In this document: piece after piece, positions 1-64,000 of the stretch
Position numbering within the stretch: the stretch's first letter is position 1
Layout of the letters: each line of letters opens with the position of its first letter
Assembly: GCF_014203155.1 (NCBI RefSeq)
Contig: NZ_JACHIK010000009.1
Coordinates: 62,001 to 126,000 of the forward strand
From: Shinella fusca
GTDB taxonomy: Bacteria; Pseudomonadota; Alphaproteobacteria; Rhizobiales; Rhizobiaceae
Direction of reading: 5' to 3'
Length of the DNA: 64,000 nucleotides
Program-made: the position numbers and the translations under genes
The notes under the pieces: generated by a model
The model's input: the letters and a program-made list of their open reading frames with translations, nothing else
Databases searched by the model: none
Told to the model about the DNA's origin: nothing

Positions 1-1154
1 AGCTGGAAGCCGTCGGGACCGACGAAGGAGGTCTGCGCCTCGCGGTCGACACGCTGGCCGGGCTTCGGTCGGGCAGCGGGCGCGACGACGCGGGCACCGG
101 CGGCCGGCGCGGGCTGGCGGGCCGGGGCGCGGCGCGGCGCCCAGTCGGCGGCAACATCGTCCTCGTCGTCGTCCGGCAGGATGCCGCTCGGGCGGGCGAT
201 CGGCTCATCCATGTCGAAGGGCAGGTCGTCGTCGAGCTCGATGGAGGGGACGGAGACGGTCCGGCGGCCTTCCATGGAGGGCTCGACGCGCTCGGAGGAC
301 CGCACGGAGGCGCGGGCGCGCACCGGCTCGTTGAGGGTGCCGAACTCGTCCTCGTTGAAATCGTAGGGCTGCTCGATGCCCCGCGCCCTGCGGCGCTGGC
401 CGGAAAGGCCGAAGAGGCGGCGCACGCGCGCCTGGCCGGTGAACCAGGCATGGGTCATGGCCCCGGCAAACAGCGTGAGCGGGCCTTCCCGCTCCTCGTC
501 GTCGTCGTCGGCTTCCGCAACGGGGCGGGCGCGGCTCTGCACCGGCACCGGCGCGAAATCCTCCTCGTCGTCGACGGCGGGGGCGCCGATGAGGCCGGCG
601 CTGAACACCATCATCCAGGCGGCCGGCACGGCGATGATGCAGCCGAGGACGGTGGCGAAGACGCCCGTCGGATAGGCGCCCGTGAAGAGGGCGGGAAAGC
701 GCAGGATCATGTCGCCGAAGACGCCGCCGAGCCCCGTCGGCAGCGGCCAGGTGACGGGGCCGGGAATGCAGGCGAGCGCCGCCGAGGCGAGGATCGCCCC
801 GCCGAACCAGGCGGCGGCGCGTTGCGGCACGCGGCTGAAGCGCCGGCCGCTGACCATGGCGAGCCCCCAGGCGACGACCGGCAGCAGCGCGATGACGCTG
901 GCAAGGCCGAAGAACTGCATGAAGAGATCGGCGAAGACCGCACCCGGATAGCCGAGGATGTTCTTCGGCTCGCCGCTGGAGGCATAGGAAAGGCTGGGGT
1001 CGGAGACGTTCCAGGTGGAGAGCGCGGCAATGGCGAGCGCAAGGCCGAAGAAGATGGCAAGCCCGAGGAGCGCCTGTACCTGCCGCCAGACGAATGCCGA
1101 CAGAACGAAGCGGTCGTGACGGTTGTCCAGTCCTGCCGAAATGCTTCTGCTCAT
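1..1154 (-). CDS. ftsK: DNA translocase FtsK, N-terminal part (runs off left edge)
   Basis: This is the first ~385 codons of FtsK, the septal DNA pump that helps resolve and segregate the chromosome terminus. The start is ATG at 1154. The visible part has several hydrophobic membrane segments (roughly residues 25-190). An acidic, Pro/Ala/Arg-rich linker follows, with stretches of Asp and Glu such as DDDDEE, which is the usual low-complexity FtsK linker. The RecA-like motor and gamma domains would lie beyond position 1. The open frame continues to the window edge, so there is no sign of truncation other than the edge itself. An FtsK linker is variable, so the assignment rests on the membrane region plus linker layout. 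Confidence 0.85.
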   Translation of the reverse strand, partial: MSRSISAGLDNRHDRFVLSAFVWRQVQALLGLAIFFGLALAIAALSTWNVSDPSLSYASSGEPKNILGYPGAVFADLFMQFFGLASVIALLPVVAWGLAMVSGRRFSRVPQRAAAWFGGAILASAALACIPGPVTWPLPTGLGGVFGDMILRFPALFTGAYPTGVFATVLGCIIAVPAAWMMVFSAGLIGAPAVDDEEDFAPVPVQSRARPVAEADDDDEEREGPLTLFAGAMTHAWFTGQARVRRLFGLSGQRRRARGIEQPYDFNEDEFGTLNEPVRARASVRSSERVEPSMEGRRTVSVPSIELDDDLPFDMDEPIARPSGILPDDDEDDVAADWAPRRAPARQPAPAAGARVVAPAARPKPGQRVDREAQTSFVGPDGFQ

Positions 1155-1295
1155 GGTTACAGCCTGTGCCTACAAAAAATCGCGGCAACCCGGCGTGATT
1201 CGCGGGCGTGCCTGACTGCGAACCCTACGAAGGAAGGCTTAATGGCGTGTTAACCATGCCCGCCCCGACATGGTTTACACCCCACAAACGGCAAA

Positions 1296-1318
1296 GGCCC
1301 GGACCAGGGGTCCGGGCC
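1296..1318 (-). terminator. Rho-independent-type terminator after amtB
   Basis: A perfect 10-bp inverted repeat (GGCCCGGACC, 3-nt loop, GGTCCGGGCC) lies 20 bp beyond the amtB stop. Read in the amtB direction it is followed by a short T-rich run (TTTGCCGTTTG). It very likely ends the glnK-amtB transcript. Confidence 0.75.
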
Positions 1319-1338
1319 GGAAGCGGGCGGCAGGCCTC

Positions 1339-2676
1339 TTACGAGTGGTAGGCCGCTTCGCCGTGGGACGAGAGGTCGAGGCCCTCGCGCTCGGCTTCGA
1401 CGCTCACCCGGAGGCCCACCACCATGTCGACGATCTTGTAGAGGATCGCCGAGACGACGGCGCACCAGACGATGGTGATGACGACGGCGGTGAGCTGCGT
1501 CATGAACTGCGAGGCGATGGAGAAATCGGCCCCGCCCGTGCCGCCGAGCGAGGGCGCGGTGAAGATGCCGGTGCCGAGCGCGCCGATGAGGCCGCCGACG
1601 CCATGGACGCCGAAGACGTCCGCCGTGTCGTCGTAGCCGAACTTGTTCTTCACGACGGCGACGAAGAAGTAGCAGATCGGCGAGGCGATGAGGCCGAGCA
1701 CGATGGCACCGAACGGGCCGACCGAACCGGCTGCCGGCGTGACGACGACGAGGCCGGCGATCATGCCGGAGGCGGCGCCGAGCAGCGAAGCCTTGCCGCG
1801 GGTGAAGGTCTCGACCACCGACCAGGCGAGGATCGCGGCGGCCGTCGCGACGAAGGTGTTGACGGTGGCGAGCACCGCGCCGCCCGAGGCTTCGAGGTTG
1901 GAGCCGGCGTTGAAGCCGAACCAGCCGAACCACAGCATGGCGGCACCGACGAGGGTGAGCGTCATGGAGTGGGGGGCCATCATGTCCTTGCCGAAGCCCG
2001 TACGCTTGCCGACCATGATCGCGCCGATGAGGCCCGCGACGCCCGCATTGATGTGCACGACGGTGCCGCCGGCGAAATCGAGCGCGCCCATGTTGAAGAT
2101 GAGGCCGTTACCGTCCCAGACCATGTGGGCGATCGGGAAGTAGACGAAGGTGGCCCAGAGGATCGTGAAGAGCAGGACCGCCGAGAACTTGATGCGCTCG
2201 GCGAAGGCGCCGACGATGAGGGCCGGCGTGAGCGCCGCGAAGGTCATCTGGAACAGCATGAAGATGTATTCCGGGATGACGACGCCTTCGGAGAAGGTCG
2301 CCGCCGTGCTGTCGACGGTGACGCCCGTCAGGAACAGCTTGGCGAAGCCGCCGAAATAGGGGCTCGTCGAGCCGCCGAAGGCGAAGGAGTAACCGTAGAC
2401 GACCCACACCATCATCATCATGGCGCCGATGACGGTGCACTGCATGAGGACGGAGAGCATGTTCTTCGTGCGCACCAGGCCGCCGTAGAAGAGGGCAAGG
2501 CCCGGGATCAGCATGAAGAAGACGAGCAGCGTGGCGACGAACATGAAGACGGTGTCCGCCTTGTCCGGGACGGGCGCGGCCGGGGCGGCCTCCTGCGCGA
2601 AGGCGGCGACCGGCGCGAGCACGCCTGCCGTGGCGACGGCCACGCGGGAGAGGATATGGGGAAGTTTGAACGACAT
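1339..2676 (-). CDS. amtB: Ammonium transporter AmtB
   Basis: This 445-aa inner-membrane ammonium channel has an N-terminal signal-like segment followed by about 11 transmembrane helices. It ends in a short cytoplasmic tail (VEAEREGLD...) of the kind that docks GlnK. The family's conserved His residues are visible in the contexts GGTVVHINAG and FGVHGVGGLIG, and the helix containing FNAGSNL is also typical. It is the second gene of a glnK-amtB operon, 30 bp after glnK, the standard pairing in which uridylylation-free GlnK blocks AmtB when nitrogen is plentiful. Length and composition are normal for the family. Confidence 0.97.
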   Translation of the reverse strand: MSFKLPHILSRVAVATAGVLAPVAAFAQEAAPAAPVPDKADTVFMFVATLLVFFMLIPGLALFYGGLVRTKNMLSVLMQCTVIGAMMMMVWVVYGYSFAFGGSTSPYFGGFAKLFLTGVTVDSTAATFSEGVVIPEYIFMLFQMTFAALTPALIVGAFAERIKFSAVLLFTILWATFVYFPIAHMVWDGNGLIFNMGALDFAGGTVVHINAGVAGLIGAIMVGKRTGFGKDMMAPHSMTLTLVGAAMLWFGWFGFNAGSNLEASGGAVLATVNTFVATAAAILAWSVVETFTRGKASLLGAASGMIAGLVVVTPAAGSVGPFGAIVLGLIASPICYFFVAVVKNKFGYDDTADVFGVHGVGGLIGALGTGIFTAPSLGGTGGADFSIASQFMTQLTAVVITIVWCAVVSAILYKIVDMVVGLRVSVEAEREGLDLSSHGEAAYHS

Positions 2677-2706
2677 GTTGAATAGGCTCCCTGATAGGCC
2701 GTTTGC

Positions 2707-3045
2707 TTAGAGCGCTTCGGAATCGGTTTCGCCCGTGCGGATGCGCACGGCATGGTCGATGGCGTAGACGAAGATCTTTCCGTCGCCGATCTGGCCGGTT
2801 TTGGCGGCGGCGGCGATCGCTTCGACCGCCCTGTCGGCAAGGTCGCTGGCAACGGCGATCTCGATCTTCAGTTTCGGCAGGAAGCTGACGGCATATTCGG
2901 TGCCGCGGTAGATTTCCGTATGCCCCTTCTGGCGCCCGTAACCCTTCACTTCGGTCACGGTCAGGCCCTGGATGCCGACAGCGGTGAGGGCCTCACGCAC
3001 CTCGTCGAGTTTGAACGGCTTGATAATGGCCATTACGATTTTCAT
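2707..3045 (-). CDS. glnK: PII nitrogen regulatory protein GlnK
   Basis: This is a 112-aa PII signal protein. It opens MKIVMAIIKPFKLDEV and carries the T-loop with the uridylylated tyrosine in RGTEYAV. The ATP/2-oxoglutarate binding segment (GQIGDGKIFV) and the C-terminal RTGE also match. The start at 3045 is preceded by AGGATGGGAA. It senses nitrogen and energy status and regulates AmtB downstream in the same operon. A sigma54 promoter about 90 bp upstream of the start fits NtrC-controlled expression during nitrogen limitation. Confidence 0.97.
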   Translation of the reverse strand: MKIVMAIIKPFKLDEVREALTAVGIQGLTVTEVKGYGRQKGHTEIYRGTEYAVSFLPKLKIEIAVASDLADRAVEAIAAAAKTGQIGDGKIFVYAIDHAVRIRTGETDSEAL

Positions 3046-3134
3046 CTGGTTTCCCATCCTTCGTGCTTGTCCCCAGCCGGGGCCATCTCTCCGAGTTGCC
3101 GGGACAGGCTGTCCGCGGCGACCGAAGCTACACA

Positions 3135-3151
3135 TTCAAGGGGCGTGCCAG
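3135..3151 (-). promoter_or_regulatory. Sigma54 (-24/-12) promoter of glnK-amtB
   Basis: On the minus strand the sequence reads CTGGCACGCCCCTTGAA. This matches the RpoN consensus TGGCACG-N4-TTGC with correct spacing; only the last base of the -12 box differs (TTGA). It lies about 90 bp upstream of the glnK start, where NtrC-activated promoters of this operon usually are. I did not find a clear NtrC dyad further upstream. Confidence 0.85.
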
Positions 3152-3273
3152 ATTCGAATGACTTCTCTAAATTATTGAAACTAAAATATTAAAAATAAGA
3201 AACGCGCGGCGGCGCAAAAATTCGCCACCGCGAATGGTCAAAAAATGAGCGCTATTGGGATAGTGGGCAGAAT

Positions 3274-4161
3274 TTAATCAGTTGCCCTTTTCCGAATCAG
3301 CCCCTCCTGGGCGACCGAGGCGATGAGCGTGCCGTCGCGGGTGAAGATCGCGCCGCGCGTCATGCCGCGCGCGCCGGAAGCCGAAGGGCTGTCCTGGCTG
3401 TAGAGCAGCCAGTCGTCGAGCACCGGCGGGCGATGGAACCACATGGCATGGTCGAGGCTGGCGACCTGCAGCGAGCGGTCGAGCACGGAGGTGCCGTGCG
3501 CGAAGAGGGACGTATCGAGCAGCGTCATGTCGGAGAGATAGGCGAGCACCGCCATCTGCAGGCGGCGGTCGTGCGGCACCGGCCCCGTCGTTCGCATCCA
3601 GATGTTCTGGTGCGGATCGAGCTTTTCCGAGGAGATATAGTGGGCAAGGGAGACCGGGCGCAATTCGATCGGCCGCGGCCGCTCCCAATAGGCGCGGATA
3701 TGCGCCGGCGCGCCGGCCATGAACTGCGCCTTCAGCTCCGCCTCGCCGAGGAGCTTTTCAGGCGGCGGCACGTCCGGCATCGCCGTCTGGTGCTCGAAGC
3801 CGTCTTCGTCGTCCTGGAAGGAGGCTGTCATGAAAAAGATCGGCTTGCCGTGCTGGATGGCGATCACCCGGCGCGTGGCGAAGGAGCCGCCGTCGCGTAC
3901 GTTCTCGACGTCGTAGATGATCGGCACGGCGGGATCGCCCGGCCGCACGAAATAGGCGTGCAGCGAATGGGCGAAGCGGTTCTCCTCCTCCACCGTCCGC
4001 GTCGCCGCGACGAGCGCCTGGCCGATCACCTGCCCGCCGAACACCCGCTGCCAGCCGACCTGCGGGCTCTTGCCGCGGAAGAGGCGCACCTCCAGCCGCT
4101 CCAGGTCGAGCGTTTCGAGAAGAATATCCATGGCGGGATTTTCGGCGGGTCGACGCGACAT
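3274..4161 (-). CDS. tesB: Acyl-CoA thioesterase II (TesB family)
   Basis: This 295-aa protein with a double hot-dog fold hydrolyses acyl-CoA to free fatty acid and CoA. Family hallmarks are the N-terminal RVFGGQVIGQALVAA and SLHAYFVRPGD, the central SFATRRV, and the C-terminal SLDHAMWFHRP followed by SPSASGARG. The length is normal. The start at 4161 is used here; an internal ATG 10 codons later (MDILLE) is equally possible. It is divergent from the hydroxylase gene at 4247, with about 85 bp between them. Confidence 0.93.
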   Translation of the reverse strand: MSRRPAENPAMDILLETLDLERLEVRLFRGKSPQVGWQRVFGGQVIGQALVAATRTVEEENRFAHSLHAYFVRPGDPAVPIIYDVENVRDGGSFATRRVIAIQHGKPIFFMTASFQDDEDGFEHQTAMPDVPPPEKLLGEAELKAQFMAGAPAHIRAYWERPRPIELRPVSLAHYISSEKLDPHQNIWMRTTGPVPHDRRLQMAVLAYLSDMTLLDTSLFAHGTSVLDRSLQVASLDHAMWFHRPPVLDDWLLYSQDSPSASGARGMTRGAIFTRDGTLIASVAQEGLIRKRATD

Positions 4162-4246
4162 TTGGGCATGGCCTCCACGGTAGGAAACTGCGTCCTCCTC
4201 CTCTATATAGACGCAAACGAGACCTCAAGCGGCCAAGGAGACTGCC

Positions 4247-5482
4247 ATGACCGATGCCCCGATGCTCGACGTCCTTGTCGCCGGCGGCGGCTATGTCGGC
4301 CTGTCGCTGGCGGTCGCCGTCAAGAAGGCCGCGCCGCACCTTGCCGTCGAGGTGGTGGACGGCGCGCCGGAACATGTCTGGCAGAAGGACGAGCGCGCCT
4401 CGGCCATCGTCGCGGCCGCGCGCAACCTCCTCGACGTCCTCGGCGTGTGGAACGAGATCGCCCCCGAGGCCGAGCCGATCCGCCGCATGGTCATCACCGA
4501 TTCGCGCACGGCCGATCCCGTGCGCCCCGTCTTCCTCACCTTCGAGGGCACCGGCTCGACCGACGACGGCCAGCCCTTCGCCCATATGGTGCCGAACCGC
4601 GCGATGACCGGCAGCCTGCTGCGCCAGGCCGAAAGCCTCGGCGTCCCCGTACGCTGGTCGACCTTGGCGGAAGGCTTCTCGACGGGCCAGCACGAGACGA
4701 CCGTCCGCCTCTCCGACGGCACGGAACGCGTCACACGCCTGCTCGTCGCCTGCGACGGCGTGCGCTCGAAGCTGCGCGACATGGCGGGCATCAAGACCGT
4801 GCGCTTCGACTACGGCCAGTCCGGCATCGTCACCACGGTCGAGCACGAGCGCCCGCATGACGGCACGGCGGAAGAGCATTTCCTGCCCGCCGGCCCCTTC
4901 GCCACGCTGCCGCTCACCGGCAACCGCTCCTCGCTCGTGTGGACCGAGCGCACGGAGGACGCCCGCCGCCTCGTCGAGAGCGACGACCTCGTCTTCGAGG
5001 AGGAGCTGGAGCGCCGCTTCGGCCACAAGCTGGGCGCGCTGAAGGTCGTCGGCGGCCGCCGCGCCTTCCCGCTCGGCCTGACGCTCGCCCGCGCCTTCGT
5101 CGCCCCGCGCTTCGCGCTGGCGGGCGATGCCGCCCACGGCATCCATCCGATTTCCGGCCAGGGCCTCAATCTCGGCTTCAAGGACGTGGCGGCGCTTGCC
5201 GAGACCATCGTCGAGGCCGACCGCCTCGGCCTCGATATCGGCGCCCTTTCCGCGCTGGAGCGCTACGAGACCTGGCGCCGCTTCGACACAGTGCGCATGG
5301 GCATCACCACCGACGTCCTGAACCGCCTCTTCTCCAACGACGCGACGCCCCTGCGCGTGCTGCGCGACGTCGGCCTCGGCATGGTCGACCGCCTGCCGGG
5401 CCTCAAATCCTTCTTCATCCGCCAGGCCGAAGGCACCGCCGGCAGCGGCCACCCCCGCCTGCTGGTGGGACAGCGCATCTGA
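4247..5482 (+). CDS. FAD-dependent ubiquinone-biosynthesis-type hydroxylase (UbiH/UbiF family)
   Basis: This 411-aa flavoprotein monooxygenase has an N-terminal FAD dinucleotide-binding motif (VAGGGYVGLSLA) and a middle DG-type segment (LLVACDGVRSKLR). The second FAD motif is GDAAHGIHPISGQGLNLGFKD, characteristic of the UbiH/UbiF/UbiL/COQ6 group. The start is preceded by AAGGAGACTGCC. It probably hydroxylates the benzoquinone ring during ubiquinone synthesis, but which ring position cannot be told from the sequence. It is monocistronic as seen here. Confidence 0.88.
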   Translation: MTDAPMLDVLVAGGGYVGLSLAVAVKKAAPHLAVEVVDGAPEHVWQKDERASAIVAAARNLLDVLGVWNEIAPEAEPIRRMVITDSRTADPVRPVFLTFEGTGSTDDGQPFAHMVPNRAMTGSLLRQAESLGVPVRWSTLAEGFSTGQHETTVRLSDGTERVTRLLVACDGVRSKLRDMAGIKTVRFDYGQSGIVTTVEHERPHDGTAEEHFLPAGPFATLPLTGNRSSLVWTERTEDARRLVESDDLVFEEELERRFGHKLGALKVVGGRRAFPLGLTLARAFVAPRFALAGDAAHGIHPISGQGLNLGFKDVAALAETIVEADRLGLDIGALSALERYETWRRFDTVRMGITTDVLNRLFSNDATPLRVLRDVGLGMVDRLPGLKSFFIRQAEGTAGSGHPRLLVGQRI

Positions 5483-5519
5483 CTGAAAGCCACCCGCCAC
5501 TCCGCCCCCCCCCGCCGTC

Positions 5520-5542
5520 ATCCTCGGGCTTGACCCGAGGAT
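5520..5542. repeat. Palindromic intergenic repeat (copy 1)
   Basis: ATCCTCGGG, a 5-nt loop CTTGA, then CCCGAGGAT form a perfect 9-bp hairpin between the hydroxylase and the Trm112-like gene. A very similar core (TCGGGCTTGACCCGAGGATGAC) recurs at 51086-51118. It looks like a member of the small palindromic repeats scattered through rhizobial intergenic regions. It may also act as a bidirectional terminator here. Confidence 0.7.
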
Positions 5543-5627
5543 CCACGCGACACCCGCGGCTGTGGATGCCCGGGCATGGACGAAGGAGAGCGTGGCACCA
5601 TCGCGCACTGGCCCGCGAACCGCGAGC

Positions 5628-5816
5628 TCAGTCCTTGATTTCCCGCGCTTCCGAAATGAGCATGATGGGAATCCCGTCGCGGATCGGATAGGCGAGCCTG
5701 GCCTTTTCCGAGATCAGCTCGCGCGCCTCGGCATCGTAGGTCAGCCGGCCCTTGGTCAGCGGGCAGACGAGGAGTTCGAGCAGTTTCGGGTCGACGCGGC
5801 TGGCGCTGGTATCCAT
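5628..5816 (-). CDS. Trm112-family small protein
   Basis: This 62-aa YcaR/Trm112-type protein has [14 protein letters not shown], then [27 protein letters not shown]. The zinc-knuckle form of the family has several cysteines; only one (VCP) is present here, as in many bacterial members. The ATG at 5816 is 8 bp downstream of the stop of the LON-domain gene, so the two are probably co-transcribed. Eukaryotic Trm112 activates methyltransferases. The bacterial role is not established. Confidence 0.88.
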
Positions 5817-5824
5817 AAGCCCAC

Positions 5825-6505
5825 CTATTGCAGCCGCGTGTCGACGTCGCCGTAGCCGCGCGCCAGCACGATCTCGGTGATGGCGATCAGGGTCTCGGCG
5901 CGGGTCTTGAGGTCCGGCGCTTCGAGGAGGGCCTGCTTTTCCGCCGGCCCGTAGGGCGACATCATCGCCATGGAATTGACGAGCGTGGCGTTGCTGGCCC
6001 GCTCCACGCTCTCCCAGTCCGCCTCCAGCTTGTTGGCGTCGAGATAGGCCTTGAAGGCGGCGAGCAGCGCCTCCCGGTCGACGCTCTTCTCCTCGTCGCC
6101 CGCCGAAAGGTCGGCGATGAAGGGCGCGATATGGAAGCTGCGATAGGACCTGTCGCCGCGCAACTCGTCCAGCAGCCGGTAGCGGCACACACCGGTCAGC
6201 GAGACGATGTAGCGCCCGTCGCCCGTCTCGGCGAAGGAGGTGATGCGGCCGATGCAGCCGACCTGGCAGAGCGCCGGCGCCTCGGTCTCGGCCTCCTGCA
6301 TGCGCTCGCCGCCGAAGACCGGCTGCACCATGCCGATTAGCCGGTGCGTGGAAAGCGCGTCGTCGATCATGGAAAGATAGCGCGGCTCGAAGATGTTCAG
6401 CGGCAATTGCCCGCCGGGCAGAAGCAGCGCGCCCGTCAGCGGAAATACCGGAATGGCCTCGGGCAGGTCCTCCGGTTTCAGGTAACGCGCGTTTCCCACA
6501 TGCAT
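5825..6505 (-). CDS. LON substrate-binding-domain protein (peptidase S16 N-terminal-like)
   Basis: This 226-aa protein is made only of the LON N-terminal substrate-binding domain. It shows [27 protein letters not shown] at the start and [12 protein letters not shown] in the middle, and there is no AAA or protease domain. Such stand-alone domains are common in alphaproteobacteria next to a thioredoxin/YbbN gene and a Trm112-like gene, as here. Function is not known; a role in protein quality control is an inference from the domain and neighbours. Confidence 0.9.
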
Positions 6506-6626
6506 GGCATTGCCTTCCCGTTCCGCGGCGCGGCGTTTCCCCGCCCCTCGTCATCGCGCCCTTTCGGAATGTGGGGTGGACGCGGCATTTCTCAAGAGAC
6601 GCCGCCCCTCACCTTCCGTAAAAACC

Positions 6627-7589
6627 TTACGAAAACAGGATCGACGACAGCTTGCGGCGGGCGGCGATCGTCGCCGGATCCTTCGGTCCCCAGACGTCGA
6701 AGAACTGCAGCAGCTCGCGGCGCGCGCCGTCGTCCTCGAAGGCGCGGTCGCGCTTCATGATGTGGAGCAGATGATCGGCCGCCGCCTGGCGGTCGCCTTC
6801 CACGTTGCGGATCTTCGCGAGCTTCAGCCGCGCGGCGTGGTCGTCCGGGTCCTGCGCCAGCGCCTGTTCGAGCGCGGCCGGATCGCCGAGCTTGCGCGCC
6901 TCGTCGATCTGGTCGAGCTTCTTGACGACCGCCGCGACGGCCGGGTCGGCCGCAACCGCTTCCGACACGTTCGTCAGCATCTGGCGGGCGTTCTCCGGCT
7001 GGCCGGCGGCGATCATGCATTCGGCAATGCCGGCAAGCGCGGCCGCGTTCTCCGGATCGGTCTGCAGCAGCGCGCCGTAGAGGTCGGCCGCCCCGCCGAG
7101 GTCGCCGGCGTCGAAAAGCGTCTTCGCCTCGGCCAGCAGCGCCTCGATCTCGGCCTTCTCGTCCGCGCCGGCGGGACCGGCGATCTTGTCGATGAACTGG
7201 CGGATCTGGCTTTCCGGCACGGCGCCCATGAAGCCGTCCACCGGCCGGCCGGCCACGAAGGCGACGACGGCGGGAATGGACTGGATGCCGAGCTGGCCGG
7301 GAATGGAGGGATGGTCGTCGATGTTGAGCTTGACGAGCTTCACCCGGCCCGCGCTCTCGCGCACGACCTTCTCGATGATCGGCTGGAGCTGCTTGCAGGG
7401 GCCGCACCAGGGCGCCCAGAAGTCGACGAGGACGGGCTGCTGGCGCGAAGCCTCCAGCACGTCGCGCGAGAAATTCACCGTCGTCGTGTCGGCGACCAGA
7501 TCGTCTGCCGGTGCCGCGCCGCCATAGCTCGCCGAAACGTTCATCTGCCCGCCGTAGGACGATGCGTAGGGGTTGTCGCCTGCACTCAT
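6627..7589 (-). CDS. Thioredoxin / co-chaperone YbbN-type protein
   Basis: This 320-aa protein has an N-terminal thioredoxin fold, with active site WAPWCGPC (Cys62 and Cys65), followed by a TPR-like helical C-terminal half (about residues 145-320). This architecture matches CnoX/YbbN holdases that hand substrates to chaperones; unlike the E. coli protein, the full CGPC redox pair is kept. It lies upstream of the LON-domain and Trm112-like genes on the same strand and may form a loose operon with them. A short Gly/Tyr/Ser-rich tail (residues 1-25) precedes the fold. Confidence 0.92.
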   Translation of the reverse strand: MSAGDNPYASSYGGQMNVSASYGGAAPADDLVADTTTVNFSRDVLEASRQQPVLVDFWAPWCGPCKQLQPIIEKVVRESAGRVKLVKLNIDDHPSIPGQLGIQSIPAVVAFVAGRPVDGFMGAVPESQIRQFIDKIAGPAGADEKAEIEALLAEAKTLFDAGDLGGAADLYGALLQTDPENAAALAGIAECMIAAGQPENARQMLTNVSEAVAADPAVAAVVKKLDQIDEARKLGDPAALEQALAQDPDDHAARLKLAKIRNVEGDRQAAADHLLHIMKRDRAFEDDGARRELLQFFDVWGPKDPATIAARRKLSSILFS

Positions 7590-7645
7590 GGGTCTCTCCT
7601 GTGGCGCGGAAGCGCCTTCTCTGCTTGCGCGTCTGAGATCGTATG

Positions 7646-8155
7646 TCAGGCCGTGACTTTCAAGACAAGCGGCTCGTGCCCCGTCGCCGCGATGAAGCGC
7701 AGGAGATCCTTCGAGCCGATCGAGGTCGTCGCGTCGTTGCGCAGCGGATGGCAGTTGATCGTATCATATTCCATGAGATCGGCATCGATGATGATCTTCA
7801 CCTTGCCGTCCGTGTCGTTGATGACCCCGAAGGCGGTGACCGCGCCGGGGATGACGCCGAGATATTCCATCAGCTTTTCCGGCCGGCCGAAGGAAACGCG
7901 GCTTGCCGCGCCGATGACGGTATGGATGGTCTTCAGGTCCACCGCCGCATGCTCCTCGACGGTCATCAGGAAATAGTTGTCCTTCTTGTCCTTCACGAAG
8001 AGGTTCTTCGTGTGGCCGCCGGGAATCTCGTCGCGCAGCGCCACCGATTCGGCGACGGTGAAGACCGGCGCATGCTCCTTCGTGGCATGGGCGATGCCCA
8101 GCCCGTCGAGAAACTGGAAAAGGTCCTTGTCGGTCTTCGGCTGCGTCTCGCTCAT
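7646..8155 (-). CDS. YbaK/prolyl-tRNA editing-domain protein (ProXp-ala-like)
   Basis: This 169-aa stand-alone editing domain hydrolyses mischarged aminoacyl-tRNA, most often Ala-tRNA(Pro) for the ProX group. Visible family features are HTKNLFVKDKKDNYFL, the conserved lysine and acidic residues around it, and GAVTAFGVINDTDGKV, which is diagnostic for ProX/PrdX proteins. The start at 8155 (MSETQPKTDK) was chosen over an earlier in-frame start because the domain begins there. Substrate preference is inferred from family resemblance. Confidence 0.88.
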   Translation of the reverse strand: MSETQPKTDKDLFQFLDGLGIAHATKEHAPVFTVAESVALRDEIPGGHTKNLFVKDKKDNYFLMTVEEHAAVDLKTIHTVIGAASRVSFGRPEKLMEYLGVIPGAVTAFGVINDTDGKVKIIIDADLMEYDTINCHPLRNDATTSIGSKDLLRFIAATGHEPLVLKVTA

Positions 8156-8373
8156 GTCATGGTTCCCGGCAGATTGCTCCTGCCCGCTGATAGGACGTCC
8201 CCCGCCCGCGCGCAACCGCCCGGAAATCCGGGACCTGCAATGCGGTCGCATTTTTTTTCTCCCAAATCCGGCATTTCCCTGTTGCATTTGAAAAATCCTT
8301 GGGCCATATAGCGCCCGTCGCCGCAACGCAGCGACCTTCGGCCAAGCGAACTACCCCGGGCCGATGACGATGA

Positions 8374-8448
8374 GCGGGTGTAGCTCAGGGGTAGAGCACA
8401 ACCTTGCCAAGGTTGGGGTCGAGCGTTCGAATCGCTTCACCCGCTCCA
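8374..8448 (+). tRNA. tRNA-Gly (anticodon GCC)
   Basis: A 75-nt tRNA folds cleanly. The acceptor stem is GCGGGTG/CACCCGC, the D arm is GCTC...GAGC, and the anticodon arm is CAACC-TTGCCAA-GGTTG with anticodon GCC. The T arm is GAGCG-TTCGAAT-CGCTT, and the discriminator T is followed by an encoded CCA. Its 3' 46 bp are the integration target for the two elements to the right. Confidence 0.97.
8403..8448 (+). repeat. Attachment-site repeat, copy 1 (tRNA-Gly 3' end)
   Basis: The last 46 bp of tRNA-Gly (CTTGCCAAGG... to the CCA end) recur exactly at 21275-21320, and as a 43-bp match at 28379-28421. This copy completes the functional tRNA and is the left boundary of the tandem elements. Confidence 0.95.
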
Positions 8449-8468
8449 TTCTTTCCAAAGTTTTCGAA

Positions 8469-8490
8469 GCCTCGGTTCGCCGGGGCTTTT
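8469..8490 (+). terminator. Terminator after tRNA-Gly
   Basis: GCCTCGG, a TTCG tetraloop and CCGGGGC are followed by TTTTGTGTTTTT, 20 bp after the tRNA CCA. A close relative of this hairpin follows the third attachment repeat (28442-28465). The similarity of the two flanks therefore continues well past the tRNA end. Confidence 0.85.
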
Positions 8491-8690
8491 GTGTTTTTCG
8501 GCGCGGTTGAAATCGCAGAGCGCAGGAGCGGTGGAAGAGGGCGCGGTTACCGCAGGGTTACATATGCGCGCACTCACAACTGCGCCTGACTCGCTCAGTC
8601 GTCCCGGCTATATATCAGTGGGTAATGCCTCGAGATAAATATCCAATTCAATGAATCAGCGTTATGCTTACTTCAGGTAGGATTGCGCAT

Positions 8691-10484
8691 ATGATCACAA
8701 GCATCAATTTAACGAGGTTTAAGCGTTTCAATAACGCTACCATTAGCCTTTACCCAAAAGGGCTTTCATTCCTAGCGGGCGGAAACAACTCGGGAAAATC
8801 TACCCTGCTACAAGCTATAGCAGTATGGGAGTTCTGCCGCTTCGTTTTAGAGATGGAAAAAGGGCGCGCTAGCCTGCTGCCGAACTTCCCTGGACAGGGT
8901 TTAGGTCTCTCAGACGACGAATTCTCTCCAATTGCAGTCGCAAGTTTAAAGCATTTATGGACTAACCTGAAAACGCAAATAGCAGGCGAAGAAGGTTATT
9001 CCTTAGCGATAGAGTGCAAATGGAGCGATGATCAAAGCAATGAAAAATATTTAAAGATATCTCTTGCTCTAACTAACGATAGATTATTCATAAAAACAGC
9101 AAGAACCAACCTTACCGAAGATGACAAACTTCCTACGGTTGCGTATCTACCTCCCTTTGCTGGAATTGTGAGCCGTGAGAATCAAATGTCTGGCGCAGAA
9201 CGCCGGAGCATGATCGGTCGTGGTTTGGCAGGAGGCGTTATAAGAAACCTCATCTTGGATATGTATAAGGCGAATCAGGCCGAGAGAGTAAGACTCAAGG
9301 AAGGAAAGACGAAAATCAAAAATTCCGATCTAGCAAAATTGCGAAGAGAGGATCCTTGGGAAATACTCCAATCTACAATGTCTAAGCTCTTCGGAGTTCA
9401 GTTGGATGTCGATCCATTCAATGAACTATACCATAGTTATATTAGAGTAAAATGCATAAAGGTGCATTGGGACGGAAGAAAATTTACAAGAATTCCTAAC
9501 TATCAACCTCGTGATTTAATGGCTGAAGGTAGCGGATTTCTACAATGGCTTAGTGTTTACACGCTGGCATTGAGCCCGAACGTTAATACATTGCTTTTGG
9601 ACGAGCCGGACGCTCACCTGCATCCTTCACTTCAGCAGCAACTTGTTGATGCCCTGGAGGAGATAGTCGAGGTGTCTGGAAAGCAGGTATTAATGGCTAC
9701 ACATAGCACAGAGATTTTGCGCTGGGCTGATCATAGCAAAATACTTGCATTTAAAGGAAATGGAGCGAAGTATCTTCGCCAAGATGATCAAAAAATTAGC
9801 CTTTTCATCGGCCTTGGAAGTGATTATGCGCCGAAACTAGATCCCCTCCGAAAATCGAAATGCATGCTCATTGTGGAAAACGACAGCGATGCTAGGATTC
9901 TAAAAGCTTTTGCAAGCACCCTAGAAATCGATTGGCCAAAGGGATTGGTAATTTGGCCATGGACTGGAGGCGCTATAGAGAGAAAGAAACTCTTTCTTCA
10001 GTTAAAAGATGAAGTTCCAGGGCTAAAAGCTCTCAGTCTTCGAGACCGTGACGATACGGAACTTGAACAAGTAGATAAGCAGAATCTTCGCGACAAGTCC
10101 GTTAACAATACAGAAGGAAATCTTTATCTTCGCGTTTGGCGACGTCGACACATTGAAAATTATCTTCTCTGGCCTCAAGCAGTCGCGAGAGCGGCAAATA
10201 AGCCAGTTGAAGAGGTTAATGAGCTTATGGCCGAGCATGCTCTTGTCGTTCCGCAAGACTTTCCCTCGCGTGACGTTGCGCAGGCAATGATTGACGCTCG
10301 TGGTAAGGAGCTAACGCAGAAAGGTGACCGCTCTATCAAAAGTGTTTTTGGTGTGACGCCAATTTCGATCGCCAAAAGTATGCAAGAAAACGAAATCGCT
10401 GATGACATTAAAACTTTTCTTCAACAACTTAGCGAAATGTGCATGCCCGTGGCTGATGAACAGCTCAATGAGGCTGCAGAATAG
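8691..10484 (+). CDS. AAA ATPase fused to TOPRIM/DUF4435-like nuclease (OLD/PARIS-like defence protein)
   Basis: This protein is about 597 aa. The N-terminal ABC-type ATPase has Walker A GGNNSGKST (about residues 30-38) and Walker B LLLDEPDAHLHP (about 302-313), followed by ATHSTEIL. The C-terminal half carries TOPRIM-type acidic motifs: LIVENDSDA near residue 393 and LRDRDD near 450. RRRHIENYLL near 487 resembles the ENYLL signature of DUF4435 proteins. The layout fits an OLD-family nuclease, or a fused AriA-AriB (PARIS) protein; the latter is common in P4-type satellites. No UvrD-like partner follows, which argues against Gabija. The start at 8691 (preceded by AGGTAGGATTG) is preferred over 8664, which lacks a ribosome site. 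Confidence 0.8.
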   Translation: MITSINLTRFKRFNNATISLYPKGLSFLAGGNNSGKSTLLQAIAVWEFCRFVLEMEKGRASLLPNFPGQGLGLSDDEFSPIAVASLKHLWTNLKTQIAGEEGYSLAIECKWSDDQSNEKYLKISLALTNDRLFIKTARTNLTEDDKLPTVAYLPPFAGIVSRENQMSGAERRSMIGRGLAGGVIRNLILDMYKANQAERVRLKEGKTKIKNSDLAKLRREDPWEILQSTMSKLFGVQLDVDPFNELYHSYIRVKCIKVHWDGRKFTRIPNYQPRDLMAEGSGFLQWLSVYTLALSPNVNTLLLDEPDAHLHPSLQQQLVDALEEIVEVSGKQVLMATHSTEILRWADHSKILAFKGNGAKYLRQDDQKISLFIGLGSDYAPKLDPLRKSKCMLIVENDSDARILKAFASTLEIDWPKGLVIWPWTGGAIERKKLFLQLKDEVPGLKALSLRDRDDTELEQVDKQNLRDKSVNNTEGNLYLRVWRRRHIENYLLWPQAVARAANKPVEEVNELMAEHALVVPQDFPSRDVAQAMIDARGKELTQKGDRSIKSVFGVTPISIAKSMQENEIADDIKTFLQQLSEMCMPVADEQLNEAAE

Positions 10485-10498
10485 CTCTAGTGAGCAAA

Positions 10499-10768
10499 TC
10501 ACGGCCGATCAGGAAATTCCGCTGCGTCGATTAGATCGTGTGGATTCACACCGATTGCTCGGCAAACGACGACGAACTCGGCGATATCGAGACGTCTTTC
10601 GCCAAGCTCATATTTAGAAACGAATGTCTGGCGCTGTTTCAGGCGTACGCCTACTTCCGCTTGGGTAAGCCCGGCGTCCTTTCGAGCGGCAATCAGCAAC
10701 TCGATCATATTGCGATAAAGGTCGGAACGAATCGAAGACAAGGGGCGCGCCAGTTCAAAGACCAGCAC
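10499..10768 (-). CDS. XRE-family HTH transcriptional regulator
   Basis: This 89-aa protein is essentially one Cro/C1-type helix-turn-helix domain: GLTQAEVGVRL, then QTFVSKYELGERRLDIAEF, a textbook XRE fold. The GTG start at 10768 is uncertain; an ATG at 10708 still leaves the whole domain. It is convergent with the AAA-TOPRIM gene (stops 14 bp apart) and divergent from the gene at 10849. It could therefore autoregulate and control that neighbour through the inverted repeat at 10792-10808. Confidence 0.88.
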   Translation of the reverse strand: MLVFELARPLSSIRSDLYRNMIELLIAARKDAGLTQAEVGVRLKQRQTFVSKYELGERRLDIAEFVVVCRAIGVNPHDLIDAAEFPDRP

Positions 10769-10791
10769 TTCAATAAGACCCGATTTTGGAG

Positions 10792-10808
10792 TACCCCAAA
10801 TTAGGGTA
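10792..10808. promoter_or_regulatory. Candidate operator between the XRE gene and the divergent gene
   Basis: TACCC-N7-GGGTA is an inverted repeat with an AT-rich centre, in the 80-bp intergenic region between the XRE regulator and the divergent gene at 10849. Half-site spacing suits an HTH dimer. Binding is an inference. Confidence 0.45.
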
Positions 10809-10848
10809 TTCTAGGATACTGCACGCGCAACACGATTCGGAGGGGCGC

Positions 10849-11577
10849 GTGAAGGACCAGTACGTCGGTGACATCAACGATTATCGGAAGTACGCGCTGC
10901 TGCGAGCGCTGTCGTCGGGCGGCGCGAACCGCATCGGCGTATGCTGGATGCTGACGCCGTCAGACGGTCGAACGGACGGCGGTAAGCTGGCCTATCTCCA
11001 GCAGCCCGAGCGTTATCGCCACGTCGATCCGGAACTCTTTGACATATTGGCCCACACGGCCGCCGAACCAGATCGCCGCCGTTTGGCGACCATAGAGGAC
11101 AGCGGCGCTATTCCCGGCGCAACCTATCATAACGAACTGCTGCCCGATGAACTGGCTGGCCGGCATTCCTTCATGGGGCGCTGTGCCTACGATTTCCGTG
11201 ACGTCGATCTGATCTTCTTCGACCCGGACAATGGCCTGGAGGTGTCGTCACTATCAAAGGGGCGTCGGAACTCCTCCAAATACCTCTACCTTGACGAGGT
11301 GGCGGCGTTCTACGCCTCCGGCAAATCGCTGCTCATCTACCAGCACTTTCCGAGGGTCGAACGGGCCATGTTCCTGGCCCGCTGCGCCGACCGGCTGCGT
11401 GTCGCTGCGCCCGGCGCAGCGCTATGGGCATTCACCACCGCTCACGTGGTCTTCCTGCTGCTGCTACACCCCTCCAGCCCTGTCCACCTGCATTCCGCCA
11501 CAGACGCCGCCTGCTCGTGCTGGGCACCAGAGTTCATATCCGGCCAGTTCTTAGGGATCGAACCCACGACCCCATAA
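10849..11577 (+). CDS. Hypothetical protein with FDPDNG motif
   Basis: This 242-aa protein has no family I can name with certainty. The start is GTG at 10849, preceded by GGAGGGG, which gives the conserved-looking opening VKDQYVGDINDYRKYALLRAL. FFDPDNGLEV near residue 124 and LIYQHFPRVER near 165 are the clearest motifs. They recall the methyltransferase-like/TcmP-type accessory proteins often found beside restriction or defence genes, but this is only a resemblance. It is divergent from the XRE gene. GC is higher than in the AAA-TOPRIM gene, so the cargo is mosaic. Confidence 0.7.
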   Translation: MKDQYVGDINDYRKYALLRALSSGGANRIGVCWMLTPSDGRTDGGKLAYLQQPERYRHVDPELFDILAHTAAEPDRRRLATIEDSGAIPGATYHNELLPDELAGRHSFMGRCAYDFRDVDLIFFDPDNGLEVSSLSKGRRNSSKYLYLDEVAAFYASGKSLLIYQHFPRVERAMFLARCADRLRVAAPGAALWAFTTAHVVFLLLLHPSSPVHLHSATDAACSCWAPEFISGQFLGIEPTTP

Positions 11578-11638
11578 TTGACGGCGGCTTTCCCGCATGT
11601 TTCCGTTTTCGCTTTTTTCTCAGTTGGTTGGAGATTCC

Positions 11639-12196
11639 ATGACCAAGAAACTGCTCATCCTCGCGGCATTGCCGCTTTCTCTGGTGCTGGCAGCCTGCGC
11701 GCCTGTCGAGACAAAGACGACGCTGACGACGCCCAATGCCGGCAAGGTGCGCACGGCAGGCCCCGGCGATACGGTCATGTCGTTCCAATCGAAGCGTGCA
11801 ATGCCCAACGCCTTCGGTCGCGCCGATCTGTTCGGCCGCACGACGAACGCAGGCAGGACCACGGTTCGCTACATTGGCAGCAGGGGTTCCAAGGCCATCT
11901 TTGAGCGGTCGGACATCATTGTCGATAGCAACGCCACGACGATGAGCGAGACGCCACTGATCATTCCGCACACCGCGAATACCAATATCGAAGGCTCAAT
12001 CGGGAACGTTCCGGTGTCCGGCACGGCAACCTCGACCTCCTATCAGGTCATCGGGCCGCGCGGCTCGTCGCAGTATGCGTCAGCGCAACGGCCTATCCAG
12101 ATCACCGTTGGCAGCGGCCAAAGCGTGACGGTGGAAGGCAAGACGTTGCGGGTTCTGCGCGTCGCACCGTCCTCGGTGAGCTACGTCATCGAATAG
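11639..12196 (+). CDS. Putative lipoprotein, unknown function
   Basis: This 185-aa protein has a lipoprotein signal: MTKKLLILAALPLSLVLAAC with lipobox LAAC at residues 17-20. ATG 11639 is preceded by GGTTGGAG; the open frame extends upstream without a better start. The mature part is rich in Thr, Ser, Gly and Val with little predicted helix, suggesting a beta-rich outer-membrane or periplasmic protein. A lipoprotein between defence genes and the integrase may change the cell surface, for example superinfection exclusion. That role is speculation. Confidence 0.75.
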   Translation: MTKKLLILAALPLSLVLAACAPVETKTTLTTPNAGKVRTAGPGDTVMSFQSKRAMPNAFGRADLFGRTTNAGRTTVRYIGSRGSKAIFERSDIIVDSNATTMSETPLIIPHTANTNIEGSIGNVPVSGTATSTSYQVIGPRGSSQYASAQRPIQITVGSGQSVTVEGKTLRVLRVAPSSVSYVIE

Positions 12197-12382
12197 GGCT
12201 ACGTGTATTCACGTTGGCGGAAGATACTCGCGGCGACGAGTGGGTCCTCCAACTACAATCCCCGTATTTTGCAAAAAGGGGGGAGGTTGAACATTTTTCC
12301 CCGGAGACCGAGATACTAAATGAGGCGGGCGTCGGCATAACCGACGCCCTTGCTGTATCAGAACGATGGATCGCCGCCGCCC

Positions 12383-12544
12383 CTATTCCGGGTCGAGTGC
12401 GATAAAGTCCTCGACCTCGCATTCCCCGAACTCCTCCAAGGCGGCATCGATGTCGTCGGCTTCCATTCCCATCAGCACCGCCGCCCGTTCAATCGGAATC
12501 CAGTCCTCGGCCCCGGTGCGCTTGTCCCTCACCAGAATGTGCAT
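12383..12544 (-). CDS. Small acidic protein, unknown
   Basis: This 53-aa protein begins MHILVRDKRTGAEDWIPIERAA and ends with a strongly acidic stretch (DDIDAALEEFGECEVEDFIALDPE, given here only as a composition cue). ATG 12544 has an excellent ribosome site, AGGAGAACACC. The longer open frame upstream is not supported. The acidic, small profile is like anti-restriction or DNA-mimic proteins, but no family is recognised. Confidence 0.6.
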   Translation of the reverse strand: MHILVRDKRTGAEDWIPIERAAVLMGMEADDIDAALEEFGECEVEDFIALDPE

Positions 12545-12777
12545 GGTGTTCTCCTTTGCCCAACAGGACAGGAAATCACGACGAGAATCGGCGCACAATT
12601 CTTGGCGAAAAGGGAAGAAGGTGGCTGTTATCAGGGGCATACACCTGCCCCTGCCACGGGGAGGCACCACGGACGCGCGCTGTGGCGCGGCCGGGCCTGC
12701 GGGCCGGCCCTGTGGCCAGCACGCACGGACGTACGGTCGGCGCGGCGCGGCGTGCCTATGCCGTGCCCTGCTATGGA

Positions 12778-14016
12778 CTACCGGGCGTAGGCTCGATCCA
12801 GCGCCTCGATGGCGGCGCTTCCGTCGCGCACGGCCTGCGTATAGTGGCCAAGCGTCACGGTCGGATTCGCGTGGCCAGCGATCTGTGCGACCAGCCCCAC
12901 CTCGATCCCCTGCGCCTGCAAGGTCGAGATAAAGGAATGCCGGGCGCTATGCGGCGTAACATACGGAATGCCGAGCCCCTTAAAGGCCGGAGCCCAATAG
13001 CGCTTGCGGAAGTTTTGATAGAGGAGCGGCCCACCGCCACCGAGACGGGGTAGCGGCCATTCCTGAAGCCGGCCGGGACCGGGGAAAACGCGATGAAGCT
13101 CCTTGCCCTTCCTCGGGCAACGGATGCGCCATGCCAGCAGCATCTCGCGCAGCGTCGCACCCATGGGAATGTCGCGCGTGCCTGCTTCCGTCTTCGTCAT
13201 CTCCGTCAGCGTGCCGTCACGCTCCTGAATGCGGCAAACGCGGATGACATTCTTGTCGAAATCGACCTCGTTCCAGAGCAGGCCGAGCTGTTCGGACGGA
13301 CGGGTTCCGGCGAGGAAGGGGAAGGCATAGTAGATGCCATGCTCGGGATCGTCCTTAGCGGCGGTGATCAGCTTGGCAATATGCTCCGGCGTCAGGATCG
13401 CCTTCTTCTGCTTGTTGCGGATGCGGGGAAGCCCCGTCGGCATCGAGGGCGCGCGGATGCCGAAGTCCTCCTCTGCCAAGGCGAGAATGGATTTGAGATG
13501 CGACTTCGCACGGTTGGCGGTATAGTTGCCACATTGTTCGATGACCGTCTTGTGCCAGACGCGGATCATCGCCGTGGTCAGGTCGGTCAGCTTCACGTCG
13601 CCGAGCATCTTGAGGAAGCGAGCGCCCTTCGGAGCAACGCCGGTTTCCGTGTAGTCAGCTCGTTCCTGCTTGGTGCCGATCAGCAACGGGCCACGGATCG
13701 CACCATTGACCACGACCTTGTAGCCTTTGAGGGTCGAAGCCTTAACGCCACCCTCCTTGGTGCCGAGCCAATGGTCGAGGGCCTTGCTGACGGTAGGCGC
13801 AGTGCGTTCATCGACATAGTTGCCCTCAGCCACCTTGAGCAGCAAAGCGTTACGGAAGGCTTCGGCATCCTTTTTGCGATTGAAGGCGCGGCGGCGTCGC
13901 TTACCCGTGGGGGGATCGCGATACTCGCAATAGTACTGCGGATAGGAGGCAATCGTGCCGCTGCTCAGCTTGCGGCGGCGCGTTGTGCTGGTGATGGAGA
14001 CGTTGAAATCAGTCAT
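12778..14016 (-). CDS. int: Tyrosine-type site-specific integrase
   Basis: This 412-aa integrase has an N-terminal SAM-like/arm-binding region (residues ~1-180) and a C-terminal catalytic domain. The catalytic residues are Arg in AGTRPSEQLGL, HxxR in TPHSARHSFI, and the nucleophilic Tyr in TVTLGHYTQA. ATG 14016 is preceded by CAGGAAACCCG. It is the only integrase seen in the 20-kb island and presumably catalysed insertion into tRNA-Gly. Unusually, it sits in the middle of element A rather than next to an attachment repeat. Confidence 0.95.
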   Translation of the reverse strand: MTDFNVSITSTTRRRKLSSGTIASYPQYYCEYRDPPTGKRRRRAFNRKKDAEAFRNALLLKVAEGNYVDERTAPTVSKALDHWLGTKEGGVKASTLKGYKVVVNGAIRGPLLIGTKQERADYTETGVAPKGARFLKMLGDVKLTDLTTAMIRVWHKTVIEQCGNYTANRAKSHLKSILALAEEDFGIRAPSMPTGLPRIRNKQKKAILTPEHIAKLITAAKDDPEHGIYYAFPFLAGTRPSEQLGLLWNEVDFDKNVIRVCRIQERDGTLTEMTKTEAGTRDIPMGATLREMLLAWRIRCPRKGKELHRVFPGPGRLQEWPLPRLGGGGPLLYQNFRKRYWAPAFKGLGIPYVTPHSARHSFISTLQAQGIEVGLVAQIAGHANPTVTLGHYTQAVRDGSAAIEALDRAYAR

Positions 14017-14526
14017 CGGGTTTCCTGTGTCAGATGAAAAAATGGCGAGGAAAACACGGCGGCTGTAACCGGCACAATGAATCGTCAATTGTGCCTCGAA
14101 GCCCGCTCTGCGGCCCGGATTTGTAACCAGCCGCGTAACCTTGCCATGTGTTGGGAGGCAGAGGCCCCGACGGAACGGGGCCTCGAAATGGTGCGGATTC
14201 CGCGACCGCCGAGGTTGAAATCGCAGGCAAGAGGCGTTCGGCGGGACCCGGCGATACGAGGAAGCTGCCGAACCGAGAATGCGCCGAAGCGCCGCAACAA
14301 CATTCCGGCATTCCCGCTGACTGAACCGACGTCCCTGCCAGCCCATGGTAGGGCTGCGGCGAGGCAGGGAAGGCGCAGGGCAGCCGTCCGGGTGGCGCGG
14401 TGGCAGCAGTGGCATGCCGCCCGTGCGGTGGCCGTGCAGCAGCGCGGCTGGCCGCAGCTATGGCAGACCACCCGCTGTACACCGGGAGTCCCTACGGTAC
14501 CTGCCACCGCCGCCACCGCCACCACC
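14017..14526. other. 510-bp gap between integrase and primase-helicase
   Basis: No convincing gene is seen; open frames here are Arg/Pro/Ala-rich shadows. It holds two inverted repeats: GGCACAAT...ATTGTGCC at 14071-14095, and GAGGCCCCG...CGGGGCCTC at 14161-14184. A short CCGCCACC-type microrepeat lies at about 14507-14526. The first repeat is 55 bp upstream of the integrase start and could be an operator or recombinase/Xis site. Confidence 0.5.
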
Positions 14527-16704
14527 CTAAAAGCTTACGTGGGAGCCGATGGGGGACTTGTCGTCAACGTGCCCATCGGGTTTCGGCTTCCGGAAACCGC
14601 GCAATGTCTTGTCGGCCACCTTGAATTTGGCGGGCTCCCAGCCGAGCTCGCGCATCAACGCCGTGACCCGCTTCGTCATGCCGTTGTGCTGACGCTCGAC
14701 AGGAATTCCCAGCACCTCAACCAGCAGATCGGCGGTAAGCGCGCGCACCTCTTCGCCGAACGCCTTGCCTCGAACCATGGCCAACTTCTCTTGCCACGGG
14801 TCGTCTTCGAGGCGTTCCTCCTGTTCGGCAGCGGCAACCGCCCACAGTTCTTGCGGAAGCACGATGGTCTCGTCCTGAGCTTCCAGCATCGCCGCCTCGG
14901 CCCAGAGCTGATCACGGTCGCGCGCAAGGGCCTCAAGGTCGATGACACCGGTCTTCACGGGCAGGAAGCGGCGATTGCCGGTACGGTCCTTCAGATACTT
15001 GTGCTCGTTCGTGGTGCCGATGAATATGGTCTGGCGACCTCGGGCCTCCGAGAAGCGCGCATAGGACATTCGGGCGCGGTCCACGTCACGCGACGCGAAC
15101 GCTTTCATGCGTTCCACTTCGCTTTTGTTGAGCCCCGACATCTCGCTCAGTTCATATATCCAGACGCCCTCCATCGCCTCCATCTGGGCTTTGGTATCGA
15201 GCGTTAGCAGCTCGTTGTCGGAATGGTTGCCCGGCCCGGCAAGGATACGCAGTGCCGTGGACTTGCCCGTGCCCTGTTTACCCTCAAGGATCGGAATGGT
15301 GTCGAACTTGACGCCGGGCTCACGGACGCGCCTTACCGCAGCAACGAGCGTGATACGACCAATCGCCCGGTTCAGCGGCGTGTCATCGGCCCCCATGTAT
15401 TCTACGAGCCAATCGCCTACGCGGGGAACCCCATCCCATACCAGCGCATCGAGCATCTGCCGGATCGGGTGGAAGGTATGCTCCAGGCAAAGCTGCGTTA
15501 CCGCATCGCGGACATTTTCGGCTTTCGGGTCGAACCCAAAAGAATCGATGATGAACTTGCGCAGCATGGCACAGGCATCGTCGCTGATCTCGCCCACATG
15601 GTCGTCCAGCATTGAGCCGTTGACGACCTTACGGTGGCGGAACAGGTCATGGGAGAAGTTGAACTCCAGCCGTTGCAATGCCAGCACGGTGTTACGCATC
15701 GTCGACCGAGGAGCCCCATACTTGTCGCAGTCCGGCCAACCGTTCGACACCGCAGCGAGAGCGGAGCGAGCCTGCCTCAGGGCATACTGAATGGGCCGCT
15801 TCTTCTCTAGGATGGAGCGCGCAATGCCGAAAGCCGGGTTGATGAGCACGCCAGCGATCATCGCTTCGGAGCAATCTGAACGGCCGAGGTCGCAGGCGAC
15901 GCGGAATACCACCTCGCTGCGCGAGCGGAAACGAGCGTCCGGCCTGTCACGGGGCCGCTCCGGGTCGTCTCCAAGCTGGATCAACGCTCGCGTGAACGCC
16001 GGTACGGAGAACGGTAGCGCGTCCAGATCGACCGGCACGATGGGCGGGTCTTGCGAGACCACACCCTTCGGACCTGCCGGCTCCGGACCCTCGCCTTGCG
16101 GGAAGTCGTCCAGCGAATAGGTCAGCGACCAATCCGCCTTCACAATGCGGGCGAGCGCGGGTTTACGGCCGTTTGCCAGTTTCTTAGCGTTCGGAATGTT
16201 CACCGTTCCCGGCAGACGCATGATGCGGTCGATGTTGTGACATTTGTCACCACCGAGTGCCGTCGCCATCGCCATATTGATTGCTTCGATACGGACGAGA
16301 TCGTCAGTCGGTTCTTTCAGCTTCCAGTAGACGTGATACCCCCCACCAGAAAACGCGATGACGGTCGGGGGCGGCGTGTAGCCGAGAACGCGTTCCTCGG
16401 CATTGGCATCATCAATATCGACATGCACGAACAAGGCGGAGGACACCTCGTCCTTCGTCGCCTTCTTGTTTGCGACACCGGGGCGCAGGCCGTTTACATG
16501 GAAGTATAGATTGGCCTCACCCTGCCGGGCCTCAATCCAAGCACGCATCTCATCGTCTTCGTGCGCAAGAAAAGTACTGGCTTCAAGCCTTCCCTTCAGC
16601 GGCATGGCAACCAGATGGCGGGGCTGACCGGGGTACATGCGGTCGATAAACTCGACCGCTTCATCGGAATCGCCTTCGGGGAAGGTCAGGTTGAGCGGTC
16701 TCAT
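14527..16704 (-). CDS. Primase-helicase with virulence-associated E (VapE)-like domain
   Basis: This 725-aa replication protein has an N-terminal primase/RepB-like region with the metal-binding LFVHVDIDD (about residues 90-98) and GGGYHVYWKLKEP (about 120-132). A linker and a C-terminal SF3/VirE-type ATPase follow: Walker A LEGKQGTGKSTALRILAG and then IGTTNEHKYLKDRTGNRRFLPV. This corresponds to the alpha-type replicase of P4-like satellites and to VapE proteins of many islands. It overlaps the AlpA-like gene by 4 bp (ATGA), so the two are translationally coupled. No phage morphogenesis genes accompany it. Confidence 0.9.
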   Translation of the reverse strand: MRPLNLTFPEGDSDEAVEFIDRMYPGQPRHLVAMPLKGRLEASTFLAHEDDEMRAWIEARQGEANLYFHVNGLRPGVANKKATKDEVSSALFVHVDIDDANAEERVLGYTPPPTVIAFSGGGYHVYWKLKEPTDDLVRIEAINMAMATALGGDKCHNIDRIMRLPGTVNIPNAKKLANGRKPALARIVKADWSLTYSLDDFPQGEGPEPAGPKGVVSQDPPIVPVDLDALPFSVPAFTRALIQLGDDPERPRDRPDARFRSRSEVVFRVACDLGRSDCSEAMIAGVLINPAFGIARSILEKKRPIQYALRQARSALAAVSNGWPDCDKYGAPRSTMRNTVLALQRLEFNFSHDLFRHRKVVNGSMLDDHVGEISDDACAMLRKFIIDSFGFDPKAENVRDAVTQLCLEHTFHPIRQMLDALVWDGVPRVGDWLVEYMGADDTPLNRAIGRITLVAAVRRVREPGVKFDTIPILEGKQGTGKSTALRILAGPGNHSDNELLTLDTKAQMEAMEGVWIYELSEMSGLNKSEVERMKAFASRDVDRARMSYARFSEARGRQTIFIGTTNEHKYLKDRTGNRRFLPVKTGVIDLEALARDRDQLWAEAAMLEAQDETIVLPQELWAVAAAEQEERLEDDPWQEKLAMVRGKAFGEEVRALTADLLVEVLGIPVERQHNGMTKRVTALMRELGWEPAKFKVADKTLRGFRKPKPDGHVDDKSPIGSHVSF

Positions 16705-16916
16705 TCGACACCTCCCTGACGGCAGGAGTCGATGTAGGCGACCACCTCTGACAGCTTGACCAGAGGGCGCGAGTTATAGGGATAGTACAGCGGGATACGG
16801 CCAGCCCGTGCAAGGCGCTGAATTTGCCAATACTTAGCGCCGACTACTTCGGCGGCTTTCGCAAGGCTGATCAGCGTTTCCGGCGCGGGCGGATTACCAA
16901 GATGGATGTTGTCCAT
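16701..16916 (-). CDS. AlpA/excisionase-like HTH protein
   Basis: This 71-aa MerR/AlpA-type winged-HTH protein has ISLAKAAEVVGAKYWQIQRLARAGRIP with LVKLSEVVAYI at the end. The start ATG 16916 is preceded by TGGAGAGTACT. In P4-like elements this position is held by a small regulator that controls excision and replication genes. Here it is the first gene of a two-gene operon with the primase-helicase, with ATGA overlap. Confidence 0.85.
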   Translation of the reverse strand: MDNIHLGNPPAPETLISLAKAAEVVGAKYWQIQRLARAGRIPLYYPYNSRPLVKLSEVVAYIDSCRQGGVE

Positions 16917-17314
16917 AGTACTCTCCAGACTGGGGGCGGAGAGCACAGAGCTATAAAAGCGCTACACAGTGCATCTCCACCCCGTTTAACTTCGGGGTTA
17001 AAGGTGCCTGGTAACGCTCTGCAGAACTTTTCAACCTTGCGATACGGCCTTGAACCAGCTTACGCGTTGGCTGCTACGTCTGAAGCATCACATCATGGGG
17101 CAGTTTCTGGCTGCGCGCGAGCATTTCCCATCAGTGCGGCTTTCATTATAGCGATGCTTTGCGCGGCGTCCATATCGTATTTAGGTCGGAGCCGTTCATG
17201 GAATGTGGCGCTAAGCTGCCACCACTATGCGCCGCGCACGTAGCTGCGTCACTGGCGACCGCTGCCATACAGGGGAACGGTACCGCACGCGGGGCACCGC
17301 GTACCGACGCACCC
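16917..17314. other. Rest of the gap between the AlpA-like gene and the candidate RNA
   Basis: This region has no credible ORF. It contains the GGTAC-rich inverted repeat near 17279-17305. Another hairpin lies at about 16978-17006, where CCCCG-TTTAACTT-CGGGG and TTTAAC/GTTAAA give alternative pairings. It must also hold the promoter of the AlpA-like/primase operon. Some of it may belong to the structured RNA. Confidence 0.4.
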
Positions 17315-17532
17315 GAGAGTTTTGAAGCAAGAGCTTCAATATGCGCCGTTAGATGTGATCGCGCGCCCGCGTAGCTGCGCTACCACAGAAGACTGAATAT
17401 AGGAGGGGGTGAGATCGAGTTGACGGCCCGCTCCTACCGTCATTTCACTCGATAACCAATTGATATGGTTATGGAGAAGGCGCTTGTGTGTGGGCTGCCA
17501 ACAGCCATTGAGGTCAGAGCGGAGCGCCGCAA
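17315..17532 (-). ncRNA. Candidate DRT3-type structured RNA with ACACACA stretch
   Basis: This stretch, immediately after the stop of the 690-aa RT, is ORF-free but full of strong hairpins. On the minus strand, GGCGCT (17528-17523) pairs with AGCGCC (17484-17479). The stem encloses a GGCTG-TTGG-CAGCC hairpin (17506-17493) and, unpaired, ACACACA (17491-17485). Next comes a 7+6-bp bulged hairpin (17453-17414, ATCGAGT/ACTCGAT and TGACGG/CCGTCA), then GTAGC-GCA-GCTAC (17383-17371) and TTGAAGC-TCTT-GCTTCAA (17339-17322). DRT3 systems need a companion RNA, and an AC-repeat template has been reported for them as I recall. The ends are guesses, and whether it is a separate transcript or the 3' part of the RT mRNA is open. 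Confidence 0.6.
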
Positions 17533-19605
17533 TCAGTATACCTCGCGGCTACGCTTCGCGTCCAGTTCTTTAGTAAGATCAAACTTGTCCCCCCATGCAG
17601 TGAACCAGTGGTCGTTGACGGACTGCACCTCGGCCAGCTGTGCTGCGTCTAGTCCGAAAATTGCTCCTGCTGACAGCTGGGCTGCTGGGTCAACATAAGG
17701 ACAAACGATGAAGTCCAAGAACAGCATTAACGCCTCAGCGTCATTCGGACAGTGGATTTTTACAAACTCAAGCTTCGCCAGCACTTGGCTCTCAATGAAA
17801 GTCCGCAGTTTATCGTAGCGTACTTTACGCTTGATATACGAGAGGAGCACTGTGATGGAGAAATGGTTTAGGAACTCTTCTCGGCGATAAGCTCCCGCTT
17901 GCGCATCCCAAGCTATCAGAAAGTGCTTGGCGATGGTCTCCTCCGGCAACCGATATTCGCGCCCTATCCGCGACAAAACGATGAGCAAGTAAAGGCTTTC
18001 TACCTCGCGGTGTGCGCTCATCTTGTTCTTCGCGAGCATCTCAAGGACATTGTCATGCACGAACTTGAAGAGCAGGTGCTTCAATTCATGTGAGAACCCC
18101 TTCTCCACGAGAAAGTCTACTGAAGTGGCGATCATACGGCACATCCGAATAGTGTGATTAACTTTCGGGCTCGCCGAGTAGGCGAAGAAAGTAAACTCCA
18201 GCAAAGACATTACTGCTTTTACCATTCGGCGGCGATCAGCGTCAACTGCATCGCTAGACAGATAAGACTTAATTATTAAATCAATCTTATTCTCGGAGAT
18301 CGCAAAAGTGTAGTTAAGAAGGTCCCCATATTCTACATTTGATTCTTTGATGATCGTTTTGTAACGTACGATGAGTCGGTTCGAGTTTAGATCGCACCGA
18401 AATTGCTTTACGATATCAGAGCCAGCACCGTTGCCGGCTTTCTCCTCTATGCCGGGCTCGATCTGAGAATTCATCAACGTAGAAATACGTTCCTTGGCGA
18501 TCGTAATCTCAGTGATAATTGGCTTCGGATATGATTTGACCTTTGCAGAGTTGATCGAGAGCTTTTTCGATTTCAGGATATCCTGGAGTTCCTCAATGAT
18601 TCGCAATTCGGTGGATTGTTCGTTGTAAAATACAAAGTAATCGTCGACGTAACGGAATATCTCGTAGTCCACTTTGTGCTTCAGCTTGGCACGCTGGGCC
18701 AAGGCACGCTCCAGTTCCATGTCGGCGGACTGGAGAATGATCTCTGCAAATATGCGCGAAAACTCAGGCCCGATTACGATTCCGTTGGTCTCGTTCTGGT
18801 TGAGCTGTTGCATGACAGCATCGAAACGACCACCAAAGGTCGTTTTCGATGCTTCTAGGTTAAACTTAGTCTGGCTTTTTCCCATAACCGCCCAAGGCAG
18901 CGAATGCGTATAGATGCTGTCGAAGCACTTGCTGACGTCAATCTGGACCATCGCGTCATATTTCTTCTCGCAGCGATGATACTTATAGGATTCAAAGAAG
19001 CGGTGGATGTTCCGATATTTTCGATACACGAAATACGAGCCGATCTGCTCATATTCGCGATCCTCCTCCTCCACGCCCATGGGCACAGTCTCAAGATTTT
19101 GGGCGTGGAGCTTGTCTTTGAAAAATGCGAAGCGGGAAACCGATACAGGGTGGCGGATGGAGAAGGTACTCCGCGACGCGTAGTAGGTAATCATCGAGCT
19201 ATGCTTCGCGTAGAAGTCGGCCACTCGAAACTGATTGCGAGGATGAACTACGCTTAGCGTCCGTCCCTCAAGTCGATGAGCCACGCGGAAATTAAATGGC
19301 ATTGTCTCCATGCGACATGCCTTTAACGGCACCGAGCACCGAGTCACGGTCGCACCCCACTCTTTCCGTGTATCTGCTGTAATCGGTATCGCCTTCTTCA
19401 CTCCGAATATGAGCCGGATCGTCCTCTCAAGTCCAGGTTCACCATTCTTCCAGCGGAGTTGGCCGGCTTCGATTTCGATGCGGTTATCACGTAGGAACGC
19501 AAAGAAACCCCGATTCGTGAACGTCGGCGGCACCTCGAAGGGCAGCATGTCCGTTAGGATTGAACGTTGCCTGCGATGCGTGAGAGCGACCCTCCGCTTA
19601 GACAT
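17533..19605 (-). CDS. Reverse transcriptase, Drt3b-like (second RT of a DRT type 3 pair)
   Basis: This 690-aa protein has RT palm motifs: motif A MVQIDVSKCFDSI (Asp223), motif B GIVIGPEFSR (275-284) and the catalytic FRYVDDYFVFY (YVDD 319-322). About 350 residues of helical C-terminal domain follow. An LPFEVPPTFTNRGFF segment with Glu24 sits near the N-terminus. It overlaps the upstream RT gene by 8 bp. Two adjacent, very different RTs of about 450 and 690 aa match the UG3+UG8 layout of defence-associated RT type 3. It is not a group II intron or retron: there is no maturase/HNH domain. Composition is more AT-rich than the host genes. The a/b assignment follows size and order. Confidence 0.85.
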   Translation of the reverse strand: MSKRRVALTHRRQRSILTDMLPFEVPPTFTNRGFFAFLRDNRIEIEAGQLRWKNGEPGLERTIRLIFGVKKAIPITADTRKEWGATVTRCSVPLKACRMETMPFNFRVAHRLEGRTLSVVHPRNQFRVADFYAKHSSMITYYASRSTFSIRHPVSVSRFAFFKDKLHAQNLETVPMGVEEEDREYEQIGSYFVYRKYRNIHRFFESYKYHRCEKKYDAMVQIDVSKCFDSIYTHSLPWAVMGKSQTKFNLEASKTTFGGRFDAVMQQLNQNETNGIVIGPEFSRIFAEIILQSADMELERALAQRAKLKHKVDYEIFRYVDDYFVFYNEQSTELRIIEELQDILKSKKLSINSAKVKSYPKPIITEITIAKERISTLMNSQIEPGIEEKAGNGAGSDIVKQFRCDLNSNRLIVRYKTIIKESNVEYGDLLNYTFAISENKIDLIIKSYLSSDAVDADRRRMVKAVMSLLEFTFFAYSASPKVNHTIRMCRMIATSVDFLVEKGFSHELKHLLFKFVHDNVLEMLAKNKMSAHREVESLYLLIVLSRIGREYRLPEETIAKHFLIAWDAQAGAYRREEFLNHFSITVLLSYIKRKVRYDKLRTFIESQVLAKLEFVKIHCPNDAEALMLFLDFIVCPYVDPAAQLSAGAIFGLDAAQLAEVQSVNDHWFTAWGDKFDLTKELDAKRSREVY

Positions 19606-20935
19606 TGTTCCACGCTTTCACTATAGTCTGCAGTTCGCGCGAGCTGAAGTTGTGAAAACGCCGCTCCTCAAAGCCGGATTTGAACCGGTATTTGTTAAGT
19701 GAAAACCGGAGTTTCGGCCGCTTTATTTGCTGAATTTTCTTCTTTAATAGCGTATCGAGCGGCTCATACTTCTTTAAATTTGTAATCAATGGATTGTTGT
19801 AATAGATTCCGGTTGTCGCGCTCGACTTGCTATTCTTAAGTCGCGCATTGCCCGTAAGGAATTTTACTCGGGCCAGAATTTCGCGAAATGCCTGCCGCTG
19901 TCGCGTCGGAACGGCTCGCCAATATTCAAGAAAGGTAGATTCGAGGCGCTGCCTGAGCTTATCGATCTTAGCGTCGGTCGGTTCGATTTCGAGAGTTCTA
20001 AGTGTGGCAGTGAAACTATATCCTAGATAGTCGAATTTCTTAGGACCGCCCTTGTCGCCCAAGTCGAATTCAGCGGTCTTTCCGGCATTGTGGACCAAGC
20101 CGTTGTTGCTCAATATCGCAAGAATTCGGCCCTTGTAGCTTCCTAATGCCTCCCCGGATGGAGGACGTGCGAAAACAGCGAAAATGTCGTCTACGTAGCG
20201 GCAATATAGCACTGCTCCTGCCAGCTCGCTGATCGCGTGATCAACGGGTCGAAGGAACAACTCTGCCAGATAAGCGCTAATTCCGACACCGCGTGGAATA
20301 CCCTTCTTGTTGCCGCTTAGCGTTTCGTAAGAGGTGAAAATCTGACGAATGAAGCGCTTAGAAGAGGAACTAAGTAGCTGATCGCTGTCCAGCTTGCGAT
20401 AAAGTGCGTCGCGATCGATGCTTTCGTAGAAGTCGGAGACGTCCGTCCGAACGAACTCGAACGGAAATCCTGTCCCGATAGTGTCCCGAACGCGGCAGGC
20501 CAGATCCTGACGGTTGGACTGCTTCACCTTGTAGATTCGGTAAATGTTCCACTGAAGCTGTTTCACGACGAAGAAAGTCGCGGGTGACCCATCGATACAG
20601 TAGACCGGCTTTCCCTTCGGGCCGGTCTTTTGAGAGAGTTCCAATTTGAAATCAGACTTGGCCACGTCTGCGCTAAGCTTTTCCATCTCGACGTCGATTG
20701 CTTCGGACTTCTCGGCCTTTAATTCGGTAAGCTCAGCCTTTAGCTTAGCCTCTCCAGACTCGAATGCCGTCACTGAGAGGGAAGCGTTATCTTTTCGCCA
20801 CTTGCGGAGTTCGGCGACTTTGTCGCGGATCGCATGCGTCATAGGGTCTAGATGTGGGAAATATAATCCAGCCACATCAAGCCCCTTGCGGTTTTCTGAA
20901 TCGAAAATCCGCCGAAAGTTTTCAGCGGTAAACAT
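19598..20935 (-). CDS. Reverse transcriptase, Drt3a-like (first RT of a DRT type 3 pair)
   Basis: This is a 445-aa RT. A charged, coiled-coil-prone segment (about residues 45-95) precedes the palm: motif A FVRTDVSDFYESID (catalytic Asp near 165), motif B GIPRGVGISAYLAE (near 212-225) and YCRYVDDIFAVF (YVDD near 247-250). The start chosen is ATG 20935, with GGGGGAAAG about 13 bp upstream; a GTG at 20962 would add 9 residues. The stop lies inside the start region of the second RT, so translation is coupled. In characterised DRT3 systems both RTs and a structured RNA are needed for phage defence. Confidence 0.85.
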   Translation of the reverse strand: MFTAENFRRIFDSENRKGLDVAGLYFPHLDPMTHAIRDKVAELRKWRKDNASLSVTAFESGEAKLKAELTELKAEKSEAIDVEMEKLSADVAKSDFKLELSQKTGPKGKPVYCIDGSPATFFVVKQLQWNIYRIYKVKQSNRQDLACRVRDTIGTGFPFEFVRTDVSDFYESIDRDALYRKLDSDQLLSSSSKRFIRQIFTSYETLSGNKKGIPRGVGISAYLAELFLRPVDHAISELAGAVLYCRYVDDIFAVFARPPSGEALGSYKGRILAILSNNGLVHNAGKTAEFDLGDKGGPKKFDYLGYSFTATLRTLEIEPTDAKIDKLRQRLESTFLEYWRAVPTRQRQAFREILARVKFLTGNARLKNSKSSATTGIYYNNPLITNLKKYEPLDTLLKKKIQQIKRPKLRFSLNKYRFKSGFEERRFHNFSSRELQTIVKAWNNV

Positions 20936-21207
20936 TTGGTCGAGCAACTTTCCCCCACCCACAACTGCTCGGCACTCTGCTGTATTTTAGAATCGGTTGT
21001 GCCTAGTTTACTCTGACACGCCAACGGGGTGGATGCCAAGCATTTCCTACAATCATTCGCTGTGTCTCTTGTGCTGGATCAACTGCGTTTACTGTTGTCC
21101 CGGTCACTGCGAGGTCACCATCTCACTACACCGCACTATTGCTCTCTAATTCACAGGGGTGCTGCCCAGTTCGATGTGCGCCGACATCGCAAAGCCCGCC
21201 GATACGG
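20936..21207. other. Upstream region of the RT operon
   Basis: About 270 bp without a credible gene lie between the RT start and the second attachment arm. It must carry the RT promoter on the minus strand. I see no AC- or GT-repeat here, unlike the region downstream of the second RT, and no obvious strong hairpin. Confidence 0.4.
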
Positions 21208-21274
21208 GCACTCTTGCGCACACCAATGAACTGTGCAATATAGACACGCAACGCGCGAACAATGAAATTTATTG
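21208..21274 (+). repeat. Attachment arm preceding att copy 2
   Basis: About 67 bp immediately left of att copy 2 (from GCACTCTTGCGCAC to AATTTATTG) closely match the 70 bp left of att copy 3 (28309-28378). Shared blocks are CCAATGAACTG, GACACGCA and CGCGCGAAC. Att copy 1, which has the real tRNA there, lacks it. It is probably an integrase arm region carried at the end of each element. Confidence 0.8.
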
Positions 21275-21320
21275 CTTGCCAAGGTTGGGGTCGAGCGTTC
21301 GAATCGCTTCACCCGCTCCA
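21275..21320 (+). repeat. Attachment-site repeat, copy 2
   Basis: An exact 46-bp copy of the tRNA-Gly 3' end (compare 8403-8448) in the middle of the island. It marks the junction between the two tandem elements. No tRNA 5' half precedes it, so it is not a tRNA gene. Confidence 0.95.
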
Positions 21321-21527
21321 ATTCTCTCAGAAAATACAGTTATTTAGAGCGAGCAATCGTAGGGAGACGTTGCCGTCCCGGTTTCGTGTCGCCACCATAT
21401 CGCCACCGGACCATTTTTCGCGTCCCCTTCGACAGCCAATTGAGCGTTGCATCGCCTGACACCATGATTGGCCACCCGGCTGGTTCCTTGCATGCGAGCG
21501 GCGGCACTCTCCGACAGGAGGTGCCTT

Positions 21528-21848
21528 ATGAAACAAAGCAAGAAAGAACGGAACGCCGCTCAACGACAACGCCAGCAAGCCTTGCGGGATCAGGCAAGGC
21601 GGGAAAGCAAGCCATCACGCGACGATATTGCCCGCGCCCTTCTGCATTGGTCCATCATCGGATCAGCCGCGAAAGGACAGATGGAAACCCTGCTCCGGGT
21701 AGAGGATGAGATTGTCGCCCGGCTCGTTGGACAAGGGTTCGATGAAGGCAAAGCCTACGAGGTCTTTGACGATTTGATCGAGCGCTACACCAAACGGCGT
21801 TGGGAATTTCGGCGCAAGGTACACCTCACTCCCCCCGTTACTTCGTAA
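21528..21848 (+). CDS. Hypothetical small protein
   Basis: This 106-aa protein starts at ATG 21528 behind a perfect AGGAGGTGCCTT ribosome site. The N-terminal ~35 residues are very basic and Gln-rich (KERNAAQRQRQQALRDQARR), probably a charged helix. The remainder is helical and mixed-charge, ending near RRWEFRRKV. No family is recognised. It is the first gene after att copy 2 and might serve element maintenance or regulation. Confidence 0.7.
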   Translation: MKQSKKERNAAQRQRQQALRDQARRESKPSRDDIARALLHWSIIGSAAKGQMETLLRVEDEIVARLVGQGFDEGKAYEVFDDLIERYTKRRWEFRRKVHLTPPVTS

Positions 21849-22193
21849 AACGGCGTTTGACGAGGAATCGCATGAGCGCGTGATCCGCCGTCGCTCAATG
21901 CATTCCTATTTACGCCTATCATCCTGGGAGGGCTTTAGGTCCTTGTCATCAATTATGTAAGGACCTCTGCGCAATGCGTCACGCTGCAGAACATGGGTTG
22001 CAGCGTCTCTCATTATTTCGAGAAGTTGACTTTGGCGCGACATACTGGAAACGTTTGATTGTTCTAACGCAGCGACTACAGCCATGGATAGCTCCCGTCC
22101 AGGGTTGAGTTCGAATCGAACCATACACCGCAAAAAACAGAATTCATACGACAATCGCGCAACTGGATTAAGGTTCCATTAAGGCATCCACAG
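21849..22193. other. Gap upstream of the deaminase gene
   Basis: This 345-bp region contains the deaminase promoter and an 8-bp inverted repeat AGGTCCTT...AAGGACCT (21937-21966). It also holds a low-confidence minus-strand ORF (21906-22154). In characterised AvcID modules an inhibitory small RNA (AvcI) lies just upstream of avcD, so this is where such an RNA would be expected. I cannot identify it by sequence. Confidence 0.4.
21906..22154 (-). CDS. Doubtful small ORF opposite the deaminase leader
   Basis: This possible 82-aa protein (TTG start) or 72-aa protein (ATG 22124) reads like a plausible peptide: RFELNPGRELSMAVVAALEQS followed by a hydrophilic tail. It has no good ribosome site and spans the inverted repeat at 21937-21966. 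It may be real, a remnant, or chance. Confidence 0.3.
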   Translation of the reverse strand: MSYEFCFLRCMVRFELNPGRELSMAVVAALEQSNVSSMSRQSQLLEIMRDAATHVLQRDALRRGPYIIDDKDLKPSQDDRRK

Positions 22194-23777
22194 ATGGAAA
22201 CAAGCAATGAAACCGTTGACAATCCCGAACTCGTAATCGGGCTTGTCGGTCCTATTGGCGTGGACATGGATGCCGTCATAGGCAACCTTGAACGCGCATT
22301 GGTAGCGGTCCATTATCACACTGAAACAATCCATTTGACGAAGGTCATGGAGGACGTACTGCCGCGGTACACACCTGACAAGACGTCGTATCAAAACAGA
22401 TATTTGTCATTGATTAAGCATGCAGACGACCTTCGAAAGCAGGTCGATAATCAAGCCGCCCTGGCATGCATTGCGATCAGCGAAATTATTCGAATACGGC
22501 AAAACAAGAATCAAACCACCGAACCTGCTCTTGAAGCGAAAAAGGCAAGAAGCAGCCCGGCACTCGGCACAGCTTACATCGTTCGCCAATTCAAACGCGA
22601 GGAAGAAATCACTCTTCTCCGGCAGGTGTACGGCCGGAAATTCATTCAGGTCTCGGTCTATCTGGACAAGGAAGAAAGAAAGAAGCAACTCGTCAAAAAA
22701 ATAAAGGAATTCGGAACAGGGATTATCGATGACGATAAAGCTGAAAAGGATGCCATAGATCTCATTGCTATTGATAATAACGAGGTTGGCAATGATTTTG
22801 GCCAACGTGTTTCAGACGTCTTCCATCTAGGAGACGTATTCGTTCGCGGTGAGGCGACGAAAGATGCTGCTGCTATCGTGGACCGATTTATTCAAGCATT
22901 TTTCGGGCACAACGGCCTTTCTCCGACGAGAGCAGAATATGGCATGTATGCTGCTGCCGGCGCGGCGCTTCGTTCCCTTGATCTCTCACGCCAGGTAGGG
23001 GCAGCGGTATTTTCTCAACAAGGCGAAGTTATCACTTTGGGCTGCAATGAAGTCCCAAAGGCATTTGGCGGCACATATTGGGCGGACGATGCCACGCAAC
23101 ACCGTGACTTCGAGGAGGGTTCTGACGGCAACCATCAAAGGAAACTGCGGGTCGTTCATGACCTCTTGGAAAGAATGGGAAATCTGGGCTTCCTCTCTGA
23201 AAAACTGACGGCCGAAGGCGACACCACCCAGCAAGTAAGAAAGCTCCTATCGGAATCCAGTACCGCCGATTCTCGGATCATGGACATTATAGAATTCGGG
23301 CGGATCATTCATGCAGAGATGTCAGCCATCACGGATGCTGCTCGGCTAGGAAAGCCGCTAGCGGGCAGCGTTCTATTCTGCACCACCTTTCCCTGCCACA
23401 TGTGCGCGAAGCACATTGTCTCATCAGGCATTCGCCGCGTGACCTTCTTGGAACCTTATCCCAAAAGCCATGCCAAGGACTTGCACGGAGATTCCATCAC
23501 ATTCTCCGCTGCAGAGGCGGAAAATAAAGTGCTATTCGAACCATTTATTGGCATTTCGCCTCGTCGATATCGCGACATTTTCGAGAAGAAAAAGCGAAAA
23601 GACAAAGATGGCAAAGCAATGATTTGGTCAAAGGGGAAGCCCGTCCCGAGGATTGAGGACATGAGCAGTGCCTACATCGAAAATGAAGAGCCGGCCGTGT
23701 CCCTCATCTGGTCAAGGCTTGAGGAACTTACCGGCAACGGTGGTGGCGCTGCCGGCGAGATACAGCCCAAAGAGTAA
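22194..23777 (+). CDS. avcD: Anti-phage deoxycytidylate deaminase (AvcD/dCTP-deaminase type)
   Basis: This 527-aa two-domain protein has an N-terminal P-loop-kinase-like domain (VIGLVGPIGVDMDAV, residues ~13-27, a degenerate Walker A without GKS). The C-terminal half is a zinc-dependent cytidine/deoxycytidylate deaminase: HAEMSAITDA (His ligand and catalytic Glu, ~373) and PCHMCAKHIV (two Cys ligands, ~399-403). This architecture is that of AvcD and the bacterial dCTP-deaminase defence proteins, which deplete dC nucleotides on infection. It stands alone inside element B. Normal DCTPP or dCMP deaminases are much shorter and lack the N-terminal domain. Confidence 0.88.
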   Translation: METSNETVDNPELVIGLVGPIGVDMDAVIGNLERALVAVHYHTETIHLTKVMEDVLPRYTPDKTSYQNRYLSLIKHADDLRKQVDNQAALACIAISEIIRIRQNKNQTTEPALEAKKARSSPALGTAYIVRQFKREEEITLLRQVYGRKFIQVSVYLDKEERKKQLVKKIKEFGTGIIDDDKAEKDAIDLIAIDNNEVGNDFGQRVSDVFHLGDVFVRGEATKDAAAIVDRFIQAFFGHNGLSPTRAEYGMYAAAGAALRSLDLSRQVGAAVFSQQGEVITLGCNEVPKAFGGTYWADDATQHRDFEEGSDGNHQRKLRVVHDLLERMGNLGFLSEKLTAEGDTTQQVRKLLSESSTADSRIMDIIEFGRIIHAEMSAITDAARLGKPLAGSVLFCTTFPCHMCAKHIVSSGIRRVTFLEPYPKSHAKDLHGDSITFSAAEAENKVLFEPFIGISPRRYRDIFEKKKRKDKDGKAMIWSKGKPVPRIEDMSSAYIENEEPAVSLIWSRLEELTGNGGGAAGEIQPKE

Positions 23778-23835
23778 AGGCCCCGAGAGGGAGCCTTTGA
23801 AGGTTGGCTCTGCGCCATAGCTCATTCGGATAAGA

Positions 23836-24150
23836 TCATCTCCGGTGCATTCCCCGAAAATCATAAATTACGGGCGGGTTCGGCATGCCGGCAAACTCAC
23901 CCGCATGCTGCGATGCGGCTGGAGAAGCGCGGATCATGGGGTGAGCCTGCGCCATCCCATCACCCGACCAATGGCAAGTTAGCAGCTCCTCGGCATAGCC
24001 CGAAAAGTCTGCTTCATCGCCGTTCGCCTCGGTATCGCCTCCGTCTTCAAGGTCGGAATCTCCATCAAGCATATCGAGGAGCGCAATCATCTCCTCGATG
24101 TGGCGCTCAAGTTCGGCGCGAGGGAACCGTTGGATGGTGCGACTGCTCAT
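23836..24150 (-). CDS. Hypothetical protein, coupled to the 583-aa gene
   Basis: This 104-aa protein (MSSRTIQRFPRAELERHIEEMI...) has an N-terminal amphipathic helix and an acidic middle (DGDSDLEDGGDTEAN). The start ATG 24150 overlaps the stop of the upstream gene by 4 bp (ATGA); a longer frame reading into that gene is not the likely form. No family is recognised. It probably acts with the larger partner. Confidence 0.7.
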   Translation of the reverse strand: MSSRTIQRFPRAELERHIEEMIALLDMLDGDSDLEDGGDTEANGDEADFSGYAEELLTCHWSGDGMAQAHPMIRASPAASQHAGEFAGMPNPPVIYDFRGMHRR

Positions 24151-25898
24151 GGCCGCGCTACCTCGCCGCTCAACATCGACCTGAGAAACGGCAGGAGGCA
24201 ATATTCCTCTGCCCCGTTGACCGTACGATAGCAGTTCATCAGCGTGTCCGTGAGACTTTCGTCTGACAGCACAAACGCTGCCTTGATACGAATTTCGTCC
24301 ATCGAAGCACACGGATAATTCAGGATAGCATCACCAGCATCCTCGTAGGCGCTCCATTCTACGCTGTCGCCGGCTTTGTCTTCGTCTTCACACCACTGCG
24401 TCTCCCATATCCACTTCGCTTCCGCGTATGTTGCGATGAGTTGAACAAGCATGGATGGCCTTGCCTGCACCGGGCAGTTCTCTTGGGCAATCAACCTTAC
24501 ACGCCGCTCGAACTCCTTCGAGAAATCGCTGTCCGTATCGTCCGTATCGACAAGGAACTGGATCGCCACGTCCCGCGGCATCTGCGGCGCGGCGGCGATG
24601 ATGCGCGCCTGCAAGCTGGCATACTGCTGATAGACCGCGTCTGCTTCTTCCTCCGCCATGCCGATGACGTTATGGTTGCGAACGGCAAGCCATTCCTCGT
24701 ACATTTCGGGGATCGTCGGTGATGCGGTCGCAACCGTCTGGCCAGTCGAAGCGCGGCCGCCCGGCACACGTTTACCCCCTTCAAGATAGCCGAGAGCGGC
24801 GCGCACCATGCATTCGGCGGCATCCGTTCCATACACACCATCATCCTCTCCCAAGGCGGCACGAAGAGCCTCTATAGCGCTCTCGCGGGTGCGGGCGGGC
24901 TCGGTCCAGTTATCGAGCTTCTCCTGCCACGGCTCGTAGGTCATGGCCCCATATTCGGACCAGCGTACATCGTCGTCGTCTTCTGCCGCGAGACGGTTGA
25001 ACTCGATGAGGCCCGCCCGATAGGCTTTAATCGCTTCAAGCAGCGGGTCGGGAACAGGATCAACGAGTCCGGCCGGTCCGGGGATCAGCGTCTTGAGGAA
25101 ATCACGAAAGTGGAACGGTTCGTCACCGAAGCCAATTTCGGCGGTCTCCTCCAGCCAGCCATTTTCCAGTATCGCCATCACCTTGCGGCGAACGTCCTCC
25201 TCCGTCCGGCACTGGTATCGGATCAGTTTTTTGCACGACGCCCACGACTGTTCATATTCTGGGCCATCCGCGACAAGATCACCGTCTTCGTCGGCCATCG
25301 CGCTCCACGCATCCTTATTGGCATAGAAATCGCGAATAAGCGTATCAATTTCCGTCGCAGGAGCCCCAGCGTCATCAACTTGACGGCATCTAGCCGCGTT
25401 CGCCACAGTGCCAGAATTCACGGTGGCTATGTCCTTCGCGATCCTGGCGACCGACATGGCATATTCATTCACGGCGGCCATGAAGCCGATCACAAGCCCC
25501 TTTGCAGGGCGCTTGGCAATCATATCCAGCACAATGCAGCCGAGGAGAGTCCGACTTCCGTTGGTCGGGTGCTCGCCCAGATACTTTAGGTATTCCTCGG
25601 CAAGGGCGCGGCCCATCTCGCAATCTGCCGCATAGTCCGACGTTCGGTAGCCGCCATCAGATGCGACAGTCCAATAATCAATTCCTCCTCCTTCTTTGCG
25701 GGTCTTCAGACGCATGAAGGAAAGATCGAGCGCCGGATGCGGTGATTCCAACATATAGTTCTCATCCTCTTTTCCAGATGTAGCTTCTACCGCGTCGGGC
25801 TTAACCGCCTCGGCCTGAACCTTCGCCAATACGGCGAGGCTTGTGGCAACCTGCACATCGTTCGGCTCGACGGTGATGCTGGGATTCTTGGCGTTCAT
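24147..25898 (-). CDS. Large hypothetical accessory protein
   Basis: This 583-aa soluble, acidic, mostly helical protein starts at ATG 25898, with GGAGGA five bases upstream. There are no transmembrane segments, Walker or catalytic motifs that I can recognise. The C-terminal two thirds are rich in Trp/Tyr/Ala helices and contain loosely repeated units of the form LLEAIKAYRAGLIEFNRLA and MYEEWLAVRNHNVIGMAEEEADA. Proteins of this style are frequent on rhizobial plasmids and islands. It overlaps the 104-aa gene by 4 bp. It lies between a deaminase and a decayed restriction operon, so defence or element biology is possible but unproven. Confidence 0.72.
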   Translation of the reverse strand: MNAKNPSITVEPNDVQVATSLAVLAKVQAEAVKPDAVEATSGKEDENYMLESPHPALDLSFMRLKTRKEGGGIDYWTVASDGGYRTSDYAADCEMGRALAEEYLKYLGEHPTNGSRTLLGCIVLDMIAKRPAKGLVIGFMAAVNEYAMSVARIAKDIATVNSGTVANAARCRQVDDAGAPATEIDTLIRDFYANKDAWSAMADEDGDLVADGPEYEQSWASCKKLIRYQCRTEEDVRRKVMAILENGWLEETAEIGFGDEPFHFRDFLKTLIPGPAGLVDPVPDPLLEAIKAYRAGLIEFNRLAAEDDDDVRWSEYGAMTYEPWQEKLDNWTEPARTRESAIEALRAALGEDDGVYGTDAAECMVRAALGYLEGGKRVPGGRASTGQTVATASPTIPEMYEEWLAVRNHNVIGMAEEEADAVYQQYASLQARIIAAAPQMPRDVAIQFLVDTDDTDSDFSKEFERRVRLIAQENCPVQARPSMLVQLIATYAEAKWIWETQWCEDEDKAGDSVEWSAYEDAGDAILNYPCASMDEIRIKAAFVLSDESLTDTLMNCYRTVNGAEEYCLLPFLRSMLSGEVARP

Positions 25899-26035
25899 TT
25901 TGTCCTCCTGAAACTGGGCCGATCTATTCGGGCGGATCGGCGAGCCCGACAACTTTGAGTTTGAAACGTCGTAACAGCGCCGTTGATTTCCACAGGTGGC
26001 TGTGCCGCGACGGCAAAGCCGAGTAGACGTTCGGC

Positions 26036-26230
26036 TTATGCAGCCTCCCCCATGTCAGCTTGCGCTAGAGCTTCAATTTCGGTGATGATGGCGAAGGAGT
26101 TGCCAGCGAAATGGTGAGCGCGGGCCTTGATGAGAAGGCCGGCGAAGCAGGTGGGGCGGATCGGCGCGATTTCCTGCGCCAAATCCTCCAGCTTCTCATA
26201 AAGCTCATTGACGTGATGGACGGTGCAGCC
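26036..26230 (-). pseudogene. C-terminal fragment of an unidentified gene
   Basis: The last ~64 codons read as a sensible protein end (ELYEKLEDLAQEIAPIRPT, then AGLLIKARAHHFAGNSFAII) up to a TAA at 26036. Upstream, the frame dissolves into the antisense of the hsdM fragment at about 26230. It is the 3' remnant of a gene whose front was lost where hsdM was joined. Confidence 0.6.
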
Positions 26231-26242
26231 GGTCACGGCGAC

Positions 26243-27508
26243 CCGGCATGCGGCACGGGAGGCATGCTCGCTGAAGCGCAACGATACATGCGCGATCATC
26301 ACAAGGATGCGAAGCTCTACGTCTACGGCCAGGACTACAACAAGCGCGCTTTTGCGACGGCCGCGTCCGACATGCTGATGAAGCAGGTCGACCACAACGG
26401 TGGAGGCGAAAACGTCCAGTTCGGCGACAGCTTCACCGATGATAAGTTTGAGGGCCAGACCTTCGACTATTTCATCGCTAATCCGCCCTTTGGCGTGGAC
26501 TGGAAGAGGCAGCAGAAGGAAATCGTCCGGCGGCATGAGAAGGCCCCGCAGGGAAGCCCATGGAGCGCAGGCCTGCCGCGTGTGAACGACGGCTCGTTGC
26601 TCTTCCTTCAGCACATGATCTCGAAGTTTGAGGACGTCGACCCCAAAGCGCAGAAGTATGGCTCGCGGGCGGCCATCGTGTTTTCGGGCTCCCCCCTGTT
26701 CACCGGCGGGGCGGGCGGCGGCGAAAGCAACATCCGCAAGTGGATCATCGAGCGCGACATGCTCGAGGCTATCGTCGCCCTGCCGGAGCAGATGTTCTAC
26801 AACACCGGGATCGGCACCTACATCTGGGTCGTCACCAACAACAAGCCCTCACATCGCAAGGGCGCCATCCAGCTTGTCGACGCGCGCGACATCTACATGC
26901 CGATGGGCCGCAGTCAGGGTGACAAGCGCCGCAAGATCGGCGCGGGCAACGCGCCCGAGGGCGACGACCGGCCGGACGAGCCCGATCAGATCGGCGAGAT
27001 CGTGCGCCTGTATGGGGCGTTCGCTCCGAACGCGAAGACCAAGATCTTCGACAATGCCGACTTCGGTTACACCCGCGTCACCATTGAACGTCCCCTTCGG
27101 CTACGCTACCGGATGACGGTCGAGGATAAGGCCCGCTTCCTCGACGCGGCGCCACATCTGCTCGATGACATGCAGGCGATCGACAAGGCTCTCGGACGTG
27201 AAATGGAACTGGACTGGAACAAGGTCTGGGGCAACATCGAGAAGCTTTTGAAGAAGCGAGAGTCCCGCTGGCGCGCGCCCGAGGTCAAGCTGTTCCGCAA
27301 CGTGTTCACCGTGAAGGACGCCGAGGCCGAGCGGGTGAAGTTTGGAAAGGGCTTCGAGGCGGACCCCGATCTGCGCGATTTCGAGAATATCCCGTTAAAA
27401 GAGGACGTCGACGCCTATTTCGCGCGTGAGGTTCTGCCGCACGTGCCCGATGCCTGGATGGACCGGAGCAAGGATAAGGTCGGCTACCCGTCTTCGCGCA
27501 GGAAGTGA
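26243..27508 (+). pseudogene. hsdM: Type I restriction-modification methyltransferase, internal fragment
   Basis: The fragment starts abruptly at the AdoMet motif DPACGTGGML; the HsdM N-terminal helical domain (about 150-200 residues) is missing. The catalytic N6-adenine motif NPPFGVDW is present, and the frame stays open through VLPHVPDAWMDRSKDKVGY. There the usual C-terminus is replaced by unrelated codons. An open frame extends upstream to 26111, but that part is antisense to the 26036-26230 fragment. Loss of both ends makes activity very unlikely. Confidence 0.85.
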
Positions 27509-27756
27509 AGCGCTACTCCAAGGGCGTCTGGTCCTCCCGCCTACGGCTTTATCCCGAAGGCTTCTTCGAAACCTGGTGGCCCGTCCCGCCGCTTGATGAA
27601 CAGCAAGATATTGTCGAGCGTATCAGTGCCGAAACAACCAAGATCGACCGCCTGCGGGCTGCAACCGAGAACTCCATCGCCCTGCTGAAAGAGCGCCGCG
27701 CAGCCCTGATCGCAGCGGCCGTGACCGGCCAGATTGAAATTTCGGAGGCCACATGA
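27505..27756 (+). pseudogene. hsdS: Type I specificity subunit, C-terminal fragment
   Basis: Only the distal conserved region remains (about 80 codons): RLYPEGFF, PVPPLDEQQDIVERI and the closing helix SIALLKERRAALIAAAVTGQI. Both target-recognition domains are gone. It is joined directly to the truncated hsdM (about 27490) and its TGA overlaps the next start (ATGA at 27753). Confidence 0.85.
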
Positions 27757-27791
27757 AGATTAGACGGCTCAGCGTTTCCGGCCTTCGCGGC
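27753..27791 (+). pseudogene. 5' stub of a gene that followed hsdS
   Basis: ATG at 27753 begins MKIRRLSVSGLRG, the typical opening of an AAA/RecF-like ATPase (beta strand before the Walker A). After 13 codons it is cut and joined to hsdR sequence. The ATGA overlap with hsdS shows it was an operon member, as with RloA-type genes in some type I loci. Confidence 0.55.
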
Positions 27792-27793
27792 TT

Positions 27794-28294
27794 GAGTATT
27801 ATCGCCTGCAGAAGATCAGCGAAGGCTCGATCAGCCTGAGCAATGGCCAGGCCAACCGGCTCGATGGTCCCTCAGAGCTCGGAACCGGTGTGCTGCACGA
27901 GGAAGCGGTTCCACTTTCGCGTCTCATCGATGTCGTCAACGACCGGTTCGGGACCGACTTCAATCAGGCAGATCAGCTGTTCTTCGATCAGATCGTGGAA
28001 GCGGCCATCTCAGACACAGCATTGAAACAGGCCGCAGCCGTCAATCCTGGAGAGAAGTTCGAACTCGTCTTCAGGAACCTGCTTGAGGCGCTGTTTGTCG
28101 AACGTATGGACCAGAACGAAGAAATTTTCGCGCGATTCATGAACGATAAGTCCTTCCAAAAGGTGGTGGTAGGTTGGCTTTCATCCGAAGCCTATCGAAG
28201 GCTACGACTTTCTGACTTCAGTCGTATCGAGGATAGCAATTGCGCCGTATTTCATGGGATTGTCACGCCGTGCAAATTTCGCTGGAATCGTTGA
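27794..28294 (+). pseudogene. hsdR: Type I restriction endonuclease, C-terminal fragment
   Basis: The frame begins at EYYRLQKISEGSISL without a start codon and continues through HEEAVPLSRLIDVVNDRFGTDF and LLEALFVERMDQNEEIFARFM to SEAYRRLR at about 28205. This is the HsdR C-terminal helical domain. The nuclease and helicase domains are absent. The last 25 codons to the stop at 28294 are unrelated. Confidence 0.8.
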
Positions 28295-28308
28295 ACCCGA
28301 CGAAACGC

Positions 28309-28378
28309 GCACTCTTGTGCATTCCAATGAACTGCGCGACACGGACACGCATCGCGCGAACGATGCAATTTTATGCTC
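28309..28378 (+). repeat. Attachment arm preceding att copy 3
   Basis: Seventy base pairs (GCACTCTTGTGCATTCC... to ATTTTATGCTC) closely match the arm at 21208-21274. Together with att copy 3 it is the right end of element B. The two arms differ at several positions, so the elements are related but not recent duplicates. Confidence 0.8.
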
Positions 28379-28421
28379 GCCAAGGTTGGGGTCGAGCGTT
28401 CGAATCGCTTCACCCGCTCCA
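28379..28421 (+). repeat. Attachment-site repeat, copy 3
   Basis: A 43-bp match to the tRNA-Gly 3' end (GCCAAGG... to CCA). It marks the right edge of the tandem island; chromosomal DNA resumes after it. Confidence 0.93.
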
Positions 28422-28441
28422 TTCTCTCCAAAGTTTTTGAA

Positions 28442-28465
28442 GCCTCGGTTCTGCCCGAGGCTTTT
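28442..28465 (+). terminator. Original tRNA-Gly terminator, displaced by integration
   Basis: GCCTCGG, a 6-nt loop and CCGAGGC are followed by TTTTGTGTTTT. It is the counterpart of the hairpin at 8469-8490. It was presumably directly behind the tRNA before insertion. Confidence 0.8.
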
Positions 28466-28519
28466 GTGTTTTCCGGCTTCGGAATGAGCGGATGCCGTTT
28501 CCGCCTTGCCTCAAGCGAA

Positions 28520-28555
28520 AACGGGCGGCGACCGTTTCTTGGGTCGCCGCCCGTT
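28520..28555 (-). terminator. Terminator of the chemoreceptor gene
   Basis: A 14-bp perfect inverted repeat (AACGGGCGGCGACC, 8-nt loop, GGTCGCCGCCCGTT) is followed, in the minus direction, by TTCGC. It lies 22 bp beyond the chemoreceptor stop. Confidence 0.8.
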
Positions 28556-28577
28556 TCTGGTTCGAGCCGGAGGCGGC

Positions 28578-30485
28578 TTATGCGGCGCGGCGGTGTCCCT
28601 GGGCCGCGGCGCGGGGTTCGGCGATGTGGAACTGCGACAGGGCGGTCTGGAGCTGGGCGGCTTCGCCGGCGAGCATCTGGCTGGCGGCCGTGGTTTCCTC
28701 CACCATCGCGGCGTTCTGCTGGGTCATCTGGTCCATCTGGTTGACGGCCGTGTTGATCTCGCCGAGGGCGGCGGACTGTTCCTGCGCGGCACGGGTGATC
28801 GAGACGACGTGGTCGTTGACGCGGTTGACGAGGTCCTTGATCTCGGAGAGCACGTCGCCCGTCGACAGCACCAGCGAGACGCCGCCCTTCACCTCGCCGG
28901 CAGAGGCGTTGATCAGGGTCTTGATCTCCTTGGCGGCATTGGCCGAGCGCTGGGCAAGCTCGCGCACTTCCTGCGCGACGACCGCAAAGCCGCGCCCCGC
29001 CTCGCCCGCACGCGCCGCCTCGACGCCGGCATTGAGGGCCAGCAGGTTCGTCTGGAAGGCGATCTCGTCGATCACGGAGATGATCTGGCTGATCTTCTGC
29101 GAGGACTGCTCGATGCGGCCCATGGCGTCGATGGCGCTCTGGACGATCTCGCCGGACTTGTCGGCGCTGTCCTTGGCCTCGCGCACGATCTCCGACGCCT
29201 CGATGGCGCGGGTCGTGGAGGTCTTCACCGTGGTGGTGATCTCTTCCAGCGCGGCGGCGGTCTCCTCGAGCGAGGCGGCCTGCTGCTCCGTGCGGTGGGC
29301 GAGCTGGTCGGCAGCCGCCGAAAGCTCGCGGGAATTGCCGGTGATCGTGCCGGCGGTGGTGAGGATGCCGGCCATGGTGCTGCGCAGCGTCAGCATGGCG
29401 CCGTTGACGTTGGCCTGGAGCTCGGCGAAATCGCCCTGGAAATGGCCGGCCATTTCCTGCGTGAGGTCGGCATGGGAGAGCGAGGCGATGACGCGGCGCA
29501 CTTCGCTGACGCCCCGGTCGACGTTCTCGACGAGCTCGTTGACGCTGGTTGCGAAGCGGCTGAGATCCTCGTCCTCGTACACCTTGGTGATGCGGCGGGA
29601 GAAGTCGCCGGCGGCAGCGGCGGCGACGATGGTGCTGATGTTCGACTGCAGGTCCTTGCTCTGCGCCTGGAGGGCGGCTTCCTGCGCCTCCATCTCGCGC
29701 ATCTGCATCTCGTTGGCGCGGAAGACGTCGAGCGTGCGGGCCATGGCGCCGATCTCGTCCTTGCGCTCGGTACCGGGGATCTCGTCGTCGAGCTTGCCGG
29801 CGGCAAGGTTCGACATCACGCCGGTAAGGCGCTGGATCGGCCGCACGATGCCGTTGCGGGCCAGCAGCATGCTCGCCAGCATGCCGGCGACGATGCAGAC
29901 GAAGGCGGTGACGAGCAGGAGGGCCTGCGTGGTCGTCGAGCGCGAGATCGCGGCGGCGCGCGCGGTCGAGAGCGTCTCGGCGGAATAGGTCGTGTATTCC
30001 TTGAGCGCGACGGTGACGGCCTTCTGGCCTTCCAGCGCCTTGTCGAGCGCGGCGAGGACGGCGGCCCGATCTCGGCCCTTGTCGGAGCCGGCAATGGCCA
30101 CCATGGCGCGGATGTCGTCGAAATAGGGCATCAGCGTGCCGCGGATGCCCTCGAGCAGCTTCTCCTCGTTGGCGTCGGCGGTCGAGGCGATCTTCGGCAG
30201 GCGGTCCAGCATTTCCTTGGCGCGCTTTTCCGTCTCGGCGGCGAAATCGGCCGCCTTTTCCGGCGCCATGGCGAGCTGGTAGGTCATGCGGCTGATGGCG
30301 ATGACGTCGATGCGCAGGTCCATGGCCTCGCGGGCGACCTCCTCGCGCGCGCCGGTATCCTCCAGCGCCGAACCGAGCGAGGTAAGGCCCCGGCTGCCGA
30401 CGGCGGCGATGGTGCCGGCGGCAATGCCCATCAGCAGAACGAGAAGCCCGACTTTCCGGGAAATGGAGAGATCCGAGAGTTTCAT
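28578..30485 (-). CDS. Methyl-accepting chemotaxis protein
   Basis: This is a 635-aa transmembrane chemoreceptor. TM1 (VGLLVLLMGIAAGTIAAVG, residues ~11-29) is followed by a ~160-residue periplasmic helical sensor. TM2 (ALLLVTAFVCIVAGMLASMLLA) is at ~190. A HAMP linker, a second HAMP-like stretch and the MCP signalling hairpin follow, with the tip region EIAFQTNLLALNAGVEAARAGE (cited as a landmark). The C-terminus ends RRAA without a CheR-docking pentapeptide. The ligand is unknown. It is the first backbone gene to the right of the island. Confidence 0.95.
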   Translation of the reverse strand: MKLSDLSISRKVGLLVLLMGIAAGTIAAVGSRGLTSLGSALEDTGAREEVAREAMDLRIDVIAISRMTYQLAMAPEKAADFAAETEKRAKEMLDRLPKIASTADANEEKLLEGIRGTLMPYFDDIRAMVAIAGSDKGRDRAAVLAALDKALEGQKAVTVALKEYTTYSAETLSTARAAAISRSTTTQALLLVTAFVCIVAGMLASMLLARNGIVRPIQRLTGVMSNLAAGKLDDEIPGTERKDEIGAMARTLDVFRANEMQMREMEAQEAALQAQSKDLQSNISTIVAAAAAGDFSRRITKVYEDEDLSRFATSVNELVENVDRGVSEVRRVIASLSHADLTQEMAGHFQGDFAELQANVNGAMLTLRSTMAGILTTAGTITGNSRELSAAADQLAHRTEQQAASLEETAAALEEITTTVKTSTTRAIEASEIVREAKDSADKSGEIVQSAIDAMGRIEQSSQKISQIISVIDEIAFQTNLLALNAGVEAARAGEAGRGFAVVAQEVRELAQRSANAAKEIKTLINASAGEVKGGVSLVLSTGDVLSEIKDLVNRVNDHVVSITRAAQEQSAALGEINTAVNQMDQMTQQNAAMVEETTAASQMLAGEAAQLQTALSQFHIAEPRAAAQGHRRAA

Positions 30486-30630
30486 GGGAGACAGATCCTG
30501 TCAGGGCGACCGGCGCTGTCCTGGCGCGTTCAATCCCGCACAACCCGGCATCATTCCAGGTCCTTGCCTCGGGTTTTCCGTCAGAAAGGTTTCGATTTTG
30601 TTGCCTTGCAGCAAACCCGTGCCGGAAGGC

Positions 30631-31647
30631 TCAGGCCTTGCGGAACACGTAGTCCGTTTCCTGCCGCAACGCCTTGCCGGGGCGCAGCACCGCATCGGGG
30701 AAATTGCCGTGGTTGACGGCATCCGGCCAGACCTGCGTTTCAAGGCAGAAGCCGGCGAAAGGCCCGTAGTGCCGGCCGCCGAGACCGGGAACGGGAGAAT
30801 CCACATAGGCGCCGGTATAGAGCTGCACGCCGGGCTCGGTGGTCGAGACCGACAGCGACACGCCGGAAAGCGGGCTGCGCACCTCGGCGACGGGGCGCTT
30901 TTCCTGCCGCGCGGCGGAAAGGCAGAAATTGTGGTCGAAGGCGATGCCGCCCTCCTCCGTCTGGCGGCGGAGCGGCGTCCAGTCGCGAAGGTCGAAGGGC
31001 GTGCCGGCGACGGGGCGGACCTCGCCGGTCGGGATGAGGTTCTCGTCGACGGGCAGGTAATGCTCGGCCGCAAGGCGGATCTCGTGGCCGAACGCATCGG
31101 CGCCGCCGTCGAGGATGAAATAGCTGTGCTGGCAGAGATTGGCCGGCGTCGGCGCATCCGTGGTCGCCTCATAGGCGACGGAAAGCGTGCCGCCGCCGGA
31201 AAGGCGATAAGTGCAGGCAACGGCGCAATTGCCGGGATAGCCGGCGCGGCCCGCGGGATCGGTGACCGTCAGGGTGACGAAATCCGCCCCCTGTGCCGCA
31301 ATGCGCCAGTTCTGCCGCCCCGTGCCGTCGCTGCCGCCGTGCAGGTGCGTGACGCCGCGTTCGTTGCATTCGAGCTGGTAGGCCGTGCCGTCGATGGAGA
31401 AGCGCCCGCCGGCGATGCGGTTGGCGCAGCGTCCCGGCGTCGCGCCGAAATAGGGGGAATGGTCGAGATAGGAGGCAAGATCCTCGAAACCGAGCACGAG
31501 AGGCGCATCGTGGCCTTCGAGGCGAAGGTCCTGGATGACCGCGCCCCAGGTCAGCACATGGGCCGTGAGGCCGCCGCCCGCGATCGTGATGCGCTCGACC
31601 GCCTCGCCGGAGGCAAGGCGCCCGAAGATCTCATTTCCTGCACTCAC
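30631..31647 (-). CDS. galM: Aldose 1-epimerase (mutarotase)
   Basis: This 338-aa mutarotase interconverts alpha and beta aldoses. Family features are THLHGGSDGTGRQNW, the catalytic His in NLCQHSYFILDG, GVQLYTGAYVD, and the C-terminal catalytic Glu in CLETQVWPDAVNHGNFP. The length is typical. It is probably monocistronic and lies in the minus-strand series between the chemoreceptor and the GNAT gene. Confidence 0.95.
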   Translation of the reverse strand: MSAGNEIFGRLASGEAVERITIAGGGLTAHVLTWGAVIQDLRLEGHDAPLVLGFEDLASYLDHSPYFGATPGRCANRIAGGRFSIDGTAYQLECNERGVTHLHGGSDGTGRQNWRIAAQGADFVTLTVTDPAGRAGYPGNCAVACTYRLSGGGTLSVAYEATTDAPTPANLCQHSYFILDGGADAFGHEIRLAAEHYLPVDENLIPTGEVRPVAGTPFDLRDWTPLRRQTEEGGIAFDHNFCLSAARQEKRPVAEVRSPLSGVSLSVSTTEPGVQLYTGAYVDSPVPGLGGRHYGPFAGFCLETQVWPDAVNHGNFPDAVLRPGKALRQETDYVFRKA

Positions 31648-31738
31648 GCCTGTCTCCCCCGTCCGGTCATCCGCGCGGCAACCTGCTGCAATTTTCTCCG
31701 GTTCGCAATCGGAAAAGTCATACTTTTTAGAATCCGCC

Positions 31739-32191
31739 TCAGAAATTCTTCTGGTAGACGATGAAGGGCGTCTTGTCGGCGATGCGGTCGTAGAGGTTTC
31801 GCGCGGTGGCGTTGAACTCCTGCGTCATCCAGTAGACCTCCGGCGCGCCGGCCTCCGCGGCCTTGGTGTAGACGCCCTCGATGAGCGCGCGGCCGATACC
31901 GGTGCCGCGCACGTCAGGATCGGCAAAGAGGTCCTGCAGGTAGCAGATATTGCCGAGCGTCCAGCAGGAACGGTGGAAGAGGTAGTGCGCAAGGCCGACG
32001 GGCCGGCCGTCGAGCGTAGCGAGAAGGCCACGATACTCGCCCTGCGCATTCTCGCCCGTCAGCCGGGCGAAGGTGCTGGCATAGACCTCTTCCGGCAGCA
32101 CCGTTTCGTAGAAGGCGAGATAGGCGGTCCACAGGCGCCGCCATTCGCCTTCGTCATGCGTGTGCAGCGGGCGGATGACGACGCGGCTCAT
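31739..32191 (-). CDS. GNAT-family N-acetyltransferase
   Basis: This 150-aa protein begins MSRVVIRPLHTHDEGEWRRL. The acetyl-CoA loop motif is DVRGTGIGRALIEGV and the closing strand is ARNLYDRIADKTPFIVYQKNF. The start at 32191 is 5 bp after the metA stop (32197), so it is probably co-transcribed with metA. The substrate is unknown. Confidence 0.92.
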   Translation of the reverse strand: MSRVVIRPLHTHDEGEWRRLWTAYLAFYETVLPEEVYASTFARLTGENAQGEYRGLLATLDGRPVGLAHYLFHRSCWTLGNICYLQDLFADPDVRGTGIGRALIEGVYTKAAEAGAPEVYWMTQEFNATARNLYDRIADKTPFIVYQKNF

Positions 32192-32196
32192 GGATA

Positions 32197-33120
32197 TCAG
32201 GCTCCCGTTCCGATTTTCTGAAGGTCGTAGGGCGTCGTCTGGTAGATCTCGTTGATCCAGTTGCCGAAGAGCAGGTGCGCATGGCCGCGCCAGCGGTTCT
32301 GCGGCGTCAGCGACGGGTCGTTGTGCGGGAAATAGTTCTTCGGCAGCTTGATCGGCACGCCGGCCGAGACGTCGCGGAAATATTCGTCGGCGAGCGAGGT
32401 GGAATCGTATTCCACATGGTTGAAGATGTAGAGCCGGTTGCCCGCCTTCTCCTCGACCAGGCACACGCCCGTCTCGTCCGAATCGAGCAGAATCTCGAGC
32501 GCCGGCACCTTGCGGATGTCCTCGGTGCGGATTTCCGTCCAGCGCGAGACGGGCACCTCGAAATCGTCGGAGAAGCCGTTGAGATAGACCGAGGAGGGCT
32601 TGCGGTTGTGGTGGCGGTAGACGCCGAAGGCCTTCTCGTCCAGCGTGCGCTTGGGCACGCCGTGGAAGTGGTAGATCGCCGCCATCGCACCCCAGCAGAC
32701 ATTCAGCGTGGAATGCACGTTGGTCTCTGTCCAGTCGAGGATCTGCTTCATCTCGTCCCAATAGGTGACGTCCTCGTAGTCGAGGGTCTCCACCGGCGCG
32801 CCGGTGATGATGAAGCCGTCGAACTTGCGGTGCTTTACCTCCTCCCACGTATCGTAGAAGGAGAGCAGGTGCTCTTCCGAGGTGTTCTTGGCGCGGTGGC
32901 CGCCGACGCGCACCAGCGACAGCTCCACCTGCAGGGGCGAGGCGCCGACGAGGCGCGCCATCTGCACTTCCGTCTTGATCTTGTTCGGCATGAGGTTGAG
33001 CAGCCCGATCTGCAGCGGGCGGATATCCTGCCGGATCGCCACCGTTTCGGTCATCACCCTGACGCCCTCGTTCACGAGGGTTTCGAAGGCGGGGAGCGTA
33101 TCGGGAATCTTGATGGGCAT
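32197..33120 (-). CDS. metA: Homoserine O-acyltransferase MetA (acetyl-type predicted)
   Basis: This 307-aa enzyme activates homoserine for methionine synthesis. Residue numbering matches the E. coli enzyme: catalytic Cys142 (NVCWGA), His235 and Glu237 (NHVEYDS). Position 111 is Glu ([11 protein letters not shown]). In this family Gly111 goes with succinyl-CoA and Glu111 with acetyl-CoA, so this protein is predicted to be a homoserine O-acetyltransferase despite its metA ancestry. It is preceded by a SAM-II riboswitch and followed 5 bp later by a GNAT gene. Confidence 0.95.
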
Positions 33121-33190
33121 CTTTCACTCGATCGAAAACAAAAACCGGCCGCAACGATGTCACAGCCGGTCCACGGAAGGTTTTCCTCGC

Positions 33191-33250
33191 GCGGCCCTTT
33201 AGCGACTTGTTTAACGTGGCTGCAAGCCGGCCGGCCAAATCACCACGGTC
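33191..33250 (-). ncRNA. SAM-II riboswitch upstream of metA
   Basis: On the minus strand the block CGTGGTGATTTG, GCCGGCCGGCTTGCAGCCACG, TTAAACAAG and TCGCTAAAGGG is the alphaproteobacterial SAM-II (metA motif) pseudoknot, with all its conserved segments in order. It lies about 70 bp before the metA start and would repress metA when S-adenosylmethionine is high. Confidence 0.93.
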
Positions 33251-33290
33251 TCCTTGATAGCGCTACTTCAAACGCGAATCAATCGGCGCA

Positions 33291-33325
33291 GCAAGGCCCG
33301 GATGCGGGCGGCATCCGGGCCTTGC
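33291..33325 (-). terminator. Strong hairpin after the small secreted protein gene
   Basis: A 15-bp perfect inverted repeat (GCAAGGCCCGGATGC, 5-nt loop, GCATCCGGGCCTTGC) lies 22 bp after the stop of the 72-aa gene. There is no T tract, so termination strength is uncertain. It separates that gene from the SAM-II leader. Confidence 0.65.
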
Positions 33326-33346
33326 GCTCGTCCGAGGCGAAAGGGC

Positions 33347-33565
33347 TCAGTAATAGCCGTAGTGCTTGTTCTTGATGATGATCTTCACGCCGTGGTAGCC
33401 GCCGTAGTGCTTCCGGTGCGGATGGTAGCTGTAGCCGTGATGCTTGTAGCCGTAGCCATAGCTCTTGTAGCCGTAGGAGCCGGCCTGCGAGGGGGCGGCG
33501 AAGGAAACGGCGGCGATGACGGCGACGACGACGGCGACGACGACGGAAACGATGACCTTGCGCAT
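33347..33565 (-). CDS. Small secreted Tyr/His/Gly-rich protein
   Basis: This 72-aa protein has a signal peptide (MRKVIVSVVVAVVVAVIAAVSFAAP, cleavage probably after AAPSQA). A mature ~43 residues of repeated Gly-Tyr, Lys-Tyr and His follow, for example YGYKSYGYGYKHHGY, ending KNKHYGYY. It is low-complexity and may bind metal or polysaccharide; similar short Tyr/His-rich secreted peptides are common but uncharacterised in rhizobia. The upstream AGGAGAGTCTC is a good ribosome site. Confidence 0.8.
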   Translation of the reverse strand: MRKVIVSVVVAVVVAVIAAVSFAAPSQAGSYGYKSYGYGYKHHGYSYHPHRKHYGGYHGVKIIIKNKHYGYY

Positions 33566-33761
33566 GAGACTCTCCTGATCTCCCGGTTGCAGGATGAGTT
33601 CCCCTCATCCAGTGATCAGACTTTCCCATAGGAGCGAGGCCGGCGCTGTTCCGGCGGGAACAGGGTGCCTTAACATACCCTCTTCGTCGTCATCCTGGGG
33701 CTTGTGTGGAGAAGAAGTGGTGGGCCGGTGGCTGGCGAACGTCGCCCGGTCCAGTGCCACC

Positions 33762-34202
33762 CTACCGCCGGATCCGCGTCGACAGGATGATCGACGATAG
33801 CGTGCGCTCGACGCCGTCGATGGCGCCGATGCGGTCTATGAGGTGGTCGAGCTCGGCGATGGAGGCCGCTTCGACGACGGCGATGAGGTCGAAGCTGCCG
33901 CTGACCGAATGGAGCGTGCGCACGGCCGAGATGGCGTGCAGTTCCGTGGTGATGCGCGCCAGCGTCTTCGGGGCGATGGTGATGAGGACATGGGCCTTCA
34001 CCATGCCGCTCTCGTAGGCGTCGGAAAGTTTCACGCCGTAGCCGGCGATCACGCCGTCCCGCTCCAGCCGATCGATCTTCGCCTGCACGGTCGTGCGGGA
34101 AAGGCCGAGCCTGCGGGCGATGGTCGCGGTCTGCTCGCGGGCGTTCTCGCTGAGGATGGCAAGCAGCTCCCGATCCTTGGCGCCTAGCGTCGAAATGCTC
34201 AT
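33762..34202 (-). CDS. Lrp/AsnC-family transcriptional regulator
   Basis: This protein of about 146 aa has an N-terminal HTH (DRELLAILSENAREQTATIARRLGLSRTTVQAKIDRLE) and a C-terminal ligand-binding RAM domain (VSGSFDLIAVVEAASI). ATG 34202 or GTG 34208 are both possible starts. It is divergent from the saccharopine-dehydrogenase-like gene with a ~110-bp shared region, so it is a good candidate regulator of lysine degradation. Confidence 0.92.
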   Translation of the reverse strand: MSISTLGAKDRELLAILSENAREQTATIARRLGLSRTTVQAKIDRLERDGVIAGYGVKLSDAYESGMVKAHVLITIAPKTLARITTELHAISAVRTLHSVSGSFDLIAVVEAASIAELDHLIDRIGAIDGVERTLSSIILSTRIRR

Positions 34203-34314
34203 TTTCACCGTCGTTCTGCCGATATTGATAACGCATTATGGCAGATGCGGCGCTTTAAATCGACAGGCCCCGCCGTCAAAATAAGCGCATCAATTCATGC
34301 CGGAGGGAAATCAC

Positions 34315-35415
34315 ATGAAGGACATCGTCGTCATCGGCGCAGGCAAGATCGGCTCGACCATCGCGCGCATGCTGGCCCATAGCGGGGACTACCGCGTCAC
34401 CGTCGCGGACCGTTCGGAAGACCAGCTTGCCGCCATCGAGCGCCACGCCGCCGTTTCCACCGCCGTCGTCGACATCGCCGATGCCGCCGCCATGAAGGCG
34501 CTGCTCACCGGCAAGTTCGCCGTTCTCTCGGCTGCGCCCTATCACCTGACGGTCGCCATCGCGGAAGCCGCCGCCGCTGCGGGCGTCCACTATCTCGACC
34601 TTACGGAAGACGTCGAATCCACCCGCCAGGTCAAGCGCATCGCCGAAAACGCCACGACGGCCTTCATTCCCCAGTGCGGCCTTGCGCCGGGCTTCATCTC
34701 TATCGTCGCCAACGACCTTGCCAGCCGCTTCGACACGCTCGACAGCGTGCGCATGCGCGTCGGCGCCCTGCCGCAGTACCCCTCCAACGCGCTCAACTAC
34801 AACCTGACCTGGAGCACGGACGGCGTCATCAACGAATATATCGAGCCCTGCGAAGCCATCGTCGAAAGCGCTCTGATCGAGGTCCCGGCGCTGGAAGAGC
34901 GCGAGGAGTTCTCGCTCGACGGCGTGACCTACGAGGCCTTCAACACCTCGGGCGGCCTCGGCACGCTCTGCGAGACGCTGAAGGGCAAGGTGCGCACGCT
35001 GAACTACAAGACGATCCGCTATCCGGGCCATGCCGCCATCATGAAGGCGCTGCTCAACGACCTCGGCCTGCGCCATCGCCGCGAAGTCCTGAAAGACATC
35101 TTCGAGAACGCGCTTCCGACCACCACGCAGGACGTCGTCATCATCTTCGTGACCGTTTCGGGCCGCAAGAACGGCCGCCTGATCCAGGAAACCTACGCCA
35201 ACAAGGTCTACAGCGCCCCGGTCGCCGGCAGCCTGCATTCGGCGATCCAGATCACGACGGCCGGCTCGATCTGCGCCGTGCTCGACATGCTCGCCGACGG
35301 CTCGCTGCGCGCGAAGGGCTTCGTCCGCCAGGAAGAAATCGCCCTCGACGCCTTCCTCGCCAACCGCTTCGGCCACTACTACGCCCAGGAGCATCACGGC
35401 GCCCGCGCCGCCTGA
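34315..35415 (+). CDS. Saccharopine dehydrogenase-family protein
   Basis: This 366-aa NAD(P)-binding oxidoreductase has an N-terminal Rossmann motif (VVIGAGKIGSTIARML) followed by YLDLTEDVE and PQCGLAPGFISIVAND, characteristic of saccharopine reductase/dehydrogenase proteins. ATG 34315 is preceded by GGAGGGAAATC. It is next to an Lrp regulator and across from aminotransferase, ALDH7, D2HGDH and DUF1338 genes. A step of lysine degradation (saccharopine to aminoadipate semialdehyde) is therefore the likely role. The exact reaction is inferred from context. Confidence 0.88.
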   Translation: MKDIVVIGAGKIGSTIARMLAHSGDYRVTVADRSEDQLAAIERHAAVSTAVVDIADAAAMKALLTGKFAVLSAAPYHLTVAIAEAAAAAGVHYLDLTEDVESTRQVKRIAENATTAFIPQCGLAPGFISIVANDLASRFDTLDSVRMRVGALPQYPSNALNYNLTWSTDGVINEYIEPCEAIVESALIEVPALEEREEFSLDGVTYEAFNTSGGLGTLCETLKGKVRTLNYKTIRYPGHAAIMKALLNDLGLRHRREVLKDIFENALPTTTQDVVIIFVTVSGRKNGRLIQETYANKVYSAPVAGSLHSAIQITTAGSICAVLDMLADGSLRAKGFVRQEEIALDAFLANRFGHYYAQEHHGARAA

Positions 35416-35432
35416 TTTCCCACACTCTTCAA

Positions 35433-35455
35433 ACGCCCCGGACCGGCCGGGGCGT
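35433..35455 (+). terminator. Terminator of the saccharopine-dehydrogenase-like gene
   Basis: ACGCCCCGG, a 5-nt loop and CCGGGGCGT are followed by TTTTCGTT, 17 bp after the stop. This is a standard intrinsic terminator. Confidence 0.85.
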
Positions 35456-35518
35456 TTTCGTTCGTGGCCCGGCCGCGGGGAAGCAAAGAACGCCGCAAAG
35501 GCGCGGAGCAATAAAAAT

Positions 35519-35538
35519 GGGGCCTCTCGCGAGGCCCC
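35519..35538. terminator. Bidirectional terminator before the aminotransferase end
   Basis: GGGGCCTC-TCGC-GAGGCCCC is flanked by TTTTCTTTT on one side and by ATTTTTATT on the other strand. It terminates the minus-strand aminotransferase operon (stop at 35569) and can act on read-through from the left. Confidence 0.85.
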
Positions 35539-35568
35539 TTTTCTTTTGCCGGCTTGCTTTGCGGTGGC

Positions 35569-36807
<1,239 letters not shown>

Positions 36808-38331
36808 TTACTCGATATCGAAGGAGACGCCCTGGGCGAGCGGCAGGGCCTTCGAATAGTTCACCGTGTTGGTGGAGCGGCGCATATAGGCCTTCCAGGC
36901 GTCGGAGCCGGATTCGCGTCCGCCGCCGGTTTCCTTCTCGCCGCCGAACGCGCCGCCGATCTCGGCGCCCGAGGTGCCGATGTTGACGTTGGCGATGCCG
37001 CAATCCGAGCCGTCGGCCGACAGGAAGCGCTCGGCTTCCTGCACGTTGAGCGTGAAGATGGAGGAGGAGAGGCCGGCCGAGACGGCGTTGTGGTCGTCCA
37101 GAACGGCGTCGAAGTCGGAATATTTCATGACGTAGAGGATCGGCGCGAAGGTCTCTTCGAGAACGGGGCCGGCCTGCTTGGGCATTTCGACGATGGCGGG
37201 CTTGACGTAGTAGGCCGTGTCCTTGCCGGCCTCAGCAACGCGCTCGCCGCCGGTGACGGTGCCGCCCTCGGCCCTGGCCGCTGCCAGCGCCTTCTGCATG
37301 TTGTCGAAGGCCTGCTTGTCGACGAGCGGGCCGACGAGGGCGGAGGTCTCCAGCGGGTTGCCGACGGAAACGCTCGTATAGGCCTTCTTCAGGCGCGGCA
37401 CGAGCTGGTCGTAGACGCTGTCATGCACGAAGAGGCGGCGCAGCGTCGTGCAGCGCTGGCCGGCGGTGCCCATGGCGCCGAAGGCGATGGCGCGCAGCGC
37501 CATGTCGAGGTCGGCGGACGGGCAGACGATGCCGGCATTGTTGCCGCCGAGCTCGAGGATCGAGCGGGCGAAACGCTTTGCGAGGCGCGGGCCGACTTCC
37601 TTGCCCATGCGGGTGGAGCCGGTGGCCGAGACGAGGGCGACCTTGGAATTGTCGACAAGGGCTTCGCCGATGGCGCGGTCGCCGATGAGGACCTGGCTGA
37701 GGTTCGCCGGGGCATCGCCGAAGCGGGCAAGGGCGCGCTCGAAGATCGCCTGGCAGGCGAGCGCCGTCAGCGGGGTCTTTTCGGACGGCTTCCAGACGAT
37801 GGAATTGCCGGCGACGAGCGCGAGCGCGGCGTTCCACGACCAGACGGCGACCGGGAAGTTGAAGGCCGAGATGATGCCGACGACGCCGAGCGGGTGCCAG
37901 GTCTCCATCATGCGGTGGCCGGGGCGCTCGGTGGCGATGGTGAGGCCGTAGAGCTGGCGGGAAAGGCCGACGGCGAAATCGCAGATGTCGATCATTTCCT
38001 GCACTTCGCCGAGGCCTTCGGAGGTGATCTTGCCGGCCTCGATGGAGACGAGGCGGCCGAGATCGGCCTTGGACGCGCGCAGTTCCTCGCCGAGCAGGCG
38101 CACGAGCTCGCCGCGCTTGGGGGCGGGCACGAGGCGCCAGGCCTTGAAGGCTTCGTGGGCGGCGTCGATCGCCTTGTCGGTCCCGGCGGCGGAAACCGTC
38201 TTCAGCTTGCCGATTTCCTCGCCGCTGACCGGGCTGTAGGAGGCCATACCGCCACCCTGCCAGGCGGAGCGGGCGACGCCCAGCTTGTCGAGAAGGGCTT
38301 CGGTTTCCTTTTTCACGTCGACTTTCGTCAT
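36808..38331 (-). CDS. amaB: ALDH7-type aldehyde dehydrogenase (aminoadipate semialdehyde / piperideine-6-carboxylate)
   Basis: This is a 507-aa NAD-dependent aldehyde dehydrogenase. The NAD site (AFNFPVAVWSWN, KPSEKTP), the catalytic Glu (LELGGNNAGI) and the catalytic Cys (GTAGQRCTTLRRLFVH) are all present. The GQRCTTLRRL form and the N-terminal YSPVSGEEIGKL are typical of the ALDH7/AmaB group. It would oxidise aminoadipate semialdehyde (in equilibrium with piperideine-6-carboxylate) to 2-aminoadipate. It is in the same operon as the D2HGDH, DUF1338 and aminotransferase genes. Confidence 0.9.
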   Translation of the reverse strand: MTKVDVKKETEALLDKLGVARSAWQGGGMASYSPVSGEEIGKLKTVSAAGTDKAIDAAHEAFKAWRLVPAPKRGELVRLLGEELRASKADLGRLVSIEAGKITSEGLGEVQEMIDICDFAVGLSRQLYGLTIATERPGHRMMETWHPLGVVGIISAFNFPVAVWSWNAALALVAGNSIVWKPSEKTPLTALACQAIFERALARFGDAPANLSQVLIGDRAIGEALVDNSKVALVSATGSTRMGKEVGPRLAKRFARSILELGGNNAGIVCPSADLDMALRAIAFGAMGTAGQRCTTLRRLFVHDSVYDQLVPRLKKAYTSVSVGNPLETSALVGPLVDKQAFDNMQKALAAARAEGGTVTGGERVAEAGKDTAYYVKPAIVEMPKQAGPVLEETFAPILYVMKYSDFDAVLDDHNAVSAGLSSSIFTLNVQEAERFLSADGSDCGIANVNIGTSGAEIGGAFGGEKETGGGRESGSDAWKAYMRRSTNTVNYSKALPLAQGVSFDIE

Positions 38332-38352
38332 CGGGTATCTCCCTGTTGTCTC

Positions 38353-39768
38353 TCAGAAGGTCATGGTGCCGAGCGGGCCCGGCGAGGTGATGGTTTTGAG
38401 CCCGGCCGCAAGCGCGCGGATTTTTTCCGGGGTGTATTGGTCGTAGAAAACCTGGTTCTTGCGGCCGATGCCGTGTTCTGCCGAAAAGCTGCCGCCGAAA
38501 CCCTCGACCGCGACGGTGAAGACCCACGCGCGCAGGTCCGCCTCGAAATCGGGATCGGCAAGGCGCGGGTCGTCTTTCGCGACGACGAGGTTGAAGTGGA
38601 CGCCGCCGTCGCCGATATGGCCGAAGTCGCAGATCGTCACGTCCTCGAAGTGGTCCGGCATTTCCGCCTTCATATGGGCGAGGAAGGGCATGATGTCACC
38701 CCGGCGGAAGGACAGATCGAAGGCGATCAATCGCCCGCTATGCTTCACACCTTCGGAGAGTGCATGGCGCAGCGCCCAGATCTCGTGTGGCGGGCCGACG
38801 AAGGCGTCCGTAAGCGGCGCGCCCTCCTGTTCCCAGATCGCGGCCAGAACCTCTTCCAGCACGGCGTCGAGCGGCTGTTCGCCTTCGCGCGGCGAGGTGG
38901 AGCGGGAGATTTCCGCGAGGATGACGAAATCCGGCACCACGCCGCCCTGGAAGGGATTGCGCAGCGAGGGCACATGGTCGAGCGCGGCGCGAACGGCATT
39001 GCCGGACATGCCCTCGAAGGCGGAAAGGTAGCTGCCGAGCGCGTCTTCCATGGCGACGAGCAGCGTTGCGACCGCTTCGGGCGAGGCCGGCACGAGCAGG
39101 GCGGTCGCGGACTGTTTTGGCGCAGGCTCCAGATTGAGGACGCATTCGGTGATGATGCCGAAGGCGCCCGTGGTGCCGATGAAGAGCTGCTTCCAGTCGA
39201 TGCCGGTATTGTTCTTGCGCAGGTCCGAGGAAAGGTCGAGCACGGTGCCGGCCTCGTCGGCGAGGACGACGGTGAGGCCGAGCGTGTTGCGGCGCACGTC
39301 CCCGTAGCGCAGGAACCGCGAGCCGCCGGTGTTCGTGGCGATCATGCCGCCGAGGCGGGGATCGGCGCCGAGGTCGATGGGGAAGAACAGGCCGCTCTCC
39401 TCCAGCCGGCCGTTGAGGTCGGAAAGGCGCAGGCCTGCACCGGCCTTCACCGAGCGGTTCACGAGGTCGAGTGCGAAGGGCGCGGTCAGGCGGTCGAGGC
39501 TGAGAATGCCCTGAAGGCCGCTGTCGTCGGGCGTCGAGCCGGAGACGAGGCCGGTATTGCCGGACTGCGGCACCAGCGCGATGCCGTTCCTCACGCAATA
39601 GGAAACGACGGCGGAGGTTTCCGCTGTCGAGGCCGGGCGGGCGACGAAGGCGGCGCGGCCCTTGTCATAGCGCGCGCCGGTCTCGTAGGCCGCCATGTCG
39701 GATCCGGTGAGAAGGCCCTTCTCGCCGGTGATACCCTTCAGCGCTTCGATATGGCGTGCCTCGATCAT
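38353..39768 (-). CDS. FAD-linked D-2-hydroxyglutarate dehydrogenase
   Basis: This ~471-aa FAD-binding type-4 oxidase has VPQSGNTGLVSGSTPDD, IATNTGGSRFLRYGDVRRNTLGL (FAD-binding landmarks) and the C-terminal EHGIGRKN with the metal-binding GDGGVHFN. It oxidises D-2-hydroxyglutarate to 2-oxoglutarate. ATG 39768 is used; a GTG 5 codons earlier overlaps the DUF1338 stop. It follows the DUF1338 gene, whose product is D-2-hydroxyglutarate, so the two steps are adjacent in gene order. Confidence 0.93.
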   Translation of the reverse strand: MIEARHIEALKGITGEKGLLTGSDMAAYETGARYDKGRAAFVARPASTAETSAVVSYCVRNGIALVPQSGNTGLVSGSTPDDSGLQGILSLDRLTAPFALDLVNRSVKAGAGLRLSDLNGRLEESGLFFPIDLGADPRLGGMIATNTGGSRFLRYGDVRRNTLGLTVVLADEAGTVLDLSSDLRKNNTGIDWKQLFIGTTGAFGIITECVLNLEPAPKQSATALLVPASPEAVATLLVAMEDALGSYLSAFEGMSGNAVRAALDHVPSLRNPFQGGVVPDFVILAEISRSTSPREGEQPLDAVLEEVLAAIWEQEGAPLTDAFVGPPHEIWALRHALSEGVKHSGRLIAFDLSFRRGDIMPFLAHMKAEMPDHFEDVTICDFGHIGDGGVHFNLVVAKDDPRLADPDFEADLRAWVFTVAVEGFGGSFSAEHGIGRKNQVFYDQYTPEKIRALAAGLKTITSPGPLGTMTF

Positions 39769-39779
39769 GCTTTCGTCCG

Positions 39780-41177
39780 TCACTCCGCGGCGGCAGCCAT
39801 GTTGACGATGCCGAGGCACATTTCAAGCGAGGCGCGCTCGATGCCGGCATAATGGGCGAATTCGTCCAGCACGCTTGCGCCGAGGTCGCGCTCGAACATC
39901 ACCTGGTTGGGGCTGGCGACGAAATCCTGCGTCGCGTCGTCGCCGAGGTTCGACTGGAAGATGCCGGCCGCGCTGACCGGCAGGAAGTCCTCGTAGACGA
40001 TCGGATCGAACTGGATGAGGCCGGCTTCGATGGCGGTTTCGAGGTCGGCATTGCGGCCGGTGACGGCCTTGCCCTTTTCCGTCAGCGAATAGCGGAAGTA
40101 GCCGAGGCGCGCCTTGCGGATGCCGTCCCAATCGTCCGGGAAGGCCTTGAAGACGTCGGCGAGCGCGGCTTCGTATTCGGCGGCATTCGAGCCGTCGGCG
40201 GCCGGGCGCACGTGGGCGCGGGTCTCGGCAAGCAGCCGGTCGTAGAGCGCGCGGCCCTTCGGCGTCAGCGCGATGCCGCGCTGCTCGATCTCGCCGAAGC
40301 GGGCCGTGTGCGAGCCCTTCTGCCAGCTTCCGTCCTCGCCGATGAAGGAGACGGCCTCCTCCAGCGCCTTGAACGAGGTCTGACGCAGGAGGATCGGGCA
40401 CTTGCGGGTCGGCGGGCCTTCGACGACGGCCTTGGGGGCGATGCCTTCCTGCGGCATCCGCGCCTGCACCTTGTCGATGTCGAGCGTGCGCGGCGTCAGG
40501 TGGTTGATGTGCGGGCCCTTGAAGGAGACGACGTCGGCGATCAGGCGGTGCGCGTCGTGCAGGCGCCGGTACAGGTCGGCGCTGACGATGGCGCGGTCGT
40601 GCCAGCGGAAGGTTTCGAGCGCTTCCGTGACGAAACGGGCGGCGTCGGTCTCGTTCAGGCCGCCGTCGCGCTCGGCCTTTTCCACGAGCCGGACGGCCTC
40701 GTCCGTGAAGATCCTGCGGGCCGCCAGAACCGCGGCGGCTTCTTCGCGCAGCGCCTCGTCCGCGATGAGGTCGAGGCGCAGCAGCGAGGTGAAGACGCGG
40801 AACGGATTGCGGCTGAGGCTTTCCGCGCCGACCGGCCGGAAGGCGGTGGAGTGGACGGGAACGCCGGCCGTCGAAAGGTCGTAGTAGCCGACCGGGGCCA
40901 TGCCCATGACGGCGAAGACGCGGCGCATCATGGAAAGCTCTTCCGGCGTGCCGAGGCGGATGGCGCCGTGGCGCTCCTCGGAGATGCGGTCGAGGGAATC
41001 GGTGGCTTCGAGCCGCGCCTTCATCTGCGGGTCGGCGGCGAGCGTCTTGTCGTTGACATCGGCGACCAGCGCCATCAGCGTGCCGTAGGCCGGAACCTCG
41101 TCCCGGTACATGGCGGACATGGCGGCAGAGAAACCGGAGCGGATCTCGTCCGCGCGAACATACGAATTTGCTTTCAT
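39780..41177 (-). CDS. hglS: DUF1338 2-oxoadipate dioxygenase/decarboxylase (HglS/YdcJ family)
   Basis: This 465-aa Fe(II) enzyme has family landmarks VPVHSTAFRP, the metal-ligand GPHINHLTPRTLDID (His residues), PTRKCPILLRQTSFKALEE and the C-terminal YEDFLPVSAAGIFQSNL. HglS proteins turn 2-oxoadipate into D-2-hydroxyglutarate in bacterial lysine catabolism. It is the first gene of the 41177-35569 operon. The start ATG 41177 is preferred by homology; upstream in-frame ATGs at 41192 and 41225 have no better ribosome site. Confidence 0.93.
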   Translation of the reverse strand: MKANSYVRADEIRSGFSAAMSAMYRDEVPAYGTLMALVADVNDKTLAADPQMKARLEATDSLDRISEERHGAIRLGTPEELSMMRRVFAVMGMAPVGYYDLSTAGVPVHSTAFRPVGAESLSRNPFRVFTSLLRLDLIADEALREEAAAVLAARRIFTDEAVRLVEKAERDGGLNETDAARFVTEALETFRWHDRAIVSADLYRRLHDAHRLIADVVSFKGPHINHLTPRTLDIDKVQARMPQEGIAPKAVVEGPPTRKCPILLRQTSFKALEEAVSFIGEDGSWQKGSHTARFGEIEQRGIALTPKGRALYDRLLAETRAHVRPAADGSNAAEYEAALADVFKAFPDDWDGIRKARLGYFRYSLTEKGKAVTGRNADLETAIEAGLIQFDPIVYEDFLPVSAAGIFQSNLGDDATQDFVASPNQVMFERDLGASVLDEFAHYAGIERASLEMCLGIVNMAAAAE

Positions 41178-41224
41178 GGGAAGCGGTCTCATCTTACAAG
41201 GGTGGAAGGCCCTGATCATTCTCA

Positions 41225-41247
41225 AAACGGATCATACCGGATCGTTT
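41225..41247. promoter_or_regulatory. Candidate operator between hglS and the LysR gene
   Basis: AAACGGATC-ATACC-GGATCGTTT forms an imperfect dyad with a GGATC direct repeat, in the 116-bp divergent promoter region. The position is right for a LysR-type regulator. Binding is inferred. Confidence 0.45.
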
Positions 41248-41293
41248 CCCCTAGCGATTGCGACCGTTCTGACTATGTTGATGCGAGGAATGA

Positions 41294-42187
41294 ATGAAGC
41301 TCAGTCGAAGGCTCATCCCGGACGTCACCACGCTGCAGGCGTTCGAATGCGCCGCGCGCCACGGCTCCTTCACGCAGGCCGCGCATGAACTGAACCTCAC
41401 CCAGAGCGCCGTCAGCCGGCAGATCAAGGACCTTGAGGAACAGCTCGGCGTCCTGCTCTTCGAGCGCGTGCGCCAGCGCGTCGTGCTCTCCGACGATGGC
41501 CGCCGGTTCCTTCCCGAAGTGAGGAAGCTCCTGCACCAGACGGAAGAGACCATGCTGCGCGCCATGGCCTCGGCCTCCTCCGAGCATAGCCTGTCCATCG
41601 CGACGCTGCCGACCTTCGGCAGCCGCTGGCTGACGCCGCGCATTCCGGGCTTCCTTGCCGAACATCCCGGCACGATCATCAACATCGCCTCGCGCTCCGC
41701 GCCGTTCGATTTCGACGAGGAGAATTTCGACCTCGCGATCCATTACGGCCAGCCCGTCTGGGCGCGCGCTGCCTGCTCCTATCTGTGCAGCGAGGAGATC
41801 CTGCCCGCGGCGAGCCCCGAGCTCCTGAAAGCCTGGAGCCCCTCCGAGCCGAAGGACCTGGAGGCGGCGCCGCTCCTTCATCTCGCCACGCGCCCCAAGC
41901 TCTGGGCGCAATGGTTCGACCTGAACGGCGGCTCGGCGGACACGGCTTATCGCGGCCACCGCTTCGACCAGTTCTCCATGGTGATCGAGTCCGCCGTCGC
42001 CGGCCTCGGCTTCGCGCTGCTGCCGAAATATCTCATCGAGCAGGAGCTTGCGCACGGGCGCCTTGCCGTCGTCTTCGACCGGCCGATGGAGACGGAAAAT
42101 AGCTATTATCTCGTCGTGCCCGAGGGCAAGCTGGAGAACCCGCTGAGCCAGGCCTTCCGGGCGTGGATCGCCAGGCAGGTTCCCTGA
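41294..42187 (+). CDS. LysR-family regulator of the lysine-degradation cluster
   Basis: This 297-aa protein has an N-terminal winged HTH (LQAFECAARHGSFTQAAHELNLTQSAVSRQIKDLE) and a periplasmic-binding-protein-like effector domain. It is transcribed divergently from hglS and is followed 110 bp later by the pipecolate-oxidase-like gene. That placement is the usual one for a local activator. The effector is likely a lysine or pipecolate intermediate. Confidence 0.93.
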   Translation: MKLSRRLIPDVTTLQAFECAARHGSFTQAAHELNLTQSAVSRQIKDLEEQLGVLLFERVRQRVVLSDDGRRFLPEVRKLLHQTEETMLRAMASASSEHSLSIATLPTFGSRWLTPRIPGFLAEHPGTIINIASRSAPFDFDEENFDLAIHYGQPVWARAACSYLCSEEILPAASPELLKAWSPSEPKDLEAAPLLHLATRPKLWAQWFDLNGGSADTAYRGHRFDQFSMVIESAVAGLGFALLPKYLIEQELAHGRLAVVFDRPMETENSYYLVVPEGKLENPLSQAFRAWIARQVP

Positions 42188-42295
42188 CGCCTTCATGCGG
42201 CGGGGGCATGACCCGGTTCTGATTTTTTGCTTTAGTCGTGGTGCCGCTTCGCCGATGGTGCGAGGATAATCCTCCTTCCGAAAAGACAGACCACC

Positions 42296-43579
42296 ATGCT
42301 CAACGACCCGCGCTCCCATGGCCTCTGGGAGATGACCGCTCCGGCTGCTCCTGAAACCGCATCCCTTTCCGGCACGGCGGAGGCGGATGTCGTCATCGTC
42401 GGCGGCGGCTTCACCGGCTTTTCCGCCGCGTTGCACCTTGCCGAGCGCGGCACGCGGGTGGTTCTTCTGGAAGGCGCGGAGATCGGCTACGGCGGCTCGG
42501 GCCGTAATGTCGGCCTCGTCAATGCCGGCATGTGGGTGATGCCCGACGAACTGCCGGGCGTCCTCGGCGATCTCTACGGCAGCCGGCTTCTCGAACTCCT
42601 CGGCAATGCGCCGCGCCTCGTCTTCGACCTCGTCGAAAAACATGCGATCGACTGCGAGATCAACCCGGCCGGCACGCTGCACTGCGCGGTCGGCCAATCC
42701 GGCCTCGACGAACTGAAGCAGCGCGCCGAACAATGGGCGCGGCGCGGCGCGCCGGTGCGCCTGCTCGATGCCGCCGAGACGGCCGCGAAGGTGGGTACGG
42801 AGGCCTATGCAGGCTCGCTCCTCGACATGCGCGCCGGCACGATCCAGCCGCTCGCCTATGTGCGCGGCCTTGCCCGCGCGGCGATGGCGGCCGGGGCAGA
42901 AGTCTTCACCGGCAGCCCGGTGACGGGCGCCGAGCGGACCGGCAAGCGCTGGAGCGTGAAGACGGCGCACGGGTCCGTCACGGCGGACTGGGTGGTCGTC
43001 GCCACCAATGCCTATACCGTTTCGCCGTGGAACGAGGTGCGGGCCGAGCTCGTGCACCTTCCCTATTTCAACTTCGCCACCGTGCCGCTTTCCGCCGAGA
43101 TGCAGGCGAGAATCCTGCCGGAAAGGCAGGGCGTGTGGGACACGAAGGAGGTGCTCTCTTCCTTCCGTTTCGACAAGCGCGGCCGGCTGGTCTTCGGCAG
43201 CGTCGGGGCGCTGCGCGGTTCGGGCACAGCCGTCCACAAGGCCTGGGCGCGGCGGGCGCTGAAGAAGCTCTTCCCCGCCATCGGCGACGTCGCCTTCGAG
43301 GCGGAATGGTACGGCAAGATCGGCATGACGACCGACAACCTGCCGCGTTTCCACCGCCTTGCCGAGAACGTCGTCGGCTTTTCCGGCTATAACGGCCGGG
43401 GCATCGCGCCCGGCACGGTCTTCGGTCGCACGCTCGCCGAGCTCGTTTCGGGCGCGATTACGGAAATGGACCTGCCGCTGCCGGTCACCGATGCCGAAGC
43501 CCAGTCGTTCCGGACGCTGCGCGAGGGTTATTACGAGCTCGGGGCGCAGGTCGCCCATTTCGCGGGCGCGCGCCTCTAG
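42296..43579 (+). CDS. FAD-dependent oxidoreductase, L-pipecolate oxidase-like
   Basis: This 427-aa DAO-family flavoprotein has VVIVGGGFTGFSAALHLAERG, then GYGGSGRNVGLVNAGMW (FAD-binding landmarks), with a C-terminal FSGYNGRGIAPGTVFGR. The AmaA L-pipecolate oxidase of Pseudomonas is of this type and is encoded beside amaB and a LysR gene. Here LysR, hglS and amaB-like genes are all adjacent. It would make piperideine-6-carboxylate from pipecolate. Other amines are possible substrates. Confidence 0.8.
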   Translation: MLNDPRSHGLWEMTAPAAPETASLSGTAEADVVIVGGGFTGFSAALHLAERGTRVVLLEGAEIGYGGSGRNVGLVNAGMWVMPDELPGVLGDLYGSRLLELLGNAPRLVFDLVEKHAIDCEINPAGTLHCAVGQSGLDELKQRAEQWARRGAPVRLLDAAETAAKVGTEAYAGSLLDMRAGTIQPLAYVRGLARAAMAAGAEVFTGSPVTGAERTGKRWSVKTAHGSVTADWVVVATNAYTVSPWNEVRAELVHLPYFNFATVPLSAEMQARILPERQGVWDTKEVLSSFRFDKRGRLVFGSVGALRGSGTAVHKAWARRALKKLFPAIGDVAFEAEWYGKIGMTTDNLPRFHRLAENVVGFSGYNGRGIAPGTVFGRTLAELVSGAITEMDLPLPVTDAEAQSFRTLREGYYELGAQVAHFAGARL

Positions 43580-43643
43580 GTTCCTGCCGTACGGCCGCCA
43601 AAATCTTTCCCTTTCCGCCCGACATGCGCTAAGGGCATCGGCC

Positions 43644-44306
43644 ATGACCATGCCGGACCAGACCGAAAAATTCGTCGTCCTCCTCGGCGGCGCCCTCACG
43701 GCGACGCCGCGGCTTGCCGCGGACGTCGCCGGCGCCCGCTTCATCGCGGCGGACGGCGGCATGCGGCACGCCGCAAGCCTCGGCGTCACGCCGGATGTCT
43801 GGGTCGGCGATTTCGATTCCACGCCGCCCGCGCTTCTCGCCGCATGGCCGCATGTCGAGCGCCAGCCCTATCCGACCGCCAAGAACGAGACGGACGGGGC
43901 GATCGCCGTTTCCGCCGCGGCCGAACGCGGCGCGAAGAGCATCGTCCTTGCCGGCGCGCTCGGCGGCGAACGCAGCGACCATGCGCTGATGCACCTCCTC
44001 CAAGCCGTCTCGCTGGCGGAGGAGGGATTTGCCATCAAGCTCACCTCCGGCGAGGAGGAGGCCTGGCCGCTCCTGCCCGGCACCCGCGAGATCGACCTGC
44101 CGAAGGACAGCCTCTTCTCCGTCCTCGGCCTTTCGCCGCTCGCCGGCCTCTTCCTTTCGAATGTGCGCTATCCGCTCACCGATTTCTCGTTGCCCTTCGG
44201 CTCGTCGCGCACCATCTCCAATGTCGCGGAGGGCCCGATCCGCCTTTCGCTCGCCTCCGGCCGCGCCGTCCTCATCGCGCGGCCCTATGACCTTTCAGGA
44301 GCCTGA
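43644..44306 (+). CDS. thiN: Thiamine pyrophosphokinase
   Basis: This 220-aa enzyme converts thiamine to thiamine diphosphate. Motifs are the N-terminal DGGMRHAASLGVTPDVWVGDFDST, then KNETDGAIAV (substrate/Mg site) and ALGGERSDHAL. ATG 43644 is used; a longer frame upstream overlaps the preceding gene and is not supported. It lies 4 bp before the ABC-F gene and is probably co-transcribed with it. Confidence 0.93.
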   Translation: MTMPDQTEKFVVLLGGALTATPRLAADVAGARFIAADGGMRHAASLGVTPDVWVGDFDSTPPALLAAWPHVERQPYPTAKNETDGAIAVSAAAERGAKSIVLAGALGGERSDHALMHLLQAVSLAEEGFAIKLTSGEEEAWPLLPGTREIDLPKDSLFSVLGLSPLAGLFLSNVRYPLTDFSLPFGSSRTISNVAEGPIRLSLASGRAVLIARPYDLSGA

Positions 44307-44309
44307 CCC

Positions 44310-46136
<1,827 letters not shown>

Positions 46137-46215
46137 GGACATCAGCATCGCCCGCAAGCCTCTCCATCGTCGGGCTCGGTTCGACTCGAGCATCAATGCA
46201 CCCCAATACGCGACA

Positions 46216-47469
46216 TTACGCGATGAACCGCTCCGGCCGGTAGGGACCGATATTGATTGCCGTGCGCTCGCCCAGCATCTTCTCCGCCAGCACGCGGCCG
46301 GTGATCGGGCCGAGGGTCATGCCGTGGTGGGCGTGGCCGAAGGCGAACCAGAGGCCGGCGTGGCGCGGGGCCTTGCCGATGATCGGCATCATGTCCGGCG
46401 TGCAGGGACGGGCGCCCATCCACGGCTCCTCGTCGCGCCGCTCGGCGAGCGGGAAGAATTCGCGCGCCACCTTTTCCGCCCGGCGAAGCTGCACCGGGGT
46501 CTTGCGCGTGTCGCGCCTTGCGAATTCCGCGCCGGTCGTCAGGCGGATGCCGCGCAGCATGGGCGCGAGGAAATAGCCGCGCTCGGCATCGAGCACCCAG
46601 TTGTTGAGTTTTGCGCCCTCTTCCGCGCCGTAATGCATGTGGTAGCCGCGCTTGACGGCGAGCGGGAAATGATAGCCGAGCTTGCGCGTCACGGTATCGG
46701 CCCAGGGGCCGAGCGCGACGACGACATCCTTCGCCTCGAGCGGGCCTTCGGGCGTGGCGATGCGCCAGCCCTCGCCCTCCAGCACATGCTCGATGGTGGC
46801 CGCATCGCCCGATTTCAGCTCGCCGCCGAGCGACTGGAAATAGGCGAGATAGCGCTTCAGGAGGCTTTGCGGATCGAGGATCGACCACGGGTCGGTCCAG
46901 CGCAGGCCGCCCGTGAGCTCGGCGCGGATATCCGGCTCGGCGGCGGCCAGCTCCGCCGGCGTCAGCTTCTGGTGGTTGACGCCGAAATTGGCCGAGAGCT
47001 TTTCGGCTTCCGCATAGGCCGCGTCGCGCGCCTTCTCCGTGCGAAAAACCTTCATCCAGCCGTCCTTGCGGATGAGATCCTCGGCGCCGGAGGCGGCGAT
47101 GAGGTCGGCATGCTCGCTGATCGAATGCTCGATGAGCGGCGCATAGAGATGGGCGATGCTCTGGTGCTGGCGGAAGCCGGAATGCCACCAGTAGCGCGCC
47201 AGGAACGGGATGATGCCGGGGATCGCGGACGGATGGTAATGCGCGTCGATGGTGTTGTTCAGCGCGTAGCGGAAGAGCGCGCCGAAATCGTGCGGGAAAC
47301 CGTAGGGGTAGACGCCCTCGCGCTGGATGAGGCCGGCATTGCCGTAGGAGGTTTCCTCCGCCGCCCCGCGCCGGTCGATCAGCACGACCTGCTTGCCGCG
47401 CCGCGCCAGGTGGATCGCCGTCGAAATGCCGACCACGCCCGCGCCGAGAACAATCACATCCGTCTTCAT
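46216..47469 (-). CDS. D-amino acid dehydrogenase-like flavoprotein (DadA family)
   Basis: This 417-aa DAO-family FAD enzyme has VIVLGAGVVGISTAIHLARRG, ETSYGNAGLIQ and the C-terminal GARPCTPDMMPIIG with FGHAHHGMTLGPITGR. DadA deaminates D-amino acids to oxo acids. The start ATG 47469 is set by the FAD motif. It is on the opposite strand to the puuA/puuB-like genes, with a GntR regulator between them. Confidence 0.9.
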   Translation of the reverse strand: MKTDVIVLGAGVVGISTAIHLARRGKQVVLIDRRGAAEETSYGNAGLIQREGVYPYGFPHDFGALFRYALNNTIDAHYHPSAIPGIIPFLARYWWHSGFRQHQSIAHLYAPLIEHSISEHADLIAASGAEDLIRKDGWMKVFRTEKARDAAYAEAEKLSANFGVNHQKLTPAELAAAEPDIRAELTGGLRWTDPWSILDPQSLLKRYLAYFQSLGGELKSGDAATIEHVLEGEGWRIATPEGPLEAKDVVVALGPWADTVTRKLGYHFPLAVKRGYHMHYGAEEGAKLNNWVLDAERGYFLAPMLRGIRLTTGAEFARRDTRKTPVQLRRAEKVAREFFPLAERRDEEPWMGARPCTPDMMPIIGKAPRHAGLWFAFGHAHHGMTLGPITGRVLAEKMLGERTAINIGPYRPERFIA

Positions 47470-47546
47470 CTGCCTGCCCCAAGGAAAGTCACATCGGCTC
47501 ATCAATGCATGCGGCCCGCGGCAAGGCAACACCTGCGACCGGACGC

Positions 47547-48242
47547 CTATTGCCCCGCAAGCCGCAGCAGGTTTTCTATCGCCGCGCGCTCGAAGCCGCC
47601 GATGCCCTCGGAGATGTCGGCCTTGATCGCCGCTGCCACGGCATTCTCGTCGCGCTTGCGCAGGGCCGCGATCGCCTCATGGTGGCGGTCGACGAAATAG
47701 AGCTGGGCGACATGCTCCATGGCGATGCCGAGAAAGGGGCCGAGCTGGAGCCAGACGCTCTCCACCATCGGCATGATCACCTGTTCGGGATTGGCCGTGT
47801 AGAGCGTGCGGTGGAATTCCTGGTTGAGGAGCAGCGCGGTCGCATTGTCCTTGCGGGCGATGGCCTCGTCCTGCGCCCTGTCGATCTCCTCCAGCCGGTC
47901 GATGCGCCGCTCGGTGATATGCGGCACGGCGCGGCGGGCGGCATGCTGCTCCAGCACGGCGCGCAGCGAGACGAGCTCGCTGAAGCGATCGGCCGTCATG
48001 CGCGGCACCATGATGCGGCGGTTGTCGAGGACGCGCAGCGCCCCTTCCGAGGATAGGCGCCGCAAGGCCTCGCGCACCGGCGTCGGGCTCGATTCCATGG
48101 CTTCCGCGATCCCCCGGATCGTCAGCGATTCCCCGGGCCGGATGGAGCCCACCATGATCGCCTGGCGCAGGCGCCGATGCGCATATTCATGCGTCGTCAT
48201 GCCTTCCGGCCGGTCCAGCGGCTCAAGCGCCAAGTTGCCCAA
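47547..48242 (-). CDS. GntR/FadR-family (FCD domain) regulator
   Basis: This 231-aa protein has an N-terminal winged HTH (ESLTIRGIAEAMESSPTPVREALRRLSSEGAL) and an all-helical FCD effector domain with metal-site histidines (EFHRTLY, DRHHEAI). It is divergent from the glutamine-synthetase-like gene. A palindrome fitting GntR operators lies between them at 48340-48349. Confidence 0.92.
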   Translation of the reverse strand: MGNLALEPLDRPEGMTTHEYAHRRLRQAIMVGSIRPGESLTIRGIAEAMESSPTPVREALRRLSSEGALRVLDNRRIMVPRMTADRFSELVSLRAVLEQHAARRAVPHITERRIDRLEEIDRAQDEAIARKDNATALLLNQEFHRTLYTANPEQVIMPMVESVWLQLGPFLGIAMEHVAQLYFVDRHHEAIAALRKRDENAVAAAIKADISEGIGGFERAAIENLLRLAGQ

Positions 48243-48339
48243 TCCATTCCTCCTGCGAAAGGCCGCCGGGTGCTATCCTGCCCGTCGGACAGGTTCTAGC
48301 AGCTTGACCCACGACAAGAAAGTGTGCATATCCTGAAAA

Positions 48340-48349
48340 TGTGATCACA
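48340..48349. promoter_or_regulatory. Candidate GntR-type operator
   Basis: TGTGATCACA is a perfect 10-bp palindrome of the GT-N4-AC form bound by FadR/FCD regulators. It is followed 14 bp later by the half-site-like TGTGAT. It lies 30 bp upstream of the puuA-like start and upstream of the regulator itself. Confidence 0.6.
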
Positions 48350-48378
48350 AAAATAATTATGTGATATGGAAGGGGATC

Positions 48379-49728
48379 ATGGTGCTGGACGAGGATTCCA
48401 ACTGGCTCATCAATGCCGACGGCGTGGAGAGCATCCAGGCGGTCATCTGCGACCTGAACGGCATCCTGCGCGGCAAGCGCGTGCCCGTCGGGCAGGCCGA
48501 GAAGGTGCTGAAGGGCGGCATCCGCATGCCGCTGTCCATCGCGGGCGTCGACGTGTGGGGCGAGGACATCGTCGGTTCCAGCCATGTGTTCGCCAGCGGC
48601 GACATGGACGGCATCTGCAGCCCGACCGGCCGCGGGGCGCTGCCCGTCAACTGGACCCTGAAACCCTCCGCCGTCGTGCCGCTCTGGCTGTTCAAGGAAT
48701 CGGGCGAGCCCTTCCTTGCCGATCCGCGCCAGGCGCTCGCCCATATCGTGCGGCAGTACCATGAACTCGGCCTTCGCCCGGTCGTCGCCTCGGAGATGGA
48801 ATTCTACCTGATCGACGCCGAGCCGGACCATGCCGAGCCGCCGATCTCGCCCTATACCGGCAAGCGCCTCGATTCCGACGCCATCCTCTCGATCGACGAA
48901 CTGGACGATTTCGGCCAGTTCTTCTCCGACGTCTATGCCGAATGCGAGCGGCAGAACGTGCCGGCGGATTCGGCCGTGGCGGAAAACGGCATCGGCCAGT
49001 TCGAGATCAACCTCATCCATTCCGACGACCCGCTGAAGGCCGCCGACGACGCGCTGTTCTTCAAGCGCATCATCAAGGGCGTCGCGCGCAAGCACGGCTT
49101 TGCCGCCACCTTCATGGCCAAGCCCTACGGCATGCGCTCGGGCAGCGGCATGCACATGCATTTCTCCGTGATCGACGAGGACGGCAACAACGTCTTCGAC
49201 GACGGCACGCCGGAAGGCTCGGCCATCATGAAGCACGCCGTCGCGGGCCTGACGCGTGGCATGGCCGAATCCACCCTGCTCTTCGCCCCGCACTACAATT
49301 CCTACCGGCGCCTTCGTCCCGACACGCATGCCCCGACCTCGATCTCCTGGGGCTACGAGAACCGCACGGCGGCAATCCGCATTCCCGGCGGCAACAACAA
49401 GGCGCGGCGCATCGAGCACCGCGTCGCCGGCGCCGATGCCAATCCCTATCTCGTCATGGCCGGCATCCTCGGCGCCGCCCTCGTCGGCATCCGCAACAAG
49501 TGGGAGCCGCCGGCGCCCGTCTCGGGCCGGGCCTATCTCTCGCAGCTGCCGCGCATCCCTTCGGAATGGGGCTCCGCCGTCACCGCCTTCGAGAACGGCT
49601 CCATCGTCTCGGAGATCTTCGACGCGGACCTGCGCTCCATGCTGATCGCCTGCAAGCGGCAGGAGATCGCCGGCTTCGCCGAGCAGGTGACCGACTTCGA
49701 ATTCAGCGCCTATCTGGAAATCGTCTGA
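48379..49728 (+). CDS. puuA: Glutamine synthetase-family protein, gamma-glutamylpolyamine synthetase-like
   Basis: This 449-aa member of the glutamine synthetase family keeps the metal/ATP motifs: ASEMEFYLID, ENGIGQFEINL, SGSGMHMHFS and the adenine/Arg region NSYRRLRPDTHAPT plus ENRTAAIRIPGG. The PuuA type ligates glutamate to putrescine or another amine. The adjacent, 1-bp-overlapping PuuB-like oxidase supports this over ordinary ammonia assimilation. The start at 48379 has an AGGGG site; an in-frame GTG at 48361 lacks one. Confidence 0.82.
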   Translation: MVLDEDSNWLINADGVESIQAVICDLNGILRGKRVPVGQAEKVLKGGIRMPLSIAGVDVWGEDIVGSSHVFASGDMDGICSPTGRGALPVNWTLKPSAVVPLWLFKESGEPFLADPRQALAHIVRQYHELGLRPVVASEMEFYLIDAEPDHAEPPISPYTGKRLDSDAILSIDELDDFGQFFSDVYAECERQNVPADSAVAENGIGQFEINLIHSDDPLKAADDALFFKRIIKGVARKHGFAATFMAKPYGMRSGSGMHMHFSVIDEDGNNVFDDGTPEGSAIMKHAVAGLTRGMAESTLLFAPHYNSYRRLRPDTHAPTSISWGYENRTAAIRIPGGNNKARRIEHRVAGADANPYLVMAGILGAALVGIRNKWEPPAPVSGRAYLSQLPRIPSEWGSAVTAFENGSIVSEIFDADLRSMLIACKRQEIAGFAEQVTDFEFSAYLEIV

Positions 49729-51035
49729 TGGCCCAAAACCAGTCCTATGCCGGCAACGGCGCCTATCCCGACAGCTACTACGCTGCCTCCCGCAACATCG
49801 TCCGCACGCCGAAGGTGCTGGAAGGGGCGGTCACGGCCGACGTCGCCGTGCTCGGCGCCGGTTATTCCGGCCTTTCCACCGCCATCCACCTTGCCGAACT
49901 CGGCTACAAGGTGGTGATGGTCGAAGGCGCCGGTATCGGCTGGGGCGCGTCCGGGCGCAACGGCGGCCAGCTCGTCAACGGCCTCAATGCCAGCCTCGAC
50001 ACGATCAGGCGCCGCTACGGCGAGGAAGCCGGCGCCTTCGTCGGCGGCCTCGTGCAGGAGGGCGGCCGGATCATCCGCCGCCTCGTCTCGCAATACGGCA
50101 TTAACTGCGACCTGAAGGACGGCAACATCTACGCCGCCTACACGCCCGCCCACATGAAGGAGCTGGAGCACAAGAAGGCGCTGTGGAAGCGCTACGGCAT
50201 GGACGACCACCAGTTGCTCGACAAGGACGCCATCGGCAAGCTCGTCAACACCGATGCCTATGTCGGCGGCATGCTGGATACGACCGGCGGCCACCTGCAT
50301 CCGCTCAACCTCACCCTCGGGGAAGCCGCCGCGCTGGAATCCCTCGGCGGCGTGATCTACGAGCAGTCCCCCGTCATCCGCGTCGAGCACGAGGCCGAAA
50401 AGCCGGTGATCCACACGGCAAGGGGCAGCGTGACGGCGAACACCGCCGTCATCTGCGGCAATGCCTATCTCGGCCATGTCGTGCCCAAGCTCGTCTCGCG
50501 CGTCATGCCGGTCTCCACGCAGATGATCGCCACCGAGCCGCTCGGCGCCGAGCGGGCCGATGCCCTCATCCCAAGCGACATGTGCGTGGAGGACGTGCGC
50601 TACATCCTCGACTATTTCCGCCTGTCGGCCGACAAGCGCATGATCTTCGGCGGCGGCACCGTCTACGGCGGCACCGACCCCGCCGACGTGCGCGCGAAAA
50701 TCCGCCCGAACCTCGAAAAGGTCTTCCCCTCGCTCAAGGGCGTGAAGATCGACTATGCCTGGAGCGGAAATTTCGCCCTCTCCTTCTCGCGCGTGCCGCA
50801 GATGGGCAAGATCGGGAAAAATACGTATTTCGCCCACGGCTATTCCGGCCACGGCGTCACCGGCTCGCATCTCTTCGGCAAGATCCTGAGCGAGGCGATC
50901 CACGGCGATCTCTCGCGCTACAGCCAGTTCGAGAAGCTGCCCTGGATTCCCTTCCCGGGCGGGCGCATGTTCCGCGCGCAATATTCCACCATCGGCTCCT
51001 GGTGGTATCAGTTCAAGGACGCCTTCGGCCTCTGA
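49728..51035 (+). CDS. puuB: FAD-dependent gamma-glutamylputrescine oxidoreductase-like
   Basis: This 435-aa DAO-family flavoprotein has VAVLGAGYSGLSTAIHLAELG, WGASGRNGGQLVNGLN and the C-terminal AHGYSGHGVTGSHLFGKIL. PuuB oxidises gamma-glutamylputrescine to the aldehyde. The start codon overlaps the stop of the upstream gene by one base (TGATG), so the two are translationally coupled. The later Puu steps (PuuC, PuuD) are not in this window. Confidence 0.85.
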   Translation: MAQNQSYAGNGAYPDSYYAASRNIVRTPKVLEGAVTADVAVLGAGYSGLSTAIHLAELGYKVVMVEGAGIGWGASGRNGGQLVNGLNASLDTIRRRYGEEAGAFVGGLVQEGGRIIRRLVSQYGINCDLKDGNIYAAYTPAHMKELEHKKALWKRYGMDDHQLLDKDAIGKLVNTDAYVGGMLDTTGGHLHPLNLTLGEAAALESLGGVIYEQSPVIRVEHEAEKPVIHTARGSVTANTAVICGNAYLGHVVPKLVSRVMPVSTQMIATEPLGAERADALIPSDMCVEDVRYILDYFRLSADKRMIFGGGTVYGGTDPADVRAKIRPNLEKVFPSLKGVKIDYAWSGNFALSFSRVPQMGKIGKNTYFAHGYSGHGVTGSHLFGKILSEAIHGDLSRYSQFEKLPWIPFPGGRMFRAQYSTIGSWWYQFKDAFGL

Positions 51036-51085
51036 GGCTGCGCTAAAGCAAAAGACCGGCGTTTCCGCCTATAAGCACCTCTCTT

Positions 51086-51118
51086 CCGTCATGGTCGGGC
51101 TTGACCCGAGGATGACGG
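51086..51118. repeat. Palindromic intergenic repeat (copy 2)
   Basis: CCGTCAT and ATGACGG flank an inner core TCGGGCTTGACCCGAGG. The core matches the repeat at 5520-5542. It sits between two convergent genes (puuB-like and the M48 gene) and could also serve as a transcription terminator for both. Confidence 0.65.
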
Positions 51119-51179
51119 AGTGCGCGGGGCGATGCTCGTTCGTCGCCAGGATCGACCTTTTCGATCCCGGCCCGCGCCG

Positions 51180-52685
51180 TCATTCGCTGATGATCTTGAA
51201 CTTCTGGCCGGGCTGGACCGAGCTGGTGATCGTCATGGCGTTGATCAGCCGGAAGAGGTCGAGCTTGCGGTCGGTCCCCAGCATCCGGCCCGCCAATGTG
51301 GCGACCGTGTCGCCCGGGCGCGCGGTGACGACGCGCACGCGCAGGGGCTTCAGCGAGGCGACTTCCGCCGGCGTCAGCTTGCGGAACGAGCTGCGCAGGA
51401 TGTTCGCGGTCGGCTCCAGGGCGGCCGAGCCGGTCGGCACCGCCGTCAGGAAGCGGTAGATCTGGCCGTCGATGCGCACCACCGTGACGTCGAATTCCCA
51501 GCGGTCGGCCGCAGCCTTCGCCGTCGCCGCCGGCAGGCCATTGATGGTGATCGGGCGGATCGTCTCGGGCCTGAGGCCCGTCACCCAGCCGCTGGAAATG
51601 TAGTTGACGAGGTCCTGGCCGCGGCTGTCGGCAACGCCGTCGAAGCGGATCGCCACGTCGCCCGGGCCGGTCGCCAGCACCGCCTCGGCCTTGTTGTCGA
51701 TCTGGAAGCCGGCCGGCACGTCGAAACGGATGCCGAGCTTGCCGTGCAGGAAGGTCTGGCCGCGCACATAGCCTTCTTCCGGCGCATCGCCGTAGAGCAG
51801 GCCGTCGATGCCGGCGAGATAGTAGTCGCGCCCGCGGTCGCCGATCGTGCCTTCCGGGCCGAAGGCGCGGGCATGCATGCGGGCAAGCTCCACGCGCTGC
51901 GGCGCGCTCGGATGGCTCGACAGGAAGTCGAGGCTCTGGTCGGAATCCGGATCGACGGCGGTGAAGCGGGCATAGGCCGCCATGGAATCGAGGAAGCGCG
52001 CGGCGGCATAGGGGTCGTAGCCCGCCTCGCCCAGCATGCGCACGCCGATCACGTCGGCCTGAAGCTCCTGGTTGCGCGAGAAGGCGGCAAGGCGCAGCTT
52101 GCCGCGCGCCAGCGCCTGCTTGCCGGCGATGTTGCTGGACAGCACCTCGGCCACCACGCGGCTGGCGATGACCTCGGCCTCCTCCTTCTTCTGCCGCTCG
52201 ATGCCGTGGTTGGCGGTGACGTGCGCCATCTCGTGCGAGAGGACGGCCGCGACCTCGGAGGCGTCGTTGGCAAGCGCCAGCAGGCCCCGCGTGACGTAGA
52301 GATAGCCGCCCGGCAGCGCGAAGGCGTTGATCGCCGGCGAATTGAGGATGGTGATGCGGTACGACTGGTTCGGGTTTTCCGAAACGGCCGTCAGCGCGCC
52401 GGCGATGCGCGCGACGAGCCGCTCGGTCTTGGCGTCCTTGTATTCGCCGCCGTAGCTCGCCACGATGCGCGGATGCTCGCGGGCGCCCATCTGCGCACGC
52501 GGATCGTTCTTCTGCACTTCCTCGACGATCTGCGGATTGGAGGACGGCGAGATCGCCGGCTCATAGGCCTGCTCGAAGAGCGTGGTGCAGCCGGCCAGGA
52601 GGAAGGCGGCCAGCAGCAAGGCCGCGGCAGGTCTTACGACCCCGCGCCCGGATACCGTTGCAGCTTCCTGCGTCGCTTTCGCCAT
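51180..52685 (-). CDS. M48-family metalloprotease lipoprotein (BepA/YfgC-like)
   Basis: This 501-aa protein has a lipoprotein signal (LLLAAFLLAGC). It carries an M48 zinc protease domain with HEMAH (about residues 151-155) in AVLSHEMAHVTANHG, the downstream Glu ligand in ELQADVIGVRML, and SHPSAPQRVELARMHA. The C-terminus has a LysM-like cell-wall-binding segment (TARPGDTVATLAGRML...LINAMTITSSVQPGQKF). Such proteins handle misfolded outer-membrane proteins. ATG 52685 was chosen as it starts just before the signal; an earlier in-frame ATG adds 14 residues. Confidence 0.92.
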   Translation of the reverse strand: MAKATQEAATVSGRGVVRPAAALLLAAFLLAGCTTLFEQAYEPAISPSSNPQIVEEVQKNDPRAQMGAREHPRIVASYGGEYKDAKTERLVARIAGALTAVSENPNQSYRITILNSPAINAFALPGGYLYVTRGLLALANDASEVAAVLSHEMAHVTANHGIERQKKEEAEVIASRVVAEVLSSNIAGKQALARGKLRLAAFSRNQELQADVIGVRMLGEAGYDPYAAARFLDSMAAYARFTAVDPDSDQSLDFLSSHPSAPQRVELARMHARAFGPEGTIGDRGRDYYLAGIDGLLYGDAPEEGYVRGQTFLHGKLGIRFDVPAGFQIDNKAEAVLATGPGDVAIRFDGVADSRGQDLVNYISSGWVTGLRPETIRPITINGLPAATAKAAADRWEFDVTVVRIDGQIYRFLTAVPTGSAALEPTANILRSSFRKLTPAEVASLKPLRVRVVTARPGDTVATLAGRMLGTDRKLDLFRLINAMTITSSVQPGQKFKIISE

Positions 52686-52899
52686 GTCTCTTGCCCAAGC
52701 CCCTTGATGGGTTCGCGCCCTTGCCACAGCCCTCGGGTGCAGCGCGGACGCGCATCTTCGCGCCTTCGAATGGATGAGATAGACGCGCCATACCCGGCCG
52801 GCAACTCCCGATTCGACAAACGGTTTTCATGTGGCTCCGGTGACACAGGGGGGCGTCCAAATTGTGGCGCGGCGGAGCGACAGGACGACCCGCCCGATG

Positions 52900-53619
52900 C
52901 TAGATCGCCGAATGGCCGAGGAATTTTGCAACGCCTGGTGGTTCCCGGCGCGAAAGGAAGTCGCGCACCGGCTCGTCGAGCACGATCGCGCCCTCCTCGA
53001 TGAACATCGCCCGGTCGGCAAGCCGGCGGATATCCTCCGGCTGGTGGGTGATGAAAAGCATGGTGCTCTTCGTCTCGGCGCGCAGTTCGGCGAGAAGGTC
53101 CGCCATCTCGCCCCGCATGGCCGGATCGAGCGCGGCGAAGGGCTCGTCGAGCAGGAGGATCGGCCGGCGCCGCACCAGAGCGCGGGCAAGCGCCACGCGC
53201 TGGCGCTCGCCGCCGGAAAGCGAGCCCGGCAGGCGCCGCTCGTAGCCGCCGAGCCCGACGCGCGACAGCGCCGAGAAGACGCTCTGGCGCGCCGCCGAAT
53301 CGAGCTTCAGCCCCGGATCGATGCCGAGGCCGACATTGTCGGCGATGGAGAGGTGGGCGAAGAGATTGTTGTCCTGGAAGACCACGGAGACCGGCCGCTC
53401 CGCCGGCTCGCGCCCCGCCATGTCCTTCCCGAGCAGTTCGACGCGGCCCGTGCGCGGCGTCTCGAAGCCGGCGATGACGTTGAACAGCGTCGATTTCCCC
53501 GCCCCCGAAGGGCCGGCGACGGCCACCGCCGCACCGGCCGGGACGGCGCAGTCGAAGGCAAGCCGCTTTTCCGCAAAGCGCACGGTCACGTCGGAAAGGA
53601 GGATCGCGGTTTCAGGCAT
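52900..53619 (-). CDS. thiQ: Thiamine ABC transporter, ATP-binding protein
   Basis: This 239-aa ABC ATPase has Walker A GPSGAGKST, signature LSGGERQRVALARAL and Walker B ILLLDEPFAALDP. It is the last gene of the thiB-thiP-thiQ operon and overlaps thiP by 8 bp. It energises uptake of thiamine and its phosphates. Confidence 0.93.
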   Translation of the reverse strand: MPETAILLSDVTVRFAEKRLAFDCAVPAGAAVAVAGPSGAGKSTLFNVIAGFETPRTGRVELLGKDMAGREPAERPVSVVFQDNNLFAHLSIADNVGLGIDPGLKLDSAARQSVFSALSRVGLGGYERRLPGSLSGGERQRVALARALVRRRPILLLDEPFAALDPAMRGEMADLLAELRAETKSTMLFITHQPEDIRRLADRAMFIEEGAIVLDEPVRDFLSRREPPGVAKFLGHSAI

Positions 53620-55237
53620 CGGACGATGGGCTTTCGCTGGAACGGTCCGCCGCCGTCGAGGGCAGCGTCAGGAGAAGGCATAGCACGCCGAGGACGAGCG
53701 CGATGCCCGCCGCATCCGCCGTGCGGTAGCTCGCCATGCGGGAAAAGAGCAGCCAGGGCAGCGTGACGAAGCCTTCCGCGCCGAAGATGGCGACCGCGCC
53801 GAGATCGCCGAGCGACAGCGCCATGGCGAAGGCGAAGGCCGTGAGGAAGGGTTTCTTCAGCGCCGGCCAGTCGATCCGGGCAAAGCGGTCGAACCCGGTG
53901 ACGCCGAGGCTGAGGGCCAGCCGGGCGGTGCGCGCCAGATGCGTGCGATAGGCCGGCTCCAGCACGCGGATCACGAAGGGCAGCGCCATCAGTGCGTTGA
54001 TGACCGTGACGATGGCTGGCGCGAAGCGGCCGGTCTCGCCGAAGGTGCGCAGCATCAGGAACCAGCCCGTCGCCATGACGACCGGCGGCACGAGAAGGAT
54101 GAGCGAGCCGACCGCCGGCAGCGCCCGCGCCATCAGCCGCGTCCCCATGCCCGTATCACCCGCGCCGAGAAGCTGCGGCACCAGCACGACGGGCAGGGCG
54201 ACCGCGAGGCTGAGGCTCGCCGAGGCGAAGGCGATGGCAAGGCTCGTGAGAAGCGCGCGATGCAGCAGCGGATCGAGCGCAAGCCGCATGAAATCCGCCG
54301 CAAGCCCCGAGACGAGGGTGGCGGCGAGCGGGGCGGCGGTGAACAGCGTGAAGACAAGGATGACGAGCCTGTCGGCAAGGCGCCGCTGGCGCCCGTCGAA
54401 GCGGCGGATGGCGCGGCCCGCCGTCGCGCCCTCCTCGGGCGGGCGGCCGAAGAGCGAGAGGAGCGCGAGGAGCGCGCCCGTCACGACGATCTGCAGGAAG
54501 GCGAGCAGCACGGCGCGCGCCGGATCGAAGTCAAAGCGCAGCGCCTGGTAGATTGCCACCTCGATGGTGGTGGCCGCCGGCCCGCCGCCGAGCGTCAGCA
54601 CGATGGTGAAGCTCGCCGCGCAGAGCATGAGGACGAGGCCGGCAATGCCGGGCAGCACCCTTCGGATGACCGGCCATTCGATCAGCCGGAAGACCGCTCC
54701 GCCCCGCATGCCGAGATTGGCCGAGGTCAGCCAGTATTCCGGCGGGATGCGCTCCAGCGCGGCGACAAGGAAGCGCACGGCGAGCGGCAGGTTGAAGAAG
54801 ACATGGGCGATGAGGATGCCGGCAAGCCCGTAGACGCTGACGGGATTCTTGAGGCCGGCGAGCCGCAGGAGATCGTTGACGACGCCCTGCCGCCCCCAGA
54901 TCTCGACGATACCGAGCGCGGCGACCAGCGCCGGAAGGCCGAGCGGCACGACCGAAAGCCGGAGGATCCACATGCGCCCCGGAAAGGTCCGCTGGCGCGC
55001 CAGCGCCCGGGCGACGGGGATGGCGAGCAGCACGGAAAGCGCGGTGGAGAGCACGGCCTGCATCAGCGTGAACGTCGCCACCCGCCGGATATAGGCATCG
55101 AAGAGCGGCGCGCCGCCGCCCTCGCCCGCGTGGCCGAGCAGCACGGCCGTCGCCGCGCCGACGAAGGCGACGACGCCGCAAAGGGCGAAAGCCCCTGCGG
55201 CGCGCAGCGTCCGGCGTTCGGCGCGGGCGAACAGCAT
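53612..55237 (-). CDS. thiP: Thiamine ABC transporter, permease
   Basis: This 541-aa inner-membrane protein has about 12 transmembrane helices in two homologous halves, each with the EAA-type loop (for example ALPAVGSLILLVPPV, and EYWLTSANLGMRGGAVFRLIEWP). It starts 1 bp after the thiB stop. It forms the thiamine channel with ThiQ. Confidence 0.93.
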   Translation of the reverse strand: MLFARAERRTLRAAGAFALCGVVAFVGAATAVLLGHAGEGGGAPLFDAYIRRVATFTLMQAVLSTALSVLLAIPVARALARQRTFPGRMWILRLSVVPLGLPALVAALGIVEIWGRQGVVNDLLRLAGLKNPVSVYGLAGILIAHVFFNLPLAVRFLVAALERIPPEYWLTSANLGMRGGAVFRLIEWPVIRRVLPGIAGLVLMLCAASFTIVLTLGGGPAATTIEVAIYQALRFDFDPARAVLLAFLQIVVTGALLALLSLFGRPPEEGATAGRAIRRFDGRQRRLADRLVILVFTLFTAAPLAATLVSGLAADFMRLALDPLLHRALLTSLAIAFASASLSLAVALPVVLVPQLLGAGDTGMGTRLMARALPAVGSLILLVPPVVMATGWFLMLRTFGETGRFAPAIVTVINALMALPFVIRVLEPAYRTHLARTARLALSLGVTGFDRFARIDWPALKKPFLTAFAFAMALSLGDLGAVAIFGAEGFVTLPWLLFSRMASYRTADAAGIALVLGVLCLLLTLPSTAADRSSESPSSDA

Positions 55238-55238
55238 C

Positions 55239-56246
55239 TTATTTCGCGCTCATGGCGGAAAGCCACTCGTCGATCCAGGCCTTGCGGTTGGCCGCGACCT
55301 CCTCCGAGGACATCAGGAAGGTCTTTTCCGGCTTCACCAGCGCGTCGAAGGCGGCCGGCAGCGGCTCCTTCGTCTTGCCGACGGGCATCATCCAGTTGGT
55401 TTCCGGGATGACCGACTGGAACTCCGGTCCGACCATGAAGGTCAGGAACTTCCGGGCGAGATCCTTGTCGTCGGAGGTGCGCGTCATCCCCGCCACCTCG
55501 ATCTGCACGTAATGCCCCTCGGAGAAGGCAGCCGCCTTGTAGCGCTCGGTATTCTCCGCGATTACATGATAGGCGGGGGACGTCGTGTAGGAGAGCACCA
55601 TCGGCGCCTCGCCCTTGGTGAAGAGGCCGTAGGCCTCCGACCAGCCGGGCGTGACGGTCAGGACGCGGTCCTTCAGCTTGCCCCAGGCCTCGCCCGCCTT
55701 GTCGCCGTAGACGGACTTCACCCAGAGCAGGAGGCCGAGGCCCGGCGTCGAGGTGCGCGGATCCTCGATGACGATCTTCTGCGAGGCGTCGCCCTCGACG
55801 AGGTCCTTCAGGCTCGACGGCGGGTTCTTCAGCGTCTCGCTATCATAGACGACGGCGAAATGGCCGTAGTCGTAGGGCAGGAACGTATCGTCGGAAAAGC
55901 CGCCCGGCACGGTGAGGCCTTCCGGCGTCAGCCCGTGCTTTTCGAAGAGGCCCGTCGCCTTGGCTTCGGAGATGAGGTTGGTGTCGAGGCCGAGCACCAC
56001 GTCGGCTTTCGTGCCTTCGCCTTCCAGCTTCAGGCGCGTGAGGAGCTCAACGCCGTCGGCGGCGCTCACCCATTCGACCTTGCAGCCGCAGGTCTTCTCG
56101 AAGGCTTCCTTGACCTTCGGCCCCGGTCCCCAGTCGGCGACGAAGCTTTCGTAGGTGTAGACGGTCAGCGTCTTTTCCTGCGCGAACGCGGGAAAGGCGA
56201 GGGATGCGGCAAGCGCCGCGATCGAAATGAGAACAGTCTTGCGCAT
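55239..56246 (-). CDS. thiB: Thiamine-binding periplasmic protein
   Basis: This 335-aa periplasmic solute-binding protein has a signal peptide ([17 protein letters not shown]) followed by [17 protein letters not shown], typical of ThiB/TbpA. The two Cys in [11 protein letters not shown] are a family feature. It is the first gene of the operon, directly after a TPP riboswitch. Confidence 0.95.
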
Positions 56247-56296
56247 CGGCGCCTCCTTGTCTGGTCACAAACGGGAATAGGGCGCTGGATGTGCCG

Positions 56297-56390
56297 TCTA
56301 ATCCCTCCGCCGGTACGAGCCGGATCAGGTTCTTCGGGTTGGCGAAACCGCCTCTCAGCCGGCAGGCAAACCTGCGGGCACCCCGTTAGA
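56297..56390 (-). ncRNA. TPP (THI-box) riboswitch upstream of thiB
   Basis: On the minus strand the THI elements appear in order: ACGGGGTGCC, GGCTGAGAGG, ACCCGAAGAACCTGATCCGG, and CGGCGGAGGGATTA. They lie about 50 bp before thiB. Thiamine pyrophosphate binding would repress thiBPQ. Confidence 0.96.
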
Positions 56391-56435
56391 GCAGGAGAAG
56401 GCATAATGCCGCGCGCGGCCGCGCGCAATAGCAAA

Positions 56436-56462
56436 GGCCCGGATGCGGGGTGCATCCGGGCC
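56436..56462 (-). terminator. Terminator of the Fsr-like gene
   Basis: GGCCCGGATGC, a 5-nt loop and GCATCCGGGCC lie 27 bp after the MFS stop. TTTGC follows on the minus strand, and TCTTTT follows on the plus strand. Confidence 0.75.
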
Positions 56463-56489
56463 TCTTTTCGTGCGTGCTTCCGGCAAGGT

Positions 56490-57689
56490 TCAGTGCTTTG
56501 CCGGCAGGCGCGGCAGGAAGACCGTCAGGATGCCGAGCAGCGGCATGTAGGAGCAGGCCTTGAAGACGAAGCCGATGCCGCGGCTGTCGGCGACGCCGCC
56601 GAGCAGGGCCGCCGCAAGGCCGCCCGCGCCGAAGGCGAAGCCGAAGAAGATGCCGGCGATCATGCCGACGCGGCCCGGCACCAGTTCCTGCGCGAAGACG
56701 ACGATGTTGGAGAAGGCCGAGGAGAAGATGAGGCCGATCATCACCGTCAGCACGCCCGTCCAGAAGAGGTTGGCATAGGGCAGCAGCAGCGCGAAGGGAA
56801 TGACGCCGAGGATCGAGAACCAGATGACGAAACGCGTGCCGAAGCGGTCGCCGATCGGCCCGCCGAGGAAGACGCCGAGCGCCGAGGAGCCGAGGAAGAG
56901 GAACAGCATGAGCTGGGCCTGCTGCACGTCGAGGCCGAAGCGGTTGATCGTGTAGAAGGTGAAATAGCTCGAGATGCTGGAGAGATAGGCGTTCTTCGTC
57001 GTCGTCAGCAGGACGAGGACGGCGAGCGCCCAGGCAACCTTGCCGCGCGGCAGCGGCAGCTCGCGGCTCGCGGCCGGGCGGCTCGCGGCAAGCCGGCGCT
57101 CGCCGGCATACCAGTTGCCGACCCAGGTGAGGATGCCCATGCCGAGAAGGGCGACGACCGAGAGCCAGGCGACGCTCGTCTGGCCGAAGGGCAGCACGAT
57201 GAAGGCGGCGAGCAGCGGCCCGAGCGCCGTGCCGGCATTGCCGCCGACCTGGAACATCGACTGGGCGAGCCCGTGCCGCCCGCCGGAGGCGAGGCGCGCG
57301 ACGCGCGAGGATTCCGGATGGAAGACTGCCGAGCCGAGACCGATCAGGCAGGCGCCGAAGACGAGCACCGGGAAGGAATGCGCATAGGCGAGCATGATCA
57401 GCCCGACGAAGGTGCTGCCCATGCCGACCGGCAGGGAGAAGGGCATCGGCCAGCGGTCGGTGACGAGGCCGACGGCCGGCTGCAGCAGCGAGGCCGTGAC
57501 CTGGAAGGCCATGGTCAAAAGGCCGATCTGCACGAAATCGAGCGCATAATTCTCTTTGAGCAGCGGATAGAGCGACGTCAGCAGTGACTGCATGATGTCG
57601 TTCAGCATGTGGCAGGCGCTGACCGCCAGGATGATGGAATAGGTGGTGGTGACGGCGCCGCGCGGGGCCGCAGGAACGATAGTGGACAT
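56490..57689 (-). CDS. MFS efflux protein, fosmidomycin-resistance (Fsr) type
   Basis: This 399-aa protein has about 12 transmembrane helices. The segment SAVFHPESSRVARLASGGRHGLAQS with FQVGGNAGTALGPLLAA is characteristic of the Fsr subgroup, as is HMLNDIMQSLLTSLYPLLKENY near the N-terminus. The start ATG 57689 fits the first helix; a longer frame is not supported. It is divergent from an AraC regulator that probably controls it. The substrate is not known here. Confidence 0.9.
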   Translation of the reverse strand: MSTIVPAAPRGAVTTTYSIILAVSACHMLNDIMQSLLTSLYPLLKENYALDFVQIGLLTMAFQVTASLLQPAVGLVTDRWPMPFSLPVGMGSTFVGLIMLAYAHSFPVLVFGACLIGLGSAVFHPESSRVARLASGGRHGLAQSMFQVGGNAGTALGPLLAAFIVLPFGQTSVAWLSVVALLGMGILTWVGNWYAGERRLAASRPAASRELPLPRGKVAWALAVLVLLTTTKNAYLSSISSYFTFYTINRFGLDVQQAQLMLFLFLGSSALGVFLGGPIGDRFGTRFVIWFSILGVIPFALLLPYANLFWTGVLTVMIGLIFSSAFSNIVVFAQELVPGRVGMIAGIFFGFAFGAGGLAAALLGGVADSRGIGFVFKACSYMPLLGILTVFLPRLPAKH

Positions 57690-57799
57690 GGTGGCCTCGA
57701 AATGGTCCCAGGGGAGGAGATCCGTTGCGCCTCCATTACAAGGATTGCGTGCGGCCTGCTTTTGTGGTGAGGTCCACTTCTTACGCGAATGGGCCAAAG

Positions 57800-58621
57800 A
57801 TGGAAAAATTGACCGCCGCGCGCCTGCAGGCGCTCAACGACGAGCATGTGCGCAATCTCGCCCGCATGGAGCAGTCGAATGCGGACGTCCTCGTCCACAG
57901 CACCGATATTCCGGGCGGTTACGTTGTGCCGCTGCACCGCCACCGCCGCGCGCAGTTCCTCTGCGTCTTTTCCGGCGTGGTGCTGGTGGCGACGGACCGC
58001 GGGCGCTGGATGATCCCGCCCGGCCATGCCCTCGTCATTCCGCAGGGCCTCGAGCATTCCGTCGAGATGTGCAGCGACGTCAGCATGCGCTCGGTCTATA
58101 TCCATGCGCCGACGGGCCAGGCGGCCTCGCCCGAGCCGGCGGTGCTGGAGGTGACGGAGCTTGCCCGCCAGCTCATCGCCACGGCCGTGCAGCAGGGCCG
58201 GGTGCCCGACGACCGGGGCCGGGCGGACCTCGTGATGGCGCTGCTCCTCGACGAGATCGGCCGCCTGCCGGAACGCCGCCTCGGCCTGCCCTTCCCGGCG
58301 AGCGGGCGGCTCGCCGGCCTCTGCCGCGATTTCGTCGACCATCCCTCGCCCACCGCCAAGATCGACGACTGGGCAAGGCAGCTCCATATGAGCCGGCGCA
58401 CCTTCACGCGCTTCTTCCGGCAGGAGATGGGCGTCAGCTTCGTCACCTGGCGCCAGCAGGCCTGCCTCTTCGCCTGCCTGCCGCGCCTTGCCGCCGGCGA
58501 GCCGGTGACACGCGTCGCGCTCGACGCCGGCTACGAGAGCGTTCCGGCCTTCACCACCATGTTCCGCCGCATGCTCGGCACCTCGCCGCGCGCCTATCTT
58601 TCGAGCCGCGCGGCGGCATAA
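57800..58621 (+). CDS. AraC-family transcriptional regulator with cupin domain
   Basis: This 273-aa protein has an N-terminal cupin sensor (PLHRHRRAQFLCVFSGVVLV, IPQGLEHSVEM) and a C-terminal double HTH (ARQLHMSRRTFTRFFRQEMGVSF, then TRVALDAGYESVPAFTTMFRRMLGTSPRAYL). ATG 57800 was chosen at the start of homology; the frame is open for 25 codons upstream. It is divergent from the Fsr-like pump. Confidence 0.92.
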   Translation: MEKLTAARLQALNDEHVRNLARMEQSNADVLVHSTDIPGGYVVPLHRHRRAQFLCVFSGVVLVATDRGRWMIPPGHALVIPQGLEHSVEMCSDVSMRSVYIHAPTGQAASPEPAVLEVTELARQLIATAVQQGRVPDDRGRADLVMALLLDEIGRLPERRLGLPFPASGRLAGLCRDFVDHPSPTAKIDDWARQLHMSRRTFTRFFRQEMGVSFVTWRQQACLFACLPRLAAGEPVTRVALDAGYESVPAFTTMFRRMLGTSPRAYLSSRAAA

Positions 58622-58749
58622 GCGTCTCAAAAAGACCGGCAAAGGGCGCGATCCGGGGGCTGTTTTCCGCGGCCGTTTGGGATTAGGAAGGACAGGCGGG
58701 ACCCATTCCGGGCCGCAACCGGGAGCGCAGGCCGCACGGGAGACAGGGT

Positions 58750-59526
58750 TTGAGGAAGATACTGGTCATCGGCATCGGCGCGGGAAACCCCGAGCACATG
58801 ACCGTGCAGGCGATCAAGGCGCTGAACCGCGCCGACGTCCTGCTCATCCCGACCAAGGGCGACGAGAAGGCGTTCCTCGCCGAGGCCCGCCGCGATATCT
58901 GCGACCGTTTCCTCGAAAATCCCGCCTGCCGCATCCTCGACTATGCCGTGCCGGTGCGCCGGGCCGACGGCTCCTACGAGGACGGCGTCAACGACTGGCA
59001 CCACGCCATCGCCGCGATCTACGAGCGCACCCTCGCCGTCATGGGTGAGGACGAGACGCTCGGCCTCCTCGTCTGGGGCGATCCCATGCTCTACGACAGC
59101 ACGCTGCGCATCGTCGGGCATGTGCGCGCCGCCGGGCGGGTTTCCTTCGAGACGGAGGTGATCCCCGGCATCACCAGCGTGCAGGCGCTCTGCGCCGGCC
59201 ACGGCATCGCGCTCAACCGCATTGGCCTTCCCGTCGAGATCACCACCGGCCGCCGCCTTGCCGAAGGCTGGCCGGAAAGCGCACGCGACGCGCTCGTCAT
59301 GCTCGACGGCGTGCAGGCCTTCCGCACGGTGGAGGACCCGGAGGCGGAGATCTGGTGGGGCGCCTATCTCGGCACACCGCACGAAATCCTCCTGTCCGGC
59401 CGGCTGGCCGACATGGCGGAAACCATCGCCGAAACCCGCCGCAGGGCGCGCGAGGACCACGGCTGGATCATGGACACCTACCTGATTCGCCGCCCCGCCG
59501 CGGACACCGGAGAGGATGCGCCATGA
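58750..59526 (+). CDS. cobF: Precorrin-6A synthase (deacetylating) CobF
   Basis: This 258-aa AdoMet methyltransferase of aerobic cobalamin synthesis methylates C1 and releases acetate. Landmarks are LVIGIGAGNPEHMTVQAIKAL, LLVWGDPMLYDST and IPGITSVQALCAGHGIALN. The TTG start follows GGGAGACAGGG. It is the first of a tightly overlapping run cobF-cobG-cobH-cobI-cobJ, each joined by ATGA. I found no cobalamin riboswitch in the 128 bp upstream. Confidence 0.93.
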   Translation: MRKILVIGIGAGNPEHMTVQAIKALNRADVLLIPTKGDEKAFLAEARRDICDRFLENPACRILDYAVPVRRADGSYEDGVNDWHHAIAAIYERTLAVMGEDETLGLLVWGDPMLYDSTLRIVGHVRAAGRVSFETEVIPGITSVQALCAGHGIALNRIGLPVEITTGRRLAEGWPESARDALVMLDGVQAFRTVEDPEAEIWWGAYLGTPHEILLSGRLADMAETIAETRRRAREDHGWIMDTYLIRRPAADTGEDAP

Positions 59527-60869
59527 GCACGGCGACCACCCTTCGTAACGCACCGGATGCGCTCCGCCGCGGCGCCTGCCCGTCCATCGCCGCGCCGATG
59601 CGCACCGGCGACGGCCTGCTGGTGCGCCTGCGCCCCGTCGCGCCCGCGCTTTCGGCACGGGATCTTATCGCCCTTGCCGACCTCGCCCGCCGACACGGAA
59701 ACGGCCTGATCGAGATCACCGCCCGCGGCAATCTCCAACTCCGCGGCCTTACCGAAGCCGGCGTGCCGCAGCTTGCCGAAGGCCTGCGCAAGGCCGGCAT
59801 CGTCCCGCAGACGGGCGTTGCCGTCGAAATCCCACCGCTTTCCGGCATCGACCCGTCCGAGATCGCCGACGCCGTGCCGCTCGCTGAAGCCCTGCGCGCA
59901 ACGCTTGCCGCAGCCGCCCTCCCGCTTGCGCCCAAGCTCGCCATCGTCGTCGACGGCGGCGGCGTGCTGGCGCTCGCCGACATGGTGGCCGACATCCGCC
60001 TCGACGCCGTTTCCACGGCGGGCCGGGTGCGCTGGCGTCTTTCCATCGGCGGAGATCGCCTTACGGCGAAGCCCGTCGCGCTGCTCCTGCCGGAAGAGGT
60101 GGTAAGCGGTGTCATGACGCTCGCCGCTGCGCTCGCGGCGCAGGGACCGACGGCGCGCGGCCGCGATCTCGACGCAGCCGCCCTCGCCGCCACATTCGCA
60201 GCCACACCGGCCCCGACCCTTGCCGGCCTCACACGCCGCCACCCGCTCGGCGCGCACCGCATCGGCGATCGAACAGTGCTCGGCATCGCCCCCGCCTATG
60301 GCCAGATGCGGGCCGAGCGGCTCGCCGCGCTCGCCGAGGGCCTGTCGGCCTGCGGCGCTACCGCCTTCCGCCTCGCCCCTCATCGCACGCTCCTCGTCTG
60401 CGGGCTTTCCGACGACACGCTTATAAGCGCGCAAGCCTGCGCCGACCGCGAAGGCTTCTGGCACCGGGAGGACGCGCCCGGTCGCACCGTCTCGATCTGC
60501 GCCGGCGCGGCCGGCTGCGCCTCGGGCGCCTTCGATACCCGCGCCGCCGCCGATACGCTGGCAAGCGAAGCCGGCGCGCTCCTGGACGGCTCCGTCGCCG
60601 TCCATATTTCCGGCTGCCCGAAGGGTTGCGCCCATCCGGCCGCCGCTGCGCTCACCCTCAGCGGCACCGCGGCCGGCGTCGGCCTCGTCCTGAATGGACG
60701 GGCGGGCGACACACCCGCCGCCACGTTGCCGGCCGCCGGCCTCACGCCCGCCATCGGCCGCCTCGCCGCCCTGCTGCGCGCCCGCCGCACCGAGGGCGAG
60801 ACGGCAAAGAATCTTTTCGACCGCATCCCGCCCGCAGAGCTCGTCTCTGCCTATCAAGGCCGCTCATGA
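59523..60869 (+). CDS. cobG: Precorrin-3B synthase CobG
   Basis: This 448-aa enzyme is a sulphite-reductase-like ferredoxin-fold monooxygenase that forms the ring-contraction precursor. The [4Fe-4S]/siroheme-type cysteines are in SICAGAAGCASGAFD and HISGCPKGCAHP. The N-terminal GLIEITARGNLQLRGL is typical. It overlaps cobF and cobH by 4 bp each. Confidence 0.92.
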   Translation: MSTATTLRNAPDALRRGACPSIAAPMRTGDGLLVRLRPVAPALSARDLIALADLARRHGNGLIEITARGNLQLRGLTEAGVPQLAEGLRKAGIVPQTGVAVEIPPLSGIDPSEIADAVPLAEALRATLAAAALPLAPKLAIVVDGGGVLALADMVADIRLDAVSTAGRVRWRLSIGGDRLTAKPVALLLPEEVVSGVMTLAAALAAQGPTARGRDLDAAALAATFAATPAPTLAGLTRRHPLGAHRIGDRTVLGIAPAYGQMRAERLAALAEGLSACGATAFRLAPHRTLLVCGLSDDTLISAQACADREGFWHREDAPGRTVSICAGAAGCASGAFDTRAAADTLASEAGALLDGSVAVHISGCPKGCAHPAAAALTLSGTAAGVGLVLNGRAGDTPAATLPAAGLTPAIGRLAALLRARRTEGETAKNLFDRIPPAELVSAYQGRS

Positions 60870-61498
60870 CACAGTACAACTACATCAAGGATGGCACCGC
60901 CATCTACGAACGCTCCTTCGCGATCATCCGCGCCGAGGCCGACCTTTCGCGCTTTTCCGAGGCGGAGGCGGATGTCGCCGTGCGCATGATCCATGCCGCC
61001 GGGCTGGTGGAGGCCGCGCCGCACTTCGTCTTCTCGCCCGGCTTCGTCGCGGCGGCCCGCGGGGCGCTTGAGGCCGGGGCGGCGATCTTCTGCGACGCGG
61101 AGATGGTGGCGCGCGGCGTCACCGCCGCCCGCCTGCCGGCGAACAACGACGTGCTCTGCCTGCTGCGCGATCCGCGCACGCCGGAGATCGCGAAAGAAAT
61201 CGGCAATACCCGCTCGGCCGCAGCCATCCGCCTGTGGCTCGAGCGCATGGCGGGCTCGGTCGTCGCCATCGGCAATGCGCCGACGGCGCTCTTCTACCTG
61301 CTCGAGCTCCTGCGCGACGGTGCGCCGAAGCCGGCGGCGATCCTCGGCATGCCGGTCGGCTTCGTCGGCGCGGCCGAATCCAAGGATGCGCTGGCGGAAA
61401 ACTCCTACGGCGTGCCCTTCGCCATCGTGCGCGGCCGGCTCGGCGGCAGCGCCATGACGGCGGCGGCCCTCAATTCGCTGGCAAGGCCCGGAGTATGA
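60866..61498 (+). CDS. cobH: Precorrin-8X methylmutase CobH
   Basis: This 210-aa enzyme moves a methyl group to form hydrogenobyrinic acid. The catalytic His is in VRMIHAAGLVE, and FCDAEMVARGV and GMPVGFVGAAESKDAL are conserved. ATG 60866 overlaps the cobG stop. Confidence 0.95.
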   Translation: MTQYNYIKDGTAIYERSFAIIRAEADLSRFSEAEADVAVRMIHAAGLVEAAPHFVFSPGFVAAARGALEAGAAIFCDAEMVARGVTAARLPANNDVLCLLRDPRTPEIAKEIGNTRSAAAIRLWLERMAGSVVAIGNAPTALFYLLELLRDGAPKPAAILGMPVGFVGAAESKDALAENSYGVPFAIVRGRLGGSAMTAAALNSLARPGV

Positions 61499-62226
61499 CG
61501 ATGGCGGGAAAGCTCTATGGCGTCGGCACCGGCCCCGGCGATCCGGAACTCCTGACCCTGAAGGCGGTGCGCGCGCTCAGTGAGGCCGACGTGCTTGCCT
61601 TTTTCGCCAAGGCGGGCCGGTCCGGCAACGGCCGGGCCATCGTCGAGGGCCTGTTGAAGCCCGGCATGGCGGAACTGCCGCTCTACTATCCGGTGACGAC
61701 CGAGATCGACAAGGACCACGGCGACTACAAGGGCCAGATCACCGCGTTCTACGACGCCTCCGCCGCGGCCGTCGCGGACCATCTTGCCGCCGGCCGCACG
61801 GTCGCGATCCTCTCGGAGGGCGACCCGATGTTCTACGGCTCCTACATGCACCTGCATGTACGGCTCGCCGACCGTTTCCCGACCGAGGTCATCCCCGGCA
61901 TCACGGCGATGTCCGGCTGCTGGTCGCTGTCGGGCCTGCCCATCGTGCAGGGCGACGACGTGCTCTCCGTCCTGCCGGGCACGATGGTCGAGACCGAACT
62001 GTCGCGCCGCCTCGCCGACACGCAGGCCGCCGTCATCATGAAGGTCGGCCGCAACCTGCCGAAGATCCGCCGGGCGCTGTCGGACGCCGGGCGGCTCGGC
62101 GAGGCGATCTATGTCGAGCGCGGCACCATGGCGACGAGCAAGTCCATGCGCCTTTCCGAGAAGCTCGACGACACGGCGCCCTATTTCTCGCTGGTGCTCG
62201 TGCCGGGCTGGAGCGGACGCGCATGA
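61495..62226 (+). CDS. cobI: Precorrin-2 C20-methyltransferase CobI
   Basis: This is a 243-aa tetrapyrrole methyltransferase. Landmarks are YGVGTGPGDPELLTLKAVRAL, SEGDPMFYGSYMHL, VIPGITAMSGCW and YVERGTMATS. It overlaps cobH and cobJ by 4 bp each. Confidence 0.95.
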   Translation: MTMAGKLYGVGTGPGDPELLTLKAVRALSEADVLAFFAKAGRSGNGRAIVEGLLKPGMAELPLYYPVTTEIDKDHGDYKGQITAFYDASAAAVADHLAAGRTVAILSEGDPMFYGSYMHLHVRLADRFPTEVIPGITAMSGCWSLSGLPIVQGDDVLSVLPGTMVETELSRRLADTQAAVIMKVGRNLPKIRRALSDAGRLGEAIYVERGTMATSKSMRLSEKLDDTAPYFSLVLVPGWSGRA

Positions 62227-62987
62227 CCGGCCGGCTCTTCGTCATCGGCACCGGCCCCGGCAACCCGGACCAGATGACGCCGGAAGCCCGGCACGCCGTC
62301 GCGGCGTCGACCGAGTTCTTCGGCTATTTCCCCTATATCGACCGGCTGGACCTTCGCCCCGACCAGGTCAAGGTCGCCTCCGACAACCGCGAGGAGCTGA
62401 ACCGCGCCGAGGTCGCGCTGACGCGCGCGGCGGCGGGGGTGGATGTCTGCGTCGTCTCGGGCGGCGATCCCGGCGTCTTCGCCATGGCGGCCGCCGTCTG
62501 CGAGGCGATCGATGCCGGGCCTGCCGAATGGAAGACGGTCGACCTTATCGTCGTGCCGGGCGTCACGGCGATGCTGGCGGTCGCCGCGCGCATCGGCGCG
62601 CCGCTCGGCCACGATTTCTGCGCCATCTCGCTTTCCGACAACCTGAAGCCCTGGGAGATCATCGAAAAGCGCCTGCGCATGGTGGCAGAAGCCGGCCTCG
62701 TCATCGCGCTCTACAACCCGATCAGCAAGGCGCGGCCCTGGCAGCTCGGCCGGGCCTTCGAGATCCTGCGCACGGTGCTGCCGGCCGAAACGCCGGTGAT
62801 CTTCGGCCGCGCCGCCGGCCGGCCCGACGAGCGCATGCTGGTCATGCCGCTGGGAGAAGCGGAGGCCGAACGCGCCGACATGGCGACCTGCGTCGTCATC
62901 GGCTCGCCGGAGACGCGCGTCATCGCCCGCCCCGGCCTGCCGGACCTCGTCTATACGCCGCGCTTCCTCAAGGAGCCGGCAAGGTGA
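62223..62987 (+). CDS. cobJ: Precorrin-3B C17-methyltransferase CobJ
   Basis: This 254-aa methyltransferase carries out the ring contraction in the aerobic pathway. Landmarks are VIGTGPGNPDQMTPEARHAV, VSGGDPGVFAMAAAV and LYNPISKARPWQLGRAFEIL. Its 3' end overlaps the convergent cobK gene by 37 bp. Confidence 0.95.
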   Translation: MTGRLFVIGTGPGNPDQMTPEARHAVAASTEFFGYFPYIDRLDLRPDQVKVASDNREELNRAEVALTRAAAGVDVCVVSGGDPGVFAMAAAVCEAIDAGPAEWKTVDLIVVPGVTAMLAVAARIGAPLGHDFCAISLSDNLKPWEIIEKRLRMVAEAGLVIALYNPISKARPWQLGRAFEILRTVLPAETPVIFGRAAGRPDERMLVMPLGEAEAERADMATCVVIGSPETRVIARPGLPDLVYTPRFLKEPAR

Positions 62988-63721
62988 TCGACAAGCCGCA
63001 CCGCCTCCTCGACCGTCCCGGCGCGGTGGCCGTCCGCCGCCCGCTCCCGCTCGACCAGCACGACGGGAAGGCCGAGGCGGCGCGCGGCGGCGATCTTGCC
63101 GTAGGTGGCCTCGCCGCCGGAATCCTTGCTGACGACCACGTCGATGCGATGCTCGCGCAAAAGCGCCTCCTCCGCCTCCACGGCGAAGGGGCCGCGGGCG
63201 AGCAGGTAGTCGACATGGGGAGCGGTAAGCGGCGGATCGACGGGATCGACGCTGCGCACGAGATAATGGTGCTGCGGCGCCACATCGAAGGCCTTCGCCT
63301 CCTGCCGGCCGATGGCGAGGAACACGCAACGCGGCGCATCGCCCAACGCCGCCACGGCCCCGGCCATCGAGACAACGCGCGTCCAGCGGTCGCCCTCGAC
63401 CTCCTCCCAGCCGCGCCGTTCGAGGCGGAGGAGCGGAACGCCCGCCGCCGCGCTCGCCGTGCGGGCATTGGCGGAAATCCGCCTTGCGAAGGGATGGGTC
63501 GCATCGACCAGCAGGTCGACGGCCTCCGCCGCAAGATAGGCCTGGAGCCCCGCCGCGCCGCCGAAGCCGCCGGTGCGCACCGGCACGGGCTGCGGCGCGG
63601 GATCGAGCGTGCGGCCGGCGAGCGACAGCGTGACGGAAAGATCGGCCCTGCCGGCAAGCCGGCCCGCGAGGCCGCGCGCCTCGGCCGTGCCGCCCAGTAT
63701 GAGGATGCGTTTCTTGTCCAC
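62951..63721 (-). CDS. cobK: Precorrin-6A reductase CobK
   Basis: This 256-aa NADPH reductase starts at GTG 63721 (VDKKRILILGGTAEARGLA). ATHPFARRISANA and SKDSGGEATYGKIAAARRLGLPVVLV are diagnostic. It is encoded on the opposite strand to the rest of the cluster. It overlaps the end of cobJ by 37 bp and the beginning of cobL by about 20 bp, so its whole gene is wedged between two convergent/divergent neighbours. Confidence 0.93.
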   Translation of the reverse strand: MDKKRILILGGTAEARGLAGRLAGRADLSVTLSLAGRTLDPAPQPVPVRTGGFGGAAGLQAYLAAEAVDLLVDATHPFARRISANARTASAAAGVPLLRLERRGWEEVEGDRWTRVVSMAGAVAALGDAPRCVFLAIGRQEAKAFDVAPQHHYLVRSVDPVDPPLTAPHVDYLLARGPFAVEAEEALLREHRIDVVVSKDSGGEATYGKIAAARRLGLPVVLVERERAADGHRAGTVEEAVRLVDHLAGSLRKRGV

Positions 63722-64000
63722 GCCTGACCCGACCCCTTCCGCCGCCCCGTGGCTCACCATCGTCGGGATCGGCGAGGATGGTCTAGCCGGTCTCGGCGAT
63801 GAGGCCAAGGCCGCCATCGGCGCCGCCGAACTCGTCTTCGGCGGCGCGCGGCACCTGGAGCTTGCCGGCGCGGCGATCCGCGGCGAGGCCTGCGCCTGGC
63901 TCAGCCCCTTCGAGCGGTCCGTCGCGGCGGTGCTGGCGGCGCGCGGCCGGCCCGTCGTCGTGCTCGCCTCGGGCGATCCCTTCTTCTACGGCGTCGGCGT
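63699..64000 (+). CDS. cobL: Precorrin-6Y C5,15-methyltransferase CobL, N-terminal part (runs off right edge)
   Basis: The first ~100 codons are open to the window end. The sequence WLTIVGIGEDGLAGLGDEAKAAI followed by ELVFGGARHLELAG and VVLASGDPFFYGVGV is the CobE-type methyltransferase half of CobL. Start candidates are ATG 63699 and ATG 63705, both antisense to the cobK start. Confidence 0.9.
   Translation, partial: MRMRFLSTPDPTPSAAPWLTIVGIGEDGLAGLGDEAKAAIGAAELVFGGARHLELAGAAIRGEACAWLSPFERSVAAVLAARGRPVVVLASGDPFFYGVG

Follow-up and report, generated by a model that had tools for sequence, protein, structure and literature searches.

A DRT3 locus of Shinella fusca with a candidate pseudoknotted template RNA, from a branch of the family apart from the solved systems

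In a 64,000-nt stretch of Shinella fusca DNA (assembly GCF_014203155.1, contig NZ_JACHIK010000009.1, positions 62,001–126,000, forward strand; hereafter the window), we identified two adjacent reverse transcriptase (RT) genes followed by a candidate template RNA, which very probably constitute a complete and apparently intact DRT3 system with the same chemistry as that of E. coli. DRT3 is a recent case of set-sequence DNA synthesis without a nucleic-acid template. The solved Drt3b proteins that could be matched here both come from one branch of the family, termed far, and the S. fusca locus anchors the other, termed near. The original prediction had recognised the RT pair and a possible RNA; what is new, judged from sequence, is that the template is an ACACAC loop and that the RNA comes from a branch with a layout unlike that of the studied E. 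coli systems.

The gene drt3a (19598–20935, minus strand) is an ATG-initiated open reading frame of 445 aa encoding a Class 2 (UG3-type) RT, and drt3b (17533–19605, minus strand), also ATG-initiated, encodes a 690-aa Class 1 (UG8-type) RT with a helical domain and a C-terminal tyrosine, Tyr690. They overlap by 8 bp (19598–19605), and the frames and coordinates agree with those first described; a GTG at 20962, 27 bp upstream of the ATG, is an alternative start for drt3a. Profile searches of both proteins bore out the proposed Drt3a/Drt3b assignment: Drt3a scored 382 bits against NCBIfam NF041747 (cut-off 200) and Drt3b 704 bits against NF041748 (cut-off 350), and the best PADLOC profiles for the pair were Drt3b and Drt3a, with Drt6 (162 bits) and UG17 (102 bits) far behind; these profile scores would place Drt3a in the UG3 and Drt3b in the UG8 clade. 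Drt3a also matches PDB 9z6y_A. Neither protein had a group II intron, AbiK or DGR RT as its best match, the outcome that the original prediction had named as contrary evidence. The group II intron RT identity was rejected at 56 bits (cut-off 300), far below the Drt3a and Drt3b scores, and Drt4, Drt6, AbiK and UG17 were rejected with scores likewise far under these. The YVDD motifs noted earlier lie at residue 247 of Drt3a and residue 319 of Drt3b, and both active sites are intact. In Pfam (E up to 0.01) RVT_1 is the sole domain found in each protein, and no maturase, HNH or integrase domain was found in either, as had been stated.

The genes are carried by an element that was correctly described as satellite-like and tRNA-associated. 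Its integration site is a tRNA-Gly (gcc) gene (8374–8448, plus strand), the 3' end of which is copied at 21275–21320 (46 bp, plus strand), the right end of the DRT3-carrying element, and again at 28379–28421 (plus strand), the right end of a probable second, tandem element. Between the repeats lie the genes for the tyrosine integrase of the element (12778–14415, minus strand; PF00589) and for a VapE-like protein with a RepB-type primase region, a satellite-type replication gene (14527–16704, minus strand; PF05272 and PF16793). In another genome of the genus (L129) the site is empty, with both flanks adjoining the tRNA. Homologues of the VapE protein or of an 81-aa protein of the window were found in none of the 105 other DRT3 loci that we compared, which is a weak negative for conserved neighbours since stretches of at least 15 kb are available for just 42 of the 106 loci; a weak integrase match was found in one of the 105 (L108).

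The candidate near-branch template RNA is a 122-nt segment directly 3' of the drt3b stop codon (17411–17532, minus strand), for which the evidence consists of an alignment of 35 sequences (A3), a covariance model (R1) and pair counts. Its conserved part covers approximately 17421–17528, and conservation stops near 17421; the span originally given for the system, 17315–20935, holds both RTs and the RNA, but its lower bound overshoots the conserved RNA by about 100 bp. R1 has one match in the host genome, and an Rfam search at the gathering threshold gave none at 17411–17532. Fold energy (z = −2.39 for the 122-nt RNA, −1.49 for a longer stretch) is by itself weak evidence for an RNA. The putative template, ACACACA (17485–17491, minus strand), lies between the P2 hairpin and the 3' strand of helix P1, some 40–41 nt past the drt3b stop. 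ACACAC is present within 300 nt 3' of drt3b in 104 of the 106 loci (window included), where dinucleotide shuffles expect 6.8, and CACACA replaces it in the remaining two, so that the template is counted in all 106; a motif this far above chance supports the earlier suggestion of a template RNA. This raises the question of whether the RNA-templated and protein-templated strands are complementary across the family. In the last nine codons of drt3b, a few look codon-conserved, as if the RNA extended into the coding end.

In the proposed fold (all elements on the minus strand), P1 pairs GGCGCU (17523–17528) with AGCGCC (17479–17484), as indicated by covariation and a swap test. The P2 hairpin, GGCUG-UUGG-CAGCC (17493–17506), drawn from the alignment and pair counts, stands one base 5' of ACACACA and is likely to be the template boundary. 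The P3 hairpin (17448–17476) comes from pair counts, and the P4 hairpin, UGACGG/CCGUCA (17421–17442), from covariation. The P4 loop holds the strand GAGCGG (17428–17433), which by covariation and the swap test would form a pseudoknot with CCGCUC (17517–17522). Over 43 sequences, 91.7% of the cells of this fold are paired, against 63.7% when shuffled, with both-sided changes in 33 of 33 pairs. With these 43 sequences aligned to fit P1 and P4, both-sided changes affect all six pairs of P4 (97.7% of cells paired) and all six of P1 (86.4%); on the MAFFT alignment they affect 4/6 and 1/6, respectively. The pseudoknot, which was unused in model building, is paired in 83.5% of cells (70.6% shuffled) and has 43 double-change cells (13.7 shuffled), neither value being reached in any of 500 shuffles. 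Its count of doubly changed pairs is matched by 31 and its count of pair types by 19 of the 500, and on the close alignment A3 only one of its six pairs has both-sided changes. In the alignment-free swap test, with 47 representatives, P1 scored 14.7 against 11.4 and the pseudoknot 13.7 against 11.3, with 0 of 2000 swaps reaching either. Two kinds of test, covariation and alignment-free swapping, thus support a predicted pseudoknot in the near-branch RNA, and we infer that it forms within the working complex. Read directly, the window RNA retains the template and every proposed helix, including 6/6 pairs of the pseudoknot. Our literature search found no description of the near-branch RNA or of a DRT3 pseudoknot, and the word "pseudoknot" occurs 0 times in the main text of PMC13174585.

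The template lies 24–77 nt past the drt3b stop in 85 loci (near branch, window included) and 101–261 nt past it in 21 (far branch), and the Drt3b and Drt3a trees both divide along this distance, with one change. Because just the 80 best of 462 relatives were retained from the genome scan, window-like loci are favoured and 85 against 21 is no census; nor are the 106 rows independent, since the proteins of L074 are identical to those of L096 and several rows nearly duplicate others. Before residues and templates were counted, L001 (the same DNA as the window) was dropped, as were L002, L004, L011, L012, L043, L053, L110, L112, L114, L115 and L117–L124, with a partial, split or diverged Drt3b; L083 was retained despite its cut N-terminus. 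On a test set of 80 loci, from which 33 of the 35 model-building sequences were left out, the near-branch model R1 matched 0 of 20 far loci and 41 of 51 near loci (39 of 49 once the window and L040, both used to build it, are set aside), missing 10 of the 51 near loci given. R1 also matched the dropped loci L053 and L004, where a near-type RNA is present. The near branch extends over Pseudomonadota, Bacteroidota, Acidobacteriota, Verrucomicrobiota, Nitrospirota and Campylobacterota, and both solved DRT3 proteins (PDB 26cz and 9z6y) match far-branch loci. RNAalifold on 8 far loci (−5.6 kcal/mol) yielded no common fold, and a different architecture is therefore argued from the trees, the distance of the template and the absence of R1 matches in the far loci tested. 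Viral scans with single proteins for a third, diverged group returned the query alone in one case and nothing in the other, and a query with an alignment brought in L134 and L136. In our view the chances are about even that the window represents a second major DRT3 type, the larger in this window-biased sample, with an RNA of approximately 115 nt, a stem-closed template loop, a pseudoknot to a 3' hairpin, polymerases organised unlike the solved E. coli complexes, and a nuclease that is often AddAB or another enzyme and not RecBCD. The question then raised is how the function of an E. coli RNA with a gene-distant template is performed by a compact RNA with a pseudoknot.

Residues E24, R115 and R284 of Drt3b align to E22, R71 and R241 of PDB 26cz, with an inferred numbering offset, and Y690 is the conserved C-terminal tyrosine, by alignment to loci that include L100, where the tyrosine is penultimate. 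The R241 equivalent, both YVDD aspartates and the C-terminal Tyr are kept in 106/106 Drt3b loci. At the E22 position there is E in 99, D in six and a gap in one, and at the R71 position R in 104, N in one and a gap in one, the gap row in both cases being L083, which is cut by a contig end. Within the near branch, 84 loci have the gate residue E, the 85th being the cut L083, and the R241 equivalent, the C-terminal Tyr and ACACAC or CACACA occur in 85/85 each. An E22D mutant of E. coli Drt3b is reported to retain partial activity (PMC13174585). Covariation of a template variant with the gate residues was considered and rejected: the six E22D loci and the R71N locus all retain ACACAC, and the two exceptions have CACACA. 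The AlphaFold model of Drt3b (mean pLDDT 84.7) predicts a Class 1 RT plus helical repeats, with the RT domain followed by a helical region reaching residue 663. Its first six Foldseek matches, with TM-scores of 0.47–0.54 by query length, bring in DRT6, DRT4, UG15 and AbiK, and no DRT3 structure is among the matches listed (the library ends in April 2026). Y690 sits in the low-confidence end of the model, and its presumed place at the active site is correspondingly tentative.

According to PMC13174585, E. coli DRT3 (Wang et al. 2026) shares with the window the Drt3a–Drt3b order, YVDD in both RTs, the E22, R71, R241 and C-terminal Tyr equivalents, and ACACAC 3' of drt3b. PDB 26cz, which from its length and E22/R241 numbering we take to be the Drt3b of that study, falls in the far branch, unlike the window: its fragments are 96% identical to L100, where the distance from stop to template is 128 nt and R1 finds no match. 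PDB 9z6y, probably the DRT3 of Deng et al. 2026, is also far-branch, in contrast to the window, its fragments sharing 91% identity with L107, which has its template at 123 nt; reviews describe for the Deng et al. system the same components as in the window and a 6:6:6 complex with RNA at its centre (PMC13314766, PMC13213688). The closest locus found in the scan (best 80 of 462) is that of Blastomonas sp. CZS25K_Bin1 (L013), with 78% Drt3b identity, the template at 39 nt, and no homologue of the window VapE or 81-aa protein within 18 kb. The near-branch locus of Zymomonas mobilis pZYMOP02 (NC_015716) is 39% identical in Drt3b and 36% in Drt3a, with the template at 67 nt, by eye a longer pre-template hairpin, and a weak R1 match (E = 0.13). 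No tested near-branch DRT3 was found in the literature search. The DRT2 template RNA, as presented in PMC12596737, is also a pseudoknotted ncRNA and is bound by the defence RT; unlike the window, DRT2 has a single RT and a different RNA with five stem-loops, and unlike DRT3 it assembles a de novo gene.

At minimum energy (−41.6 kcal/mol) the window RNA is predicted to adopt, in agreement with RNAalifold on A3, a nested fold in which the pseudoknot helix is retained but P1 and P4 are open, as expected if the RNA were one long nested helix without a pseudoknot. P1 and P4, however, show the covariation given above (complete on the fitted alignment, partial with MAFFT), and P1 passes the alignment-free swap test, so that we consider a purely nested RNA unlikely; the near-branch RNA might switch between the two folds. 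Of 43 loci, 26 have a T-rich stretch after P4, compared with 14.6% of 2650 control stretches, and in many hosts P4 may therefore serve as a terminator as well. A role for the conserved 3' RNA in termination or mRNA stability, instead of as the Drt3a template, is nevertheless highly improbable: a terminator would need neither the conserved ACACAC nor the template-closing stem nor the pseudoknot, the window has no T run after P4, and the E. coli counterpart is reported as a template from experiment (PMC13174585).

We think it very unlikely that the locus is a relic whose frames survive in a host where the system no longer functions. DRT3 is rare in this genus, occurring in the window's own genome alone among 21, and truncated type I restriction genes in the tandem element indicate that decay occurs at this site, but both RT frames are full length, the catalytic, gate and priming residues are kept, and the RNA retains its template and helices. 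There is only a slight chance that the near-branch Drt3b product differs from that of the E. coli enzyme, as might follow from the wider gate spacing (91 residues from E24 to R115 in the window, 49 from E22 to R71 in E. coli Drt3b, hence about 40 extra). Against this, the near branch keeps the gate residues, the C-terminal Tyr and the complementary ACACAC or CACACA almost without exception, and a non-complementary product would leave the conserved template hard to explain.

With an intact DRT3 as the preferred reading, and with the chemistry and the RecBCD guard taken from the published E. coli work, Drt3a would bind the RNA encoded directly after drt3b and copy the ACACACA loop repeatedly into poly-(dTdG), the P2 hairpin 5' of the template acting as the stop. 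Drt3b would prime DNA on its own C-terminal Y690, without a nucleic-acid template, R284 and E24 controlling the alternation of C and A to give protein-templated poly-(dCdA), and the strands would anneal to repeat double-stranded DNA. In the resting state a host nuclease would degrade this DNA; when a phage blocks the nuclease, the DNA would accumulate and shut the cell down. E. coli DRT3 has RecBCD as its guard, whereas the S. fusca genome has AddAB and no match to RecC, the one RecBCD subunit searched, and the published guard cannot apply unchanged in this host. This raises the question of which nuclease guards the repeat product where RecBCD is absent, and here AddAB presumably fills the role: AddA (1484 bits) and AddB (1202 bits) are both above cut-off, with scores adjoining those of Rhizobium and Agrobacterium genomes. 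Among 50 sampled genomes, namely the host and 49 hand-chosen from the 80 genome-collection loci (including L053, with its broken drt3b), 24, the host included, have AddAB and no RecC, and 16 have RecC.

The two overlapping reverse transcriptases (RTs) of the window form a Drt3a/Drt3b pair, as the original prediction had proposed. The drt3a gene (20935-19598, minus strand; 445 aa) shares 8 bp with drt3b (19605-17533, minus strand; 690 aa), and both proteins contain YVDD, with RVT_1 as the only domain. Drt3a scores 382 bits against NF041747 (cut-off 200) and Drt3b 704 bits against NF041748 (cut-off 350), and the PADLOC assignment of both RTs agrees with these curated models. Among solved structures, Drt3b is best matched by 26cz_A (236 bits) and by 9z6y_H (204 bits; named Drt3b), the third match reaching 72 bits, and Drt3a by 9z6y_A, named Drt3a. 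The AlphaFold model of Drt3b (mean pLDDT 84.7, 34 sequences) shows a long helical domain C-terminal to the RT domain, with low confidence at the last three residues, Y690 included. Foldseek ranks DRT6, DRT4, UG15, AbiK and AbiP2 at the top for this model, which we take to be Class 1 type enzymes, and no DRT3 entry is present among the matches listed. Judged by its protein sequences and template, the locus is a DRT3 system.

In the E. coli system as described, DRT3a copies the ACACAC loop of a ncRNA into poly-(dTdG), and DRT3b makes DNA primed on Tyr666, the dC/dA alternation being due to R241 and E22; the poly-(dTdG) and poly-(dCdA) anneal, their removal by RecBCD is proposed, and growth arrest is triggered by the lambda Gam protein, an inhibitor of RecBCD (PMC13174585). 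Two reviews describe a 6:6:6 DRT3 complex solved by a second group (PMC13314766, PMC13213688). E24, R115 and R284 of the window align with E22, R71 and R241 of 26cz, given a numbering offset of 108 that we infer from the length of the chain and its SUMO tag, and this alignment stops short of Tyr666. Y690, the last residue of the window Drt3b, aligns with the C-terminal tyrosine in all eight sequences of a Drt3b alignment and in L100, a locus 96% identical to the 26cz fragments, which, like EcoDRT3b, has one residue beyond it. In a set of 106 Drt3b loci (window included; the genome scan gave the best 80 of 462 relatives, favouring window-like loci), the R241 equivalent, the catalytic aspartates and the C-terminal tyrosine are kept in every case. 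The E22 equivalent is E in 99 and D in 6, and the R71 equivalent is R in 104 and N in 1, the one gap at each position being L083, cut by a contig end.

A candidate template RNA had also been predicted, and the comparison bears this out: ACACAC is found up to 300 nt past the drt3b stop in 104 of the 106 loci, the window among them, against 6.8 expected from dinucleotide shuffles. The other two (Schmidhempelia and Gilliamella) have CACACA, so that complementarity between the RNA-coded and protein-coded strands is kept throughout the sample. Between stop and template lie 24-77 nt in 85 loci (near branch) and 101-261 nt in 21 (far branch), and this label corresponds to one change on the Drt3b tree (support 100) and likewise on the Drt3a tree (95 rows); given the long branches and midpoint root, we make no claim as to which state is older. 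The two solved Drt3b proteins relate to the far branch: L100, matched by the 26cz fragments, has its template 128 nt from the stop, and L107, 91% identical to the 9z6y fragments, at 123 nt. The window locus belongs to the near branch, with 40 nt from stop to template, and its nearest relative in the set is Blastomonas L013 (78% Drt3b identity).

In an alignment of 35 close loci, about 115 nt directly past the drt3b stop are conserved, and little beyond. For the 122-nt RNA at 17411-17532 (minus strand) we propose, in order, helix P1 (GGCGCU/AGCGCC) closing a domain, hairpin P2 (GGCUG-UUGG-CAGCC) adjoining the template ACACACA, and helices P3 and P4 3' of it, with CCGCUC, adjacent to P1 on its inner side, pairing with GAGCGG of the P4 loop as a pseudoknot. 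In this alignment 97.1% of cells pair, against 92.7% when shuffled and at most 55.0% with partners slid, and the pseudoknot is nearly invariant (both-side changes in 1/6 pairs). The pseudoknot was left out of the covariance model, which, run on 80 sources with E up to 1, gave 43 matches, each within about 45 nt of a near-type drt3b end. They comprise 41 of 51 near-branch loci (39 of 49 excluding two used to build the model), none of 20 far-branch loci, and L053 and L004, both with drt3b in pieces; the single match in the host genome is at this locus. The near-type DRT3 and RNA of L004 (3001-5044) are on E. coli plasmid CP083496, where drt3b is annotated as two open frames.

Over the 43 matches, 91.7% of cells pair across the full structure (63.7% shuffled), with both-side changes in 33/33 pairs. 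The pseudoknot alone pairs in 83.5% (70.6% shuffled) and has 43 double-change cells (13.7 shuffled), neither value being reached in 500 shuffles; its count of doubly changed pairs was equalled by 31/500 and that of pair types by 19/500. An alignment-free test, in which own RNA strands were compared with swapped partners in 47 of the 85 near loci (<75% mutual Drt3b identity), gave 14.7 vs 11.4 (sd 0.33) for P1 and 13.7 vs 11.3 (sd 0.34) for the pseudoknot, with 0/2000 swaps in each case. Folding by energy, for the window RNA as for the 35-sequence alignment, favours a nested form in which the pseudoknot helix is kept and P1 and P4 are open; however, P1 and P4 covary as well, and we therefore favour, on covariation, a near-branch RNA forming the pseudoknot alongside P1 and P4, with a switch between the two forms as an alternative. 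A T-rich stretch follows P4 in 26/43 loci, against 14.6% of control stretches, with none after P4 in the window. The window DRT3 belongs to a branch for whose RNA no description was found in the DRT3 literature searched, which included PMC13174585, PMC13314766 and PMC13213688.

Among 50 sampled genomes that match drt3b, RecC passes the cut-off in 16, and a profile search did not find it in the host genome. AddA and AddB both pass the cut-off in the same 24 of the 50, none with RecC, the host included (G000:C15:34922-41564); the remaining 10 have neither RecC nor AddAB over the cut-off, some of them with AddAB-like matches of lower score. If the resting state requires degradation of the product, hosts without RecC need a nuclease other than RecBCD, for which AddAB would be the natural candidate.

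The predicted satellite-like element at a tRNA is likewise recovered. Copies of the 3' end of tRNA-Gly (8374-8448, the integration site) lie at 21275-21320 and 28379-28421, and in G052 (L129), a genome of the same genus, the tRNA directly joins the two flanks. This empty site marks 8449-28421 as an insertion, most simply a tandem of two elements. The first of these has an integrase, a VapE/primase gene and DRT3 at its right end; Drt3b is over the cut-off in 1/21 genomes of the genus, that of this host. An E. coli far-branch DRT3 is flanked by what we interpret as P4-like satellite genes and an integrase adjoining ssrA, so both branches may travel on satellites. The DRT3 element has at its left end an AAA ATPase (8664-10484, plus strand) with weak matches to many defence ATPases (AriA, GajA, PtuA), none over an NCBIfam cut-off among the matches listed, and the three ORFs 3' of it (10786-11577, 11597-12196, 12366-12932) are without a family match in Pfam, PADLOC and NCBIfam. 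Upstream of the VapE gene, the 81-aa product of 16701-16946 (minus strand), which has no Pfam or NCBIfam family, might at a guess be an AlpA-like regulator. The second element encodes an anti-phage dCTP deaminase (22194-23777, plus strand; NF041025, 471 bits, cut-off 400) and, at 26111-27756 (plus strand), what are probably the remains of a type I restriction system: an hsdM-like protein whose profile match begins only at position 211 of 661, and an 83-aa hsdS-like tail. In another same-genus genome, a tRNA-Gly 3'-end copy precedes the same right flank (L132:33-78), with no intact tRNA in the available stretch, which suggests that another element occupies the site there.

A diverged third group of paired RTs (L011, L012, L118 = L133, L134, L136, L117 = L135; Drt3b profile scores ~195-257) seems, from raw motif occurrences, to keep a template RNA on the opposite strand. 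The putative template is antisense between the two RT genes in L012 (~2890), L118 (~4908) and L134 (~3142), and between divergent RT genes in Pediococcus L011 (~2866). In L012 a hairpin, GUAAUC-UUCG-GAUUAC, precedes ACACAC; L136 has merely ACACA at the corresponding site, and L117/L135 an antisense CACACA 122 nt past the second RT. The C-terminal tyrosine is not obvious at its usual place in L012, L117 and L118. The host has a second defence RT (G000:C25:3310-3708; L002:634-2331, 2406-3329, minus strand), assigned by PADLOC to Drt6 (492 bits) and adjoining a PDC-S15 type protein (312 bits). Outside the island, the window also holds a SAM_alpha riboswitch (33179-33256, minus strand) and a TPP riboswitch (56285-56395, minus strand).
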